This document shows, in pieces, positions 1 to 64,000 of a stretch of 64,000 bases of DNA. Both the position numbers and the translations under genes were made by a program. The first letter of the stretch is position 1, and the number at the start of each line of letters is the position of its first letter. The DNA is from Trebouxia sp. TZW2008 (taxonomy: Eukaryota > Chlorophyta > Trebouxiophyceae > Trebouxiales > Trebouxiaceae), in the NCBI GenBank assembly GCA_002118135.1, contig BDIU01000389.1:1-64000 (forward strand), written 5' to 3'. The notes under the pieces are model-generated. The model was not told the origin of the DNA and searched no databases. It saw only the letters and a program-made list of their open reading frames with translations.

Positions 1-112
1 CACTTCTGGTGTGTCTACACACGGCCTTCTCGGAATAACGCTCAAGCTCTGCTGTGCAAGTATTTCAGCACGTTACAGTGATGTAACAGAGTTACGTCTT
101 TAGATCCAGGAA

Positions 113-222
113 TTAACATGTCGGCACTTAGATTCGGACTTTTGAGCACAAGAAAGGTGCTAAGAGCTTAAGTTCGGGTCCTCTCCACGAAATAGTCGTG
201 GGTTCGAATCCGGTATGTTACA
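113..222 (+). pseudogene. tRNA-Leu-like relic (tRNA pseudogene or SINE head)
   Basis: Positions 201-211 read GGTTCGAATCC, a perfect RNA polymerase III B box. From about 155 to 222 the sequence follows the 3-prime two thirds of a plant nuclear tRNA-Leu: an AAGGTGCT stretch, a CTTAAGT anticodon-like loop (would be UAA), the TCCTCT start of a long variable arm, then the T loop. The 3-prime ATGTTAC can pair with TAACAT at 114-119, but the anticodon and T stems are mispaired and the A box is degenerate. I read it as a decayed tRNA or tRNA-derived repeat, not a working gene. Confidence 0.55.
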
Positions 223-453
223 GTGCAGCATTCAATTGCAATGCCAATTTTTGAGACCTATGCAATGCTCAGGCATGACCTACAGATACAATAACCTCTC
301 TTTATAAGGACACTTGATGTCAAGATCGATGCAAGGACAATGCAGCTGGGAAAAAGCACTGCATTCTGACTACAGTGTTACTTTTGAGTAACGGCAGCTC
401 GATATCGACATCGATGTAAAGACAACTTTCTTGGTAACCAACCCGGCTCTATT

Positions 454-525
454 CCCGGGCTGCCTCTTTAGACAGAGGCTCCCGCTATGACGCCTGACGG
501 CATAGACTTCTTTTTCTTTTCTTTT
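454..525 (+). repeat. Dispersed element, copy 1
   Basis: This is a 60-70 bp unit: a short hairpin (GCCTCT, loop, AGAGGC at about 462-479), the core GAGGCTCCCG, then ATGACGCC and GGC pairing around a 4-nt loop, TAGACTTC, and a TTTTC-rich tail. The same order recurs at 47640-47700, 48552-48618 and, inverted, at 54483-54552. Confidence 0.75.
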
Positions 526-544
526 CTTTTTTCTGACACAGGCT

Positions 545-754
545 AGGGCTATGGGTCATGTCCAGACGCTCTTCAATGTCTTTTTGAATGAAAACTTGAA
601 AGGGCCCTTTGATGCAAAGGGCGCGAAGGACGGCCCATGCAATTACTCTCAAGTCTGTATAGATCAAGCGTCTGCAGGCCTGCGCAAGCGTTGTGAGAAG
701 GCAGTATTTCAAGCAGGCACTGTCGAAGCGTACATGGCGAAGCTATTAGCCTAA
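545..754 (+). other. Possible orphan exon after a strong pyrimidine tract
   Basis: A run of TTTTC repeats (511-540) ends in a canonical acceptor, and the frame that follows is open for about 70 codons to TAA at 752-754. I recognise no domain and could not find a donor-bearing upstream exon in the window. The pyrimidine tract is the tail of the dispersed element, so the acceptor may be accidental. It could be a terminal exon of a gene lying to the left. Confidence 0.2.
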
Positions 755-1166
755 ATGCTCTGTAACATGCCAATTGAATAAATTGCTGCAGACTTTGTCA
801 CAAGATCAAGCCCTGCTTGAAAGGTCTCGCAAGGAGTGTCTAGATTCGTCACGGCGTCGGGCAGACCAGCGCACGTTACACGCACTTTCTGACTCATCTC
901 GCCAAAGCGGCGCCCTTTGTTTCCTCAAAGGTTCGATACTTGCGGGCAGGCCTGCTGCAGGCATAGGTGGTCTCCGCGCACAATCGGCTTCGATCCTGCC
1001 CCGTTATTTTGTCAAAAGACCAGGTACATCTGTCAAGTAAGTAAGCCTCATGCAGAGACAGCCTGACGCAAGGCATCTTTTGATTTGCCTGTGGAAAAGT
1101 GTCTTATCATGGGAGTGCAGGGACATCTGAAGGACCTGGCCAGCAGCATTGATAAGATTCACCCAC

Positions 1167-2486
1167 ATGCAACAAGCAAGCAAGTGGTCACAGCTCTCCC
1201 CTAATCTGTGGGCCTCCATCTTTAAAAGCCTGAAAGATTGCTCGTGGGATGTTGGTGATCAATACATTGTGGGGCAGCAAGCCAATCTGTGGACATTCCC
1301 ACGCTTGCGCCTGGTTTGCCAAACTTGCAACAGGGCATTTGCAGAGAATGACCATTTGTGGAGCAATGTTTTGATCAGCGACTCTTTTCAAAGCTCCCAT
1401 CTTGCCGAGGTTGCAACATGGATCCGGTGCCATCGGACGTCAATCACAAACCTGAAAGTGGATTTGGGGAGTCCTTGGCTGGAGGCCCTGCTCATTGCCT
1501 TGCAGTTCTCTGATTCTCGCCTGGCAGTGCTGCACACTTACGGCCCACTTGACGACACAGCAGTGTCCTTGTTATCAGCGTTCCGGAACATAACAAACTG
1601 TGTGCTTGAGAAGCCTTCTGAGCACTGGGAGGATCATAGAGACTATGACGACGAAATTATTGAGTTGGATCCCTTGCAAGCATTGCCAAATTTGGCTTAT
1701 CTGGAGCTCGCCTACGGGAGTTTCTGTGGTCTTGAGGCCGCAGCACATTTGACAGCCCTGAGCCTGTTCAATGCAGTTGCTGATTGTGAGCAGGACTGCG
1801 CATTTGTTACATCGCTCAAAAAGATTGAGCTGACCCATTCCAGCATTCCAAGGTTTCATCAGCAAGGTGTGACAGCGTGCCCATACTTGGAAACCCTCAT
1901 ATGTTATGAAAGCTGCATTGGTGCTGTGGATGTCTCTGCTGATTTTAGCTGCTGCGACTACCTTGAGGATGGGTCTCCATGCAAATTCTTGAAAACCCCA
2001 CACGACATGAGGATGCTGCAAGAGCTTGCTGAGTTGCAGTTGGGGTATTCTGGCAAGCTTGTGGTTGAAGACTCTGTACTTTGGGAATTTGACTGGCTGT
2101 CACAGTTGCCATGCCTTCAGGTTTTGAACGTGACTGCTCAGTCTGCAAAATTTCCTGAATGCTTGAGTGTCATGACAAGGCTCGAGACTCTGAAACTAGA
2201 CATAGCAGATGAAACAGGTTCAGACCGCCCCCTTGGAAATGGCAGATTCACACTAGAGTTTGAATGGCATCACTTGGTTTCATTGCAATCTGTAGAATTG
2301 ACCGGTGCAGACCTCATAGCTCAAGACATGAGGAGTCTGGCATCAGTCAAGAGCCTAAGGCAAGTCCTGCTTCACAGCATTGTGCCTATTGATGAGCCCA
2401 CAGCTGTGGAGGTTGCCCAGCTAGCTTTTGATTTAGGCCGCGATAGGCATGATGTCTATGCTACATTTACCTATACGTCATTCTGA
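1167..2486 (+). CDS. F-box/LRR-like protein, single exon
   Basis: One uninterrupted frame of 439 codons from the first in-frame ATG (1167) to TGA (2484-2486). Residues about 8-65 look like an F-box: a LSPNLWASIFKSL helix, then a FPRLRLVCQTCNRAF segment and LWSNVLI. The rest shows irregular leucine-rich stretches (LPNLAYLELAYGSF, LPCLQVLNVTA, MTRLETLKL) like plant and algal F-box/LRR proteins. Such proteins are usually substrate receptors of SCF (Skp1-Cullin-F-box) ubiquitin ligases; that role is inferred. No ortholog is claimed. It is intronless, unlike most of its neighbours, which fits the fast-evolving F-box class. A TGTAA word, the common chlorophyte polyadenylation signal, lies about 40 bp after the stop. 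An upstream non-coding exon cannot be excluded. Confidence 0.7.
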   Translation: MQQASKWSQLSPNLWASIFKSLKDCSWDVGDQYIVGQQANLWTFPRLRLVCQTCNRAFAENDHLWSNVLISDSFQSSHLAEVATWIRCHRTSITNLKVDLGSPWLEALLIALQFSDSRLAVLHTYGPLDDTAVSLLSAFRNITNCVLEKPSEHWEDHRDYDDEIIELDPLQALPNLAYLELAYGSFCGLEAAAHLTALSLFNAVADCEQDCAFVTSLKKIELTHSSIPRFHQQGVTACPYLETLICYESCIGAVDVSADFSCCDYLEDGSPCKFLKTPHDMRMLQELAELQLGYSGKLVVEDSVLWEFDWLSQLPCLQVLNVTAQSAKFPECLSVMTRLETLKLDIADETGSDRPLGNGRFTLEFEWHHLVSLQSVELTGADLIAQDMRSLASVKSLRQVLLHSIVPIDEPTAVEVAQLAFDLGRDRHDVYATFTYTSF

Positions 2487-2966
2487 ATTCGCTCATAAAT
2501 AGCATAGATCTGGCTGCACAAACTTTGTTGTGTAAGCGTAGATGATGTCAACCTTTAAGGCACTGTTGCCATGCTATTTCTGTTCAGTGTACAGGACATT
2601 GACTTAAGGCACTTTACCATCAGCGTCTTGAAGATAGTGTACAGTCGAGCAATTTGTAGAGAAGGGATGGCTTGTGGTCTTGCGTGGACACAACGCATTC
2701 TGCAAACACGTATAGCACATTGCTATGCACAGCAATCTACGTGACTTGTACACAAACCGTCACTAAAATCAGGTGTTTGCTTGGCTAACGGCTCGTTTTA
2801 CAGACAATTAATATGGAAGCAATCGTTGCTTCGACATTGCACTGAAATTTCCAACACTAGCAGCGCCAGCTCTCATGAGATCAATCAACGCTGTTCAAAT
2901 GGCACAACTGATATAGATTTGCAACTCAACAAAAAGCAGATCCTCAAGCATTGACTCGATTCAGCT
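2487..2966. other. Convergent intergenic spacer
   Basis: This spacer separates the stops of the F-box-like gene (+) and the MDC1-like gene (-). It contains a TGTAA word near 2530 on the + strand, a candidate polyadenylation signal for the F-box-like gene. I see no gene or clear repeat. Confidence 0.5.
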
Positions 2967-5900
2967 CTAGGACATGAAGAGCACATCATGCTTCTTGTCA
3001 AGAGACTGTCTCGTGATGCTATCCACAAGCATGGTCCGGCTGTGAACTGACAAACCAGATGCAAATCTGCCTTTTGCCCAAGCCTTCTCTTTGCTGACAT
3101 CTTTCTCATTGGCTATACACAGCCACTGTGCTGATGCCCCTTCAGAAACTTTGCTTGGAGGCTTTGTTGCAACAACTCCACCAGCATGCTTGACCAAGGC
3201 CTTAATGTTGCCACCCTTGTCAGTCTCAGCAGCAAGCATGCCTGCAGTTCAACCACCCTTGAGCTTAGATGGCTGTCAGGAATGGATCCTGCGTGGCGCT
3301 CTACACAACGTCATGCACAAGCGGGAGGAAGCAGCGGCGCTTTGTCTTTGGCAGCACTGAAAAGTCATTGGCACGTCAATAAGCAGTCATGTTCACATTG
3401 CCCCACGCACTGACGGTTAGCACGTAAAGCTGAGCCTTGACCAGGACCAGATACTGTTTGTGAAGAGGCTGGTGTTGTCCCGTCGTTGCAGTAGGTGCCT
3501 GTCTGGGACAGGCAAGGCATACCTGGCATGAAGAAGACGAGCATGCTGGTGAGCAGCAAGTGGTGCTGTGCATGCTGGGACGGTGTGCACATTTCAAACC
3601 CATTCTTCCAGTGTCGACACAAGACAAGCCAGAACACACCTGGTGTGAAGAAGATATGCATGGCAGTCAGCAGCAAGTGGTGCTGGGCACGCTGGTAAGA
3701 GGTACGCATGTCAAACCCAAACTTCTTATGTGCTGCAGCATCGTCCAACAAATGGTCTACGGGGTCAACGAAAGACTGGGAGCGTCCACATGCCTCTACC
3801 CAGCTATCACTCACAATAGGCCGACCTGCATTGCATGCCCCATGTCACAAGGCCTGAAGACAAACTTCTGCTGCAGCTGAATTGAAACAGCTTCGCCTTA
3901 TGCCACTCTCCATGGGATGCACAACCAGCTGTGCTTCAAATCAGGCCAATCTGCATAGCATGCATAGATGGACAGCAGCGTCAACGAAAGACTGGCACCG
4001 CTCACACTCCCCTCCCAGCTACCACTCACAAACGACCGATCTGCATTGCGTGCATCAGCTCCACATAAATGAGAGTTTGGATGCCCAAAATCATGAGTGT
4101 CTGCTGAAGCTGAGTCAAAAAACATTGCTTCGGGCTGTTTTGCAAGAGAAGCCAGCTGTCCTCCACATGTGGTCAAGCCGCAGAGCATGCAGAATGTCAG
4201 CAGGCATCAGGATGCAGATGTCTGCTGCAATTACGTACGAACAGCTTTGCCTTGTGCTGGTGTTTAGCAGAACCACACTGTGCCCAAAGTTTCAGCAGTT
4301 GATGATGTGCGTGTGCAGAACAGTGTCATGCAGCCAACATGACCAGATAGGCCACATAGCAGAGGTGTGCATTCACATGAGGTCACAGTCTGACTCAAAA
4401 CAACAGGTTTAAAGAAAAGAAGTCAGCCATTGATTTGACAAAGCACACTAGCAGGCTGGCACACAAAGGGCTCAAGACTGACTCACAGTGACATCATTGC
4501 AGAAGAGAATCAGCGAATGACTAGACAGAGCTCAAAAGCAGGCTGGCAGACATAAGGGCCCTGATGCAGGGCTCAGGCCAGAGCATCACCACATGTAATA
4601 CTTGATAGGAAATATGTCATAGGCCATCTGCAAGTGTATATATCACTAAAAAACAAGCAGTGTTTGTGAGATGCACAGTATGTTGGCGCCAATATGTCAT
4701 GCACAATACGTAACATTTGGAAAGTATCAATCACTGAAATGAAGGGTATGATGATGTCCTGCATGGTATCATCTGTTTCAAGCTGCAAAGATTTGCGACA
4801 GCTGGTCAACCCCTTCAATGAGATTGAGGGCTGAGCGCACCAGCAGCAAGAGCAATGAGGGCGTTGATGGACTTCTTGAAGCCGCGGTCTGTCTGCCCAG
4901 CAGATGTGGGTTGCAAGGTGACAAAGTGGGTGAAGTCAGGACCCTCCTGATCCTCAACGGCGCCCCCCAGCCGCTTTATGATCTTAGTCAACCTGGCCCT
5001 CTTGGCTTTGTCTATGTTGGTGCTGTACAGCACCCTCACCTGCCTGCAAGCAACGAAGCAGTTGTGACAAAAGTCTCAGGCAAAATTGCAAGCCAGATGA
5101 GATGTGCAAGCAGGAGCAAGGCTGCATGTTGGCCACACTTTTCAATAAGCGTGCAAATTACTTTCTGCAAAATGCAGAGTTGGCATTGCAGCCTGCCATG
5201 AATGCACTCGACACAATGCTTTTGCATTGCTTGTGCAATGTTCTGCATCCGAATGAGCTGCCAGGTCTTTCAGTATATCAGTAGCACCTCAAAATTGCTG
5301 ATGCAAAAGCGCCCTGGTATTGTGTAGCAGCAGAGCTTTGTCTCACTCAACATGACTCTGCTTGACTCACTTGGGTGCTGAAGACTTCCTGGCTGCCTTG
5401 ACATGATCAGCAGGGCCTGCCTCTTCAACTTCTTCATCATCATCAGTCATCTGCTGCCGGCTGCGCTTGCCAGTGCCCTTACCAGGGCTTTTGCCCTTGG
5501 ACCCAGAGCTGCTGCCAGCAGCCCTGGCAGCTGCTGCCTGTCTGCCATCATTGTGGTCTTCTTGTGCCTCAGCTGTTGCAGCACCCTGTGTGCGTTCTGG
5601 CCGCACTAGGGCTTTGTCACCAGGCTTGTTCTGTCCAGCCCTGCTTGCTGGGGCAGATTGCCGCCTTCCTGAAGCTGCTTTGACATCTGATCCTGAAGCT
5701 TCATCAGCAGCTGCATGGGAAGCTGCTTGAGAAGCTCTCCTGGTGGCTCCTCTGCCAGAGCTTGGTGCTGGTAAAGCTTCTGGTACAGCTGCTGACTTCC
5801 GCTTGCCTCTGCTGCTGATAGCAGCTGCCGACGCGGTTTCCTCAGCAGCTGACACTGCAGCAGACTTGCGCTTGCCTGCTCTACCTTTCACAGCTGCTGC

Positions 5901-8900
5901 TGGTTCTTGGTTGCCATCCTCAGCGTGCACCTCTTCATCACCAGCAGACAACGCAGCAGCAGCATCTGAATCTGCAGGCTGACTGTCAGCGACCACAGCG
6001 CTTTGCTGCTCAGCCTGTTCTGCAGCTGAAGTGCCTGACCCATCAACCTGAGCTTCACTGTCCTTTGCCTGTGAGGCTTGTGCCTGTCTGCCAGTGCTTC
6101 TGCGCTGAGCAGGCGGCTCAGCAACAGCAGCAGCCTTGTCTTGATCATCAGTCTCTGCTGCAGCTGAAGCGCTTGGCTCATCAGCCTGAGCTTTGTCTTC
6201 CTTTGTCTTTGAGACTTGTGTTTGCTTGACACTGTTTTTGCGCTTGGCTAGCGGCTCAGCGGCTGTGTCATGGTCATCATTGTCTGCGGCAGCTGAGGCT
6301 CTGGATAACCTGCTCTTGCTTCTGTCCCGCTTGCCAGCAATAGCCTGCTTCTGCTGCTGCGGTGCATCTCCCTGCTGTGAAGCGGCACTTTGCTGTGACG
6401 GTAAACTAGTATCTGCCTCTGTCCCGCCATCCACCTTATCAGTACGAGCAGTTCCAGCTGATGCTTCCTGAAGAGCGTCAGCAGACTTGCTGTCTTTGGC
6501 TCGATTTGTGGCAGTTGCTTTGCCCTTTGCTGAGGATCTGCGCTTTGGTTCTGCTTGCCTGCCTGTTGACCGCCTAGCAGGCTCTTGACTAACAGGACCT
6601 TCAGTGAGTGCTTCTGCAGCCGCCAAAGCAGCTTCTGAGAGAGCTGGCGCTGCTGGTGCATTAGTGTTTTTGCTGTGCCTGCCCTTCTTAGTTGGCTGCA
6701 GTCGAGGGACTGCATCTTCATCAGCTTCAGTAGTAGTGTTGTCTTCCTCTGGAGAAGCACTGCGACTGAGGGCCTCCAAAGCGCCTGCTGCAGCCTGCGT
6801 GGCATGATGCATGTTTGCAGATGCAACGACGGGTTTTGCCAGGTGTCCCACTGACATGCAAAGACCAAAGACAAGTTGTGACAAGTTTTTCACCTTCTCG
6901 AATTTGGGTGACGGCAATCCAGCATGCTCTTCCTGCCTTGCTGGTTGAATCAAGCTCAGGCTGGTAATGACACAGAGATGCTGTGTTGACAATGCAATGC
7001 AGCATGCCTCTAGGCAGGCCATGAGACAGCGGTGACCTCATAACAGGATTCCAGTCATGCAAGCCTTGAGTACGGTTGTTTGTTTTGAGGAGCTTCTGCA
7101 GCTGTGCGGCCTGTGTCAATTATGATCTCTGTCTCAGAGACCCAACAGGGAACCATACAGACAACCTTAAGTTGCACACTCTTGCAACAACATCTATAAT
7201 ATCTACATGAAAGAAGCCTTGCTTGCGTCAGATGTATGCACCAATAGTCACATGGACGCGGTCTGTTAGTCTGCAGTTTCCAGTCGCAATGCCAATTTCT
7301 GAGAGCGGTACAATGCCCATGCTGTGGTGTCCATGCATGGTCAGCGGATACCACACACCTGAGTTGCTGACCCATCAAAGGGACCAGCTTCATCCCCAGA
7401 AGGTCCATCTGCTGCTGCAGCTTCTTGCTCAGCTGCTGCAGCAGCTTCAGCCTTGGCTTTCTGGCGCTTGCTGACCCGGACTGCTGGCTGAGAGGGCTCT
7501 TCTTCTTTGCTTTCAGAGCGCTGTCTCTTGGCCCCACGTGCTGTTGTCTGCATGCATCGTTTTTCACTCAACCCTCAGTAATGCGGCAATACTCTCAAGA
7601 CTCCTTGACACATGTTAAGTCAGGACCATGTTCTGTACTTAAGGGCCCCCAAAGGTCGGACGCTGCTGGCCAAGCATGGTGTATTTCTGCTTGCTGAGGC
7701 AATATCTTGGGAGACTCTTTATGAGCTCAACTTTGTAGGGTTTACCAATAGCAGATGCTGCCTGTCAACAGTTTTTTGCCAATGCCAGTCGTGCAGGTCA
7801 AGCAGTGTGCAGTGCAGGGCAGCAGATGCACAGATGCTTCTACATACAAAGTAATGTGTAAGCCTGAACTAGCTACAATGCCAATGTCATGCGGCAGGTC
7901 ATCAATGGGATGAAGTGCCAGGAGGTCAACACTCACCCGGCCCCTGCCCCTGCCCCTACCCCTACCCCTAGCTGCAACCCTCCGCCCTCTGTCCTCACAA
8001 ACTGTGTCTGAAGCCACCTTCTCGCTGTCATCAATGCCACCTTGCTTGTCTCCTTGCTCAGAAGGCACAGCAGCATCTGGCATACTGGCATCTCCTGTGT
8101 CTACTGCTGCTTCTGCTCCTTTTGATGCTGCGCCTGCTTCATCTGCTGCGGCTGATGCCGCTTCTTCTTCTTCTGCTGTTGCTGATCCTGCCTCTTCCTC
8201 TTCTGCTGCCTTGGTGGATGCATGAGTAGCAGAGGTGCCAGCTGCTGCCTGACCTGTTTCTCTGACAAGTTTGTCATCTGCTGCAGGCTTCGCCTCACTT
8301 GTTGCCGCACCTGCATAAGCACAGCAGCATGTTTCGGGACAGAAGATCAACAAGAGGCACTGAGCCACCAAGCACCAACATCACTTAATAAAAAAGAGGC
8401 ACAGCGTCTGCCAACAGCACCAATGGGTACAGCAAAACAGCTGGTGAGTGAACAGCAGCAACAGCTAAAGAAGAAGTGCTGCAACGCTTGTCAGCAGCTT
8501 CAAAAAAGTGCCGCAGAGCTTATCAGCAGCAGCAATGGATGAAGAAGTACAGTAGGGATGCCCGGCAGCATCAGATAGCAAGGAAGAAGTGCTGGCGGGC
8601 TTGTCAGCAGCAGCACAAGTTGAAGAAGAAGAACTGTCGGGCTCACCAGCAGCAGCAGCATCAGGTGAAGAAGAAAGGGCAGCGGGGTCAGCCTGGGTGG
8701 ATGGAAAGAAGGCAGCCAGGTCGCCAACTGCTGCCATAGCTGCATTGATGTCTTCAGAGTCTGGGGCCTGGGTGGGTCCAGGCCCCCCACCCATGGGGGT
8801 ACCCCTTGTGCGCCAGGGGGAAACCTTGTCTGCCACATGCTGCACACGCAATCATGCTTTGTCTTTGACTTTTTCAAGATGCGACACGCAACATTGTTGT

Positions 8901-11900
8901 GCCTTTGTTTATTGACAGGCAGAAATTGCAAGATTTCGACATGGAGAAATGAGGTGACAAGCTCTGTGGTCGTTATGTCTTGTACACGAGGCCCTCATAC
9001 TGACCTGGCAATTTGTACATGATGTGCTGTGATGACTTGTGACAAGCCAAAATGGCGCACAATGAGCAACTTTGAATATGTGGAATCAGTTGAGCATCCT
9101 GCTGCAGCATTCACATACGCAAACAGAAGACCACACATGCATGCCTGCCAACTGTCATGTGAGAGATACAGCGCAAGCGTACCACGCTGGGCTTTGCAAA
9201 CGTTCACACTGGCTGTGCTGCTCGAGATGCAGCTTGTTCAGCTTTATCTGCGACATGTTGGGTCCTCTTGAGACAAAGATAACATGAGAGAGACAGCGTA
9301 AGCTTACCATGCTGGGCTTTGCAGCCGCTTGTGCTGGCTGTGCTACTTTGGGTGCAGCCTGTTCAGCTTCTACAGCAGCAGGTTGCGCCCTGGGAGGCGA
9401 GGCTGAAGGCAAGTTGCTGTCAGGCTGAGGCTTATTTGGTGAGGTTTGGGGTGGGTCACTGTCAGGGTGGGCCTTTTTGGCCTTCCAGGCAGCTGGCAGG
9501 GCTCTGCCACCAGCCCTTGGGGCGGTTGCCCCAGCAGCAGCTGCCTTTGCAGGCGCAGGCACAGCTTGTGCAGCCACTGCAGCGATGTCATCTGCTTTTG
9601 CAGGTCCAGCAGCAATAGAAGCTTCTGGCAGTGCTGCCTTCCCATCCTGTGGCTCAGATGCTGCTGATGCTGTTGCTGACTTTGCTGTCCTGTTGACATC
9701 GGTGTGTGCAACATTTGCAGGGTGTGCAGCTTTTGACTCAAGGACTGTCCTCTTGGTGTCTGCAGATTTTGCAGCGTGTGCTGACTGAGGCACTGCCCTC
9801 TTGCCTCCTGTCTTGGCAGACTGTGCAGGTTGCTCAAGCTCTGGATCAGTCACATCCAGAGTAGCAGACTCTGGGAATGCAAATGCACCGGTATACATGC
9901 CCTCCTGAGCATTGGCAGGGGCCAGGCCTGTTCCCCGCCTGCCCTGCCTGGTATGGCCCCTGCTGGGAGAGGCCACTTTCTCAGCTGCTGGCGGCAATTG
10001 TGGCTTTGGGATTTCGCTCTGATCCCCATCTGCTTGTGAGTCCTGAGTCTCGTCGCTGTCTGATACGTATCCTGCAGGCGCAGGAGCCTGCTGCACAGCG
10101 GCTGGCCCTAGGGCTGATGCCAGTGGCCCTGCCCCTGCCCGTTGGCTGGGGCCGTCAGAGTCTGGCAAGGAGGCAGGCGGCATCCAGACGCTATCATCAT
10201 CGTCATGACCAAGCACAGAGTCCAACAGTGCGCTGTGAGCTGAATCTCCTGCACCACCTGCTGCCCCTTGAGCACCCTTTCCTGCAGCTTCTGCAGCCGT
10301 TGATGCCAGATGTTGCTGCCGTGTATGTGCAACAGCTGGAGGATCAGCTTGGGCATGGCTTGGTTGATGACTGTGACCACTGCTTGGTTGCTGAGCTGCT
10401 GTACCAATCCCATGGGGGTCAGGGTGGGGCTTGGGGGGTCCGTGAGGGTGGGCTGCATGCTGAGACCCTGACGGCTGTGATGGCAGGTGCAGCACAGCAT
10501 CTGCTGCTGGCCGACTGATAGGTAGACTGCCTGACTTGTCAGCATTGACAGCTCCTGCCTGGTGAGCACTGGCAGCAGCACTGGGAGCAGTGCTACCTGC
10601 AGCTGTTGCTTTTTGGGCTTGGCTGATGGGTGCCAGACTGGGCATTGCAGCAGGAAACGGGGCAGAGGAGGGCAGAACAGAGGCCTGTGTTGGTTGAGCC
10701 CCTGTCATTGCCTCAGCAGCTGCAGTGGCAAGGGCAGTGCCTGATGGCGCGCTTGGCAAGCTGCCCATTGGGAGGGGCAGTGGGCCCTCTGGAAGGACAA
10801 GCTGAGTGGGCTCTCCCACTAGCTGAGTAGGCTCAATTGGCTGCCCAATGGGAAAGCCACTGGGCTGAGTCTCTGGCAACAGGCTTGCTGCTGGGGCTTG
10901 CGCTGCTCCCCCAGCAAGCACTGTCTCAAAAGGCGACTGTGCATGGCTGGTGCTTGGAGGTTTGCTGCTGGTCCTTTCAGTGGCTGGGTCTGCATTGCCT
11001 GTTGGGTCGTCCCATGGAAGAGTGATGTCATTGTCTACTGGGGGCAATGGGTTGGCTGAGACATGATCAGCAGCAACGGTCAGGTCTGGTGTAGGGGAGC
11101 GCTGAACAGCACTTGCAGGCTGTGCTGCGTGATGATGGCCACTCTGATGCAAGCTGGCTTGCGCTTCTGAGCCTGTGCCAGCCTGCAGGGCAGATTGGTA
11201 TTTCTGACTTTGGTATGCTCAGGCGTCAGCTGCACTAAGGCAGCTGTGATGAGCACTTGTCACTATGCTGCTGCAGACAGGCGGACTCAGGCAACACTAG
11301 CATCAGCTAAATAGTGAGAAAGAAACAATGTTTGATGCGCACGTGCACCCATAACAGCATTGACGGTAACCAAGCTGCCAGAAATGACACAAGACAAGAG
11401 GCAAATGGCAGCAGTGGCTCACCTGCTCATGAACAGCGCCGTATGAAATGGTGGTGTCAACTGTGCCAAACCTCAGCTTGTCTCCTGACAGCACAGAGTA
11501 GCGGTCTCCTCTGGACTGTAAGACTGTAAGGCCTCCTGCTCTGCCCAGCATGGTCTGCAAACAGGCTGCACAGCTTGCGTATCTCTTTGACAATAGCTGA
11601 AGACCAATGTCGTTATGGTGATGCTCAGAGCAAGCTTGGTCTGGCAAGACAGATGTGCGCTGCATGCATCTAACACCTGTGCTGCATTGTGAAACAATCA
11701 TCACAGCTGTGAGTCTCTGGTTTACGAGGGCTTAGCCAGCAAAAACCTTGAGAAGCTTAGAATGCTACCTACTTTGTTCCTGCTGCCCAAGTCCTTGATC
11801 CAGCAGACAGCTCCTGAGCTTTCCAGGACTGCAAGCAGTGCCACAGTCAGCAGTTGAGACCCAAATGCAGCAAACAGGCAAAGTCGATTGAGCTTGTATA

Positions 11901-12531
11901 CTTACATATTGCCGCATGCTTGGAAGAGATGCTGGCGTTTTGGATGAAGATTCCTGTATCAATGATCAGACTTGTCAGACGAAAAGGGAAACTGCAGCAT
12001 TGTATGCTGTGCGCAAGGGGTCTGCACGTTCGCACCGTGCACTGGCAAGCCAGCATACTCTGCTTTCCAGGTCTCTAGCATGTCATGGTCAGCTGTTTGA
12101 CTGCCCCCGCCTCGTCCGATCAGATTCACTCCTGCACGTTCCGTGATTGCAAGGTGAGCATCAGACCGCAGCGACGACACTGTCCTCGAGGCTGAAACGA
12201 CATGAAGTCCACCATGATTGTAGTAGCCATCATGGTGGACTGCATGTCCTGATCACCTAGGTCCCTTGTGGGCCTAGCTCAGTGGTTGAGACTTGCGTTT
12301 GACTGATTTCCAGAACTTACCAAGGTACAGTGAGAACAAGTCTGCAGAGTCAGAACCTGCTTTCAAGTTGCCAACAGCCTGAAAACGAGGGACGAATGTT
12401 TACTTGCAGACCTTGCTATTGAGTTGAGAGCAGGGCTGGGGCAGGCCTACCTGGTCAGAAGCTATTTCTGCAGTGCTGACATCCTCTACCATGGGGTAGT
12501 CAGCAAAGTCTATTGCCTGTGTCTCGTCCAT
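2967..12531 (-). CDS. MDC1-like mediator protein: FHA, long Ser/Ala/Lys-rich middle, tandem BRCT
   Basis: Exons, 5-prime to 3-prime: 12531-12451, 12378-12321, 12191-12102, 11953-11906, 11828-11773, 11554-11423, 11182-9308, 8839-8647, 8310-7937, 7547-7359, 6932-5371, 5043-4841, 3825-3640, 3241-2967. They join in frame to about 1773 aa. Residues about 62-150 form an FHA (phosphothreonine-binding) domain: GVNLIGRG, NASISSKHAAI, WIKDLGSRNK, SVLSGDKLRFG. Residues about 1553-1773 form two BRCT repeats: VRVLYSTNIDKAKR, GRPIVSDSWVEACG, KKFGF, then AGGVVATK and ITRQSLDKKHDVLF. The middle is disordered and acidic/basic, with an SDSDETQDSQ cluster, an (RG)5 tract and tandem RRSTGRQA-type repeats. FHA at one end and BRCT2 at the other is the architecture of metazoan MDC1, which reads phosphorylated H2A(X) at DNA breaks; orthology is inferred. 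The 12102 donor and 6932 acceptor are the least certain boundaries. Confidence 0.85.
3523..3612 (-). repeat. Decayed copy of the BRCT1/2 linker exon, 3-prime part
   Basis: On the minus strand this segment repeats the last ~90 bp of the exon at 3640-3825, encoding a relic of the KFGF...LLLTAMHIFFTPG segment as NGFEMCTPSQHAQHHLLLTSMLVFFMPG. A donor-like GTATGC is kept after the CCAG, but there is no good acceptor. It lies in the intron just downstream of the real exon, in direct orientation. Confidence 0.8.
3975..4052 (-). repeat. Decayed copy of the BRCT1 C-terminal exon, 5-prime part
   Basis: This matches the first part of the exon at 3640-3825, including the acceptor side and the VSDSWVEACG region (here VSGSWEG, then frameshifted) and the TCTTTCGTTGA block. 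It lies in the intron just upstream of the real exon, so the real exon has a fossil copy on each side. Confidence 0.75.
7937..7985 (-). repeat. (RG)5-encoding hexanucleotide-like run in the MDC1-like gene
   Basis: On the minus strand, AGGGGT/AGGGGC units encode RGRGRGRGR directly before a GTGAGT donor. This is a short RG-type basic patch of the kind that contacts nucleic acid or is methylated on arginine; that function is inferred. It superficially resembles a telomere repeat but sits in frame inside an exon. Confidence 0.7.
8455..8646 (-). repeat. Tandem copies of an exon 3-prime end in an MDC1-like intron
   Basis: The exon at 8839-8647 ends in a run of GCT (Ala) codons followed by a GTGAGC donor and a TTCTTCTTC intron start. 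The next ~190 bp of intron repeat this junction (CAGCAGCAG plus AAGAAGAAG plus TGGCGGGC blocks on the + strand) about four more times with a 40-60 bp period and growing divergence. Confidence 0.75.
9161..9250 (-). repeat. Decayed copy of the 3-prime end of the large MDC1-like exon
   Basis: This segment repeats 9289-9378, which covers the last ~70 coding bases of exon 11182-9308, its donor and the first intron bases. The donor of the copy is GTACGC instead of GTAAGC. The period is about 128 bp. The copy lies in the intron directly downstream of the real exon end. Confidence 0.8.
12201..12246. repeat. Perfect 12-bp inverted repeat (hairpin)
   Basis: AGTCCACCATGA at 12206-12217 is the exact reverse complement of 12230-12241, with a 12-nt loop. 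After one mismatch the stem gains four more pairs (CATG/CATG). It lies in the second intron of the MDC1-like gene and about 25 bp from a tRNA-like half (12269-12300). It could be a small inserted element or a structured intronic RNA. Confidence 0.7.
12269..12305 (+). pseudogene. tRNA 5-prime-half-like sequence with A box
   Basis: GGGCCTAGCTCAGTGGTTGAGAC has the acceptor start, A box (TAGCTCAGTGG) and D-arm layout of a eukaryotic tRNA. No anticodon arm or B box follows. It is most simply a truncated tRNA or the head of a tRNA-derived SINE, inserted in an intron of the MDC1-like gene. Confidence 0.5.
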
Positions 12532-12999
12532 GGCCAGGAATGCAGTGCGAACGTGCTTCGAGCACAAGTCGCAAATCAACGTAGAGCTCGCTGTGGAAGC
12601 GCAGCACCGCTTGTACTGTTCATAAAACTAGCTACCGAGTCAGGCAGAGCGTAAAGTAAGAAAGCCTGACGCTGCGCCAGAACAACTCGGGTGAGGTTGG
12701 CGCGTCAGGCGACACCGACATGCTGTCATACTGCAGGCAGCCCTTCCGGGATCTGGGTCAAACCTGCAGCTGAACTCAAGTGCTCTGCAGAGCAATGAAT
12801 GAGTCATGACTCGATTGACATGTCAAAGACGAACGACATTCGTTTACGAAGCTTGCGCTTAGAAGCAGAGTTGACCGGACATATTTGCGCTGTCTACAGA
12901 TAAATCAAGGGGTCGCACGTTTCTGTCATCGGTCGTGCAGGCCATATTATCTGATCAATTGATGTCTTGCCATATTCTTCGCAGCTGACACTTCTCAAC
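12532..12999. promoter_or_regulatory. Shared upstream region of the MDC1-like and BTAF1 genes
   Basis: Only 468 bp separate the two divergent start codons, so both promoters and both 5-prime leaders must fit here, and a bidirectional promoter is likely. I see no clear TATA box in the usual position for either gene. The region contains no other open frame that I would call a gene. Confidence 0.55.
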
Positions 13000-15900
13000 A
13001 TGTCGACTGCCTCTGAAGGATCACGCTTAGGGAAGCTCTTGACGCTGCTTGAGAGTGAGTTCCTGACGTGACGCGCTCTCCAGACATATTCTCGCGTGTT
13101 TCAAAGATTGTTCAGCGCCTTCATCTGACCGTATTCCCTGGGCTTTTGCAGCGGGTGGCAGTCTCGACATTCGCAAAGCTGCCGCGGAGCAAGTTGCGAA
13201 CATCGCACAAAATCATCCTGCGCAGCTCCCTTCTTTGCTGAGACATGTGTGTTACTCGCAATGCTCATGCGTCTGCTTGACATTCCTTATGTCCGCAATC
13301 CGACGAAAACCTCACTGCCTGTGCAGATCCGTCGTTGCTTGCGTAACAAGCAATGGGATACTAGAATCGCTGCCTCAACATGCCTTGGTCGAATGGCAGC
13401 TCACTTTCAGCACCACACGGCATCTTCCCTTGCACAACAGGCAGAGTCTAAACCCCTGAACATGCAAATCAAACTGGAGGGCAGTGAAGCCTCTGCTGGC
13501 TCAATGACATTTAGCAACTTTGACATCAGCCAGGTTTTGCAGCAAGGCACTGTCCTTGTGGCATCTGCAGGGCAGGTGGGGGTCATGACATGCATGACAG
13601 TGATGCACTGCAGAAGTGTCTGATCATCTGCACTACAACAGTCTGAGCCAATGCATAAGGACTGTAAGCTTCCATCTGCTGACTGCAATCAATACCATGT
13701 TTTCATGGCATGTCAGGAGTATGACGCTGCTGTGGAAGAAGGCACAAGAGCAGAGCAGCTTGTCAGGCAGCAGAAAAGGCTAAAGCAAAGGTGAAGAATG
13801 CTGCTGCTCTCTTGCTGTTCAGATGCGTTTGTGGTCAATCTTGACTTCATCATATATAAGGGCACACGCTCACAGCGTAATTGCTATACCAACAAGGCAT
13901 TGCCTAGGTGCAGTCATACCAATTAAAGTCCCATCCATCACAGTCTTGTTGGCTGGCTCATATTGCAACCCCGCTCCTCCTTAGGCATCCTGCTTGTTCA
14001 GCATTGATGTATTGCAGCAAGGCCTGTCTCCTTTGCACTGCAGGTTGGGACTGGGCGGCAAGATGGAAGAGCTGATGGACACCAGCCAGCTTGTTTCAGA
14101 CGCAGATTTCCTGTCAAGCTCCCAGGCCCCTGCAAAGGCTAATGGCAAGGGCGCTTCAGACCTACTGTCAGACATGTCAGGTCTGCAGCTTCTCCACCAG
14201 CAATCCTCTGCCAACTTGACAATCTCCTTTTGTTTCCATTGAGTAGTGATACCAATCTGTTTTGTCCTGTCTCTTGGGGGTCTGTTCTGGCAGTAATTCA
14301 TTATGAGCCAGAAACGCTTGCATGCTTGTTGAACGCAGGGCCCTGATGCCGCTGGTTTCGTCTCATAAGGCTGTCTCATTCATGCTAAGTCGTATGGTTG
14401 AGGCAGCCTACTGCTTTAATGCTGTGATAAGCTCCTTCAGGTCATGTCATTACACATCAGCAGCGCAGTGCAAGGTATCCTGCTCAACAAAGCAGGCAGC
14501 TTCTCATTTGCTTCATGATGCTGATACCACCAATGCATGTTGTCAAGCATTGCACATCAGGTAAACAAGCTTCAAACTCGGGATCCACAATGTGGCATAC
14601 AATGTGGCATGGCTTATTGTTGGGCATGTGCAGGCCTGAGTTCTAGGGAACGCAATCTGCTGAAGCGTAAGTCCAGGGCCCTCAACCGGTCTGGCTCCAC
14701 AGAGGGCTCCGGCAAGCGGCCTAAGACTAGCAATACAGCAGCAGACGCAGCCGCTGAGCAAGCTGAAGCAGAAGAGGATGGGCAAGAGTGGCAAGCGGTG
14801 GCAGCAGGGCAGTGGCCCTTCCAAGTGCTGTGTGACCAGATGTGCATTGATGTCCTGGACCCTGTATGGGAGGTCAGTCACAGCACGACCTGCTAGCACT
14901 CTATTGCCTGGCTTGCACACCTGCTGAGAATATTGGGCAACAAAGGATAGCATTTCAATGTTTGCACCATGCTGCAAACTCTGCTTCAACATTCAGCATT
15001 CCCAGCCCGTTGAAAACATCCTTTTGCACAATGACGTTTAGCACATTGCTTAAGACAAGCATTTGGCATTGTACATATCAGCGAGTACAGTCCGGCCTTC
15101 TTGCTTCCACTGTCGTTTGCAGGTTGCTGCAAAGGCATGCCAATGACAGCATTTTGTCTTGAAGCTTGTGGATTTGCTTGCGATTAAGTGCAGCATTGCT
15201 TTGTTGCTGTGTAGACACGGCATGGAGCAGCGTCGGCCCTGAGGGAGGTGCTGCGCCACCAGGCAGAGTCAGCTGCTGTGCTCGCCCCTGTCAGTCCTGA
15301 CCCCACAGGTTAGCAATTGCACAGCTCAGATGCGTTTTATATAGCTTGATCTACAGACCAACTCATACCTTATATTGCAGCAATTTCTGACGTTTGCACA
15401 GCCCTGGTGTTAGTGCTATGTTGCAGACCACACCGCATCAGGGGGATCTTTGAGTGAGATCCCACAGGCAGGACCACTTGCCTTGCAAGCCTGCAGAGTG
15501 TGCTGCCTGCTGAGCATGCCTACCAGCTGTCTGAGCAGGTAGAATAGATGACAACAGTTGTGATGTTTTGTCAGATGGGCTGTCTGCTGGCTGCTTGCTG
15601 AGTATGATCACCCACTATCAGGTTGATTGCTTGACTCAGCTGATGACTTCAATGACATTGTCTGCCAGCTGTCTCTATAAACTGGAACAGGACTGCCCAA
15701 TTCTTCGTTGGCTCATGACCTGTGTTGTCTCATGGGTGCAATATATTCCAACAGCATTTGTACCAACCTGTATGCTTTGGTCTGTATCCACAGCTGTCAG
15801 CCTCCTCAACTATGCTGAGCGCACACTGAGGCAGTCCTGTTGCAAGTCGTGAGTCATACAGAGGCAGCACTGCGTCTCAAGGCAACTTCGTTACAAGGAG

Positions 15901-18900
15901 TGTGAGTCAAGTCTGACCATCACATGTATCATGGTACGAACCTGTGGGCTTCCCTCTGTGTGCTTTGCTGTCAGGCTCCTGTGCTGAGCTCAGTACAAAC
16001 AGAGGCAGGATTGTGCCTCAAGGCACTTGTTTCAACAGGAGGAAGTCATGTCTCAGCATGGAATGGGCTATGGCGCAGGATGGGCGGCTCCTGGAAAGGA
16101 GGGGCGCCTGCATCTGCAGGGGGTCAGTCAAGATTCACCATGACCAAGGCAGCGCTGTAACAAAACACAGAGCACTTTTCACCCATATCTGGGTTGTGGT
16201 ACAGGTTGGGCAGCTCTTGCAGGGAGCAGTACAATGGTAGCATTCCTCAAGGCTATTCTGTGACAAGGACATGGTGAAACGTCACATTGCCCATGGATGT
16301 GATACAGGCTGGGCAGCTCCTGGAGGAGAGGGGCACCTGCATCTGCAGGGGGTCATCCCTACAGATGTGGGCACAGCCTGCCACAGCAATCAGCAATGGC
16401 TAGAAGACTGCACCATCCGTCTGCTGTGTGTGCTGGCCCTTGACAGATTTGGAGACTTCACCTCAGATCAGGTGCAGCTCCCATGCTCCCTTGGTTGACT
16501 GTACAGCTGCTGACCTGATGAAACATCACTTGCCTTCTTACAATCATCTCTGTGGATGCTGGCGCCGACAAGGTCTGGACAGATATGCCAGTCTATTGTG
16601 TGCATGTGGGTTGCCTGTATCCTGTCTCAAGACAAGCTGGCATGCTCACTGCCATGCATGATTTGTGCGCAAGCAAGACTTTGAGGCACTGTCAGTGCAG
16701 TGTGGGAAGGACTGCAGTACAAGCCATAGCTAAAAAGCATGCGCTGATTGTGTCAGATTTGTGTCTTGCAGATTGTTGCGCCACTATGGGAGACAGCAGC
16801 CCAAGCATTTGGCACAGCTGTGCAACCGCTACCTATAGCCAAGGCATGCTTCACTGTGTGACACATATGCCTGCCTCAAAGCATGTTCTATTGTGTGACT
16901 CTGTGTCTGCCTGCAGGTTGTTGCCCCAGTGAGGGAGACAGCAGCTCAGGCAGTGGGTGCAACTGTGCAGCCGCTACCTGCAGCCAGAGTCTGCTGTGGA
17001 TCGTGTACCTGCTTGCAGATTTTTGCACCAGTGAGTAGGACATGGATACTACAAGCAGCCCTGATCATGACTCTACAGCGTGCTCTAGTGTGTGAAGAGG
17101 CACAATCCGCCTGCACGCAGGTTGTTGCCCCAGTGAGGGAGATAGCAGCTCAGGCAGTAGGCACAGCTGTGCAGCCGCTACCTGTAGCCAAAGTCTGCTG
17201 TGGATCGTGTACCTGCTTGCAGGTTATTGCAGCAGTGAGTGAGACATGGAGGCTATTTGCAGCCCCAATCATGGCTTCACAGCAAGCTCTGTTGTGTGAA
17301 GAGACACAACCTGCTTGCATGCAGGTTGTTGCGCCAGTGCAGGAGAAAGCAGCTCAGGCAGTAGGCGCAGCTGTGCAACCGCTGCCTGTAGCCACAGTCT
17401 GCTGTGAAATGTTTGCCTGCTTGCAGGCGGTTTCAACAAAGAGCGAGACATGGAGGATACCTGCAGCCCCGATCATGACTTTACAGCAAGCCTAATGTGT
17501 GAAGAGGCACAACCCGCCTGCATGTAGGTTGTGGCCCCAGTGAGGGACACAGCAGCCCTGGCAGTAGGCGCAGCTGTGCAGCCCCACGCCATGATCCCAA
17601 TGCATGCTAAACCTTGCAAGTAGACCTTGAACGCTTGCAGCAGCTCAAAGCAGACCCAGCAAAATGTGTCTGCTTGCAGGTGGTTGCCCCGGTAAGGGAG
17701 ACTGCAGCTCAGGCAGTAGGTGCAGCTGTGCAGCCGCTGCCTGTAGCCAAAGCACAGACATTGCTGGCTCTGCTGCATCAGCTGGTGCAGCAGCAGCAGT
17801 GGGATGTGCGCCATGGCGGCCTGCTGGGCCTCAAGTACCTGCTGGCAGCACGCACTGATGCTGGCCACCACCTCATGCCTCAAGCCTTGCCCGCAGCCAT
17901 GCTGGGTCTCAAGGTGCTAACCTGCCCTGTGACATGTGTCTGAATGCATGCGTTTAACTCAAGATGATACAGGGTCAGAAGTCATTGTTGCTGGGAACTC
18001 AGATGGCATTGCATGTGTGCAGAACCTGTTGTACAGAATGACGGGATAGCGGGCTGGCTGACTGTCGGTTGGTCAGTTTGTCTACGTGTATGTGTGTCTG
18101 CGGATCTGCGGGTCTGCCTGCCTGTCAGCATGACACGCTGCGCTTCTTCTGCTATGTCATGCATCCACAGAGTGACGGCCTATACCTGCCATCTCTCCTG
18201 TGGGATGCACAACACAGCAGCACGGTGCGCACCTGCCATGAGACATGCTTGATCTGGCTAGCTGGCTGCCTGCCTGCCTGCCTGCCTGCCTGCCAAGCAG
18301 TGAAGTGCGCAAATTGCGCGGCATTGCCTGTTGCTGCAGTCAAAGGACATGAGTGACAATGTTTAGGCAGTTGGTGCTGAAGCGTTGCTGCCTTTGACCC
18401 CAGGAGCTGGCAGACAATACATGCACGCAACAACCCAGTGTTGCAAATTGCATTACAGCTGCCATTTGCTGCTGCCACAGAACAGCAGTGCTAGTGAGCG
18501 CTCCGTGCCAGACAGGGCTGTTGTGCTAGCAAGCACTTCATGAGGTGCACAAATCATGTGATAGTTACCATTGGTTGGTGTCATAGGACAAGAGTGATGA
18601 TGTGCGGGCAGTGGCTGCTGAGGCGCTGCTACCGCTGGCACAAGTGCTGGCAGCCAGCCCACCTCAGGCTCTGCATGACACCCTGTGGGACATCCTGCTT
18701 GAGGTGGAAGAGCTCAGCCCATCCACAGGTCAGCTTCCTTGCCCTTCGGTCATCACATTTGTGTTTCCAGTCGACATGATCAGCATGACATGCATTGAAG
18801 TCCTGCGTCAGCAAAGCTATGCATCTAATCAACATACCAGTTGCTTCCCAGTGCTGGAACGTGAAAGCATTACTCTTGCTTGCAATCCAGCACCAGGTCA

Positions 18901-21900
18901 CTTTGATTGCCCTGTAGTCTTCACAGCCATGTCCCAACTGCTCTAAGCCAACAAAAGCTGCTTCTAGATCAGGTGTTACAGGGTTTTCCTTTAAGTGTCG
19001 CCTGTCTTGTTCTATTTGCCATGCTTAGCGCTGACTTAGTGTGGCAACTCAAGATACATTACCCCTGCTGACGTTCAAGCAATAAGTCAGGTGTCTCCCC
19101 GCTACATCACTCATTCAGCTGCATTCCCTGCTGTATGATGGATGCTGCACCAAGGTCAGTCATGTCATTGAGCCTCGGCTCAAGCAGCTACCAGCTGATG
19201 ACCTTGATGCTGTGCACTTTGCTGGCCATTGTGTCTCATGCTTAAACACTTGTGTACAGGCCACATGTTTTGAATGAGCGCAACGGGATCAGTCTGAGTC
19301 GCGCCACATGCGTGGCGTGCAACCCCATATGCTACATGGTGTGTTGCAGGCAGTGTGCTGTACCTGCTGACAGTGGTCTTTGGCAGCTCCAAAGGCACAG
19401 GGAAGGATTCATTGAAGGGGCTGATGCCCCGGCTGTGGCCTCTGTTCAGGCATGCATTACCTAGAGTGCACTTGGCTACTGTCAACTGCATACAAGCCTT
19501 CCTGACAAGCAGCAGTCAAAGCCACACCTGGCTGACTGCATCTGTGCTGCAGGCAGCGTGCTCTACCTGTTGACGGTGGTCTTTGGCAGATCTGAAACCA
19601 CAGGGAAGGATTCATTGGAGGGGCTGTTGCCCCGGCTGTGGCCCCTGTTCAGACATCCTTTGTCCAGAGTGCGCCTTGCTACTGTGGACTGCATACAAGC
19701 CTTCCTGACAAGCAGCAGCCAAGGCCACACCTGGCTGACTGCATCTGTGCTGCACACACTGTTCAGGTCGACTTTTCCCTGCCATGTCTGCTGTGAGCTG
19801 GCTTGATCTGCGCTGCATCAGGCTACTTGCAGTGAGTCTGACACAGGCTGTGCGTGTTGAAGCGCATGTCACGCCACTGTTGCACCTGCAACGCTTGCAA
19901 TGGTCAGGAGCATGCCAAAGACAATGCTTGCACGCGTCCGTGTTGCCGTTGTACTCTGTTCCATTGCTCATGGTGATGCTTTTGCCTCAATTCAGGAGTG
20001 TTTGCAGTCTCATAAACGCTGGTCAATAGGCTGGATGGCCCAAAGACCTAGACAAGAAAGTCAACACAACTGAATGCACAATCCCACTTGTGCTGATACG
20101 TCTGCTCCACTTCACAGGCTAGTATTCCAGAACCTTCTCCTGGAAGCAGACTCAGTCGTTGTCAGCAGCAGCCAGCAAGCCTGGGCACTTCTGATAGCCT
20201 CTGCCCAAAATTCGACCTTTCTGCAAGCTGCAAACCCACAGCTGGTGGAACAACTTTTCAACATGGCATGCACGCCAACAGGGCACGTGCTCAATCCACA
20301 ACACCTGCTCAGCTTCCCCATGGCTGCCAGCAGTGATGGGTTGCTGCCACCTGGCACGCCCTCGGGGCCCCACAAACATACCCTGGGGGACGAGGAGGGG
20401 TTTGATGTGGCTAGAATGCGCATGGCGGCTGCTCAAGCCCTAGGGCAGATGGCCAGCAAATTCACTTCCTCAGGCAAGGCAGTAATGCAGTGAATCACCA
20501 TATCTCACGGTCGACGTGAACACACTTGACATGAAGTGATATGCAATATGCAAGCATTGGAGATTTATTCACTAGAATGATGGTTCACTGCAGCACTGCA
20601 GTTCTGACTTCAGGTCTGTCTTGCTTTGACTGCTGCAAAGTTGCAACCATCAGCAGCTTTGACTTGACCCAAGCAGTCAGCAATCTTGCCCCTGCATGTG
20701 AGCTGGGCGACCATGTCAAGTGCACCTCAACATGCTGCCTTGGCTGCATAGCTTTCACAAGCAAGATGACCTTAGAGTCATGTTGTTCATCAGCAAATTT
20801 GTGGTGTGTACAGGTGGCAGTAACCCAGTCCTTGCAGCAATCCTGCACCATCTCAGCGTTCACAGTGCCACCTCACGCATCATTGCAGCTTTGACAGTCA
20901 CTGCGTGGCGGCATGCATCAAATGATGCCCCCCCCTTAGACCCCCAAGAGCCCCCGACAGACCCACCTCCCACTGCCAGCACAGCACAACAAGAGACCGC
21001 AACTTCAGCCCCTCCACAGCCCCCCACCAAACCCCCTCCTGCTGTGAGCACAGTGCCACAAGAGGTTGTCCAGGCCCTATTTGGGTATGTGGCAACGCCT
21101 GCTGTGGTGGTATCAGCTGGAGGCGCCATCCAATGCTACACTGAGCTTGAGTCCATGTATGCTTCCATGCAGCAGCATGCACAGGTACTTATCCCTTGCT
21201 GTGTTCTGTAGTGTGTGCAGTCGATTACCACTTGCTGGGATCTATAGCGTGCACATGCACACACCTCCTTGCAACTACCAAGCTGGCTATGCGATAGTGC
21301 CCTCAGACAAAGGCATGCTGCTTGCCTCTCACACGGTGAGGCCATGGTCACCATGCACAATAGCAATCACAGTTGTGCTCGGGTTTGCTGGAGCGCCAAC
21401 TTCTCCAGTATTTGAGAGCTGGCTGTTATGCTCTTCTGCGTCAAGTTAGACACTCCTGAAATCTGCATGACAATACATCTCGCCCTGTGAGCAGCCAAGC
21501 TTTGGATGATATCGGCGGAATGGTCTGTGACAGGTGCTTTGCCGTTGATTTGCATGTGCATGAGTGCTTCCACAGCTATTGCATATGCAGCTTGCATCAA
21601 TTCAATTGTGTCTCATCCATTGCGTGGCAAGAGTGGACAGAAGCCAATTAGGAGTCATCATGGATGGCTCACGGGCTGCATGACAAACCCTATGGTGCAG
21701 CAGAACCTCATCAACTCCCAAGCGCATTGCACAGGAGATGTAATAAGATGACAGATGCTGGTTCAGCATTCATAGCTGCGGTGGACCTATGCGAAACCCT
21801 TCAGATGGAGGGGAGCCGAAAAGGCTGCCATAAATGCATACTTTGTTTGTGTCTTATGTTGTAAACGCGTAAATTGATCAATGTGATGTGACAACAGGCG

Positions 21901-22797
21901 CTGGTCCAGCAATGTCACATAGCTGGGGTGGATCTCAGGGGAGCAGGCTTGCAGCCTGGAATCAATCTGGTAGCTGCACATTTGAACTCAGACCAGGCAA
22001 ATGCCCTACTGGGGTTGGTGCCAGCTGCCCCTGCCCGCCCTGCCCTTGCTGCTGCCAGAAATGCCCTTGCTGGCAGCACTGCTCAGGCCAGCTCACATGA
22101 AGCCATGTACTACTGCACAGTAAGTCACAATACCTTTTGGGTCCTTTTGTACACAAGACAGCCTGTGGTACTGCTGAATCTGTCTTGAACGCCAGAAATG
22201 CCCTTGCTGGCAGCACTGCTCAGGCCAGGTCATATGAGGCCATGTACTGCACAGTATGGCATCTGCCTCCTTGCCCTGTCTGCATGCAATTAGGGTAAAC
22301 GGCATCACACAACTTCCAACTGCCCTAGATAGACATCATGCTTTTCTCAGCATCACACAGCCTATAGCAAGGTGAGGGTGGTCAGCACGGGCTCCTTAGA
22401 CACACATCAAGCAGCCTGTAGCTTTTCTTCGATGCTCTGATAAGCTAATAGACAAGTGTCAATTGCCCAAGATAGACATTATATGTGTTTCAACTTTGTA
22501 GAGCCTTGGCAAGGTGAGGATGGCACTATGTGTTAGCAGGATCCATGCAGATCTACATCAAGCAGCTTGCAGCTGATAAGCTTATCAATCTCATGTGCTG
22601 ACAGCATAATCTCATGCTGGGAAGGTGAGCCTACCGTCAGCAATGTATGTTTGGTTCACAGCTGACAGCCTGCCTGGCAGCCGCAGTTATGCACCTGGCA
22701 CCCCTGCCTCTTGAGCTGACTCAAATCATCCAGCCCCTTACGTACAGCAGGGCAGCTGAGTTGCGTCGTTGCGTTGGCTGGCTAAAGCATGTAAAAT

Positions 22798-22858
<61 letters not shown>

Positions 22859-25800
22859 AATGACTCCATCAGCTGAAAGCGCATCTTGGGTGGCTTGCAG
22901 GTGACGGCCTGCCTGAGCAATTGTACATTGGCACAGCTGCCAATCAAGCTGCATGAAGTCACACAGCCCCTGATGGCTGCCCACAGTAAAGATGCAACCC
23001 CCCTTTCTACCCACCTTTCAATCACTTGGTGCCCAAGCATTGGCACAGCTCACGCAGCAAACACTGTATGCCTGGTTTACAGGTGACGGCATGCCTGGCA
23101 GCAGCAGTTGTACACTTAGCACAGCTACCACCCAAGCTAAACCAAGTTATTCAGCCACTGATGGCTGCCCTCAGGAAAGAGCCCCAGCCCCCCTTCCAGA
23201 AGGCTGCTGCTCAAGCTCTGGCCCAGCTTATGCTGTTGTGCTTGTCACGTCAGCCTTGTCCCAATGATAGGGTCATCAGGAACGCTTGTGCCTTGCTACA
23301 TCAGCAGCAGCATGCTGCGGTGGCCCCCGAGTCTGCAGAGCCAGCTGACGTGGCTCGGTCACCAGCACTGCAGGTGAATGTTTATCTGATTTCAACATCA
23401 TGTAGCACTGTAAAATGTTGCTGGTGAGAATTTGTTTGTAAGTTGTGATCTTGCCAGTATGCACACAGCTCATGTGTTGACAGCAACAACTTCCTTGTAC
23501 GACAAGTGTATGCTAATTTTACAGCAGATGGTCTTGTGGTTGCTGACAGTTGCAAAGCAGTCAATTGCAGCGCCTGACCTGCTTCAGGGTGCGCAGTGAC
23601 CACAGGCTTGTCAAAGCCCAGAGTGCTTTGGTTATTGCTGTTGTCAAAATGCAGCAAATCATGACAGGCGCGCTGGTCCAGGCTGCATACATAATGCATG
23701 CAAGCTGGCTAGTTGCTTTTGCATCCTTGCGCGCAAGACAAGGAACCATTGGCTTCATCTATATGCTATTGCAAGTCACAGGTTCATGTTGAATGCATGC
23801 AGGGCCCTGCCGCATTCTTGCAGTCACTGGCCTACAGCTTTGGCAGCAGCGTCTTCACCAGCCTGCCAGTCCTTCACAAGCTCACAGTACAACCCCTGCT
23901 TCACACACAAACCCCCATCCCAACTCACCCCAGCCCAGACCCCTCCAACCCGGCCCCCAATCCCCCAGCTGCAGATCCTGCCCAAGCTACACAGACAGCA
24001 GAGGCACTGCGTGTGTTGACAGTTGTGGGTCCAGTCATTGACAACAGCCTGCTACCAGAAGTGCTGCAAGTCATGCCTGCTGTGGTGCAGTGTTGTGGGC
24101 ATGCTGGACCAGAAGTGTGCAGCAATGCTGTCAACTGTGGTGTTGCCCTGGCTGCTGCACACAGCCAGACAGTATTGCCTGCTCTGCTCAGGTAAAAGTT
24201 AACCTCCTTTTGCAGTCACAGAACCTGTGCGGTTGTGTGGACATGCTGAGCCAGAAGCGTGCAGCAATCCTGTTGAGTATGGTGTTGCCCTGGCTGCTGC
24301 ACATAGCCAGACAGTGCTGCCTGCTCTGCTCAGGTGATGCGAGGCTCCACATGCAGTCATAGTGGCGGAACTTCACAGTATAATTGGGCTTCTTGTGTAA
24401 CTGTCTGGCAGTGCGCACACTTCTGACCTTTGGGCACGTGTGGCTTTGAGCAATTGTTTGCTTGCGAGGGTGTGGCTGCCACATGACATACATTGTTGAG
24501 TGATCATGGCCAATGGGCACTCATATACGTGCAGCCCATGCGGTGCATACATGCACATGGTGCTGCCACAAATGTTCAAAGATATGTCCTTGTTGTGACA
24601 TTTGTGTTGTGTGAACAGGCATCTGGTGCCGCTGTTGGAGGCATCAGCTCCTCCCACTGCCCGTCAGGGTGCAGTGAGTATGATAAGGGCCCTTGTCCAG
24701 CAGCTCGGCAGTGGGCTGGTGCCCTACCTGCTGCTGCTGGTGGTACCTCTCATGGGCAGGTTGCACAGCATGCAGACATGATGTACCTCATTGACGTACT
24801 CATGCTATGTGAACAGGCATCTAGTGCCACTGTTGGAGGCATCAGCTCCTCCCACTGCCCGTCAGGGTGCAGTGAGCATGATAGGCGCCCTAGTGCAGCA
24901 GCTGGGCAGCGGGCTGGTGCCCTACCTGCTGCTGTTGGTGGTTCCCCTCATGGGTCGCATGAGCGACCCTGACCCTGCAGTGCGCCAGACTGCCACAGCC
25001 ACCTTTGCTCCTGTTGTGGCGCTACTGCCTCTAGCTCAGGTGTGTGCTGCTCATTCTGCAATTGCACCTGCATGCTTGTTGTCCAAGGGGAAGACAACAG
25101 ACTGTTACTGCGCATCAGGCAGGTGTGAGCCTTTTGGCCTGTAAGTCACCACCATGAATGGTTGTATTGGACACAACAATACCCTTTTGAGCTCAAGCTC
25201 CAGCTCAACGCACAGGTACTCATACAAGCATATAAAGAGGCATCACAATAGGTCCCGACAGTACTTCTCAGTTGAAGATGCTATGCGTGATCATTGCCAA
25301 GAGTGACTGTGGAGGGTACTTGCGTGCTCAAATCACTGACATAGTGAATGAGTTGCAGGGGATGGAGCCGCCTGCACAGCTAGATGAGCAGCAGCGGGCA
25401 GCCTGGCTCAAGGACAAGCAATTCCTGCACCAGCTCATGGACACCTCCAAGGTAAGGGCTTGTGTGTGCAGCACACAGCTTCTTGGGCTCGTGCGTGCAG
25501 CACACAGCTTCTTGGGCTCGTGCTGCGCACAGTGACTGACACCTGCTTACACACCTGACGATGTGCCGTTTTCACTAGTTCAAGCACCCCATGCCATGTT
25601 GATTTTGGCTGCAGAAGTGCGTATAGTGCATGTTCAGCTGCATTTCATTGCTTGCAGGTTCACGCTGCCAGCCATTCATCTTACTCACTGCTCTGGCAAG
25701 CTTGCTTTTGCTGTTGGCTGTAGCTCATCAGGCCCTTGAGTCCTTAGGAATGTTTGTGCAGAGTGCACACAAGCTTGTCTCTCCAGATGTGCACAATGCA

Positions 25801-28800
25801 ATCCTACACAAACAGTAGAGCAATGTGCATGCTGAGGACATTGAAATGAACATGAGATGGCGGTGTGAGCTGCAATTCTTGCACCATCATAGCGCTGCAT
25901 GACACATAGCGCAATAATATGCAGGTGGAAGACTTTGAGCTGTCAGTCAAATTGCAGTGTGAGCTACGGCCATACCAGCAGCAGGGCATTGCCTGGCTGG
26001 CCTTTCTGCGCCGCACTGGCCTGCACGGCTGCCTTGCAGATGACATGGGCCTTGGCAAAACTTTGCAGGCCACTGCAATCATTGCAGGTACATATTACTG
26101 CACCATGTGTCTTCTGTTATGAGATTGATTTGCCTGTTTGGTGGTCTGCCATCATAGTCTCGAGACTAAAGGTCTCAGCCCCAGACCTCATGCATCTGCA
26201 TCCAGATGTAGGGTTGATTGTAAACAAGCACAAGATTCTGACAAGCCAGTGGCTGAGTATTGCTAGTGACAAGTCTGATGGTGAAGCAACAAACCCAAAG
26301 AAGCAGTTGCACAAAGTCCATCAAGTCCGTGTTGTGTGGACGACAATGGACTCACACACCATTGCAGTCTACTGCACAAGAGTGCTGTTGAGCATACACA
26401 TATTGCTAGTCTTTGTTGCATGGTCCCTGAGCAACATGCAAGAATTGCAAACTTGCTGGCTTAATGCACCAATTTGTCATTTGTCGGATCTTTTGTACAC
26501 CAATATGCTTCTGTTGCAGCTGCCATTGTGGACCAGCAGTCAGCTGGGTTGGCCCCCCCACCCACTCTCATAGTATGCCCCCCTACCCTTGTCTCCCACT
26601 GGGCGCATGAGATCGGAAAGTTTGTGGAGGGCAGTCTGCTGCAGCCCCTGCAGTACCAGGGCACACCCAAGGAAAGAGCCCTGCTACAGCCCCTGCTCAG
26701 TCAGCACAATGTGCTGGTTGCATCCTACGAGAGCGTAAAGGCTGATGTGGACTGGTTTGCTCGCTACCACTGGCTTTACTGTGTGCTGGATGAGGGACAC
26801 ATCATCCGCAACCCAAAGTCAAAAATCACACAGGTACTGCATGCATAGTGTCAAGGGTTTTGCAATGTAATGCTCAGCACTGCATTGTGTCTTGAAGACT
26901 GCAGTGCAGTGCTTGGCACAAGGACTGCATGCGTGATGATGAGCATTTTGCAGTGTAATGCTCAGCACATTTGGTGTGCTGTTTACTCGATGAGGGATGG
27001 GATGACCGCAACCCAAGTCAAAGATCACATAGGTGTTGCATGCATGCTTGATGAGAGTTCTGTGTGAAGCTATGCATAGCAATCTTGGCTGTACTGCATG
27101 CTGGGTGAGGGGCGCATCATCCAAAATCCAATGTCAAAGATTTCATAGATATTGCATGCATGACGTTCTCCGCTTTGTGCATGCATGATGTTCTATGCTC
27201 TGCATTGCAATGCTCAGGTCAATAGTGTTTTGTATGAGGGGCACATCATCCGCCACCCAAAGTCAAAGATCACACAGGTAATGCATGCATGATACTGTAT
27301 ATTCTGTAATGCAATGCATGTCCTGACTGCAGAAGGCTGCATGGCATCAGCACTTTGGGTTCAGAATTTGCTTACATCGTGCATGTGACATTTACACTCT
27401 ATACCAAGCCACAAGTGCTGCATTTGGTATTTTATGCAAAAGGCACGTACAAATTCATTCTTGATTGGGTTTGCAGGCATGTAAAGCACTGGTGGCCCAG
27501 CACCGCCTGATCCTGACAGGCACGCCCATTCAGAACAATGTGCTGGAGCTGTGGTCCCTGTTTGACTTCTTGATGCCAGGCTTCCTAGGGCCCCAGGCCC
27601 GCTTCAGCGCCCTGTACGGCAAAGCCTTGACAAGTGCGCGAACCTCCAAGAAGGAGTCTAAGGAAGCTCAAGCTGGCCTGCTGGCCATGGAGGGACTCCA
27701 TAAGCAGGTCAGCAACACCAAATCCCCAGCAGTTATGCAGGGGTTTCACTAACAAAGAGACAGTAAAGGAATTCAAGGAGGCCAAAGTTGGCCTGCTTGC
27801 CAGGGATGACATCCAGAAACAGATCGGCACCATCCATGTCTTCCGCATTATACATCATGCTCAGCACGTGAGTCACCTGCACAAGCAGATGAACACCATC
27901 AAGTTGTTCACCAGGCCCGTGTCAAATGCAGAAGCAGGTCAGCACAACCAGCTTTCCCAGCAGCTGCATGTCACACCCCGTAGATGAGTCAACTGCACAG
28001 GCAGGTGGGCAATGCCAACTGATTCATCAGCTGTTTGTCACACCCAGTAACAAAAAGCTGATTGGGCATGAAACTTTAGCCTTTCCTAGCTGTTTGCCCT
28101 ACTCAGCAGAGAGAACCATCTGGGTACAAAAAATGTGTGCTCTCAAAGCCATAAGATACTGTACTTGAACAAGCCAAGTGGTCAAGTAGGATTGCACCAC
28201 CAAACCTTCCGCCTGTTGTGATTTTTTGTCCGCACAGCAATTTTCAGTGGAAATGCTGCAGGTGAAGCCGTTCATACTGCGGCGCACCAAGGATGCAGTG
28301 CTATCCGACCTGCCCCCCAAGATCCTGCAGGATGTGTATGTGGAGCCCAGCCTGCTGCAGCGCCTGCTGTACCAGGACTTTGCCCGCTCAGATGCCTCCC
28401 AGCAGGTGCAGGGCGCCCTCAAGACTGAGGGCTCTGCTGAGGCCACTGCAGACAAGGCACCCCATGTCTTTCAGGTTGATCACTGCTTGCCAATGCCAGC
28501 CTATCTTCAGTTAGTCACTACCATGTTGGTCTCACTGGTGTCTTTTTTGGGTTTGTAGTATACACTGATTCTTCAGTACAGGTGTCTGTCACTTGCTGAC
28601 CACGACAACGTTACAGATGGCTGTTCATGCACATTCTATTGATGCATCAATCAATCACTTGTCCAACCGTCTCTTTGTCCATCTATCCACCAGTGCATCT
28701 GCTGTTGATGCTGGGCTTTGCATATGACCTCATGTATGATCAGCAGATTGAAATCCCAGCACATAGGCTGTGTGCTACCAACACTAGCTCCAGAGCCTCT

Positions 28801-31800
28801 TATCGCTGCTGCCCACTTCTGCCCCATGACTGCATCATGACTGACCAAAAGTCGCCTGGCATGCATTGTCTATACAAGCTGCGCGGTCACCAACTGCTGT
28901 TGCTCTGAACAACTCAACCCTCACTTGGGTACTGCAAGGCCCACTCCTTCCACATGACAGCACCCACTTGTATGACAGGTCTCAGGCTGACATTCTATGG
29001 TCTGGCATGCAGACTCAACAATACCTGCGCAAGCTGTGCAGCCACCCACTGATGTTGCTCTCAACAACTTGGGTACTGCATTGCTCACTTCTTCCACATG
29101 ACAGCACCCGCTTGTACCATATGACACGTCTGAGGCTGAAATTGCATGGCCTGGCATGCAGGCTCTACAATACCTGCGCAAGCTGTGCAGCCACCCGTTG
29201 CTGGTGCTGGACCCTGCCACCCCTGCCCATGTTGAAGCTGTGGAGAAGGCCACCCATCTGCCCGCCACCTCTGCCACCGCCTGGAAGGCTGCCCAACCCC
29301 ACCTGCACCACCTTCAACATGCGCCAAAGTTGCTGGCGCTCCAGCAACTTCTACAGGTCCCTCCTTGCAGCAATTGCATGAGGTCCCCAGATTGCTGGCG
29401 CTCGAACAGCTTCTGCAGGGCTGACGTAGCCAGTTTGCGCATTTGATCCCAAGCTGTACATGTATGCTTCATGCCTAGACAAGTTTGCCTGTGCTGTGCT
29501 GTGTTTACGCTAACCCCCAGCTCCACCTGTACCACCTGTGATGTCCTCCTAGCTGCTGGCACTCAAGCAGCTTCCTCAGTAGCATAATTCTGCTGGGCAT
29601 TTGGCAGTCACAGCATTTGCGTTGCCTCAGTGTTGTATTGAACTATGGCAGGAGTGTGACCTTGGGTGGCAGTCAGACAATTTGCTTTGCGTCATTGCTC
29701 CTGTTGAGCTGCGGCAAAAAGGAAGAATTGCATTGTCTCACTGGCGCAACTAATTGCAGCAGGGCAAGGATCTGCTATGTCTGACTTGTCTGTTGCACTG
29801 TGGCAGGAGTGCGGCATTGGGTGGCAGTCAGAGGATGCAGAGGGCAGGGCAGGAGCAGCAGCCCCTGAGGCAGGGCTGAATGAGGCTGGAGCGGGCCATC
29901 GGGTGCTGGTGTTTGCTCAGCTGAAGGGCCTGCTAGAACTGGTAGAGGCTGATGTCCTGCGCCCTGGCGGTGTCTCCTTCCTGCGCCTAGATGGCAGGTA
30001 CTCTTTTTGGCGGCCACTCTCTTTTGCTGGTTTTGCAAGTAGTATTGCCTCTGATGTTGGACGACGGCAAGCAGCATCCTTGAGGTTGACCCTCCGCTGC
30101 AATTCTAGTAATTCATTGCTCTCTTGATGCAGTGGCTGTGTTCACTCTCAATCCAAGTGTCTGTGCTGGGGAGTATCACTGCTATCAGATCGCACTGATG
30201 GGCAGTTGTGGCACTTTTGTCTGATTCTCACGCTCTCAATGGTGATCCCTAGCTACCATTCTGACTGCTGCTGTGTGCTGCCATGCAGTGTGGTGGCAAA
30301 GAAGTGGTTCAGCATAATGCAGCAATTCAACAGCAACCCCCCATAGAGGTGCTGCTGCTGACCGCCCATGTGGAAAGCCTGGGCCTCAACCCCAGTGGCG
30401 CTGTCCTGTGACATACACTGTAAAGTCCAGCAATTGGTCTCACAGCTGCTGTTTAATGTCATGCAGTGTGGAGGCCAAGAAGCGGTTCAGCCTAGTGCAG
30501 CGCTTCAACAGCGACCCCACCATAGAGGTGCTGCTGCTGACCACCCATGTGGGGGGGCTGGGCCTCAACCTCACCTCTGCTGACACAGTCATCTTCCTGG
30601 AGCATGACTGGAACCCCATGAAGGACCTGCAGGTCAGGAATCATGCATCAGTTGTGGTTGAGTCAGGCTCGCACACCTTGAATGCAACCCTGGCATCAGC
30701 AATATTGTACATGCAAGAGGTTAGAAACTTCCCTGCAAACAACCTATCGTCAACTCCACCATTGATCCCTTGTTTGTATGGCAAATGCCTTTGCAATTAA
30801 GCAAGCATTTGCTTAAGGCCATGTAGGACCTGCAAGTCAGCATCACCCCTGTCACAAAAGGAGTCATGATACCAAACCGACTGAAGATCCTTTTCCTTCC
30901 TTTCTCTGTTCTTTGCTCTGTGTTTCTTGTCTTGTCTTTTCTTGCTTTTTGCCTTCATTTCATTTCTTTTCGCTTCTTTCTGCAGGCTATGGACCGAGCC
31001 CACAGGCTAGGTCAGCGCCGCATAGTCAATGTGTACAGACTGTTGACGCGTGACAGCCTGGAAGACAAGATCATGGGTCTGCAGCGCTTCAAGCTGGATG
31101 TGGCCAACTCTGTTGTCAACCAAGACAATGTCTCCCTAAAAAGTATGGATGCTGGACGCCTGCTGGACCTGTTTACTCTAGAGCAAGACGGCAAGCCCGC
31201 AGCTGACCCAAGTAAGCTGCAAAAGTCTTCATACTTTGTGGGTTCTTGCTGACTGAAGGTCTGTAGCATCATCTAGAGATGTCGAGGTCAAGATGCTAAC
31301 AACAGCAATATTCATTTCAAGCCCTGTGAGACCACAAGTGTACCAAAAGTACCATTCAATATACCATGTTTGCCTGAAAACAATAGATGCTGGTTGCCTG
31401 CTGGACTTGTTCACTCTGGATCAAGACGACAAGCCTGCTGCTGCCCCAGGTCAGGCACAAGTCTGCTGTCAATGAGCTGTCACAGCCACTGTAGTGGTCA
31501 AAACAATGTTACTTGCGCTTGTATTTTGCAGTTTGTTTGGTCAATAACAGATAATGTCATCTCTTTCAATCATGTCTTTGCACAGAGCTTTATACAAGGC
31601 TGAGGGGGACATTGTGAGATTCTTTGCAATGCTGGGCAAGCCACAACTGTGTCTGCAACTTGTTGCAGTATGGGCAAGGCTTGTGTGTGAGTGCAGATAA
31701 AGCGGCAAGCAGCAGCAAGCCAGGCGCTCTCAAGTCAGTGCTAGAGGGACTAGAAGATCTGTGGGACGAGAAGCAATACGCTGAGGAGTTCTCCCTGCAA

Positions 31801-31836
31801 AGCTTCACTACCAAAATGACTGCCAGCAAGCGATGA
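13000..31836 (+). CDS. BTAF1: TATA-binding-protein-associated factor BTAF1/MOT1, Snf2-family ATPase
   Basis: MOT1 uses ATP to remove TBP from DNA in the nucleus. Exons: 13000-13054, 13152-13246, 13327-13575, 13717-13790, 14044-14180, 14634-14872, 15215-15308, 16308-16471, 17680-17913, 18587-18728, 19553-19766, 20118-20473, 20814-21184, 21898-22119, 23083-23373, 23803-24191, 24817-25039, 25359-25451, 25925-26087, 26520-26833, 27477-27707, 28262-28474, 29162-29356, 29807-29997, 30467-30632, 30986-31211, 31697-31836. All phases match and give 1826 aa, close to human BTAF1 (about 1849). The N-terminal ~1200 aa are HEAT repeats ([55 protein letters not shown]). From ~1215 comes the ATPase: [48 protein letters not shown]. 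The C-terminal [15 protein letters not shown] block is diagnostic. Its introns carry many exon relics, listed separately. Confidence 0.97.
16079..16240 (+). repeat. Decayed copies of BTAF1 exon 8 5-prime end
   Basis: The acceptor and first ~50 bases of the exon at 16308 (GGGCAGCTCCTGGAGGAGAGGGGC region) recur at 16079 (longer copy, up to the CATCTGCAGGGGGTCA block) and in shorter form at 16205. The spacing is 126 and 103 bp. Both copies are frame-shifted relative to the real exon. Confidence 0.8.
16772..17600 (+). repeat. Higher-order array of BTAF1 exon 9 relics
   Basis: The [14 protein letters not shown] exon start, with its TGCAG acceptor, occurs at about 16772, 16917, 17121, 17325 and 17528 before the functional copy at 17680. 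The three central intervals are 204, 204 and 203 bp. Each 204-bp unit also holds a weaker half-copy ([11 protein letters not shown]), so the unit is a dimer. The period of 68 codons keeps one frame open for about 188 codons (16929-17495). No good donor follows these copies, so they are probably intronic relics. Confidence 0.9.
18262..18294 (+). repeat. (CTGC)n microsatellite
   Basis: About seven perfect GCCT/CTGC tetranucleotide units in a BTAF1 intron, immediately upstream of a decayed exon 10 copy. Confidence 0.9.
18345..18420 (+). repeat. Decayed copy of BTAF1 exon 10
   Basis: This resembles the exon at 18587-18728 ([18 protein letters not shown]). The copy reads KDMSDNV, stop (TAG), [10 protein letters not shown] and then diverges. 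The in-frame TAG and changed acceptor show that it is not used as the same exon. The distance to the real exon is about 240 bp. Confidence 0.85.
19350..19552 (+). repeat. Upstream tandem copy of BTAF1 exon 11
   Basis: This is a 203-bp head-to-tail duplicate of the exon at 19553-19766 and is clearly homologous along its whole length ([39 protein letters not shown]). It has its own TTGCAG acceptor, but its 3-prime end abuts the next copy without a GT donor: the CTGTGCTGCAG that ends it acts as the acceptor of copy two. Read-through hits a stop within a few codons of the second copy. Confidence 0.9.
22195..22256 (+). repeat. Decayed copy of BTAF1 exon 14 3-prime end
   Basis: This repeats the [12 protein letters not shown]...EAMY end of the exon at 21898-22119 together with the donor region. 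It lies about 140 bp downstream of the real end. Confidence 0.8.
22662..23040 (+). repeat. Two decayed copies of BTAF1 exon 15
   Basis: Copies starting at 22662 ([21 protein letters not shown]) and 22901 ([17 protein letters not shown]) precede the real exon at 23083 ([19 protein letters not shown]). Spacings are 239 and 182 bp. The second copy keeps a TTGCAG acceptor and the LMAA block but degrades after it. A (TC)n tract separates the two. Confidence 0.88.
22800..22854 (+). repeat. (TC)27 microsatellite
   Basis: A pure dinucleotide run of about 55 bp in a BTAF1 intron between two decayed exon 15 copies. Its purity points to recent expansion. Confidence 0.97.
24231..24332 (+). repeat. Decayed copy of BTAF1 exon 16 3-prime end
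   Basis: This repeats the [32 protein letters not shown] end of the exon finishing at 24191, followed again by CAG and a GT donor (GTGATG). A small frame change in the middle breaks it as coding sequence. Confidence 0.85.
24619..24759 (+). repeat. Intact, frame-neutral extra copy of a BTAF1 HEAT-repeat exon
   Basis: The copy is 141 bp (47 codons) with a GAACAG acceptor, open frame ([12 protein letters not shown] ... [15 protein letters not shown]) and CAG-GTTGCA donor. It repeats the first 141 bp of exon 24817-25039, 198 bp upstream. Both ends have the phase needed to splice between exons 16 and 17 without a frame change, so it could be a cassette exon adding one HEAT helix pair. Confidence 0.88.
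25468..25526 (+). repeat. 29-bp tandem duplication
   Basis: Two nearly identical adjacent units (GCAGCACACAGCTTCTTGGG core) in a BTAF1 intron just after the exon ending at 25451. This is a recent small tandem duplication. Confidence 0.9.
26974..27279 (+). repeat. Three decayed copies of the BTAF1 DEGH (motif II) exon end
   Basis: The end of exon 26520-26833 ([17 protein letters not shown] plus donor) recurs at about 26974-27032, 27086-27149 and 27224-27279. Each copy is followed by the same GTxxTGCATGCATG intron start. Frameshifts and substitutions (for example [10 protein letters not shown]) disable them; the third is the best preserved and keeps CACAG-GTAATG. Confidence 0.88.
27755..28040 (+). 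repeat. Tandem relics of BTAF1 exon 21 3-prime end
   Basis: The exon end ([19 protein letters not shown], donor, then AGCAACACCAA intron bases) recurs first as [23 protein letters not shown] (about 27755-27822), then as shorter CACAAGCAG-ATGAACACCA-type units near 27875, 27927 and 27993. The spacing shrinks to about 50-65 bp. Confidence 0.8.
28868..29060 (+). repeat. Decayed copies of BTAF1 exon 23 5-prime end
   Basis: The start of the exon at 29162 ([16 protein letters not shown]) recurs at 29012 ([17 protein letters not shown], with its TGCAG acceptor) and more weakly at about 28868. The period is near 150 bp. Flanking blocks (CTTCCACATGACAGCACCC) repeat with the same period. Confidence 0.85.
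29370..29580 (+). repeat. Decayed copies of BTAF1 exon 23 3-prime end
   Basis: The exon end [12 protein letters not shown] (ending at 29356) is echoed near 29375-29420 (TGCTGGCGCTCGAACAGCTTCTGCAG) and near 29550-29580 (GCTGGCACTCAAGCAGCTTCC). Exon 23 therefore has relics on both sides. Confidence 0.75.
29637..29695 (+). repeat. Decayed copy of BTAF1 exon 24 5-prime end
   Basis: This repeats the acceptor and start of the exon at 29807 (TGGCAGGAGTGCGGCATTGGGTGGCAGTCAG) about 165 bp upstream with several substitutions and loss of the downstream frame. Confidence 0.8.
30289..30412 (+). repeat. Frameshifted copy of BTAF1 exon 25 (helicase motif V region)
   Basis: This is 178 bp upstream of the real exon at 30467. 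It shares acceptor ATGCAG and the VxAKKxFSxxQxFNS start, then a one-base deletion in the CCCC run puts TAG in frame. The motif itself is also degraded (THVGGLGLN becomes AHVESLGLN). Confidence 0.9.
30818..30842 (+). repeat. Short relic of BTAF1 exon 25 3-prime end
   Basis: CCATGTAGGACCTGCAAGTCAG repeats the ATGAAGGACCTGCAG-GTCAGG exon-donor junction at 30620-30637 with an in-frame TAG and a lost donor consensus. Confidence 0.7.
31365..31449 (+). repeat. Copy of BTAF1 exon 26 3-prime end with intact frame
   Basis: This repeats [24 protein letters not shown] from the exon ending at 31211 as [24 protein letters not shown], followed by CAG-GTCAGG. The frame is open and a donor-like site is present, but there is no good acceptor at its 5-prime end. 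Confidence 0.85.
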
Positions 31837-32700
31837 CTGCTCTGATGGCTCAGCATCGGCAATGCTGTCGAAAGCACAACTTCAGCTGATGGTGGTGGTG
31901 GTGGCGGTGGTGGTGGTGGTGGTGGTGGTGGTGGAGGAGGAGGTGGTGGAGGTAGTGGTTGTGAGTGGTTGTTTGGTGACAGTGAGCAGTGACGGTGATG
32001 ATGCTGGTGGTCAGTGTCAGCAAGGCTGCTGCAAAGCAGAGCAGAGGTCACAAAGGCAATGAAGTGCTCAACCAGGTTGCCATCTGGCTGTTCAGCAGCC
32101 CTGTGCTGCAACCATGTTCTGTGCAAATGGCATTGATTGGTGGGCAAAGAGAAGCTAAGTGGCATGACATCCAAGGCACACCACAGCAACTGATTGCATC
32201 CGTTGGCTAGGGAACTCATTCTTACCTGGCTGAGCAGATGAAACTGGGTATGCGGCTCTGTGTGCCTAGCTGATTCCCCAAGCCATGCAAGCGTGTGTCT
32301 GTTGCTGGCAATTGCAATGTTGGCCTCTGAATGGATCACTGAAACTATGAATGCTGCAATTTGCCGATCTAAATGAATCAGCAGCAGCAATTGCAACAGC
32401 TGTCTAGGTGGAAGGAGGTGCCCATCCACATTCACTACATTTGTCATGCTGGCTAGTTTACATGAGGGATCTGCTGCAAATCAATGACGGCTGAATCAGG
32501 TCGCGTTAAACAGTTCTCTCGAGTCTTGCTATTGCATACCTTCGGGCTGCAATTCCAGGCAATACTCTGACTCAAAATTGAAATTTCCCTGCAACAAGGT
32601 AAATTTTCTGCCAATGTGCAGACTAATGTGGTGACCATAAGTTGGTCAACCTGCTCGATTTCTGGTGCGGTCCTGCCGTGCGTGCCGCATCTGAACCGAA
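31837..32700. other. Spacer between BTAF1 and ASCC1
   Basis: The spacer holds the BTAF1 3-prime region with a GGT repeat (31891-31960) and the ASCC1 promoter. The long minus-strand frame across it is proline-rich only because it translates the GGT repeat; I do not call a gene. Confidence 0.6.
31891..31960 (+). repeat. (GGT)n microsatellite
   Basis: About twenty GGT/GGA trinucleotide units 55 bp after the BTAF1 stop, probably within its 3-prime UTR. Confidence 0.95.
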
Positions 32701-34559
32701 ATGGCTTTCAATGTGCTCGATTGTCAGCTTCTGCACGTCGATGGCAGGACATACCGCGTGGTGGGGCAACCTGGGGTCCCTCATCAAGCACAAAACAACT
32801 CACAGCAACCCATCAATTTTGCCGAGGAGGAGCCAGAACTCAAATCTGGCGAGGGCTCCTCCTTTGACGTGCAACTGGAGGATGCGCAGTACGTCATCAG
32901 ACTAGCTTATGACGCTGAGGTACCTCCCTGAAGCTCTTTGATCTGTGTGCTAGCACTGACCTCTGACCTAATACGGTAAGAGGAGGTCAGGCCTGCTACA
33001 ACTGCAGATCTTCCCTCACATTATAGGGCAGAAAGGCAGAACGAAATTGAAACTAGAACAGGACACTGGTGCTACCATCACCATTCCCAGGAAGAACAGC
33101 ACTGCACTGCCAGGCTAAAAAGATGCAGATGTGGTGATCCGTGCGCCATCTCATGCGGCTGCTGTCAGCGCTGCCACCCGCTTGGAGTTGATTGTTGGCA
33201 ATGTGCTGGATTCCAACAAGTAAAAGATGTGCTGGCAAGCGCTGCATGCCGTGAAGATGGGTGTCATTCGTGTCATGATGTATATGCAATGGCTGCAGGT
33301 TGGAGTACACCCACTTTGTATCAATTCCGCTGAACAGTACAGAGGCACAAACAGCGTTTGAGAGATTCAAAGCAGCCGTTTGGGCTGAGCCAGAAGCAGA
33401 TGAAGCTGCAATTGAAGAGTCAATGTTTGTGGCAACTAAGCAGATCCATCTCACTGTCATGATGCTGAAGCTGTACAGTGAGCAGGAGCGCCATGTTGCC
33501 AAGCAGGTGAACTGATGCATGACTGAGCCAAGTAGGCTGAAGCTCATCCTCAGTCATGCAACACTCAAAGATGAGCAGCAACATGTATTCTTGACTGCCA
33601 GCTGATTTCATTGCATATCCACAAACTCAATCATGCTGTAATCTCATGTCGCAGAACGTCAGAACCCAAAAAGCATGCACAGATCTGTTGAGATGATTGC
33701 ACAAGACTGCTGCTCCCAAAATCGCTGTTATACCGATCTGGGGAAGCATTTTTGTGCCTGCAGACCCTGCACAGCCTCCAACCAACCTTCCAAGCTATTC
33801 TGGAGCAGCAGCAGCTGGCTATACATGCGAAAGGCCTGCAGTACTTGAATGATGACCCTTCTGCCATGCACGTGGCATATGTGGGTGTGCAAGACCCCCA
33901 GGGACAGCCAAACAGTGTTCAGAAGCTGCAGCAAATCTGCGCAGCTGTTGTTGACGCTTTCTCAGATGCAGGCTTGCTGCTGAGTCGTGATGAAAGGTGC
34001 ACAACACCGCCTTTGCCTTGGATGTTTTGCTCATGCCTCAGCAGGAGCAGAAAGGCCCATCATAACAAATTCAACATTGCAAGTTCAGTGGTTGCACCAT
34101 CTGCTGTGCATTATGTGTGGACATTGCAGAGTATGATGCAGCATGAGGCATACCTGTTACCTACCTTGCATTTGCGCGGGCACAGGTGTCATATCAATCA
34201 AATCAATTGCATAAGTAGATGCCAAACTTGCGACGTCAGTGATTTCTGATTTTCCAAGTTTGGCTGCTTGTGTTTGCAGAGATGTGAAGCTACATGCCAC
34301 TGTGCTGAGCACCCGGCATCGACGACGCACGCCTGGCAACCAAGGGCAAAGCCAAAACAACAGTGATGCACCTCAGCATTCCCATCAGTCTCGCCCTTTT
34401 GACAGAAGGCCATTTGACGGCAGGTGGCTGTTGGCCAATTATGCAGATCTGGATCTGGGAATCCAGCAGATTCCACAAATGCACTTGTCACAGCGTGGCA
34501 AATATGACGATGATGGGTACTACCATGCTTTGGACAAAGTGGCATTATGTGCTAAATGA
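32701..34559 (+). CDS. ASCC1: ASCC1-like protein: KH domain plus 2H phosphoesterase
   Basis: Exons 32701-32919, 33008-33219, 33299-33506, 33764-33996, 34280-34559 join in phase to 383 codons, near the length of human ASCC1 (about 400 aa). Residues about 60-143 are a KH RNA-binding domain with the IIGQKGRTK GxxG loop, then TGATITIPRK and a last helix AAAVSAATRLELIVGN. The rest is the AKAP7/2H phosphoesterase fold with two HxT motifs (QIHLTVMML and VKLHATVL). ASCC1 belongs to the activating signal cointegrator complex, which acts in transcription, alkylation repair and ribosome quality control. Oddity: codon 110 is TAA (33116-33118), in a loop of the KH domain with coding similarity on both sides; see findings. 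It is tandem with BTAF1 and convergent with the LMBR1 gene, 98 bp away. Confidence 0.88.
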
Positions 34560-34657
34560 ATCCAATCTACACAGGGCATAGGCCAACTTTGAAATCTAGG
34601 TGTACCACAGCAGCAACGCTAGCAAAAAGACATGCTGAAAAGACAGTGTTCAAAAAT

Positions 34658-37600
34658 CTAGACGACATACGCATCTTCCACCTTGTAGCGCTTCCACCTT
34701 TCTGGTCCTCTGATAAGCAAATAAGCTGCTGTCAAGCCCACAAACGCAAACAGCGAGTAGTAGAATACATGTAGTCTGTACAGGTACTTCAGCCCCATGA
34801 CGTATGTGATCTGCACAGAGTACACAGCTGTAAGCGCCAAGTCAAGAAGAAAAACAAGCAGTTTGCATGCCATGCCCAGCCAAGAAGGCTGATTGCACGT
34901 GCCACACAGTGGCAATGACTACATGTCGATCACATTCAGGTAGTCTATGACATAGTTCAAACCCCCAGATAGGAAAGCACCACAGACATCAGGCGTGTAG
35001 ACACAAACATGTCAACCCAAGCATGTGGACACAAGCACGTAGACACAAGCATGTCGACATTGGCATGGAGAGCACCCTACCTGTCCACCCCATATCTTCT
35101 GGATGGCGGAGTTGTTTGCATACAGCTCAAATGCCTGAGCACAGAACTGAATGGCTGCCTGTGTCGCCAACAGCACCATGGCAACATTGAATAGGAAGCT
35201 GCTCATCAGTGTGGCTCCAACTTTCATTGGGTGGACTGTGAAGACCAGCAGATTGAGCCCCACCTTCGTGGCACCCTTGATGACACAGCCTGAAGCACAG
35301 CTGACCACATTTCGAACAAGAGACCAGCAATAGGCAAGTAACAGGCTCCACACAGGACAAAAACAACAATAGTGCAAATGTCACAGTAGAATTAACTAAA
35401 ATCTTGCAGATTCTGAACTTGCATATGGAAGCGCAAGCAGTAAGCAGACAATTTGATGGTGTTGGACATGATGCTCGTGTTGACCATCTAGAGCATGACA
35501 GCTAGGCAAAATCAGCCATGCAAACAAGGGTTTACGCTCAGCACAGCAGCAAGGCAATTTCTGCTCTGGAAACAAAACATGGACCACAAGTAGTACACAA
35601 ATGACTTGCAAGAGCAACATTCTGCATTGTCCACGCTGCTACTACTGTGCAACACAAACTCAGAGATAAGCGCTTACCAATCAGATAGAAGCAGAAGATC
35701 CCAAATGCTACTGTCCCAAACAAGGGAAACGCACTGTTCAGGTCGGTGAACAGTGTGTTCAGGAACGGTGTGACTGGTGGGTACACAAAGATGTAGAGCA
35801 GGATCTGGAGCAGCCAGCAGATGCTGAGCACCACTCCCACAACGCCAAAGAGACCCTTGAGCCAGAAGGTGATGACTGTGATTGCCCAGGCATAGTCAGG
35901 GTCTGTGCTCTGCAGTCAGCAGCAAGAAGTCACGTCTTAGCATAGCTGACTCGTTGACTGATCATAGCGCCCCTCATAATGTGTCTCATGTCAAGCGTGG
36001 ACATCAGGATGCTTGACATATAGACCACACAGTGTTTGAGCAAAAAGGCGACATCATGAGCCCGCTGCAGAGGCTCCAATATGTCTGTACAAAATTGAAC
36101 ACCCAGGCTGACTGCTCAAGTTGATGCACACAGCAATGAGAGAAAACTACAGGTCTGTCAAGCAGCAGCGCCAGCAGGGAGGGGCTCGCAAATGCAGGCA
36201 CTGGGGCAAAGCTTCAAGCTTCCAGAGTGTTGCACCTGAGGGTAGACTCGGTCGAGCTGCTTCTCCTCCTCTTCCAGGACAAGGACTTCCTGGTTGAGGA
36301 GGCGGTAGTTGGTGCGCCACTTGCGGCCGCGCCCCACCTCCCTGTCCTCCTTCCGCAGCTTGGCTGCTGACTCCTGCACCCCACTCAACCCAATAAGAGT
36401 ATCACAACTGATAGCACAAGGGCACTATTGCCACTGCTGATGCCAGTGATCATGATAATGACTGCAATGATCATACTAATAAGCACAAAATGAGTCATCA
36501 TATCAAACAGTAATGTATTGCACGTTTCAGCCCAGGTGCTAGGTCTGTGTGACTGAAATTCTTGTCTCATCATTTGGCATCTGCATGCATGGGCCTGGCT
36601 GTTGTGAAAGTGCCCTGATGGCTGCTGTGTCATGAAGCTTGTGGAGACTGGCTGAGATCTGCCCATTGCACAGAGCGCTGTTATCATTGCTGCCAAAAAT
36701 GAAGATGTGCTTCAAAAGGAGCATCTGGACTGCTGCAATGTAGCTGCATCTAGTTTCTGTCAGAATGCTCCCATTCCACACAGCAGGCCAGGCGAGAGTT
36801 GCAAATAGCCTTGCTGACAGTCTTGTGTAGCCTTGCGGTTGCGCAGATACAAAGGCATTGCTAAAGCAGCAGGGGCAGCATGACTACAGCACTAGACACC
36901 GAGCATCTTGCCTTGGTGTTCATCACTGGGAATCAACGGAGAGGTGCAGTCTGCACACTACATGCCAGTGCAGCTTTGGAAAGGTCTGAAGCTGGCCAGA
37001 TGTGCCACTACACAAAGCTGTACACATACAGCTTTTCCCTCTGACGCCAGCTGAGCTTGCATAACACATCTGACGACTTGTATGCCCGTTCAGACAGAAG
37101 GCAGGATTGCTGAGCAAGCTGGGAGCTTGCTCAGCATGTTTCTCTGACCGTTCTGCACCGGCTGTGTCTGTGAAGCAGCCCCCTAGCAAGCTGATCCATC
37201 GCTGCAAAGGCTGTTGAGCTGCTGGAGATACAACCATGCACATCAAACTACAACAAATGCAGCTCAGAAGAAATATGTGGCTGTTCCCGTAAGTGTACTC
37301 CTGGGCCTGGCTCCCTATGACATGCTGCCTAAAGGCCTTATACTCTCCTACCCTCGCAACTCATCTAAATTCTCCGGTTGCAAGGGGCAAACACATGTAA
37401 GACTATCTGTGCTCAGCAAAGATTTTGCAAGTGTAGATAGTGTTGCTCACCATGATGCCCTTGGCTTTGTTACCCAGGGCCTTGGCTCTGGTCATGTACT
37501 CAGACTTGGTGATGCAGGCCTTAGGCCTGCCCAGGAACTCCCTGATCATGTCCAAGGGCAACGCCACCAGCCCTGCCCCACAGAACACCATGAACAGCAA

Positions 37601-39055
37601 CCAGCCTGCAGCCATAGCTTGAACTCAGCCATGCTGTGGTGACTAAGAGGCCCTTGGATTTGAGAACCCTGCAATCAGCTCTGCTGCAGCAAGTGATGAC
37701 TGTGATGCCAATATGTTGCGTCACAGCTCCAAGGACAATGTGGCTACAGTGCTATAGTAAGCATTCAGGTGACAATCGCATGCGCAGCCTGGGAGCCTTG
37801 AGTCACAAGATCACCAAAGAGGCTGATGCTGTGTGTCTTAAGCATGCATCACAGCGTCGTATGAGCATCAAGTGCATGCTTTTCAGGTTTTGAGTGAAAC
37901 CTGGTGTGTTTACGATTTGAGGATCCCCTTGCTGGCAGCAGAATGCAGCAGTACCCAGCAGCTCACCTATGGTTGTGACAACAGCAATGACGTAGACCAC
38001 GAATGAGATCCTGATCTTCCAGGTGTATGTTGGCAGCCCGCCATTAATGGCATCGCACTGCACAACAGCAAGGTATTTGAGGAACTGCCACTGGGAAGAC
38101 TGGTGGAAAAAGGGAAAGGTGTGTCAATTTGTTTATCCATTTTGATGTTAGGCATGACATGTGAAGGCTGCAGCAGGCAGCTCAATGACTGCCTACTGCA
38201 TAAAGCATTCTGAAGCAATCATCTGAAGAACAAGATGCATTTGATTCCTTTTACTCACATTCCTGCCACCGTAGATTGGGCTAGCTCCTCCCCCTGACAA
38301 CACCTCAATGCATCTGTTCAGCGGCTGTGTGCTGTTGCTGATGGCACTGAAAGGTGCAAGGCCTGAGGCAAGCCCCATGACTGGGTACTCCACATAGCCC
38401 CACAGTCCTGCAGGTCATAAGCGTCACATCCATTCAACCATGCAAGCCTGCAGAATAAAGAGCTAAGGCGCTACAGCAGCAGCAGATGGAAGTTGCGCAA
38501 CAAGCCTACCATAACAGATGCCCAAGATTAGCGCCAGGACCACAGCTGTAACAGCTACCCAGGAAAGAGCACTGATCAAGCGCTTTGCAAAGGATCTGCA
38601 GAGATGCAGATGCAGATGCGTCAAGTCGAAGGACTGAGCAGAAGCACCAGGACTACTGCTGGCAAGCTTGCTGTGATGCAAATGGCAGCAAATACTTACA
38701 CATCGCTATCAGCCTCGTAGTAGTACAGAGCGAATGGGCAGACAAAGAACGCCATTACTGCTGCAGCTATGTAGCAGATGTACCACAGCGTTGTTGTTGG
38801 CAATGCCAAGTCGCAGGTGGTGAACGCTAGCGAGTCCGAGCATGCTTGTGTATTGGCGACGTCTATCGGAAACAACAAGATTGTCCATATGGACAGTGTG
38901 ATGCCGAATACTACTGCTATTTTCGGAAACCACGCCTGATTCTTGTCCTCAGGATGCTGGTAAGAAATCAGCAGGTACAGGGCAACTGCTATCGACAGCA
39001 GGCCCAGCACTGCTGTGATGATGATGAGAAACCAGTTGAAACCAGCAAACACCAT
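34658..39055 (-). CDS. LMBR1/LIMR-family multi-pass membrane protein
   Basis: Exons: 39055-38700, 38595-38510, 38407-38259, 38099-37967, 37605-37451, 36373-36236, 35909-35678, 35289-35081, 34810-34658. All phases agree and give 536 aa, near the plant LIMR length (about 510). The start fits the family: an N-terminal membrane helix, then ISYQHPEDKNQAWFPK and DVANTQACSDS, strongly conserved in plant LIMR/LMBD1 proteins. Further hydrophobic segments lie in most exons; exon 6 is a charged coiled coil (LRKEDREVGRGRKW ... LEEEEKQLD) typical of the cytosolic loop. LMBD1 in animals acts in lysosomal cobalamin export; the plant and algal role is unknown, so function is not assigned. The upstream in-frame extension to 39223 lacks a better ATG context and is not used. 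Confidence 0.93.
35007..35064 (+). repeat. Minisatellite in an LMBR1 intron
   Basis: About four imperfect 14-16 bp units of the form CACAAGCATGTGGA / ACACAAGCACGTAGA, just outside the exon 35289-35081 donor. Confidence 0.8.
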
Positions 39056-39711
39056 TCTCGCTGGGGCCGCTGAGCAGACAACCGGCCAGGTTGCCTCACA
39101 CCTGTGTTGGCTTTTACGATTTCTGAACCCTAGACGTGAATTCTCATTAGGTCTTGGGATAGGTACAACAGTGGACCACTTTCCACAGAAGCCATGGCTC
39201 CGCGATGCCACGATGCGAAGCATTGCACTGGTGAAGTGGGCTGTACATGAATCAACTCATTGCTTGCATTCAAGTCTAGAAGCTACCAGTAATTGCTGAT
39301 GTTTGGACCCACATGAAGCCATGCTATCAAGTCATCAGCATGTTTTGACGACACTGGCAAGTATGAGATGGCATCTCCAGGCAGATCTTGAGCAGCCCGC
39401 ATGCACACAATGCAGAAGCTACAAGAATCAACGGCGCATGCACAACTTGAATACGAAACGGTTTCAATGTGGCAAGTCAACAATTGTTGGCATTTGACCA
39501 GCCACGGACGCCCTCTCGGCGATACTGAGCTGGACGGCAATCTCTGAAGAATAGTCGATTGCGCAATCGGTGAAGGGTGACGAGTTCACTGCTTGTGCAG
39601 CATTCAAGGGGTCGTGTGCCGCCGTCACAGCCCCAACCGTGCAACACATCAGTCCTGGCTGTCAAGACCCCTACTGACCATTCCACCTGTGTGACCTGAT
39701 GACTGTCAGAC
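39056..39711. other. Upstream region between the LMBR1 and DnaJ-like genes
   Basis: Divergent spacer holding both promoters. I see no repeat or other gene. The 5-prime end of the DnaJ-like gene is uncertain, so part of this may be its untranslated leader. Confidence 0.4.
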
Positions 39712-41113
39712 ATGCAGGTTGGCGTCCACGTGTCACTGCGCTGCTGCAGCGAACAGGTCAGTAAGGTGTTCATTGAATTATGACACCGTGCATTGCAGGC
39801 TCTGACTCGTAAGTCAGGTCAAAGTGGTTGCTTGGTCGAGCTTTGGTGCATCCTGTGTGCCCAGTCAAGAAGCAAACATTCGTCTGCCAAAGTGAAAAGG
39901 GCAAAATTTCACAATGAAGAGGTATGTTCATGCTTTTCACAGCATTTGCTGCATTCAGCTCATGAGAGCTCCATGCCAAATGTGTTTGTAGCATGCTTGC
40001 ATTGACAATGCATATGCATGATCACTTCCTGTCTCTGTACCTGATCCCTTTGGCCCACCAAGCTGACAGTGACACTCTGTGTTGGCAGAGCTACAGAACA
40101 TATGCTCGGAGACATCACAGGCGACAGGATAATGCACGCTTGAAACGGGAAGTAGAATGGAACTGGCGAGATGACTGGGATTCCTGGGACAGAGTAAGCC
40201 TTTTGAGATGCTGCATGCCCTTGCCATGCTGTTCTGGCCCTGCTTGATGCTCTAATAGCATTCTGACATCAGAGCATTGTGGCATAACCCTTGTGTGAAA
40301 TGATGCATACGACTACAATATACTTCCTGAGGTGGATTGGGCTGGTCTTAATGATGACTGCAAAACTGTCAACAGCACAGCACAACACATGCTTTTGCAT
40401 GCAGCCAAAAGGAGCTGCCAAAAGAAGGCAAGCAGAACAGATTGCAGACTCGTTTTCAGATGAGCAGTTCTGGCATTGGATTTCCATGGGCAACGAAGGT
40501 CACAAGACGAGTCGGCAGCAGCGCAAAGGTATGCAAGCAACAGAAGACTAGCGTGATCAGCTTGCAGGTGTTCCACATTGCTCAACATGCATTGCAGTTG
40601 CTGAGCCTGAAATTGTTTGCAGCATGGCGGGCCTGGGTAAAGCAATGCCAGGAAGAACAGAATGACGCAAAACAGCAGCAGTCTGCGAATAGTCATACGG
40701 CATCTAACTCTGGTCCAAAAAGCCGTAGTGCAAAACAGGCAGACAAGCAATATGAACAGCAAAGCAGCAGTTTCAACTGGCAGCATTTTGACGCATTTCA
40801 CAATAATATGTTCAGATCTTGGGAATTCCAGTTCAGAGCAGCATTTACTGATCAGAGTCAAGGCAGTAGGTCAGAGAAACAGAAAGAACGAAGAGCCAAG
40901 CATAATTTGCATCAAGCACAACAGCAGCAATGCATGCAGACACTAGGTTTACCGCGCACTTCAGTTCTTGATGCAGCTGTGTTGCGGAGCGCCTTTCATG
41001 ATTGTGCAAAGAAATGGCATCCTGATCGTCATGTTGATAGTGCAAAATGTGCTGCTGAAAGCAAGTTCAAGGAGGCGCAAGTAGCATACCAGCACTTGTT
41101 GACTTGTTTGTAA
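39712..41113 (+). CDS. DnaJ-like protein with C-terminal J domain
   Basis: Exons 39712-39756, 39799-39921, 40089-40193, 40405-40528, 40623-41113 join in phase to 295 aa. The last exon ends in a J domain (residues about 245-293): TLGLPRTSVLDAAVLRSAFHDCAKKWHPDRH, with the HPD tripeptide that stimulates Hsp70 ATPase, then FKEAQVAYQHLL. Before it are Arg/Gln-rich charged stretches (RRHHRRQDNARLKREVEWNWRDDW and a Gln/Lys-rich linker), so this is a class C (type III) J protein rather than a classic DnaJ. The weakest part is the first exon, chosen because the ATG and donor phase fit; a different start is possible. Its client and compartment are unknown. It is divergent from LMBR1 and convergent with the next minus-strand gene. 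Confidence 0.75.
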
Positions 41114-41812
41114 AGCATGCATTCCGATTCTTTCACTGCTGTGGCTCAGCAATGCTGATTGCGCAAGCTTTTGCTTAGACAGATGGACTTGGCTGATTCT
41201 CGAGGCAGCGTCTCAAACGCTTGTCAGGGCACCATCGTGAAATGAAGTGCTGTAGTTACAGATTGAGCTGTGTCCAAGAAATCTGTGGAAAATTAGCTGA
41301 TCCAGTTGGCACTCAGAAATCACTTTATTTCCAGTCTGCATTGCGGTTATGGTGTAGCAAATCATGATGGCACTGGCAGCATGCAGTGTACACAAGCAGC
41401 ACATGGTACAAGCGGTCACTCTTTTTATGAAGGAAATTAACAAGTCCATGATGTCTGATTCAGTTCTGCTTCACTGAAGCAACTTAGCTGACACCAAACC
41501 ATTGTACATTGCACATACAGTACACAGCCCAATCCTAGTTCCAACAGCATACACATAGGCCCACAAGTCCTCTCAAAAAAATTCTTTGGCTTGCTGGGCT
41601 TCATCAAGTTGCTGCGCATGAAGGCTCAAACTGTAGAATGTTGTTGACACTGTGATCTGATTGAGCTGGGTGTCAGACTGACCCAACCCGACACGCACTT
41701 GCCAACCTCATATGCGTAAAACGATCAGGCTGGATTGAGCTGTCACCAAAATATATTAGTTTGCAATTGGATTCAGTACATACAGTTTGCCAAGGCATGA
41801 CCTGGGTCGCTT
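41114..41812. other. Convergent spacer
   Basis: This lies between the DnaJ-like stop and the stop of the minus-strand lipocalin-like gene. A TGTAA word overlaps the DnaJ-like stop. I see no gene, structured RNA or clear repeat. Confidence 0.5.
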
Positions 41813-43351
41813 TTACTGCTTGACTGCTTCCCTTGCCAGAGCTGCGTTGATGCAAAGCCCTTTCTCAAACAGCTGCTGTGCAACCACCATTGTGCCGTCT
41901 TTGAGAATTACCCCAGCACCAAGCAACAATTTCCCAGGCGCAGTAGACTGTGCAATGCTGTATGTGTTCAGGGGCAAGCACAGTGTGCCTTCTTGCTTGG
42001 CTTTGGACAGCCTGCATACACCAACTAGGCTGATGCCACTTCTATGCTTTGAGTTCTGCTTTGGTGAACACTCCATAGTAGCATGTCCATTGTTGCTGAG
42101 CGTCCATCAACTCAGCTTGAAGCTTGACTCAGACCATAGCAGCATACAAACAGATGATGTAGCGCCTTGAGTTTGTGCAGCTTATGCCAGAGCAAAGGTG
42201 TGAGGGCCATGACAGACATTAAGTATTGAGTCTTGTGCTTTGAAAGCGCATCACAGACTTGGCCTTTCACAGTAGACAAACAGGTGTTATTGCATGCTCC
42301 ATCCAGTGGGTCTCAGCAAGGGCTAAATGCCGATGCACAAATAAATATACACAGCAGCATGCAACCCTCTTCGTATGCAATGTGTCACAGGAGGCGCAGG
42401 CTGTGGCCTTGAACAGTAGACGTAGAGTGGCAAATGCACATGCCTTCATGCGCACCTGGTTGGCATATCCTGAGTGCAGTCTTCTGACACATTGTAGCTT
42501 ATCCCTGACTGAACTATCCAATCCTGCTCCAGTTGAGCCTCCTCAAGTCTAGGTGACTCAGCAAAGTTTGACATGCCTCCTCCACATCCGGACAGACTTG
42601 CACCCCCATTGTATGGGCCATCATGATACTCATGATGCATCTCAACTGACTGCAGCTGCCAAGATCCAGAAGGTTCAGCTGCTTTGAGGTGCTGCACAAG
42701 CCGTATGCGCTTCTTCTCTGCTGTGACTAAGCAGTGCTCAGCACGCAGGCTTGTTTGGCCATTCAAATCCAGTGCTGAAGCTGTGGTGTAGCTGCCATTG
42801 TCAAGTATGGCATGCTGTGTTGACCCGTTGGAGGTCTCAAACAGCTGCCGCTTCTCTTCATTGAACGTTTGCGCATCAGCCTCACAGCCTACTGTTGGTA
42901 GGATGTGCTTCAAGAGGCATTTGATGCCTGAAGACTGAGGTTGCACGCTGCACTGTGACTGCCAGTCATAAAGTGTCACGTCCCAGTCGCTGTACTCTTT
43001 CGGCACATACTGTGCTGGTAGTTCCTGGGCTTGCCCATCTGCCGAGAAAGTGGCTGTTGCCCCTTCCCATTCGCCAGCTACGTTTCCGCAGAATTGTGAC
43101 CAGTCAGCAGCACTACTTGTTGCTGTTGTCGCGACCTCGGCGGATGCAGCGCGTGCTGCAGCCTCCGGAATGTTCTTTGCAGACTTACGCACACTGTGAC
43201 GGGCGCATGCGTGCTCCGGAAAGCTTGATTTAGGCTGACGAGACTTCCTACTGCTGCAAGAAGTTGCACAGTGGGTACACAGTCGTTTGGCGTTGCAAAT
43301 GTGGCCGACGCCCGGGGAGTGTCCGTTACACTTGGCTAGATTGCCTTGCAT
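41813..43351 (-). CDS. Plastid-type protein, DUF3598/lipocalin-like
   Basis: Two exons, 43351-42456 and 42011-41813, join in phase 2 to 364 aa. The first ~85 residues are Arg/Ser/Ala-rich with Cys and no acid cluster, like a chloroplast transit peptide. Then comes WSQFCGNVAGEWEGATATF, repeated beta-like segments (GSWQLQSVEMHHEYHDG) and, near the end, LLLGAGVILKDGTMVVAQQLFEKG. The W..FC.NV.GEW.G start and the closing L..DG..VV block resemble the cyanobacterial and plastid DUF3598-type barrel proteins; this assignment is from memory and moderate only. No active site is evident. The upstream TTG-started extension to 43399 is rejected because an ATG exists at 43351. Its start faces the Psb27-like gene head to head. 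Confidence 0.68.
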
Positions 43352-43740
43352 AGCGTTAGGATGTATAAGCGCGCAAAAGGACGCAACCGGGCGAGACAAA
43401 GCATATAAGCTGGTTTCGGAGCAAGCACAACCTCATCTGACAGCTCGCACAGTCTTCTTGCGCGCAGCGCTTTGCCCGCTAGTACCTGATTGATGTCATC
43501 CCAGTAAGGTGTCGTGCGTTCAAGCTGGAAACCAGCTTCGAAACGGTGGAAAACATTAGCAGCTGGCTTGTAAGAGATCAGCCAGCGCATGCATTCTAGC
43601 GTCTCCTCGTTTACCTCGTCCCGGCACAACCTTTCAGCAGTCGCCCCAGGCACAAACCGCCCACTTGTTCGACTTGTTGCACCAGAAGCTCAATCAGGTG
43701 CATGGTCGTTTTGAAGCTCTCGACTGCTGAGTTTTGACTG
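43352..43740. other. Upstream region between the plastid DUF3598-like and Psb27-like genes
   Basis: Divergent spacer that must contain both promoters and the missing first coding exon of the Psb27-like gene. A minus-strand frame (43336-43653) stays open for about 105 codons with ordinary composition (EETLECMRWLISYKPAANV), but it has no ATG, no known domain and no splice partners that I could find. Confidence 0.35.
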
Positions 43741-44853
43741 TGTGTACCACGCTTGAACAAGCAGTACTTTGGAGCAGGGCACAAAGCAGCTGCACAGGCC
43801 AAGCAGATTAGTTTCAGCAGAAGGGCACTGCTGCTTCAGCTCAGCGTTGCAGCCACTCTCACCACATCTTCCAGACCTGGCCTCGCAGCAGATCTCATAC
43901 TGCCATTAGACCCAAAAGAAAAGCTACCAAAAGGTTGTCATAAATGGAAGTTCAGTCCTTGTTTGCTGGTCAGCATCTCATGACCAGTCTGACTGCAATG
44001 GTGTGTCAGGCTATGAGGACCTCACAAGGCGACTTGTGACTGCCCTTGAAGAGGCTGTCACTGCTGATGTGAATGGCGCCTCTGAGAACGAGGTATTGAG
44101 AGCTGAGCTATCATAACCACCTTCAAAGCTCAGGACACATCTGTGACAACCACCTGAAGCAAGCCTGTGATCTCCAACATCAGTTAAGACTCAAAGGTTA
44201 CTTGGGCATGAGAGTATCTGCAGTATCATGTATGTGTTGCAGGTTCGCAGAAAGGCCGATCCAGCAAAAGGGCTGGTGAAAGAGTGGGTCACAAAGTGGC
44301 GAGATAACAGGCTGGTCAGAGGGGCTGAGTCACATGATCAGCTGTCAGGTGCTGCAACATCTACTTACATACATTCGCTTGGCACAATCGCTGCAGCATT
44401 TTGTGTTGTTGCTGGGCATTCATACGTCCACACTCATTTTATTTTGTCTGTCTTGACCTCGTTTGTTTGTGCCGGTTGCACAGCTCAGGCATGGTTTCTC
44501 GTACTACCGTACACATATCAAATGATAGACGACAGTGCTGACACATCCTCCTGTGATGTCTGTGCCTGTTTGTACTTGACACCACAATGCCATGCACCAC
44601 ATTAGCAGAGCAGCATGTTTCATGGAAATAATCCTCTTTTGAGCTTGTACTGTTCATATGCACAAGCCAGCAATGCTTCTCAGCTTGCATGCTGAATGCA
44701 GCAATGTTACAAGAGCTTGGCACCTACTACCAAAAGAATGGTGCACGCTCACGGATGAGCAAGGACATCGGCAACAGCTTGCTTGACAAGCTTAAAGCTA
44801 CAGAGGCAAGCTTGCCACCAGTTGAAGAAAAGAAGAAAGGGCTTTTTGGTTGA
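43741..44853 (+). CDS. Psb27-like photosystem II assembly protein, thylakoid lumen (5-prime incomplete)
   Basis: Exons about 43741-43933, 44010-44092, 44243-44348, 44702-44853 share consistent phases. No in-frame ATG precedes SRRALLL, so a first exon further upstream is missing from the model. SRRALLLQLSVAATLTTSSRPGLAA is a twin-arginine lumenal signal with an AxA-like cut. The mature part is a short four-helix-type protein (YEDLTRRLVTALEEAV, LVKEWVTKWRDNRLVRGAESHDQLSAMLQELGTYYQKNG, LLDKLKATEASL), matching the Psb27 pattern W..+..  V....S...L..AL..L...Y...G. Psb27 binds CP43 and aids assembly of the manganese cluster. The similarity is moderate, so it may be the Psb27-H2/LPA19-type paralog. 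Confidence 0.65.
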
Positions 44854-45463
44854 TGACTATACTTTTAACCATGCCATGAAGACATAGCACAAGTACGCTT
44901 TTCAAAAGCGTGTGACAACAGGAGCCTCAAGCTTAGGTTTCATGTTCACTTGGGCATAGGGCTGCCTGTGCGTTGAATCACATCACAGCTGATCCTTTGT
45001 TTCAGAAGCAGCACGGTAGTAGACAAGGTCACTGACCCAGAAGCTGTGTCAGCGTTCTACAAAAATGGCTTCATGTTGACGGGAAAATCAACACTTAGTG
45101 TATTTTACAGCTGGGCGTGCTGTTCATGCATGACAATATGGATGCTTGTGAGGTGCCAAAGGATTGCTATGGCTCTTGGTGAGTGAAGAAATGACAAGTG
45201 AGTGACCCGTCAGGGTTCGAATCTGATGTCTGGGACAGCTGGAGCGCAGGCCTGCAGCTTGTGAGCGTTATAACAACAGGCGTTTCGAGCGTTATAGCGC
45301 TGCTTCTGCAGCTGGTCACGATCTCACGCGCACCCGGCGATCCGATGTGCACTTGTCAGTAGCGTGCGTTGAATCTTACCGCTGCTTCACACGCTTGCGA
45401 CACCTCCGCAACCCCAGTCTCGGGTGTGAACCAGTAAAGCGAGAAGCCTGCTCGCTAAGCAGC
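44854..45463. other. Spacer before SWC5
   Basis: No gene seen. At 45213-45224 is GGGTTCGAATCT, one mismatch from a tRNA B box, within a 6-bp stem (CGTCAG/CTGATG, one wobble pair). A weak A-box-like TATGGCTCTTGG lies about 45 bp upstream. No acceptor stem can be formed, so at most this is a tRNA relic. Confidence 0.4.
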
Positions 45464-47281
45464 ATGAGCCTTCTGCAGGCTGACCTTCCGTCAGAGGATG
45501 AGGCTGACGATGACTATGACCCCAGTAAAGATAAGACAGGGGACGAGGCAGGTGCAAAAGGCAGACAGACCGGCGCAAAACGTCGTAGAGGCAGTACTGC
45601 CTACCCAGAGGCTTCTGTAGGTGATGAACCCGACACAGAACCAGTATCTAGCATAGCAGAGGACCACACGCCCGCGAATGCCCGTGCCAAAGACAAAGCG
45701 GATCACTTGTGGTCTCAGCTCAACAAGGCATCAGCCAAAGCACCTCCTATGAAGGCCACAGAACCAGGCACAGAAATAGGCACAGCATCAGCACAGGAAG
45801 CTCCTTCTGCAGCCAGCAGCAAGCAGCCTTTCAACCTGTCAAACGTTTGCAGACCTGTCAGCAAAAAGCAGAAAGCTGGCAGTGATACAGTGAGCTGCCC
45901 TGGTCACTCTTTGAATCATGATTGCATTGCAGTACCAGTGATGCCCTGTTTCCATCATCATTACCAACATGCTTGCCAGCAAGATTTTGTGACCCTGCTG
46001 GGTGGCTGCAAAGAGCTTGACTGTCTGTTTTGATTTGCAGGATTGGATGCGTCAGCTAGGGATCAAGGCCAAATCAAGGGAAGAGACACCAAATGACCAG
46101 GTCTGTCACACGATTTATCCAAAACAGCAGACACTCCTTGCGTGCTGTTATGGGTGAATTCCTATCAAGCTGTTTCTGGTGTCTTAGGACCATGCAAAGC
46201 GTGCAGCAGCAGCAGCAGCAGCAGCTGCAGCAGCATCAGCAGGGGTGTCGGCTGGGCCAAACATAGTCACAGAGACAAGGCGCTTTGCAGGGAAGGACAT
46301 TGAGGTACGGACGCATGCTTTGCTGCATTGATCATGCCTGGACAGCACTCTATGCTGTTGCAGGCTACACAAACCAACACTTGTGCTGGAACATGCCATC
46401 ATTCATTGCGTTGACTGTCATGTTGTCATCACATGTCATGTGAGCATGTGAATTGCATTGATGTTTTGCTTGCGATTATGCTTTTGATCCTTCGCTGGGT
46501 GAAGTATGTAATGTGCTGATATGCTATCTGTTTACTATAGTTCAAGCGGACAGCAACAGAGCGAGATAAGGAAACCAGCAAGGCACAGGACATCAAGAAA
46601 GGTGGCTTGGATGCGCTGCTTGGCTCCTTGCAGCAGGCGAAGAAAGTCAACGTGCTTGACAAGTCACGTATGGACTGGGGAGACTTCAAGTCAAATGATG
46701 TCAAGGTGTGCTCATCATAACAGTGCTTGCCATCATCTGTATCTGTCAAGACTTGCCAGGCATATTACGCATCAATTTTTTGCATGTGCATGCAAAGCCA
46801 AGGGTCTTGAGCAACCTTTCAATAGTGACGTATCACCCTCCCAGGTCTGTATTTCCCCAGGTGCTTCAAATTGTTACGCTGCATCATTGCAAAATAGGGG
46901 TGTCAGTGCAACATGCTGGCAACTACCTGAGTTCAAAATGATCCATGACCATTTGAAGTGAGCCTGAAGCTGAGTACTTGCTGCATGAACGCTGCGCACC
47001 ATTGCCTTGTTCAAAATTTGACTGTCGTGTGGTGAATCTGCGCATGTCATCAGGCAGCTGCTGGCAATCTGATGTTTGACATGCAGCGCAGTTGCAGAGC
47101 ATGGTCTTTACTGTGGCAGCTCGCTGTTATGCAGGTTGATGAGGAGCTTGAGGGTTACAAGAAGAGTGGCAACAAATATTTGGACAAAGTTGACTTCTTA
47201 AATCGAGCAGAGCTACGGCAGTATGAGCAAGAACGAGATCAGCGTCTGTCGCAGGACATGCGATCTAGAGGCAGGCTGTAA
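45464..47281 (+). CDS. SWC5: SWC5/CFDP1, BCNT-domain subunit of the SWR1 remodelling complex
   Basis: Exons 45464-45889, 46041-46100, 46188-46304, 46541-46705, 47135-47281, all phase 0, give 304 aa, the usual size of CFDP1/SWC5. The N terminus is very acidic (LPSEDEADDDYDPSKD), as expected for binding H2A-H2B. The C terminus is the BCNT domain: VNVLDKSRMDWGDFKSNDV, then EELEGYKKSGNKYLDKVDFLNRAELRQYEQERDQR. SWC5 helps SWR1 exchange H2A for H2A.Z in nuclear chromatin. A poly-Ala run is encoded by a GCA repeat in exon 3. The ATG at 45464 was chosen over upstream non-ATG extensions because it directly precedes the acidic block. No decayed exon copies were noticed in this gene's introns. Confidence 0.93.
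46201..46245 (+). repeat. GCA trinucleotide repeat encoding poly-Ala
   Basis: About twelve GCA/GCT codons in SWC5 exon 3. It is in frame, so length changes would only alter an alanine tract. Confidence 0.9.
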
Positions 47282-47727
47282 GTTGCCGAACATAATGCCT
47301 AAACCCATATTGCTTTTTATGTTGAATTCAGGTAGTGAGCAGCAACAACTAGACACAGGGCGAAGTCCTAGGTTGCTAGTAGGCAACAACTCATATGGAT
47401 CCTCTGTGAGGGTACCGTCTCTCTGACTTGCCAAGCATATGATACATGACAGGGGGTTGAACAAATAGGTCCCAGGCAAAATTGTGTCCACGCTGTAAAA
47501 GCAGGGCATGCCAAACAGCTTGCAAACAGAAAAGCTGGCATGCTTTTCCTGTGGACTTTGCAAGATCGAAACAATGGTACATATCATGTCCATGGATGTT
47601 TCATTTGTTGTCAATCTCCATTGACAATTGCTACCTTCACAGGCTGTCTCTACAGACAGAGGCTCCCGTTATGATGCCAGACAGCAACAACTTTTCTTTT
47701 GCTGCCTTGTTGCAGGCATTCAGCAAC
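47282..47727. other. Convergent spacer with dispersed-element copy 2
   Basis: Spacer between the SWC5 stop and the VTT-gene stop. Its right end carries an element copy (47640-47700). Nothing else is recognised. Confidence 0.5.
47640..47700 (+). repeat. Dispersed element, copy 2
   Basis: GGCTGTCTC, GACAGAGGCTCCCG, TTATGATGCC and a CTTTTCTTTT tail in the same order as copy 1, but the TAGACTTC block is degraded. It lies 28 bp beyond the stop of the VTT gene, so probably in its 3-prime UTR in antisense. Confidence 0.7.
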
Positions 47728-50385
47728 TCATGAGGCGTTGCCTCTCAGCCGTTGAACCAACTTTCTGACACGCCTGACTGCTGATCTGCTTGCAATCTCC
47801 TGCTCCTCTCGCAGCAAAGCTTCTGCTTCTGCCATCTCTTTGTTGCGCTGCTTCACTGTTGTGATGCCGTAGTAGCCAGCAGTGGCCAGTCCCAGGAAGG
47901 CAGCAACAGCCAATGCATCTTCAGTATACTGGCTGGCTTTTGAGCCAAGATCTGCATGTCACCACCTCCAGAGTATTCAACATGCTCTTTGTTTGAAAGT
48001 ACTGTTTACTCCTGTTGAACAAGAGCTCAAACAGCTTCACTGATTGGAACTTGCAGCCATCAGTGCCTTTGACCAGCTGTGGCAACAGTTTGTGGCCGTA
48101 ATTTTGCAATCAGCAGATCAGGCAGCCTTCAAAAGTGGGCAGGTGGACATGTTCAGAGTAACCTGCTGCACATACTTTGCAGCACTCAAGACATGTCCAA
48201 AACAGAACTTTGCCCTTTGCATGACCTCACAGCTCGCAGCTATGGAACAGATGGGCAGCAAATGTGAGACATTCAAAAGATGAGATCAAAACAGTACCCA
48301 CCTGCTATGAGCTCCTCTAGGTCCATGCCAGACTTGAGCAGGGAGCGTGACGCCCCTCCCAGGGAAGCATACACAATACCCCACACTGTCATGCCAGCCA
48401 GGGTGCCAGTCATGAACGGGGTAATCTTCAGGGGTGTCATGCCTAACAGGTAGTTGCTTGCACTGCAGCGGCAAGTTGACAGCAGGTAAGTGCTTGCAAA
48501 TTTCAAATCTCTGATCAAATTTCTGATGGTTGCTGCTTTCAAAGCAGCAATCCCAGGCTGGCTCCTTGGCTAGAGGCTCCCGTCATGACGCCTAATGGCG
48601 TAGACTTCTTTTCTTTTCTAAGTGCGTGCAGTTTAGCAGCACTCACACAGCAGCCGACCAGCAGCACGACCAGGCACCAGCTTGATCAGCATGTAATTGC
48701 TGCACTGCATCAGCAAATATCACCAGAAAATACTGCTTGCACTGCAGCTGCAGATTGACAGAGGCTGATTGCTTGCGATGCGGCAGCATTCAGATAGCAG
48801 ATGATTGCTTGCACTGCAGCAGCAGATCAATGGCAGGTGATTGCTCGCACTGTAGCAGCAACAGACAGCAGCGGATCGGCAGGACATATAATATGGTGCA
48901 TCTGCAGGACTGGCAGAGGCTGTGTTCCTCAGCATTGCAGCGCTACTTTGACAGCAGCTGTGCAGCAGATTATGCAGTATGAGGCGCCCAAATGACTTGC
49001 ACGCAAGTCCAGTTGCTTGTACATGCAAGTCAAGCTTTGCAAACCAGGAGCCAAGACAAGGGGCAAATCTGCAAGCAGAGTTGCACAATTAGTATGAATG
49101 GTTCGGATTAGTACAGGACTCAACTGTTTGAAGGCAATTGATTGCTCCAGTACATACCTAGCTGGGCCTATTGAGCTTGTCTAGCATGCGTTTTTGAATG
49201 AATGACATGAGCTAAAGTGCATGCAAAGGGCTTCACCTGAATGGTACAACAGGAGTCAGGCGTAGAAGTGCCACAGCAATGGCCTGCTGAGCAAAGCTGC
49301 CCTGGTCAATGGCATCCTGAATGCCCTGAAACTTGCTCTCCATCTTCACTGTCCCCTCTGAGCTCTCTGCTTTGAGCTCTTCAGCTATCACCTTCTGCGC
49401 CAACTTCCTGCCAACACCTCTGCTGATGCTGAATGCAGTTATGGCAGCTAAGGCTGTGCCAGAAATGACACAAGCAGTGCCCTGCGTAGAAAATGCCTCA
49501 CACTCAATGATCAGGTAAGACAGACAATGTCATGGTAAAGTAAGCTTTGTTGCTTGCAAGTCACATCATGGCATTAGCGCGGTGTGCAAGCAGAGTGTGC
49601 ACACCATGCAACAGATCCAGCACTCAAGCACGTTGCCTGAATTTTCAGGAGTGACACACATGCTTGAGGCGTATGAGCACACAGAAAAAGCTCAGCAAGG
49701 TAAAGCGCTGCATGCCCCCTGTTCAGAGGGAGTATGCTGCAGTGCTGACCTTCACAGGACCAAACAAAAGCCCACTTGCCAGCATCACAGGCTGTGTGGG
49801 AAACAAAGGTACCATTTCTACTGAGGCTGCTGTCAAGATGAAAATTAACGGTCCTGCCACAGGGCCAAGGCTCTCCACTTGTTCCTGGATGGTGCAGTGA
49901 CAGTGAGGGCTGCAGGAAGCTAGATTGCTGGAAGACGCATCAGTCACAAGAGCCAAAGTCAAGGAGCAGGCCAAGATACTTACAAGCCAAGACTTGACCA
50001 GCCCTATGGGCAGACTTTCTGCGGCATAGCTGCCTTCCGGCGTCAACAGGCTGAACATGGCTGCAAAGGCAAAGCCTTGCAGGAGACACCGGCCTATGCA
50101 TCTTGAGTCATACGCTCGCCCGTCAGATTGCCCCTGCTCCCAGTCTAGCTGTGCTGCACAGGACTGGTCTATAGGACTGATTCCTCGTTGCGCATGAATC
50201 TGACACTGCTTGAGAGCCGTCCTGACGGCTATTTGAGAGCGCCGGAGCTGCCTCTGAAGCTGCCTCGCGCTGACTTTGGCGTAAGGGACACGTTGAAACA
50301 GTGCAATCTGTTCACATCGGCTGCTAGTGCTTGCGCCCCCGGAGACGAGGCCCGCGTCCGGTCTGATGCTGTGGAAGCACGGCAT
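47728..50385 (-). CDS. VTT/SNARE-associated (DedA/TVP38-type) membrane protein, plastid-type
   Basis: Exons 50385-49984, 49884-49750, 49481-49237, 48462-48302, 47951-47728 join in phase to 388 aa. The first ~100 residues are Arg/Gln/Ser-rich and resemble a transit peptide. The core is the VTT domain: GPLIFILTAASVEMVPLFPTQ, a re-entrant loop, then GTACVISGTALAAITAFSISRG, LRLTPVVPFSASNYLLGMTPL and MTGTLAGMTVWGIVYASLGG. The FP-T and R-x-x-P-x-x-P-F-x-x-x-N motifs fit the family, whose DedA and TMEM41B/VMP1 members move ions or lipids across bilayers; substrate here is unknown. The C terminus is a basic coiled coil (NKEMAEAEALLREEQE). Exon 4 has multiple decayed copies of its start in the upstream intron. 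Confidence 0.9.
48552..48618 (+). repeat. Dispersed element, copy 3
   Basis: Best match to copy 1: CAGGCTGGCTCCTTGG, AGAGGCTCCCG, TCATGACGCC, AATGGCGTAGACTTC and a TTTTCTTTTC tail. It lies in an intron of the VTT gene, in antisense to it. Confidence 0.8.
48690..48875 (-). repeat. Tandem relics of VTT exon 4 start
   Basis: On the + strand the block GCTTGCACTGCAGC plus GCAGATTGACAG (exon start SASN plus the CTGCAG acceptor and upstream intron; original at about 48454-48485) recurs near 48743, 48776, 48812 and 48849, and more weakly near 48692. The period is about 36 bp. In the exon frame the relics read SASNHL, SASNHLL, IASNQ. Confidence 0.85.
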
Positions 50386-51027
50386 GACTTCAAAAGCAAA
50401 ATTTGCTTTACGTGCGCAAATTCTGGCTTGTCGCGACTGTGAGTTGCAATATGCTCAGGTGCTGTTTGACCGTGGTGAGTCATCAGCAGGATTGGCCTGA
50501 ATTTGAGGATCAGCTTTAGTTGCGAAACTGAAGCTTTGTTCAGTGCTTTGCATGCACCTGCTTTGATGGCGTTCTTGCAGCGTGATACAAGTGAATACAA
50601 CAGACGGAATGCTTAGCTTGTTGTGCAAGGATGGAGCCGCATCATTCTACAACACAAGTGCTATTCTTCGAATATTTGGGAGCTGACGGCTGTTCCAGCA
50701 TTGTCTGGGAGCAGCTAATGACACAATTGCCATTGATTGCTGCCAGTCCTTACAACATGTTTTGGACTGTTGATGGTACTGCACTAGATATTTGTGTCTA
50801 ACGGATGAAGGTGAAGTGTTCTCATATGTATGCACACACACATGCATGTTTCAGCATGCGCATGCATCATATGACCATGCCGAGAGTGGGCAGGGACAGA
50901 CTGATTTACTCAAGTCTAACTTCAGTTCACTGGGCTACAAGGAAGACATACTTACATGGTACGAAGTGCTGAATGTGTACTTTGAATTGGCGTCAAGAAA
51001 GCAGCATCAGAAGAAGGCAGAGGATTG
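50386..51027. other. Spacer between VTT and PC-esterase genes
   Basis: Holds the VTT promoter and the PC-esterase 3-prime region. I see no gene or clear repeat. Confidence 0.5.
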
Positions 51028-52254
51028 TCAGGTCAAAAGGTTCAATGTCTGCAGTTCTTGAAGCTTAATTATCAGATGATAAACCCAGACCTGCGGAGCA
51101 GAAGGAAAACAGAAATGCGTACACTCCCAGCCAGCTCCATTATCCCTATGGTAGTTCCAAAGCAGCATGCTTTCATTCCAGATTTGCAGAACAGGAACAT
51201 GTGCTTTGTCCATCACAGATCTTGCTATGATGTTTCGCCATCCTCCATCTACGACAGACTGATAATTGGGATCTACAGTCGTCAGCTGGTGGTCCTTTGT
51301 CACTCTTAAGGGGTCAACACTGTGAGCCTTGCCAATATACCAACAATTGTATGGTGGAGAGGTGCCATCTTTTGGGTATTCTCCTAAATCAGTCAAGAAA
51401 TGCTGAGGGGGCGTATCCATCCACAGAAGAAAAGGTAACTTTGTGACATGATCACGAAATTGAGCTGAAATTTTGGTAAGAGCACCTTCATAATCTGGTG
51501 TGAAATGCAAACCTACGTTGAGGAGCAAAATGTCATGTGGGTGTCCCCACGACATTAAAATTGGTATGACCAGGTCCAGAACTGTTTTAGGTTGATCAGC
51601 GCGCAAGTAGCATAAGCGTGTGCTGCCCACTAGGTTTGCACACTGTGCTGTCCGCAACTGATCTAGCTTAGGAGCCACTGACGGATCTGCACTGCTCAGA
51701 TTGCGCATTTCAAGGTCCCAGAACTCATGCAGAAAGCACTGCAAGGCTTTGCTCATGTCCAGAGACTGTGAGTCACCCACAACCCATAGAGTGCGGCTCC
51801 TCACCAGCTGAAACAAGTCGCAAGGAGTGACTGTCAAGACGTCAAGAAACTGGCGCTCAAGAAAGCCCTCTATCAGCCATTGTTTCCGCTGCTTGCCACA
51901 GGCTGGATTACCCGGAAACTCATTGTCAAATTTGCAAAAGTTGCTCCAGACGCTGTCAGATCCACAGTGCCGGCATTGCGGCTTACGAGTGCCACCAAAC
52001 AGGTATGGTGTTTGACCCTGTGCGATGTCCTCAGGACTATGCCTGTCATATGGGAATGGACACTTTGGAGTGCCATCAGCCTCCATTCTGAGCAGAAGGT
52101 CCTCGTTCACACTCCTTGCATGAGGGCTGAATGAGGCTTGCGTATGCTGGCGCTGCCATGCAGTGATCAGCAGCCCCAGTAGGCACAGCCATATGCAGAT
52201 AGAAGCAAAGGTGACCCAGCGTTTGCCTCGGCCGGTCTTTCGCGATGGGGGCAT
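51028..52254 (-). CDS. PC-esterase/GDSL-like type II membrane protein (TBL/Cas1p-related)
   Basis: A single exon of 408 aa from ATG 52254 to the stop at 51028; the upstream TTG was not used. Residues about 12-34 (WVTFASICIWLCLLGLLI) are a signal anchor preceded by basic residues, so the catalytic part faces the Golgi lumen. At about 160 is TLWVVGDSQSLDMSKAL, the GDS block with the nucleophilic Ser. Near the C terminus GWECTHFCFPSAPQVW matches the plant DCxHWCxPGxPDxW block, but the catalytic-type Asp of DxxH is Glu here. Such proteins acetylate cell-wall polysaccharides or glycans; the substrate is unknown. Paired Cys (CRHCGSD, CGKQ) are consistent with lumenal disulfides. Confidence 0.82.
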   Translation of the reverse strand: MPPSRKTGRGKRWVTFASICIWLCLLGLLITAWQRQHTQASFSPHARSVNEDLLLRMEADGTPKCPFPYDRHSPEDIAQGQTPYLFGGTRKPQCRHCGSDSVWSNFCKFDNEFPGNPACGKQRKQWLIEGFLERQFLDVLTVTPCDLFQLVRSRTLWVVGDSQSLDMSKALQCFLHEFWDLEMRNLSSADPSVAPKLDQLRTAQCANLVGSTRLCYLRADQPKTVLDLVIPILMSWGHPHDILLLNVGLHFTPDYEGALTKISAQFRDHVTKLPFLLWMDTPPQHFLTDLGEYPKDGTSPPYNCWYIGKAHSVDPLRVTKDHQLTTVDPNYQSVVDGGWRNIIARSVMDKAHVPVLQIWNESMLLWNYHRDNGAGWECTHFCFPSAPQVWVYHLIIKLQELQTLNLLT

Positions 52255-52848
52255 CAAGCTCTATGATCCGAATGCATGACAAGCCAGATCAGCAAGAAGG
52301 CAGCCACACTTTGTCCCCCGACGGGATTTGCCCTGGCCCCTATGAAAAACGAGCAACTGAAGCTCTGCAAATGATGCGATATGGTACGTTGGCGACAAAA
52401 CTCACCGCTTCAAGCTCGCAGCAGCGACCCTCAGTCCTTCAAGTGCGGCGTGCAGCAGACGGGTTGACTAACGAGATCAGAAGCAGCTGCTTAAACGGTG
52501 AACGCAGCGAGAGCTGCAAGCACCTTGTGAAGCTCTCAAACTTGCCTTGAATCCGCAGCTGCCGCTCTTTATAAATAGCTGATTGTCTTGACGTATCAGA
52601 GACGCCGAGAAAAGAAGCTTAGGCAAGAAGGCAGCAAGTCAACGCTGAACTTCACTGAAAAGCGCTGACTCATCGTTGCCAAATGAGATCTTGACCTATC
52701 GACCAATTTCTAACCCTAACGAGGGCTGGAAGCAGCTGGCGTAGCTGACAGTAGCTCCAGTGTTACTGATCTAGTGTCACTCATTCGCCTTCGCGTATCG
52801 CAGAGCGCGACTGTCACATACTTGCTTGCATTCGCCCTCGTTACGGCG
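52255..52848. promoter_or_regulatory. Divergent upstream region, PC-esterase and LITAF genes
   Basis: 594 bp separate the two start codons. TTTATAAATAG at about 52568-52578 is a good TATA-like element readable on either strand and lies near the middle, so I cannot say which gene it serves. Confidence 0.5.
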
Positions 52849-53653
52849 ATGACGCATCCTCGGACTCAGTATCTGGAAGAAGCGCAAGATCCAGCTCGGC
52901 AACCTTTGCTGAGAAACGACGCGTCACCACAAGAGGAGGCAGCAATACAGTCTGGTGCAGAGCAAACTGTCAGTAGTGGCAAAACAGCAGAATCAGGCTC
53001 TCCCTCCGCACCACCTCTAGGCAACTCATCGGCACCAGTTACACAGACTAATCTTACTGAGGCACAAAACGCCGTGGTCGCCACGTATGGGTTGCCAGTA
53101 GGATATCAGACCCAGTATGCAGGTACTATGCCATCTGTATTGAGGCGCCACAGTCTGCGCAGAATTCCAGCGCAATGATGTCAGACCAAGAATGCAAACT
53201 TCACTGCAGAGGGACCACCCCAGTCTGCCACCATGCAGCCTGCAGCTCAGACTACAGCTCAGACTACAGCTGCAGTTCCCCAGCAGAGTTGGCGCATGCA
53301 AAACTTTGGCACCTTTGATGATGAGCCAGCGATCATTACATGCACACAATGCGGCCGCACTGGTCAAACTTTCACGTACAAGGTACAAGCTGTGAACTTT
53401 CACCAAGAATTTGGCCATGTCAATCTTTGTATTGTCAGGATGGCTGCAGTTGTCGATTGCAAGTGTGTTCAGATTTAAATGTGATGTTGTGCAGGAAAGT
53501 GGATGCTGTGTGTGGTTCAGTGCTTTGACCTGCATCTTTCTCGGTTGCTGGCCATGTGCCTGGCTACCCTTCTGTGTACACTCCTGCAAGGACACACTTC
53601 ACAGATGCAGCAACTGTGGTGCAATCGTAGGCAAGCACGCTTGGGGCCGCTGA
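52849..53653 (+). CDS. LITAF-domain zinc-binding membrane-associated protein
   Basis: Exons 52849-53122, 53210-53382, 53495-53653 join in phase (1, then 0) to 201 aa. The N-terminal ~125 residues are disordered, rich in Pro, Ser and Gln (ESGSPSAPPLGNSSAP). Residues about 135-201 form the LITAF domain: ITCTQCGRTGQTF with the first CxxC, a hydrophobic Trp/Cys-rich amphipathic segment (FSALTCIFLGCWPCAWLPFC), then CKDTLHRCSNCGAIVGKH with the second CxxC. LITAF/SIMPLE proteins are monotopic proteins of late endosomes; plant homologs modulate cell death. The algal role is unknown. The stop directly follows the domain, as in the family. Confidence 0.9.
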
Positions 53654-54574
53654 AAACAATGCTTAGTTGTTGTACCTTAGTGAAATGTTCAGCAAGGCTC
53701 GGCATGTGCTTGCCGAGCTCACTGTGTTGCTTTCTGGTATCTTGATAGTCTTTCTTGTCATGTTCAAGTTGCCATTGTTCAGCTTGAACATATGCCTTGA
53801 TGTCTTGCATTGTGTGTTTGTTGTGTATATTACGCACTGGCATATTTGAGCTTTTCATTTTGTCATGGGTTTGACAAGCCGGCTTGCAGAACTTGATTGC
53901 GCTTTGTTCAGTGCTGAGGGTCATAGGGCTCCATGGTGTTGTGCAGCGCAGCTGTGTTAGGCATAGGTATCACAGCAATACTTCAGCCGTGTTGACCTTG
54001 TCATTCTGCTGTGTAACAAGAAGCAGCGCTGGAATCCTTCGTTCTTGCGCTGAAAGCACTTCAGAAGTTGTCAAGACATACTGAGTCAGGACGTCACGCT
54101 TTAAATGACCGTCGGACCCTGTGATATCAGTGAGCAACAACACCGGCCCAGCCAATGAATGCTGATAGACATACGCTGTATACAACCTGCACGTCCTGCA
54201 AGTCATTGTTCTTGATGCATGTCTCGACTGTCTAACATAATTCGTAGGTGCAGATTAGGAGCATGCTACAGGTATCGCTGCCAGTGATACCTTGACACAT
54301 GCATGCAACTTACAGCTCCTATGTCAACCTTCTCTGCAGCACACTTGAAACAACTTTTTGGATGAGCAGGATATACAGCTGCAATGAAGCTGCGTCAGGG
54401 GTCATCACTAACCACAGTAAATGTCAAGTACACATGCAAGATTCAATGGGCTCAAACAACAGCTTGCTAGATACCAGCAAAGGAAAGAAAAGAACAAAAG
54501 ACAAGTCTACGCTATCAGGCGTCACACTGAGAGCCTCTGTGAGCAGGCCAGCCCAGAAGTAGCCCTGCATAATC
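53654..54574. other. Convergent spacer with inverted dispersed element
   Basis: Between the LITAF and LRRC56 stops. It contains element copy 4 (54483-54552). Otherwise I see no gene. Confidence 0.5.
54483..54552 (-). repeat. Dispersed element, copy 4 (inverted)
   Basis: The reverse complement carries CTCACAGAGGCTCTCAGTGTGACGCCTGA, TAGCGTAGACTTG and a CTTTTGTTCTTTTC tail, the same block order as copies 1-3. It lies about 20 bp beyond the LRRC56 stop, in sense with that gene. Confidence 0.7.
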
Positions 54575-57500
54575 TCACATAGGACCTCTAGCATTGCCAA
54601 ATCCCCAGTCATACTGGTGCCTGCCTCTGCGCCCTACAGCCTGCTGCTGAGGTCTAGCAGTCAGCTTCAACAGTCCAGCTGGCAGCTGCATTGAGCCAGT
54701 CCAAGAAAGCTCTGAGACCACAGCTCTCTGTGCTTCAGCAACGCTAGCACTGGCTGGCCTTGGTTTCAGTCCTGTCAGTGCAGGATCCCAGGGCACTGGC
54801 ACACTAGACATCGGGGCGAACAAGCGGTTGGACCCGGCCCAACTGGGGGACCCTGGGGAGATTGGCGGGGAGGGGGGCGCGGGATCATGTGACTGAGCAG
54901 CATGTATGAGCTGGCGGCGTCTGGCTGGTCTAGAGGATGGTGTGTTTGGTCGCTCAGGGCTTGGCGGTCGTGCAGCTGTAGCAGACTGAGCCAAGGCATT
55001 TTGACCTGCAAGACATGCAACCTGCTCAGACTGACTTGAGGGTTGCGACTTGCTTTGGGGAGTTGTGATCTGCATGGAGGGCAGCTGCAGACTGGCCTTG
55101 TGCTTAGTGACCTGCATGCCATGCAGCTTATTCAGCACCAGCTTGGCTGAGCTCCAATTCCCATATTTCAACTGCACATTGCAAGCATGGCATGCAGCTG
55201 CAGCAGATTGGGCTTGCACAGTATGGCCTGCATGACATGCAGCTTGCTCGGCATCAGTATTGTTTTCGATTGAGTGCACATTGCAAGCATGGTTTGCAGC
55301 TGCAGCAGAGTGGCCGTGTGCACTGTGATCTGCATGACATGCAAGCTTGCTGAGCTACAATCCAGCAAGCCCAGGGTGCTGATGTTCATGCACTTGCATG
55401 CATGCACTGTGAAGGTCCGAACACCCAGCTGGGTGTGTTGGGCTTGCTCAGCAGCAATAGAGCAAGCAGATAATTTTGCTTCCATGGGCTGGCATGCATG
55501 CTCCAAAGGTGTAGACACGCAGCTAGGTGTGCTGAGAGTCAATCGGAAGCCTGGCATCATGATGTCACAAATGCTGCAAAGTAACACCTTCCAGAGTGTG
55601 CTTGGAGCGCCTTGTGTTGAATGTTCTTCAGAAAAGGGCACGGAAACTGCAGGTCACCAGAGCAGGGTGACAGGTAAAGGACGCATATCACAGCAGGTCA
55701 GAGCAAGTTGTTCCCGCAAGCACCTGCAGGATGAGCCAGCCTAGAGCAGTCTTTTGGGGCCTCTGCTTGTTGCACTGTCATCGGCCGGCTCTCGTGTGAT
55801 GGCAGCATAGTGGAGATGGTTGACACTTACTTTGCATAAGCATTGATGACTGCTCCACTGACTCTTGCCCACTGATTGATGCTTGCTTGCTCAGCTGCAG
55901 CCGCTGCAAGAATGGTAACTCTGCTGCTGCTTCCTGCTGCCTTGCAGGAACAGCTGCAGCACTGCATGACAGCGATCTGTCACCAGCGCTGCTAGCACTC
56001 CACTGTGACATGAGTTGCAGATCCTCTGCATCAGCCTCAGCTGTGGTGTGCTTGTCACTAGACAGGGCTGATGACTCTTGCCCTCTGGTTGTTGCTTGCC
56101 TGCTCATCTGCAGCCGCTGCAAGAAAGGTGACTCTGCTGCTGCTTCCTGCTGCCTTCCAGACACAGCTGCAGCACTGCCTGACTGTTCTCGATCACCAGC
56201 GCTGCTAGTGCCCCACTGTGACATCAGCTGGGGATCCGCTGCATCAGCTGTGGTGGAGAAATCACTTGACAAGGGCGTCGCTTCTTGTTCGTGATGTGAT
56301 GTGCTAACATGACTTTTAAGCTCCTGAATATCAGCATTAGCACAGCAGGCCTGCTGCACAGAGGAAGCGGAAGCTGATCTTAGCTGTGCTGGCATCTGAC
56401 CAAAACGCCGGCTAGGACTTGCACTGTGCAATGTGCCTGCTGTGGTGGGATCTCTGCAAGCATCTGATACTCTGTGCACAACATCATTTGCTGGTGAATG
56501 ACTGCAGGAGTCTGAGCTTTGGTCAAAGGCCACATTCTCACCGTCTTCATGGATGGCGTCTTGAGACCCCGCTTGACACTCAGAAGATAGTTGCCTCAAA
56601 ATGGCTGCAGCCCTGTCATGTGTCAGCTCTGCTGCGTCCTCTATAACCAGCACGTCAACAGCTGAATTAGCACTGTCAGAACAGCTGCAAGCTGCTGCAT
56701 AGTGATCTTGGCCATCAACAGGTGACTGCGCTTCTGGTGTCTCTATGAGCAAGATGTCAACAAATGGTTGAGTCTCGTCACCAGTGCTACAAGCTGCTGC
56801 ACGTTCAACTTGTGCATGGTCTGGAGATTGAGCTTCTGATGTCTCTATGACCAGAATGTCAACATTTGTCTCATGACTGTCGCAACTGCTGCACGTTATT
56901 GCGGACTCAACACCTTCATCATGCGCTGATTGAGCTATGATCTGTGACTGAGCTTGTGTCTGTGGCTGAGACTGAGCCTCTGATGTGCTGCTTTCAGTTG
57001 CTGGTGACATGCTGATTAAGACAGCCGCAGCAGCTTGAGCTTCCTGTTCAGTCATGTTGTAGCCAGCAGAGACCTCAAGCCTGTGCTTGCGCCAGTACAA
57101 GCCTGGATCCTCTGCTGCACTTGAGCTGGTGGCTGTGCCGTCTGCAGTTTGTGGCCTGCCAAAATTGCGTGAAGTCATCAGCAACACAGACATTTAGGAT
57201 GATACAGAGCAAGACAGGGACATTAAGGGTATGTTCAACAAATGCACAAGTTATGTGATTGCATGGACGACGCCAACAGCACTACCAGATGTCCTGTACA
57301 AATCAATCTTGCTGCGCCAGAACTTATGCAGTTGCAATGGCAGCAGAAACCTGCTAGTCTGCACCCATTGCAACCACTTTGCAGCACGCAGAAAGCCTAT
57401 AACTGCATGCAGGACAAGCACAAACACTCCTCAAGCAGGGGTGCATGTATACCTGCTTGTTTGGCCAGGCACAGGGCTAGATAGCCGACTGTCAGCATGC

Positions 57501-59703
57501 CTGATGCCGGCACTCTGGGGCCGTGTCACCTGCTGCACAGCTGATTCCACGCTTGCATGGCCAATCATTGCCTCCTCAGCACAAGCATCACCCAAGGGCT
57601 GAACGTTCAAGAGTTCTTGCCCTGCAGACCTTGAAACTGGCCTAGACAAGGCTCCAGACCTAGGACTGAGTGCCAGGGCATTCTGGGATGCTGCTGTTGC
57701 CAAATCAGGCTGCTGACTCAGACTATATAGCAGATAGCTGCCTGGCATGTTATGGCCAGATGCTACAGGTGGCAAGCGTTGGTGCAGCCTGCTGGCAGAA
57801 GCTGGACGTGGTCTTCTGCCAGACCTGCCTTGATGCCTGACAGCGAGGTGGTCACTAGGGTAGGCAGGGGGGTGTGGGGGGGATGGCCCAGCATAGCCCA
57901 TGCCTGGTGGATGCTGACTAGAACCAGCAGGGGGGTGCGGAGGGGCTGACCCAGCAAAGCCCTGGACTGATGCATGCTGACGAGAGCTGGCAGGAGGGTT
58001 CAGGGCAGCCAGCCCGCAAAGGCCCCTTGAGGACTCTAGACCCAGGGATGAGGCCAGGTCAAGAGATGAGTATGGGGAAGTTGAAGGTGACTGCGGCTGC
58101 ATGGCTGACCAAGTTGGCTGTTGGATTGATCTGGTTGTGGCAGCTGAAGTGTTAGCCAGTCTGGAGTCATCAAGCATCTGCAGTCCTGGGAGAGCCTTGC
58201 ACACCTGTGGCATGCGATGCAATGCTGTATGAGCGTGCCAGAGCAGCATGCTTTGTCTCGATAGTGCTGAGCATTTGTGCTGGTGCCCATGCAAGACGAT
58301 CTTGGGCAGGAACGCAGCTGATGCATGCATATTTGCCACAGGGACACCCACAAGGCAGACCAGTGGTAGGGTATACTTGGCAGCAGGAGCATGCTGACAG
58401 TGACATGCATGCTTGTGATACGAGTAGAGGCAAAGATTCCTGGGCTGCTTACTCAAGGAGGCCCCCTCATGAGACCAAAATTTGACAGCAGAGACTATTT
58501 TCACTTTTATACTTTCATTTAGTCTTTTCTTTTTGTCTTCTGTGAGAGCAAGACATACGGCATGGTCAACCTACAGAGGCATGCCTGGGCTTGGTTGGAT
58601 GGCTCAGCAGCAATGGGGTTATCAGCCAAAGTGAGCACTGCCAGCTCAGGGCACCAGTTCAGATACAGCAGAGCGCCTGCTTAGGTACAGACACGTGGTA
58701 CTTGGCATGCTCAAGTTACAGAAGCCTACCTGGGCTTGGTAGGAGGGCTCAGCAATAATGGGGTTATCAGCCAGAGTAAGCACTGCCAGCTGAGGGCACC
58801 AGCTCAGGTACACCAGGGCCCCCAGATCATCCACATGATTGCCTTCTAAATCAAGGACTTCCAGCATCTCCATGTCTGCACACAAAAACACTGACTGACC
58901 ATGGTAGCAACTTGAATGACTTGGAATGAGTATTGACTGACATGGAATGACTGTGGCTGCAATTGACTGACGCTGCAACTGAGTATTGCTGCAAGAGCAT
59001 CTCTTCAAACTGTGCGCATAGTGAATGCCTGGAGAAGCAGCAGACAGCAATGTTGCCTCCATGCATTGAAGACAAGACATCATCTGACCGGACATCTGAT
59101 GGCAGCTTGTGCTTACCTGCTATTGGCTCCAAGTTCTCAATTGCATTGAAAGCTGCATACAGCTCCTTCAGTTGGGGAATGGCATTGAGACCATCTAAGC
59201 CTGTCAGCCCACAGTGTGACACCCAAAGTATCTGTAGTCAAGCAGAACATGATAAGGTTTGTTGCTAGCAAACATTGCTGATGGTAACCAGGGGTTAATT
59301 ACCTGTAGGTGTCGCAGTTTGGACCCCCCGAGGTCCCTGATTGAGGTCAACGCGCTGTTGTTCAGCTTGAGTTCCCGAAGCAAGGGCATTTTCTGCGGTG
59401 TTGACACCTTACTCCAGGACTTTGCTCAAAGTATAGCTTGCATGCAAGGAATGACACTGAAGGCAGGACAGAATCTGTCGCACCTCGCCAAGAGTGCTAA
59501 GGGAAGTCTCAGTACAGTCCACAACAGCATCAAGGAAGGTAACATCTTCAAGCCTCTGCAGATACATCAAGTACCATGAGTTCATGCGCAAATTCAGTCT
59601 CAAACGTTGACAGCAAAGCAGCGCATCTCGCCATTACCTGAACACCAGTAATGTCACGAAGCAACTGCTCTTCCTGCAGCTCTTTCACAAGCAACTCTTG
59701 CAT
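54575..59703 (-). CDS. LRRC56: LRRC56/ODA8-like leucine-rich repeat protein
   Basis: Exons 59703-59638, 59555-59484, 59392-59303, 59231-59117, 58875-58730, 58204-57453, 57155-55831, 55005-54575 join in phase to 998 aa. Residues 1-163 are the LRR block: DVTFLDAVVDCTETSLSTLGE, LLRELKLNNSALTSIRDLG, LWVSHCGLTGLDGL, LKELYAAFNAIENLEPI, LEVLDLEGNHVDDLGALVYL, LTLADNPI, then VCKALPGLQMLDD. The LKLNNS, LW.S.CGL..LDG and LEVLDLEGN.VDD signatures are those of LRRC56/ODA8, which helps preassemble or transport outer dynein arms to cilia. The remaining ~800 aa are disordered, Pro/Ser-rich (APPHPPA repeats; long acidic Ser/Gln part) and unusually long; human LRRC56 is about 540 aa. YWRKHRLEVSAGYN marks the start of the seventh exon. 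Confidence 0.93.
55083..55332 (-). repeat. Tandem relics of LRRC56 exon 8 start
   Basis: The acceptor and start of the last exon (boundary 55005; GQNALAQSATAA) recur with boundaries at 55111, 55227 and 55329, spacing 106, 116 and 102 bp. Copies read VTKHKASLQL, GHTVQAQSAAAA and DHSAHGHSAAAA. The acceptor GCAG is kept in each. Confidence 0.85.
58580..58672 (-). repeat. Decayed copy of the LRRC56 exon 5 3-prime end
   Basis: This repeats 58730-58825 of the exon (WCPQLAVLTLADNPIIAEPSYQAQ, here WCPELAVLTLADNPIAAEPSNQAQ) 150 bp further along. The frame is intact over ~30 codons, but the donor has changed from GTAGGC to GCATGC. Confidence 0.88.
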
Positions 59704-59990
59704 CCTCGATCTGTGCCGAGCTCAGTTTTGTCAAGGTAAGCCAATCTTGCCGCTATACGTCAAGGCTGCAAGAGCATTTTCCAAGCGGGAGCCGGGCAGA
59801 CCGCCTATCCGCTGTCGGCTCATTTCTCTTCTGCGTATGCCTTAAGCTTGCCAGGTCTTCCTTCGAAAGTTGGCCGTAACGCCTACGGCCGTTACGGCAG
59901 TTTCCAAGATTGGCGTTTCATCGTGCGCTACGAAAGAAGCTCGTCTTCCGCTCTTGCCTATCGATGCGCATGGTTACTTGTTTCGCCATC
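59704..59990. promoter_or_regulatory. Short divergent region, LRRC56 and ubiquitin-fold gene
   Basis: Only 287 bp between the two start codons. It contains a GC-rich symmetric block around 59870-59900 (AACGCCTACGGCCGTTACGGC). A bidirectional promoter is likely, and co-regulation with a ciliary gene would be worth testing. Confidence 0.5.
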
Positions 59991-61723
59991 ATGGTTCAAG
60001 AAGCAACCACAGCCATGCCAGCACAATGGGATGAGTCCGAGCTGCAGGGCTTGGAAGCAGACTATCCTGACATGCTTAAAGTTTATGACACCAATTCGTC
60101 CAAGTATAACCCGCGTCCAGGTGCGTAGCTTTGTAAACAAAAGATGCTTCGTATTTGGTCTGAAATCTCAGTCGACAGAAGCGCGCGTTGGCACAAATTC
60201 AGGCTTTTGAGTGATCACTGCTTGATTCACTTAAGCTTTGTTGCAGGTACTGGCAGAACAGGCTATCTGCAGGTACCGCCGAACAACTACCCATTTTACT
60301 CTGATGACGAGAAGTACATGCCAGCCATGCAGTCAGATGGAGGCCAATTGTCAGGTGTGATGGTCTGACTAACGTGCACCTGCTGCCAAATTGAGCATCA
60401 GAGCTGCTTTTTGAGCTGCAGTCGCCAATTATTTTGCCAATTCAGTTGCATCTGTCACAATAGAGCACCACATGTGCCCATGTGTTCACATAGGCAGGTA
60501 GCCTTGCTGCTATGCTGACTGAAGCAGCACTGCCATCCTGTTCATGTGCAGATTGGAAAGCAATGTACCACCCTTCAGCAGAGCAAGCAGAAAAAGACAG
60601 ACTGGCTGCTTATGAGGCTGGCATCCCACATGGTGAGCCCAGGCCCTTTGTGCAAGGCTTTTAAGACAGTGGCACCTGGCGTGTCTGCTTTGCTTTTCCA
60701 CCTGACAAATCCTAGGCACAGTCATCACAATCATGTGCAACCTAGATGAAAAAAAGAACTTCTGCAGCTAGACTGCTGGTCTGATGCAGGTTACGTACCA
60801 CCAGGCAACAAGTACAAGGACCTGCCCACGATCCACCTGCAAGTTGTGAGTGATTTGGTAAGCTGACTGCCTGCAGAGCTGTTGAGGATAACAGACTTTC
60901 CAATTTGGCGTGCTGCAAGCCACACTTACCCTGCTGAAGTAGTGTACAACATAGCACTGATGTTTTGCAGCATGACAATGATGAGTATGGAGCTAAGGTG
61001 GGAGCAGATGGAACACATACAGGAGGTCCATTCAACATTGATGTGAGCCCTACTATGCGGGTTGAGGACTTGAGACTGGTCATTCAGGTGAGCTTGATGT
61101 CATGCTGATAAGCACTTGTCAGCCGATGACTGCAGCTGCTGCCATAACAATATGCAGGAAAAGAAGCACTGATGGCGTACAGCTGAAAGCCGCTGTCATG
61201 CTTTGCATCAAAAACCAGCTCTGCATGCATGCCGTCCTTGATGAATGCCTGATGGAGTCTGGACTGCAGACAAATGGTTTTCAAATCTTGCTACAAAAGG
61301 CGCATTTGGTCTGAAACCTGCATTTGAGCTGTGCTGTGAAACTTGCTGAGTTGCTATTATGAGTTGCCGTCAGGAATGCAGCTTGACGCACTGCAGTCAC
61401 CAGAATGTTTGCACATAATCAACCCATGATGGCTGCCTCACGGTGTCTGATGACAAATGGGTCTCCTAAGCATGCTGCAGAACTGCATTTGGTCTCAGAA
61501 CTGCATCCTGATCTGCTGTGAAGTTGCTATTCTGCAGGAGGTTGGGGGCATAGTTCCCGCCCTGCTGAAGCTATCATACGCAGGCAAAAACTTTGAAGAC
61601 TCACAACGAAGCCTTCAACAATACGGACTTACATACTGGCACAAGAAGTTTCCTCATTGGCCTATCAAAGTCCGCAAGTGTAAGCAAATTTTCAGGCTCA
61701 ATGTTGCCTTTTGGTCCAGCTGA
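59991..61723 (+). CDS. Ubiquitin-fold-like conserved protein
   Basis: Exons 59991-60120, 60247-60354, 60552-60632, 60790-60845, 60971-61087, 61538-61723 join in phase to 225 aa. Not a family I can name. The N-terminal half is conserved-looking and Tyr/Pro-rich (NNYPFYSDDEKYMP, WKAMYHPSAEQAEKDRLAAYEAGIPHGYVPPGNKYKD). The C-terminal ~100 aa have ubiquitin-like order: a first strand (PTIHLQV), VSPTMRVEDLRLVIQEVGGIVPALLKLSYAGKNFEDSQRSLQQYGL, which mirrors the 'sv.elk..I....gi.p..q.L.y.Gk.L.d...L..ygi' pattern. No C-terminal GG. The last ~15 residues may be read-through of an intron if the AAGTGTAAGC at 61676-61685 is a donor. It shares a short divergent promoter with LRRC56, so a ciliary role is possible but unsupported otherwise. 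Confidence 0.75.
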
Positions 61724-61785
61724 TTCGTAGCTGTGGATGTATTGCTGTGCGCTGGTGACACATTCTGTGTTTGCTGCAGGCTGAC

Positions 61786-62623
61786 TCAGTCATACATGTT
61801 GTTCAGCGCAAGCAAGAGCTCTCGCCGTTTTCTTTCTGCTTCTAGGTCCGCTTGCGACTTGTCAACCTTCATTTTGATCTGCAAGAACACCTTGCTTCAA
61901 ACGCTGCCCAGAAACTAGACATTCCAGCCAGTGGCAACAAAGCTTGCAGTGCTGCTTGTGACGTTGTCCTTACCTTGTGTCCAGATACTGAGCTATATTG
62001 CCCCTCCGCTTTGGCCTTGTCACTTTGCAAGAACTGCAACAACAGCAGAGAAAGATTATTGCATGGGACAGGACTTGGTGCAAAATTCTCAATCGCAATT
62101 TGCAGCATTGTACCTTGCTTAATTGCACAGGACCAGACTGCTCGTCTGCATCCCGCTCCTGGTGTCTGGACTTCTTATGCTTCTTTTTCTTTGAGCGCTT
62201 CTCTGACTTTTTCTTCTTTTTCTGTTTCTGTTTCGAGGCTTTGTCTCTCTTTCTACTTGCATCGCTGTTACTGTCGCTGCCATCTCTGCTATGACTGTGG
62301 CATCACACTGAAAAAGAGCCGTGTTAGAGCCTGACAGCATGACTGCCAGCGTCACAACAGGCAGCATAGATCTTTTGCCATGGCAGCCTGTGTGTTATAT
62401 TACCTTCTGGAGCGTTTTCTGCCTTTTGTTGAAGGCTTTGCGACGCGCTCCCTTGCAGCAGACCCTGAAAACCCAATACAGCCAGTGTTGCGGCCAGGGT
62501 AATGGCAAGATCTGCCACTCTATGAGCGATCTTGCTCTTACCTTGTCTGGCTTCACTGTCAGAGCTTCCCTCTCCATTGCTGCTGCTTGAAGCCAAGGCT
62601 GTGCTGTGTCCTGCAGCTTCCAT
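61786..62623 (-). CDS. Small Lys-rich protein with one hydrophobic segment (model partly unresolved)
   Basis: The 3-prime exons 62285(?)-62114, 62033-61974, 61878-61786 fit in frame: SRDGSDSNSDASRKRDKASKQKQKKKKKSEKRSKKK, then FLQSDKAKAEGQYSSVSGHK and IKMKVDKSQADLEAERKRRELLLALNNMYD. The 5-prime part from ATG 62623 (MEAAGHSTALASSSSNGEG) includes a hydrophobic stretch (VADLAITLAATLAVLGFQGLL) if the frame is read to 62404. I could not match the phase between the first and the Lys-rich exons, so an exon is missing or a boundary is wrong. I do not recognise the family; the Lys-rich tract resembles nucleolar or RNA-associated proteins. It converges on the ubiquitin-fold gene with only 62 bp between the stops. 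Confidence 0.5.
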
Positions 62624-62985
62624 CCCCTCCACAAACGGTACAACTGACGTTCAGCAAGCTATCAGCGCAAGGTGCGCTGTCTCAGAAAGAAGCAGCAGGC
62701 TAGAGGTCAACGTGATTAGGCCCGTGTCACAGGCAGTGCCTGTATGATGTGCTGCACAGGGTGTGAAAGGAGCGTGCAGCTGAAGTGATACAGAAGGCCG
62801 CAAAGTGCAGACCACGATATGGCTGTGAGAAAGACAGCTCAGGTATCGATTGCAAAGTGACGAGCAATCGTCCATGCTTTTGTCTGCAGGCGTTTTCAAA
62901 TGCCTTCGTTACCCTCATCATCCAGCTAGGTTGTACAATTCGATAGTTGAACAGGCACAGCCTGCATTGGCGAAGGGCGGAAGCA
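62624..62985. promoter_or_regulatory. Divergent upstream region
   Basis: 362 bp between the start codons of the Lys-rich protein and the plastid-type membrane protein. I see no clear core element or repeat. Confidence 0.4.
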
Positions 62986-64000
62986 ATGCAGGCCGCTCTG
63001 CCTGAACACCAGGCGGCCGCACGCGTGCGTCTACCTCGCACTTGGCAGAGGGTCTGCAGGACACGATCGCGCTGTCACGTTTCAAGATACATCGACCCAG
63101 CAGTCACAAGGTGCTCAAAGCGGTTTTCAGTTCGCGCGGAAGCAGGCAAGGGGTTTGGCAAACCACAAGAAGCTAAGGTATCAGGCGCTTGTAGGTGGTG
63201 GTTACCTGCTGGAGTTGTTGCCGTTCTCACGGTCCTGAAACGCCAACAGAGTTTGCCTGTGACAGGGCGACTCGGCAGACAATCGTGCAGCAAAACCGAA
63301 ACAGCCGTCGAAAGGTCGTAATACACAGCCACCAGCAAATGACCTTGGGTATATTTCTGCCTTTGAGCAATTATTGCCGGAATGCTTGCCATAGGATTGG
63401 ATTGCTGAATCAATGTTGTACTGGCGCAGGGCTGCTGCTCAGGGATGGCAAAAGGCAGATGGCAAGCAGCACTTTGACGATGCTTTTGACTCCCGGCTGA
63501 AGGGTCTCCAGGATCAGTCAGCACAACGCATTGATGTGAGCAGCTGTTGTTGACCACCTTTGCTGCAAAACTGTAAGTATATAGTCTGGCATGCCACTGA
63601 TTCCGTGCCTGTTGTAGACAACACAGCAGCAGCAGCAGCGGCAGCAACCACCTCTGGGTGCAAAAGACATTTATGCTGAGCCACCGCCCTTGTCACGGAC
63701 CTTGTTTGGCAAAAAGGACAAGAAGGATGCAGATATCCCTCCTACATTTTTCAATCAGAAATTTTTGACAGCTGCGTCCCTGGTTTTAGTAGGCATTTTC
63801 CTCATTAGCACTTTTGCCTTTGGGCAGAGCGAGGAGGCAGACAAGCCGGTACGCCAGCCTACATGCAGTGCACAGTTGTCTATGCCATGCTGCTACATCA
63901 CGTGCTGTTGGGTCAAGAATGCCTCTCCCGAGGTCCTGATGGACTGTCCCCTAGCCCATCCTAAGCATCCTGTCCTGTGGCAGTTCCAGTGCTGTGTCTA
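62986..64000 (+). CDS. Plastid-type single-pass membrane protein (3-prime end beyond window)
   Basis: Exons 62986-63177, 63443-63535, 63618-63848 share phase 0; the exon at 63848 ends in a GTACGC donor, and the gene runs out of the window. The first ~55 residues (AAARVRLPRTWQRVCRTRSRCHVSRYIDPAVTRCSKRFSVRAEAGKGFG) look like a chloroplast transit peptide with a VRA-E cleavage zone. Next come a Gln-rich stretch, SRTLFGKKDKKDADIPPTFFNQ and a membrane helix (FLTAASLVLVGIFLISTFAF). Function is not recognised. For the second exon I chose the GCTCAG acceptor at 63442 because the nearer GCGCAG one gives a stop within 16 codons. Confidence 0.7.

Follow-up and report, generated by a model that had tools for sequence, protein, structure and literature searches.

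The BTAF1 gene

The DNA analyzed here (the window) is a stretch of 64,000 nt within contig 367 of the Trebouxia sp. TZW2008 genome, which amounts to 68.5 Mb in 527 contigs. Its main feature for present purposes is a BTAF1/Mot1 gene on the forward strand, modeled in 27 exons by spliced alignment to the ortholog (P0001) from Trebouxia sp. C0005; the aligner itself returned 28 exons, and two that had been split at a 69-bp alignment gap were merged. The aligned coding sequence is 5484 bp long and is followed by CGA TGA, with an intact frame and no internal stop codon. Identity to the full C0005 protein is 76.3% by this alignment. For the protein assembled from open reading frames, the nearest relatives are the BTAF1 proteins of Trebouxia sp. 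C0005 and A1-2, at 83–85% identity over the region searched. All comparison of BTAF1 with C0005 was at the protein level. The best PDB matches to the exon 21 region are chains labeled Helicase-like protein, which we take to be Mot1. A run of TGG follows soon after the BTAF1 stop codon (31890–31969).

Direct copies of exon edges

A self-BLAST search of the gene (positions 13000–31836, E ≤ 1e-3) finds 26 direct pairs and one inverted pair separated by no more than 1.5 kb. In ten dinucleotide shuffles of the gene, the same search found no direct pairs, and one inverted pair in a single shuffle. Direct repeats are therefore present well above background, the point on which an earlier, sequence-only reading had staked its claim that BTAF1 introns hold copies of their own neighboring exons. 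That reading named 14 exons with copies in direct orientation; self-BLAST together with an ungapped offset scan finds copies beside all 14 and beside no others, at 15 splice junctions (Table 1). Nine of these are acceptors (exons 8, 9, 10, 11, 15, 17, 23, 24, and 25) and six are donors (exons 14, 16, 20, 21, 23, and 26). The exon 10 copy, at an offset of 241 bp, is below the self-BLAST threshold and was detected only by the offset scan.

The copies lie in the intron adjoining their source exon: all nine acceptor copies are upstream of the source and all six donor copies downstream, the sides required if tandem duplications are to be hidden by splicing. They were also described as partial, carrying one splice junction and not a whole exon, and the alignments bear this out. 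Most straddle the splice site, those of exons 14 and 15 in part only as gapped alignments, and the alignment of the exon 23 donor copy stops exactly at it. The exon 11 copy, with 202 of the 214 bp of its exon, stops short of the donor. Besides the exon copies, there are three pairs of intron-only repeats at two places in the gene. A further repeat, of 67-bp offset, is found within the exon 21 copy.

Table 1. BTAF1 and the local direct copies within it. Positions are those of the window.
Feature	Position	Strand	Source copy or evidence
BTAF1/Mot1 gene, 27 exons	13000–31836	+	spliced alignment to Trebouxia sp. C0005 ortholog (P0001)
Intron 7, intron-only direct repeats (15760–15834/15934–16008; 15855–15920/15996–16059)	15760–16059	+	self-BLAST
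Decayed copy, end of intron 7 with exon 8 acceptor and start	15982–16126	+	source 16218–16355
Exon 9 start, five copies with the acceptor, in part a 204-bp array	16757–17584	+	source 17662–17754
Decayed copy, exon 10 acceptor and start	18339–18392	+	source 18580–18633; offset scan only
Exon 11 copy, 202/214 bp, 88% identity, offset 203	19340–19551	+	self-alignment
Copy of exon 14 end and donor, offset 137	22191–22261	+	source 22054–22127
Intron 14, intron-only direct repeat, offset 143	22307–22574	+	self-BLAST
Exon 15 acceptor and start, two copies (22641–22738, 22891–23005)	22641–23005	+	source 23062–23195
Copy of exon 16 end and donor, offset 142	24227–24335	+	source 24085–24193
Exon 17 acceptor and start, one copy, 91% identity, offset 198	24605–24756	+	source 24803–24954; offset scan
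Exon 20 end and donor, three copies	26968–27317	+	source 26768–26887
Copy of exon 21 end and donor, with intron	27766–28052	+	source 27651–27936
Copy, end of intron 22 with exon 23 acceptor and start	28875–29059	+	source 29030–29208
Copy of exon 23 end	29516–29579	+	source 29292–29356; stops exactly at donor
Exon 24 acceptor and start, one copy, offset 155	29612–29677	+	source 29767–29832
Exon 25 acceptor and start, one copy, one frameshift, offset 178	30260–30394	+	source 30438–30573
Copy of exon 26 end and donor, offset 238	31363–31464	+	source 31125–31228

In total, 4442 of the 13347 intron bases of BTAF1 (one third) are inside local direct repeats, and 12 of the 26 introns carry exon copies. 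To call the introns "filled" with copies, as was done from the sequence, is accordingly fair to this third but overstated for the gene as a whole, since 14 of the 26 introns (1–6, 11–13, 15, 17–19, and 25) have no local direct repeats, apart from a 29-bp minisatellite of 2.7 copies in intron 18 (25456–25531).

Distribution beyond BTAF1

A sample of the genome was searched for similar repeats: 18 blocks on 17 contigs, 176,221 bases altogether with one block short, taken not at random but at a preset position (bases 20001–40000 of the contig). Within 1.5 kb, the blocks contain 166 direct pairs and 32 inverted ones. Direct pairs are present in 17 of the 18, and 20.2% of all block bases are in direct local repeats, with a range of 0 to 45% for single blocks. 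Of the 32 local inverted pairs, 22 come from three blocks (L005, L009, and L010). With the offset scan added, the direct repeats resolve into 103 independent families, 86 of them at offsets of at least 90 bp; three shuffles of each block yielded no families.

A non-random choice of four other SNF2 genes, each with several domain matches, was also searched. All four have exon copies, and for 7 of their 17 domain exons a copy is found locally (E ≤ 0.01); an SNF2 match with in-frame stops (C329:42305–42766) was excluded from the 17. Counting families at offsets of at least 90 bp, the density is 0.80 per kb in BTAF1, 0.75 in the four SNF2 genes, and 0.49 in the blocks. In the window outside BTAF1 it is 0.31 and 0.12, the lower value being that of the downstream part (31837–64000). 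A 213-bp tandem duplication of 1.8 copies, with 85% matches, is also found outside BTAF1 (55859–56248).

Whether the pattern is general was put forward as a check on the original observation, and across this sample local direct duplication is general. The supposition that BTAF1 is special is not supported: the blocks have between 0 and 11 families per 10 kb, BTAF1, divided into two 10-kb halves with a small overlap, has 6 and 10, and all four of the other genes have exon copies. BTAF1 is a good example of a real and widespread duplication pattern.

Two explanations can be weighed at this point. The copies are known here from assembled sequence alone, and might be artefacts of assembly; this is very improbable given that the exon parts of the BTAF1 copies differ from their sources by 5–29%, that the window contains no N, and that direct pairs occur in nearly every block. 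Their location, in introns adjoining splice sites, could also bring to mind an introner-like mobile element or retro-insertion. A comparison of 119 units found six cross-unit matches (five pairs), each inside one block or gene, and no shared element; in addition, the presence of intron sequence in the copies shows that spliced RNA was not their template. An origin of this sort is about as hard to credit as an assembly error.

Unit size and breakpoints

The duplications have a preferred size. Offsets of 120–200 bp account for 53 of the 86 block families at offsets of at least 90 bp, and the median offset is 170 bp in the blocks and 198 bp in BTAF1. Aligned length matches offset to within −20 to +9 bp in ten listed pairs, among them the exon 11 copy, with an offset of 203 bp and an aligned length of 212 bp. 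This copy has TGTG-TGCAGGCAG at both breakpoints, one of which is the acceptor and the other interior to the exon, and GCAG has been reused as acceptor. By eye, near-identical ends of 9–14 bp are found in three of the ten pairs (not all independent), including exon 11, and none are clear in the rest. The offset is a multiple of three in only one of 13 BTAF1 cases (exons 9 and 20 excluded); later indels shift offsets, so this figure is given no weight.

If the units were decayed tandems, homology to them would extend, in split form, into the sequence between the copies. Such split homology is strong in sum; it is significant at p ≤ 0.05 for 6 of 14 BTAF1 events (Stouffer z 12.1), and singly for 38% of the 69 testable families among the 86 from the blocks (z 27.3), where the summed z in part reflects gapped extension of the same alignments. 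For block families with a gap of at least 100 bp, 21% are significant singly and 79% are not. Because 62% of block families are singly non-significant in this test, some copies may be local insertions instead of tandem duplications.

Age, decay, and selection

Decay is graded, as was noted from the sequence: identity of the exon part ranges from 0.71 to 0.95 for 19 copies at 12 junctions, with exons 10, 16, and 17 outside the count. For BTAF1 copies, identity is 83% in the exon part and 72% in the intron part. At 96 informative sites, where exon and C0005 ortholog are not the same, the copy matches the exon in 71 cases and the ortholog in 7, and has a third state in 18. This comparison includes 22 copies, those of exons 10, 16, and 17 among them, with exons 9, 15, and 20 counted more than once and a few copies lacking an informative site. 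Most of the copies that can be judged in this way therefore postdate the split from C0005.

Very young copies are scarce. Of the 103 families in blocks L003–L020, three are at least 95% identical, 10 are 90–95%, and 63 are 80–90%, and these figures are flattering in that they come from the best ungapped segment of each. The scarcity could result from a past burst of duplication, or from collapse of near-identical copies during assembly. RIP-like hypermutation was considered and rejected, there being no strong C-to-T bias in the changes from exon to copy (80 C>T plus G>A changes and 62 A>G plus T>C, uncorrected for composition).

The copies had been proposed to supply decoy or new exons, and selection might conceivably keep them as alternative exons, either cassette or mutually exclusive. 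Splice sites are often retained: acceptor AG in 14 of 14 copies, including all five of exon 9, and donor GT in five of the seven that can be aligned. This makes 19 of 21, although by our hand estimate some 17 of 21 would survive drift at a copy-only divergence near 0.1. Differences are most frequent at third codon positions (0.148, 0.095, and 0.246 for the first, second, and third positions, and 0.285 in introns, for 12 events with one vote each, exons 10, 16, and 17 again outside the count). The third-position excess is a ratio of 2.0 (CI 1.4–2.7), above our neutral ceiling of about 1.7, which falls within the interval. This pattern is close to that of a drifting copy paired with an exon that changes mainly at silent sites. 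An inference of strong coding constraint on the copies was rejected: the ratio is 2.45 when the five exon 9 copies are counted each, and 2.0 by event. The acceptor array of exon 9 (16899–17495) has a 198-aa open frame running over several of the 204-bp copies, and is a candidate cassette exon. Against retention as exons, stop codons are near neutral frequency (5 in 551 codons, compared to a rough neutral estimate of about seven), several copies have frameshifts, and each copy is aligned across one junction of its exon and not both. The copies look like neutral relics in near-neutral decay, and a selected role as exons is improbable.

Proposed mechanism

The most probable source of these copies is a widespread process of short tandem duplication, with those that span a splice site hidden by splicing and then decaying. 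A mutational process in this Trebouxia-like lineage would produce direct tandem duplications, mostly of 120–200 bp. Where one spanned a splice site it could be harmless, provided that the spliceosome used the outer junction (the distal acceptor or the proximal donor), and the redundant piece of exon would become intron. The true exon would stay under selection while the copy drifted, and introns would lengthen by absorbing relics of the edges of their own exons. The copies are presumably skipped by splicing. The duplications themselves may stem from errors of repair or replication where breaks are staggered or short direct repeats occur. The rarity of families at 95% identity or more (3 of 103), which a steady process would not lead one to expect, speaks against this account, as do the few families in the part of the window downstream of BTAF1 (0.12 per kb). 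A more specific proposal would be an unusually active tandem duplication at nucleosome scale (120–200 bp), favoring the exon-intron junctions of transcribed genes, responsible for most of the lengthening of introns after the split from other Trebouxia, and recently slowed; taken as a whole, this is doubtful.

Relation to exons and splice junctions

The association with exons was examined in the blocks using an exon predictor, a codon model trained on BTAF1. Its performance on BTAF1 (75% sensitivity, 3% false positives) is not independent; at the four SNF2 loci, read by eye, it recovered 13 of the 17 domain exons with the correct strand. Of the 86 families, 38 touch predicted coding sequence, where 2000 rotations give an expectation of 25.1 (P 0.001). 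Families with exactly one coding copy number 33 (15.9 expected), a figure that none of the 2000 rotations matched, and in five both copies are coding, where 9.2 were expected (P 0.08 for a number this low). Duplicated bases are not enriched in coding sequence, with a share of 0.18 compared to 0.16 (P 0.25). The excess of mixed families, in which just one copy is coding, indicates that pairs made up of an exon piece and a non-coding neighbor are general. The excess may come from position, selection, or detection, the last because constraint acts on the parent exon, whereas in a pair of intron copies both members diverge.

In BTAF1, 15 of 17 events include a junction. The 17 count the two intron-only places (three pairs) and exclude sub-repeats of the exon-copy arrays, the intron 18 minisatellite of 29 bp, and the repeat of 67-bp offset inside the exon 21 copy. 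A simulation of uniform placement with decay expects junctions in 49–55% of detectable events (P 0.001–0.004). Duplication might on this evidence start preferentially at splice sites, so that exon edges are over-copied, for instance through breaks at co-transcriptional RNA-DNA hybrids, or through pairing of a TGCAG acceptor motif with CAG-rich codons. The acceptor sequence TGCAGGCAG that the exon 11 breakpoints share with the exon interior, and the number of block families that touch coding sequence, are in keeping with this. Intron-only events are under-detected, however: if their detection is about one third of the junction rate, which is our estimate because most intron halves of known events fail to align, the expectation rises to about 73% (P 0.12). 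Among the block families, 48 of 86 touch no predicted exon, although the predictor misses some, and there is also the unraised coding share. It is possible that the junction itself is targeted, but a process directed to junctions is an unlikely explanation for the pattern, and widespread short tandem duplication is preferred.

Comparison with known processes

Internal gene duplication was reportedly surveyed by Gao and Lynch in 2009. Such duplications are likewise short and intragenic, include both exonic and intronic sequence, and are tolerated through splicing. In the present genome, however, all five genes searched (BTAF1 and the four chosen SNF2 genes) carry copies, BTAF1 many of them, and it is existing introns that appear to become longer.

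Tandem duplication is an established source of introns, according to two reports (PMC3443670, PMC4974935). In the AGGT model, as it is outlined in one of them, an exonic segment containing AGGT is duplicated to give a new intron, both of whose splice sites come from the duplicated AGGT (PMC3443670). The duplications proposed for BTAF1 resemble this in being direct and tandem, with the redundant copy removed as intron, but the BTAF1 units straddle one existing splice site and would enlarge the intron already there. A potato RdRp gene is described in the other report as having a tandem duplication with intron-exon structure and a second duplication, of 83 bp, inside an intron (PMC4974935). That case concerns a single gene and the gain of a new intron, whereas here duplication is recurrent within the gene and widespread in the genome.

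As to origin, repair of breaks with staggered ends gives short direct tandem duplications, and one study suggests it for natural insertions in humans and plants; tandem duplications were shown there with induced breaks, and are named as the commonest type among human insertions under 100 bp (PMC8355091). The mode here, in contrast, is 120–200 bp. Schiml is said to have written on small tandem duplications at breaks in 2016. Introner elements have reportedly created intron sequence in many genes (PMC9860276); unlike these, no sequence family is common to unrelated loci among the 119 units compared here. Tandem or mutually exclusive exon duplication differs in turn, in that it copies a whole exon with both splice sites, and no BTAF1 copy aligns over both junctions of its exon.

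In the literature on duplication, introns, and Trebouxia (few subscription journals included), no title or abstract among the matches listed concerns recurrent junction duplication in Trebouxia, or a mode of 120–200 bp. The kind of event is already known; its density, its size preference, and the link to intron length are new, as measured in this genome alone.

Intron length

The 12 BTAF1 introns with exon copies have a median length of 658 bp, compared to 346 bp for the other 14 (Mann-Whitney P 1e-4). With repeat-covered bases subtracted, the median of the copy-bearing introns is 336 bp. All intronic repeat members were removed in this calculation, and longer introns give more room for detection. 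That copies would go with longer introns was foreseen in the sequence-only reading, and as an association it holds; it supports, without proving, the view that duplication lengthened the copy-bearing introns.

The origin of intron sequence is poorly known. Here one third of the intron bases of a gene are within recognizable local repeats, which in many cases are relics of the edges of its own exons, and the difference in length between introns is accounted for. If the same is true genome-wide, one well-defined type of mutation would explain how introns have grown in this lineage. The copies would then serve as a clock, and also as a library of decoy splice sites that covers all stages of decay. 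Intron 14 also has a perfect CT run of 27.5 units (22800–22854).
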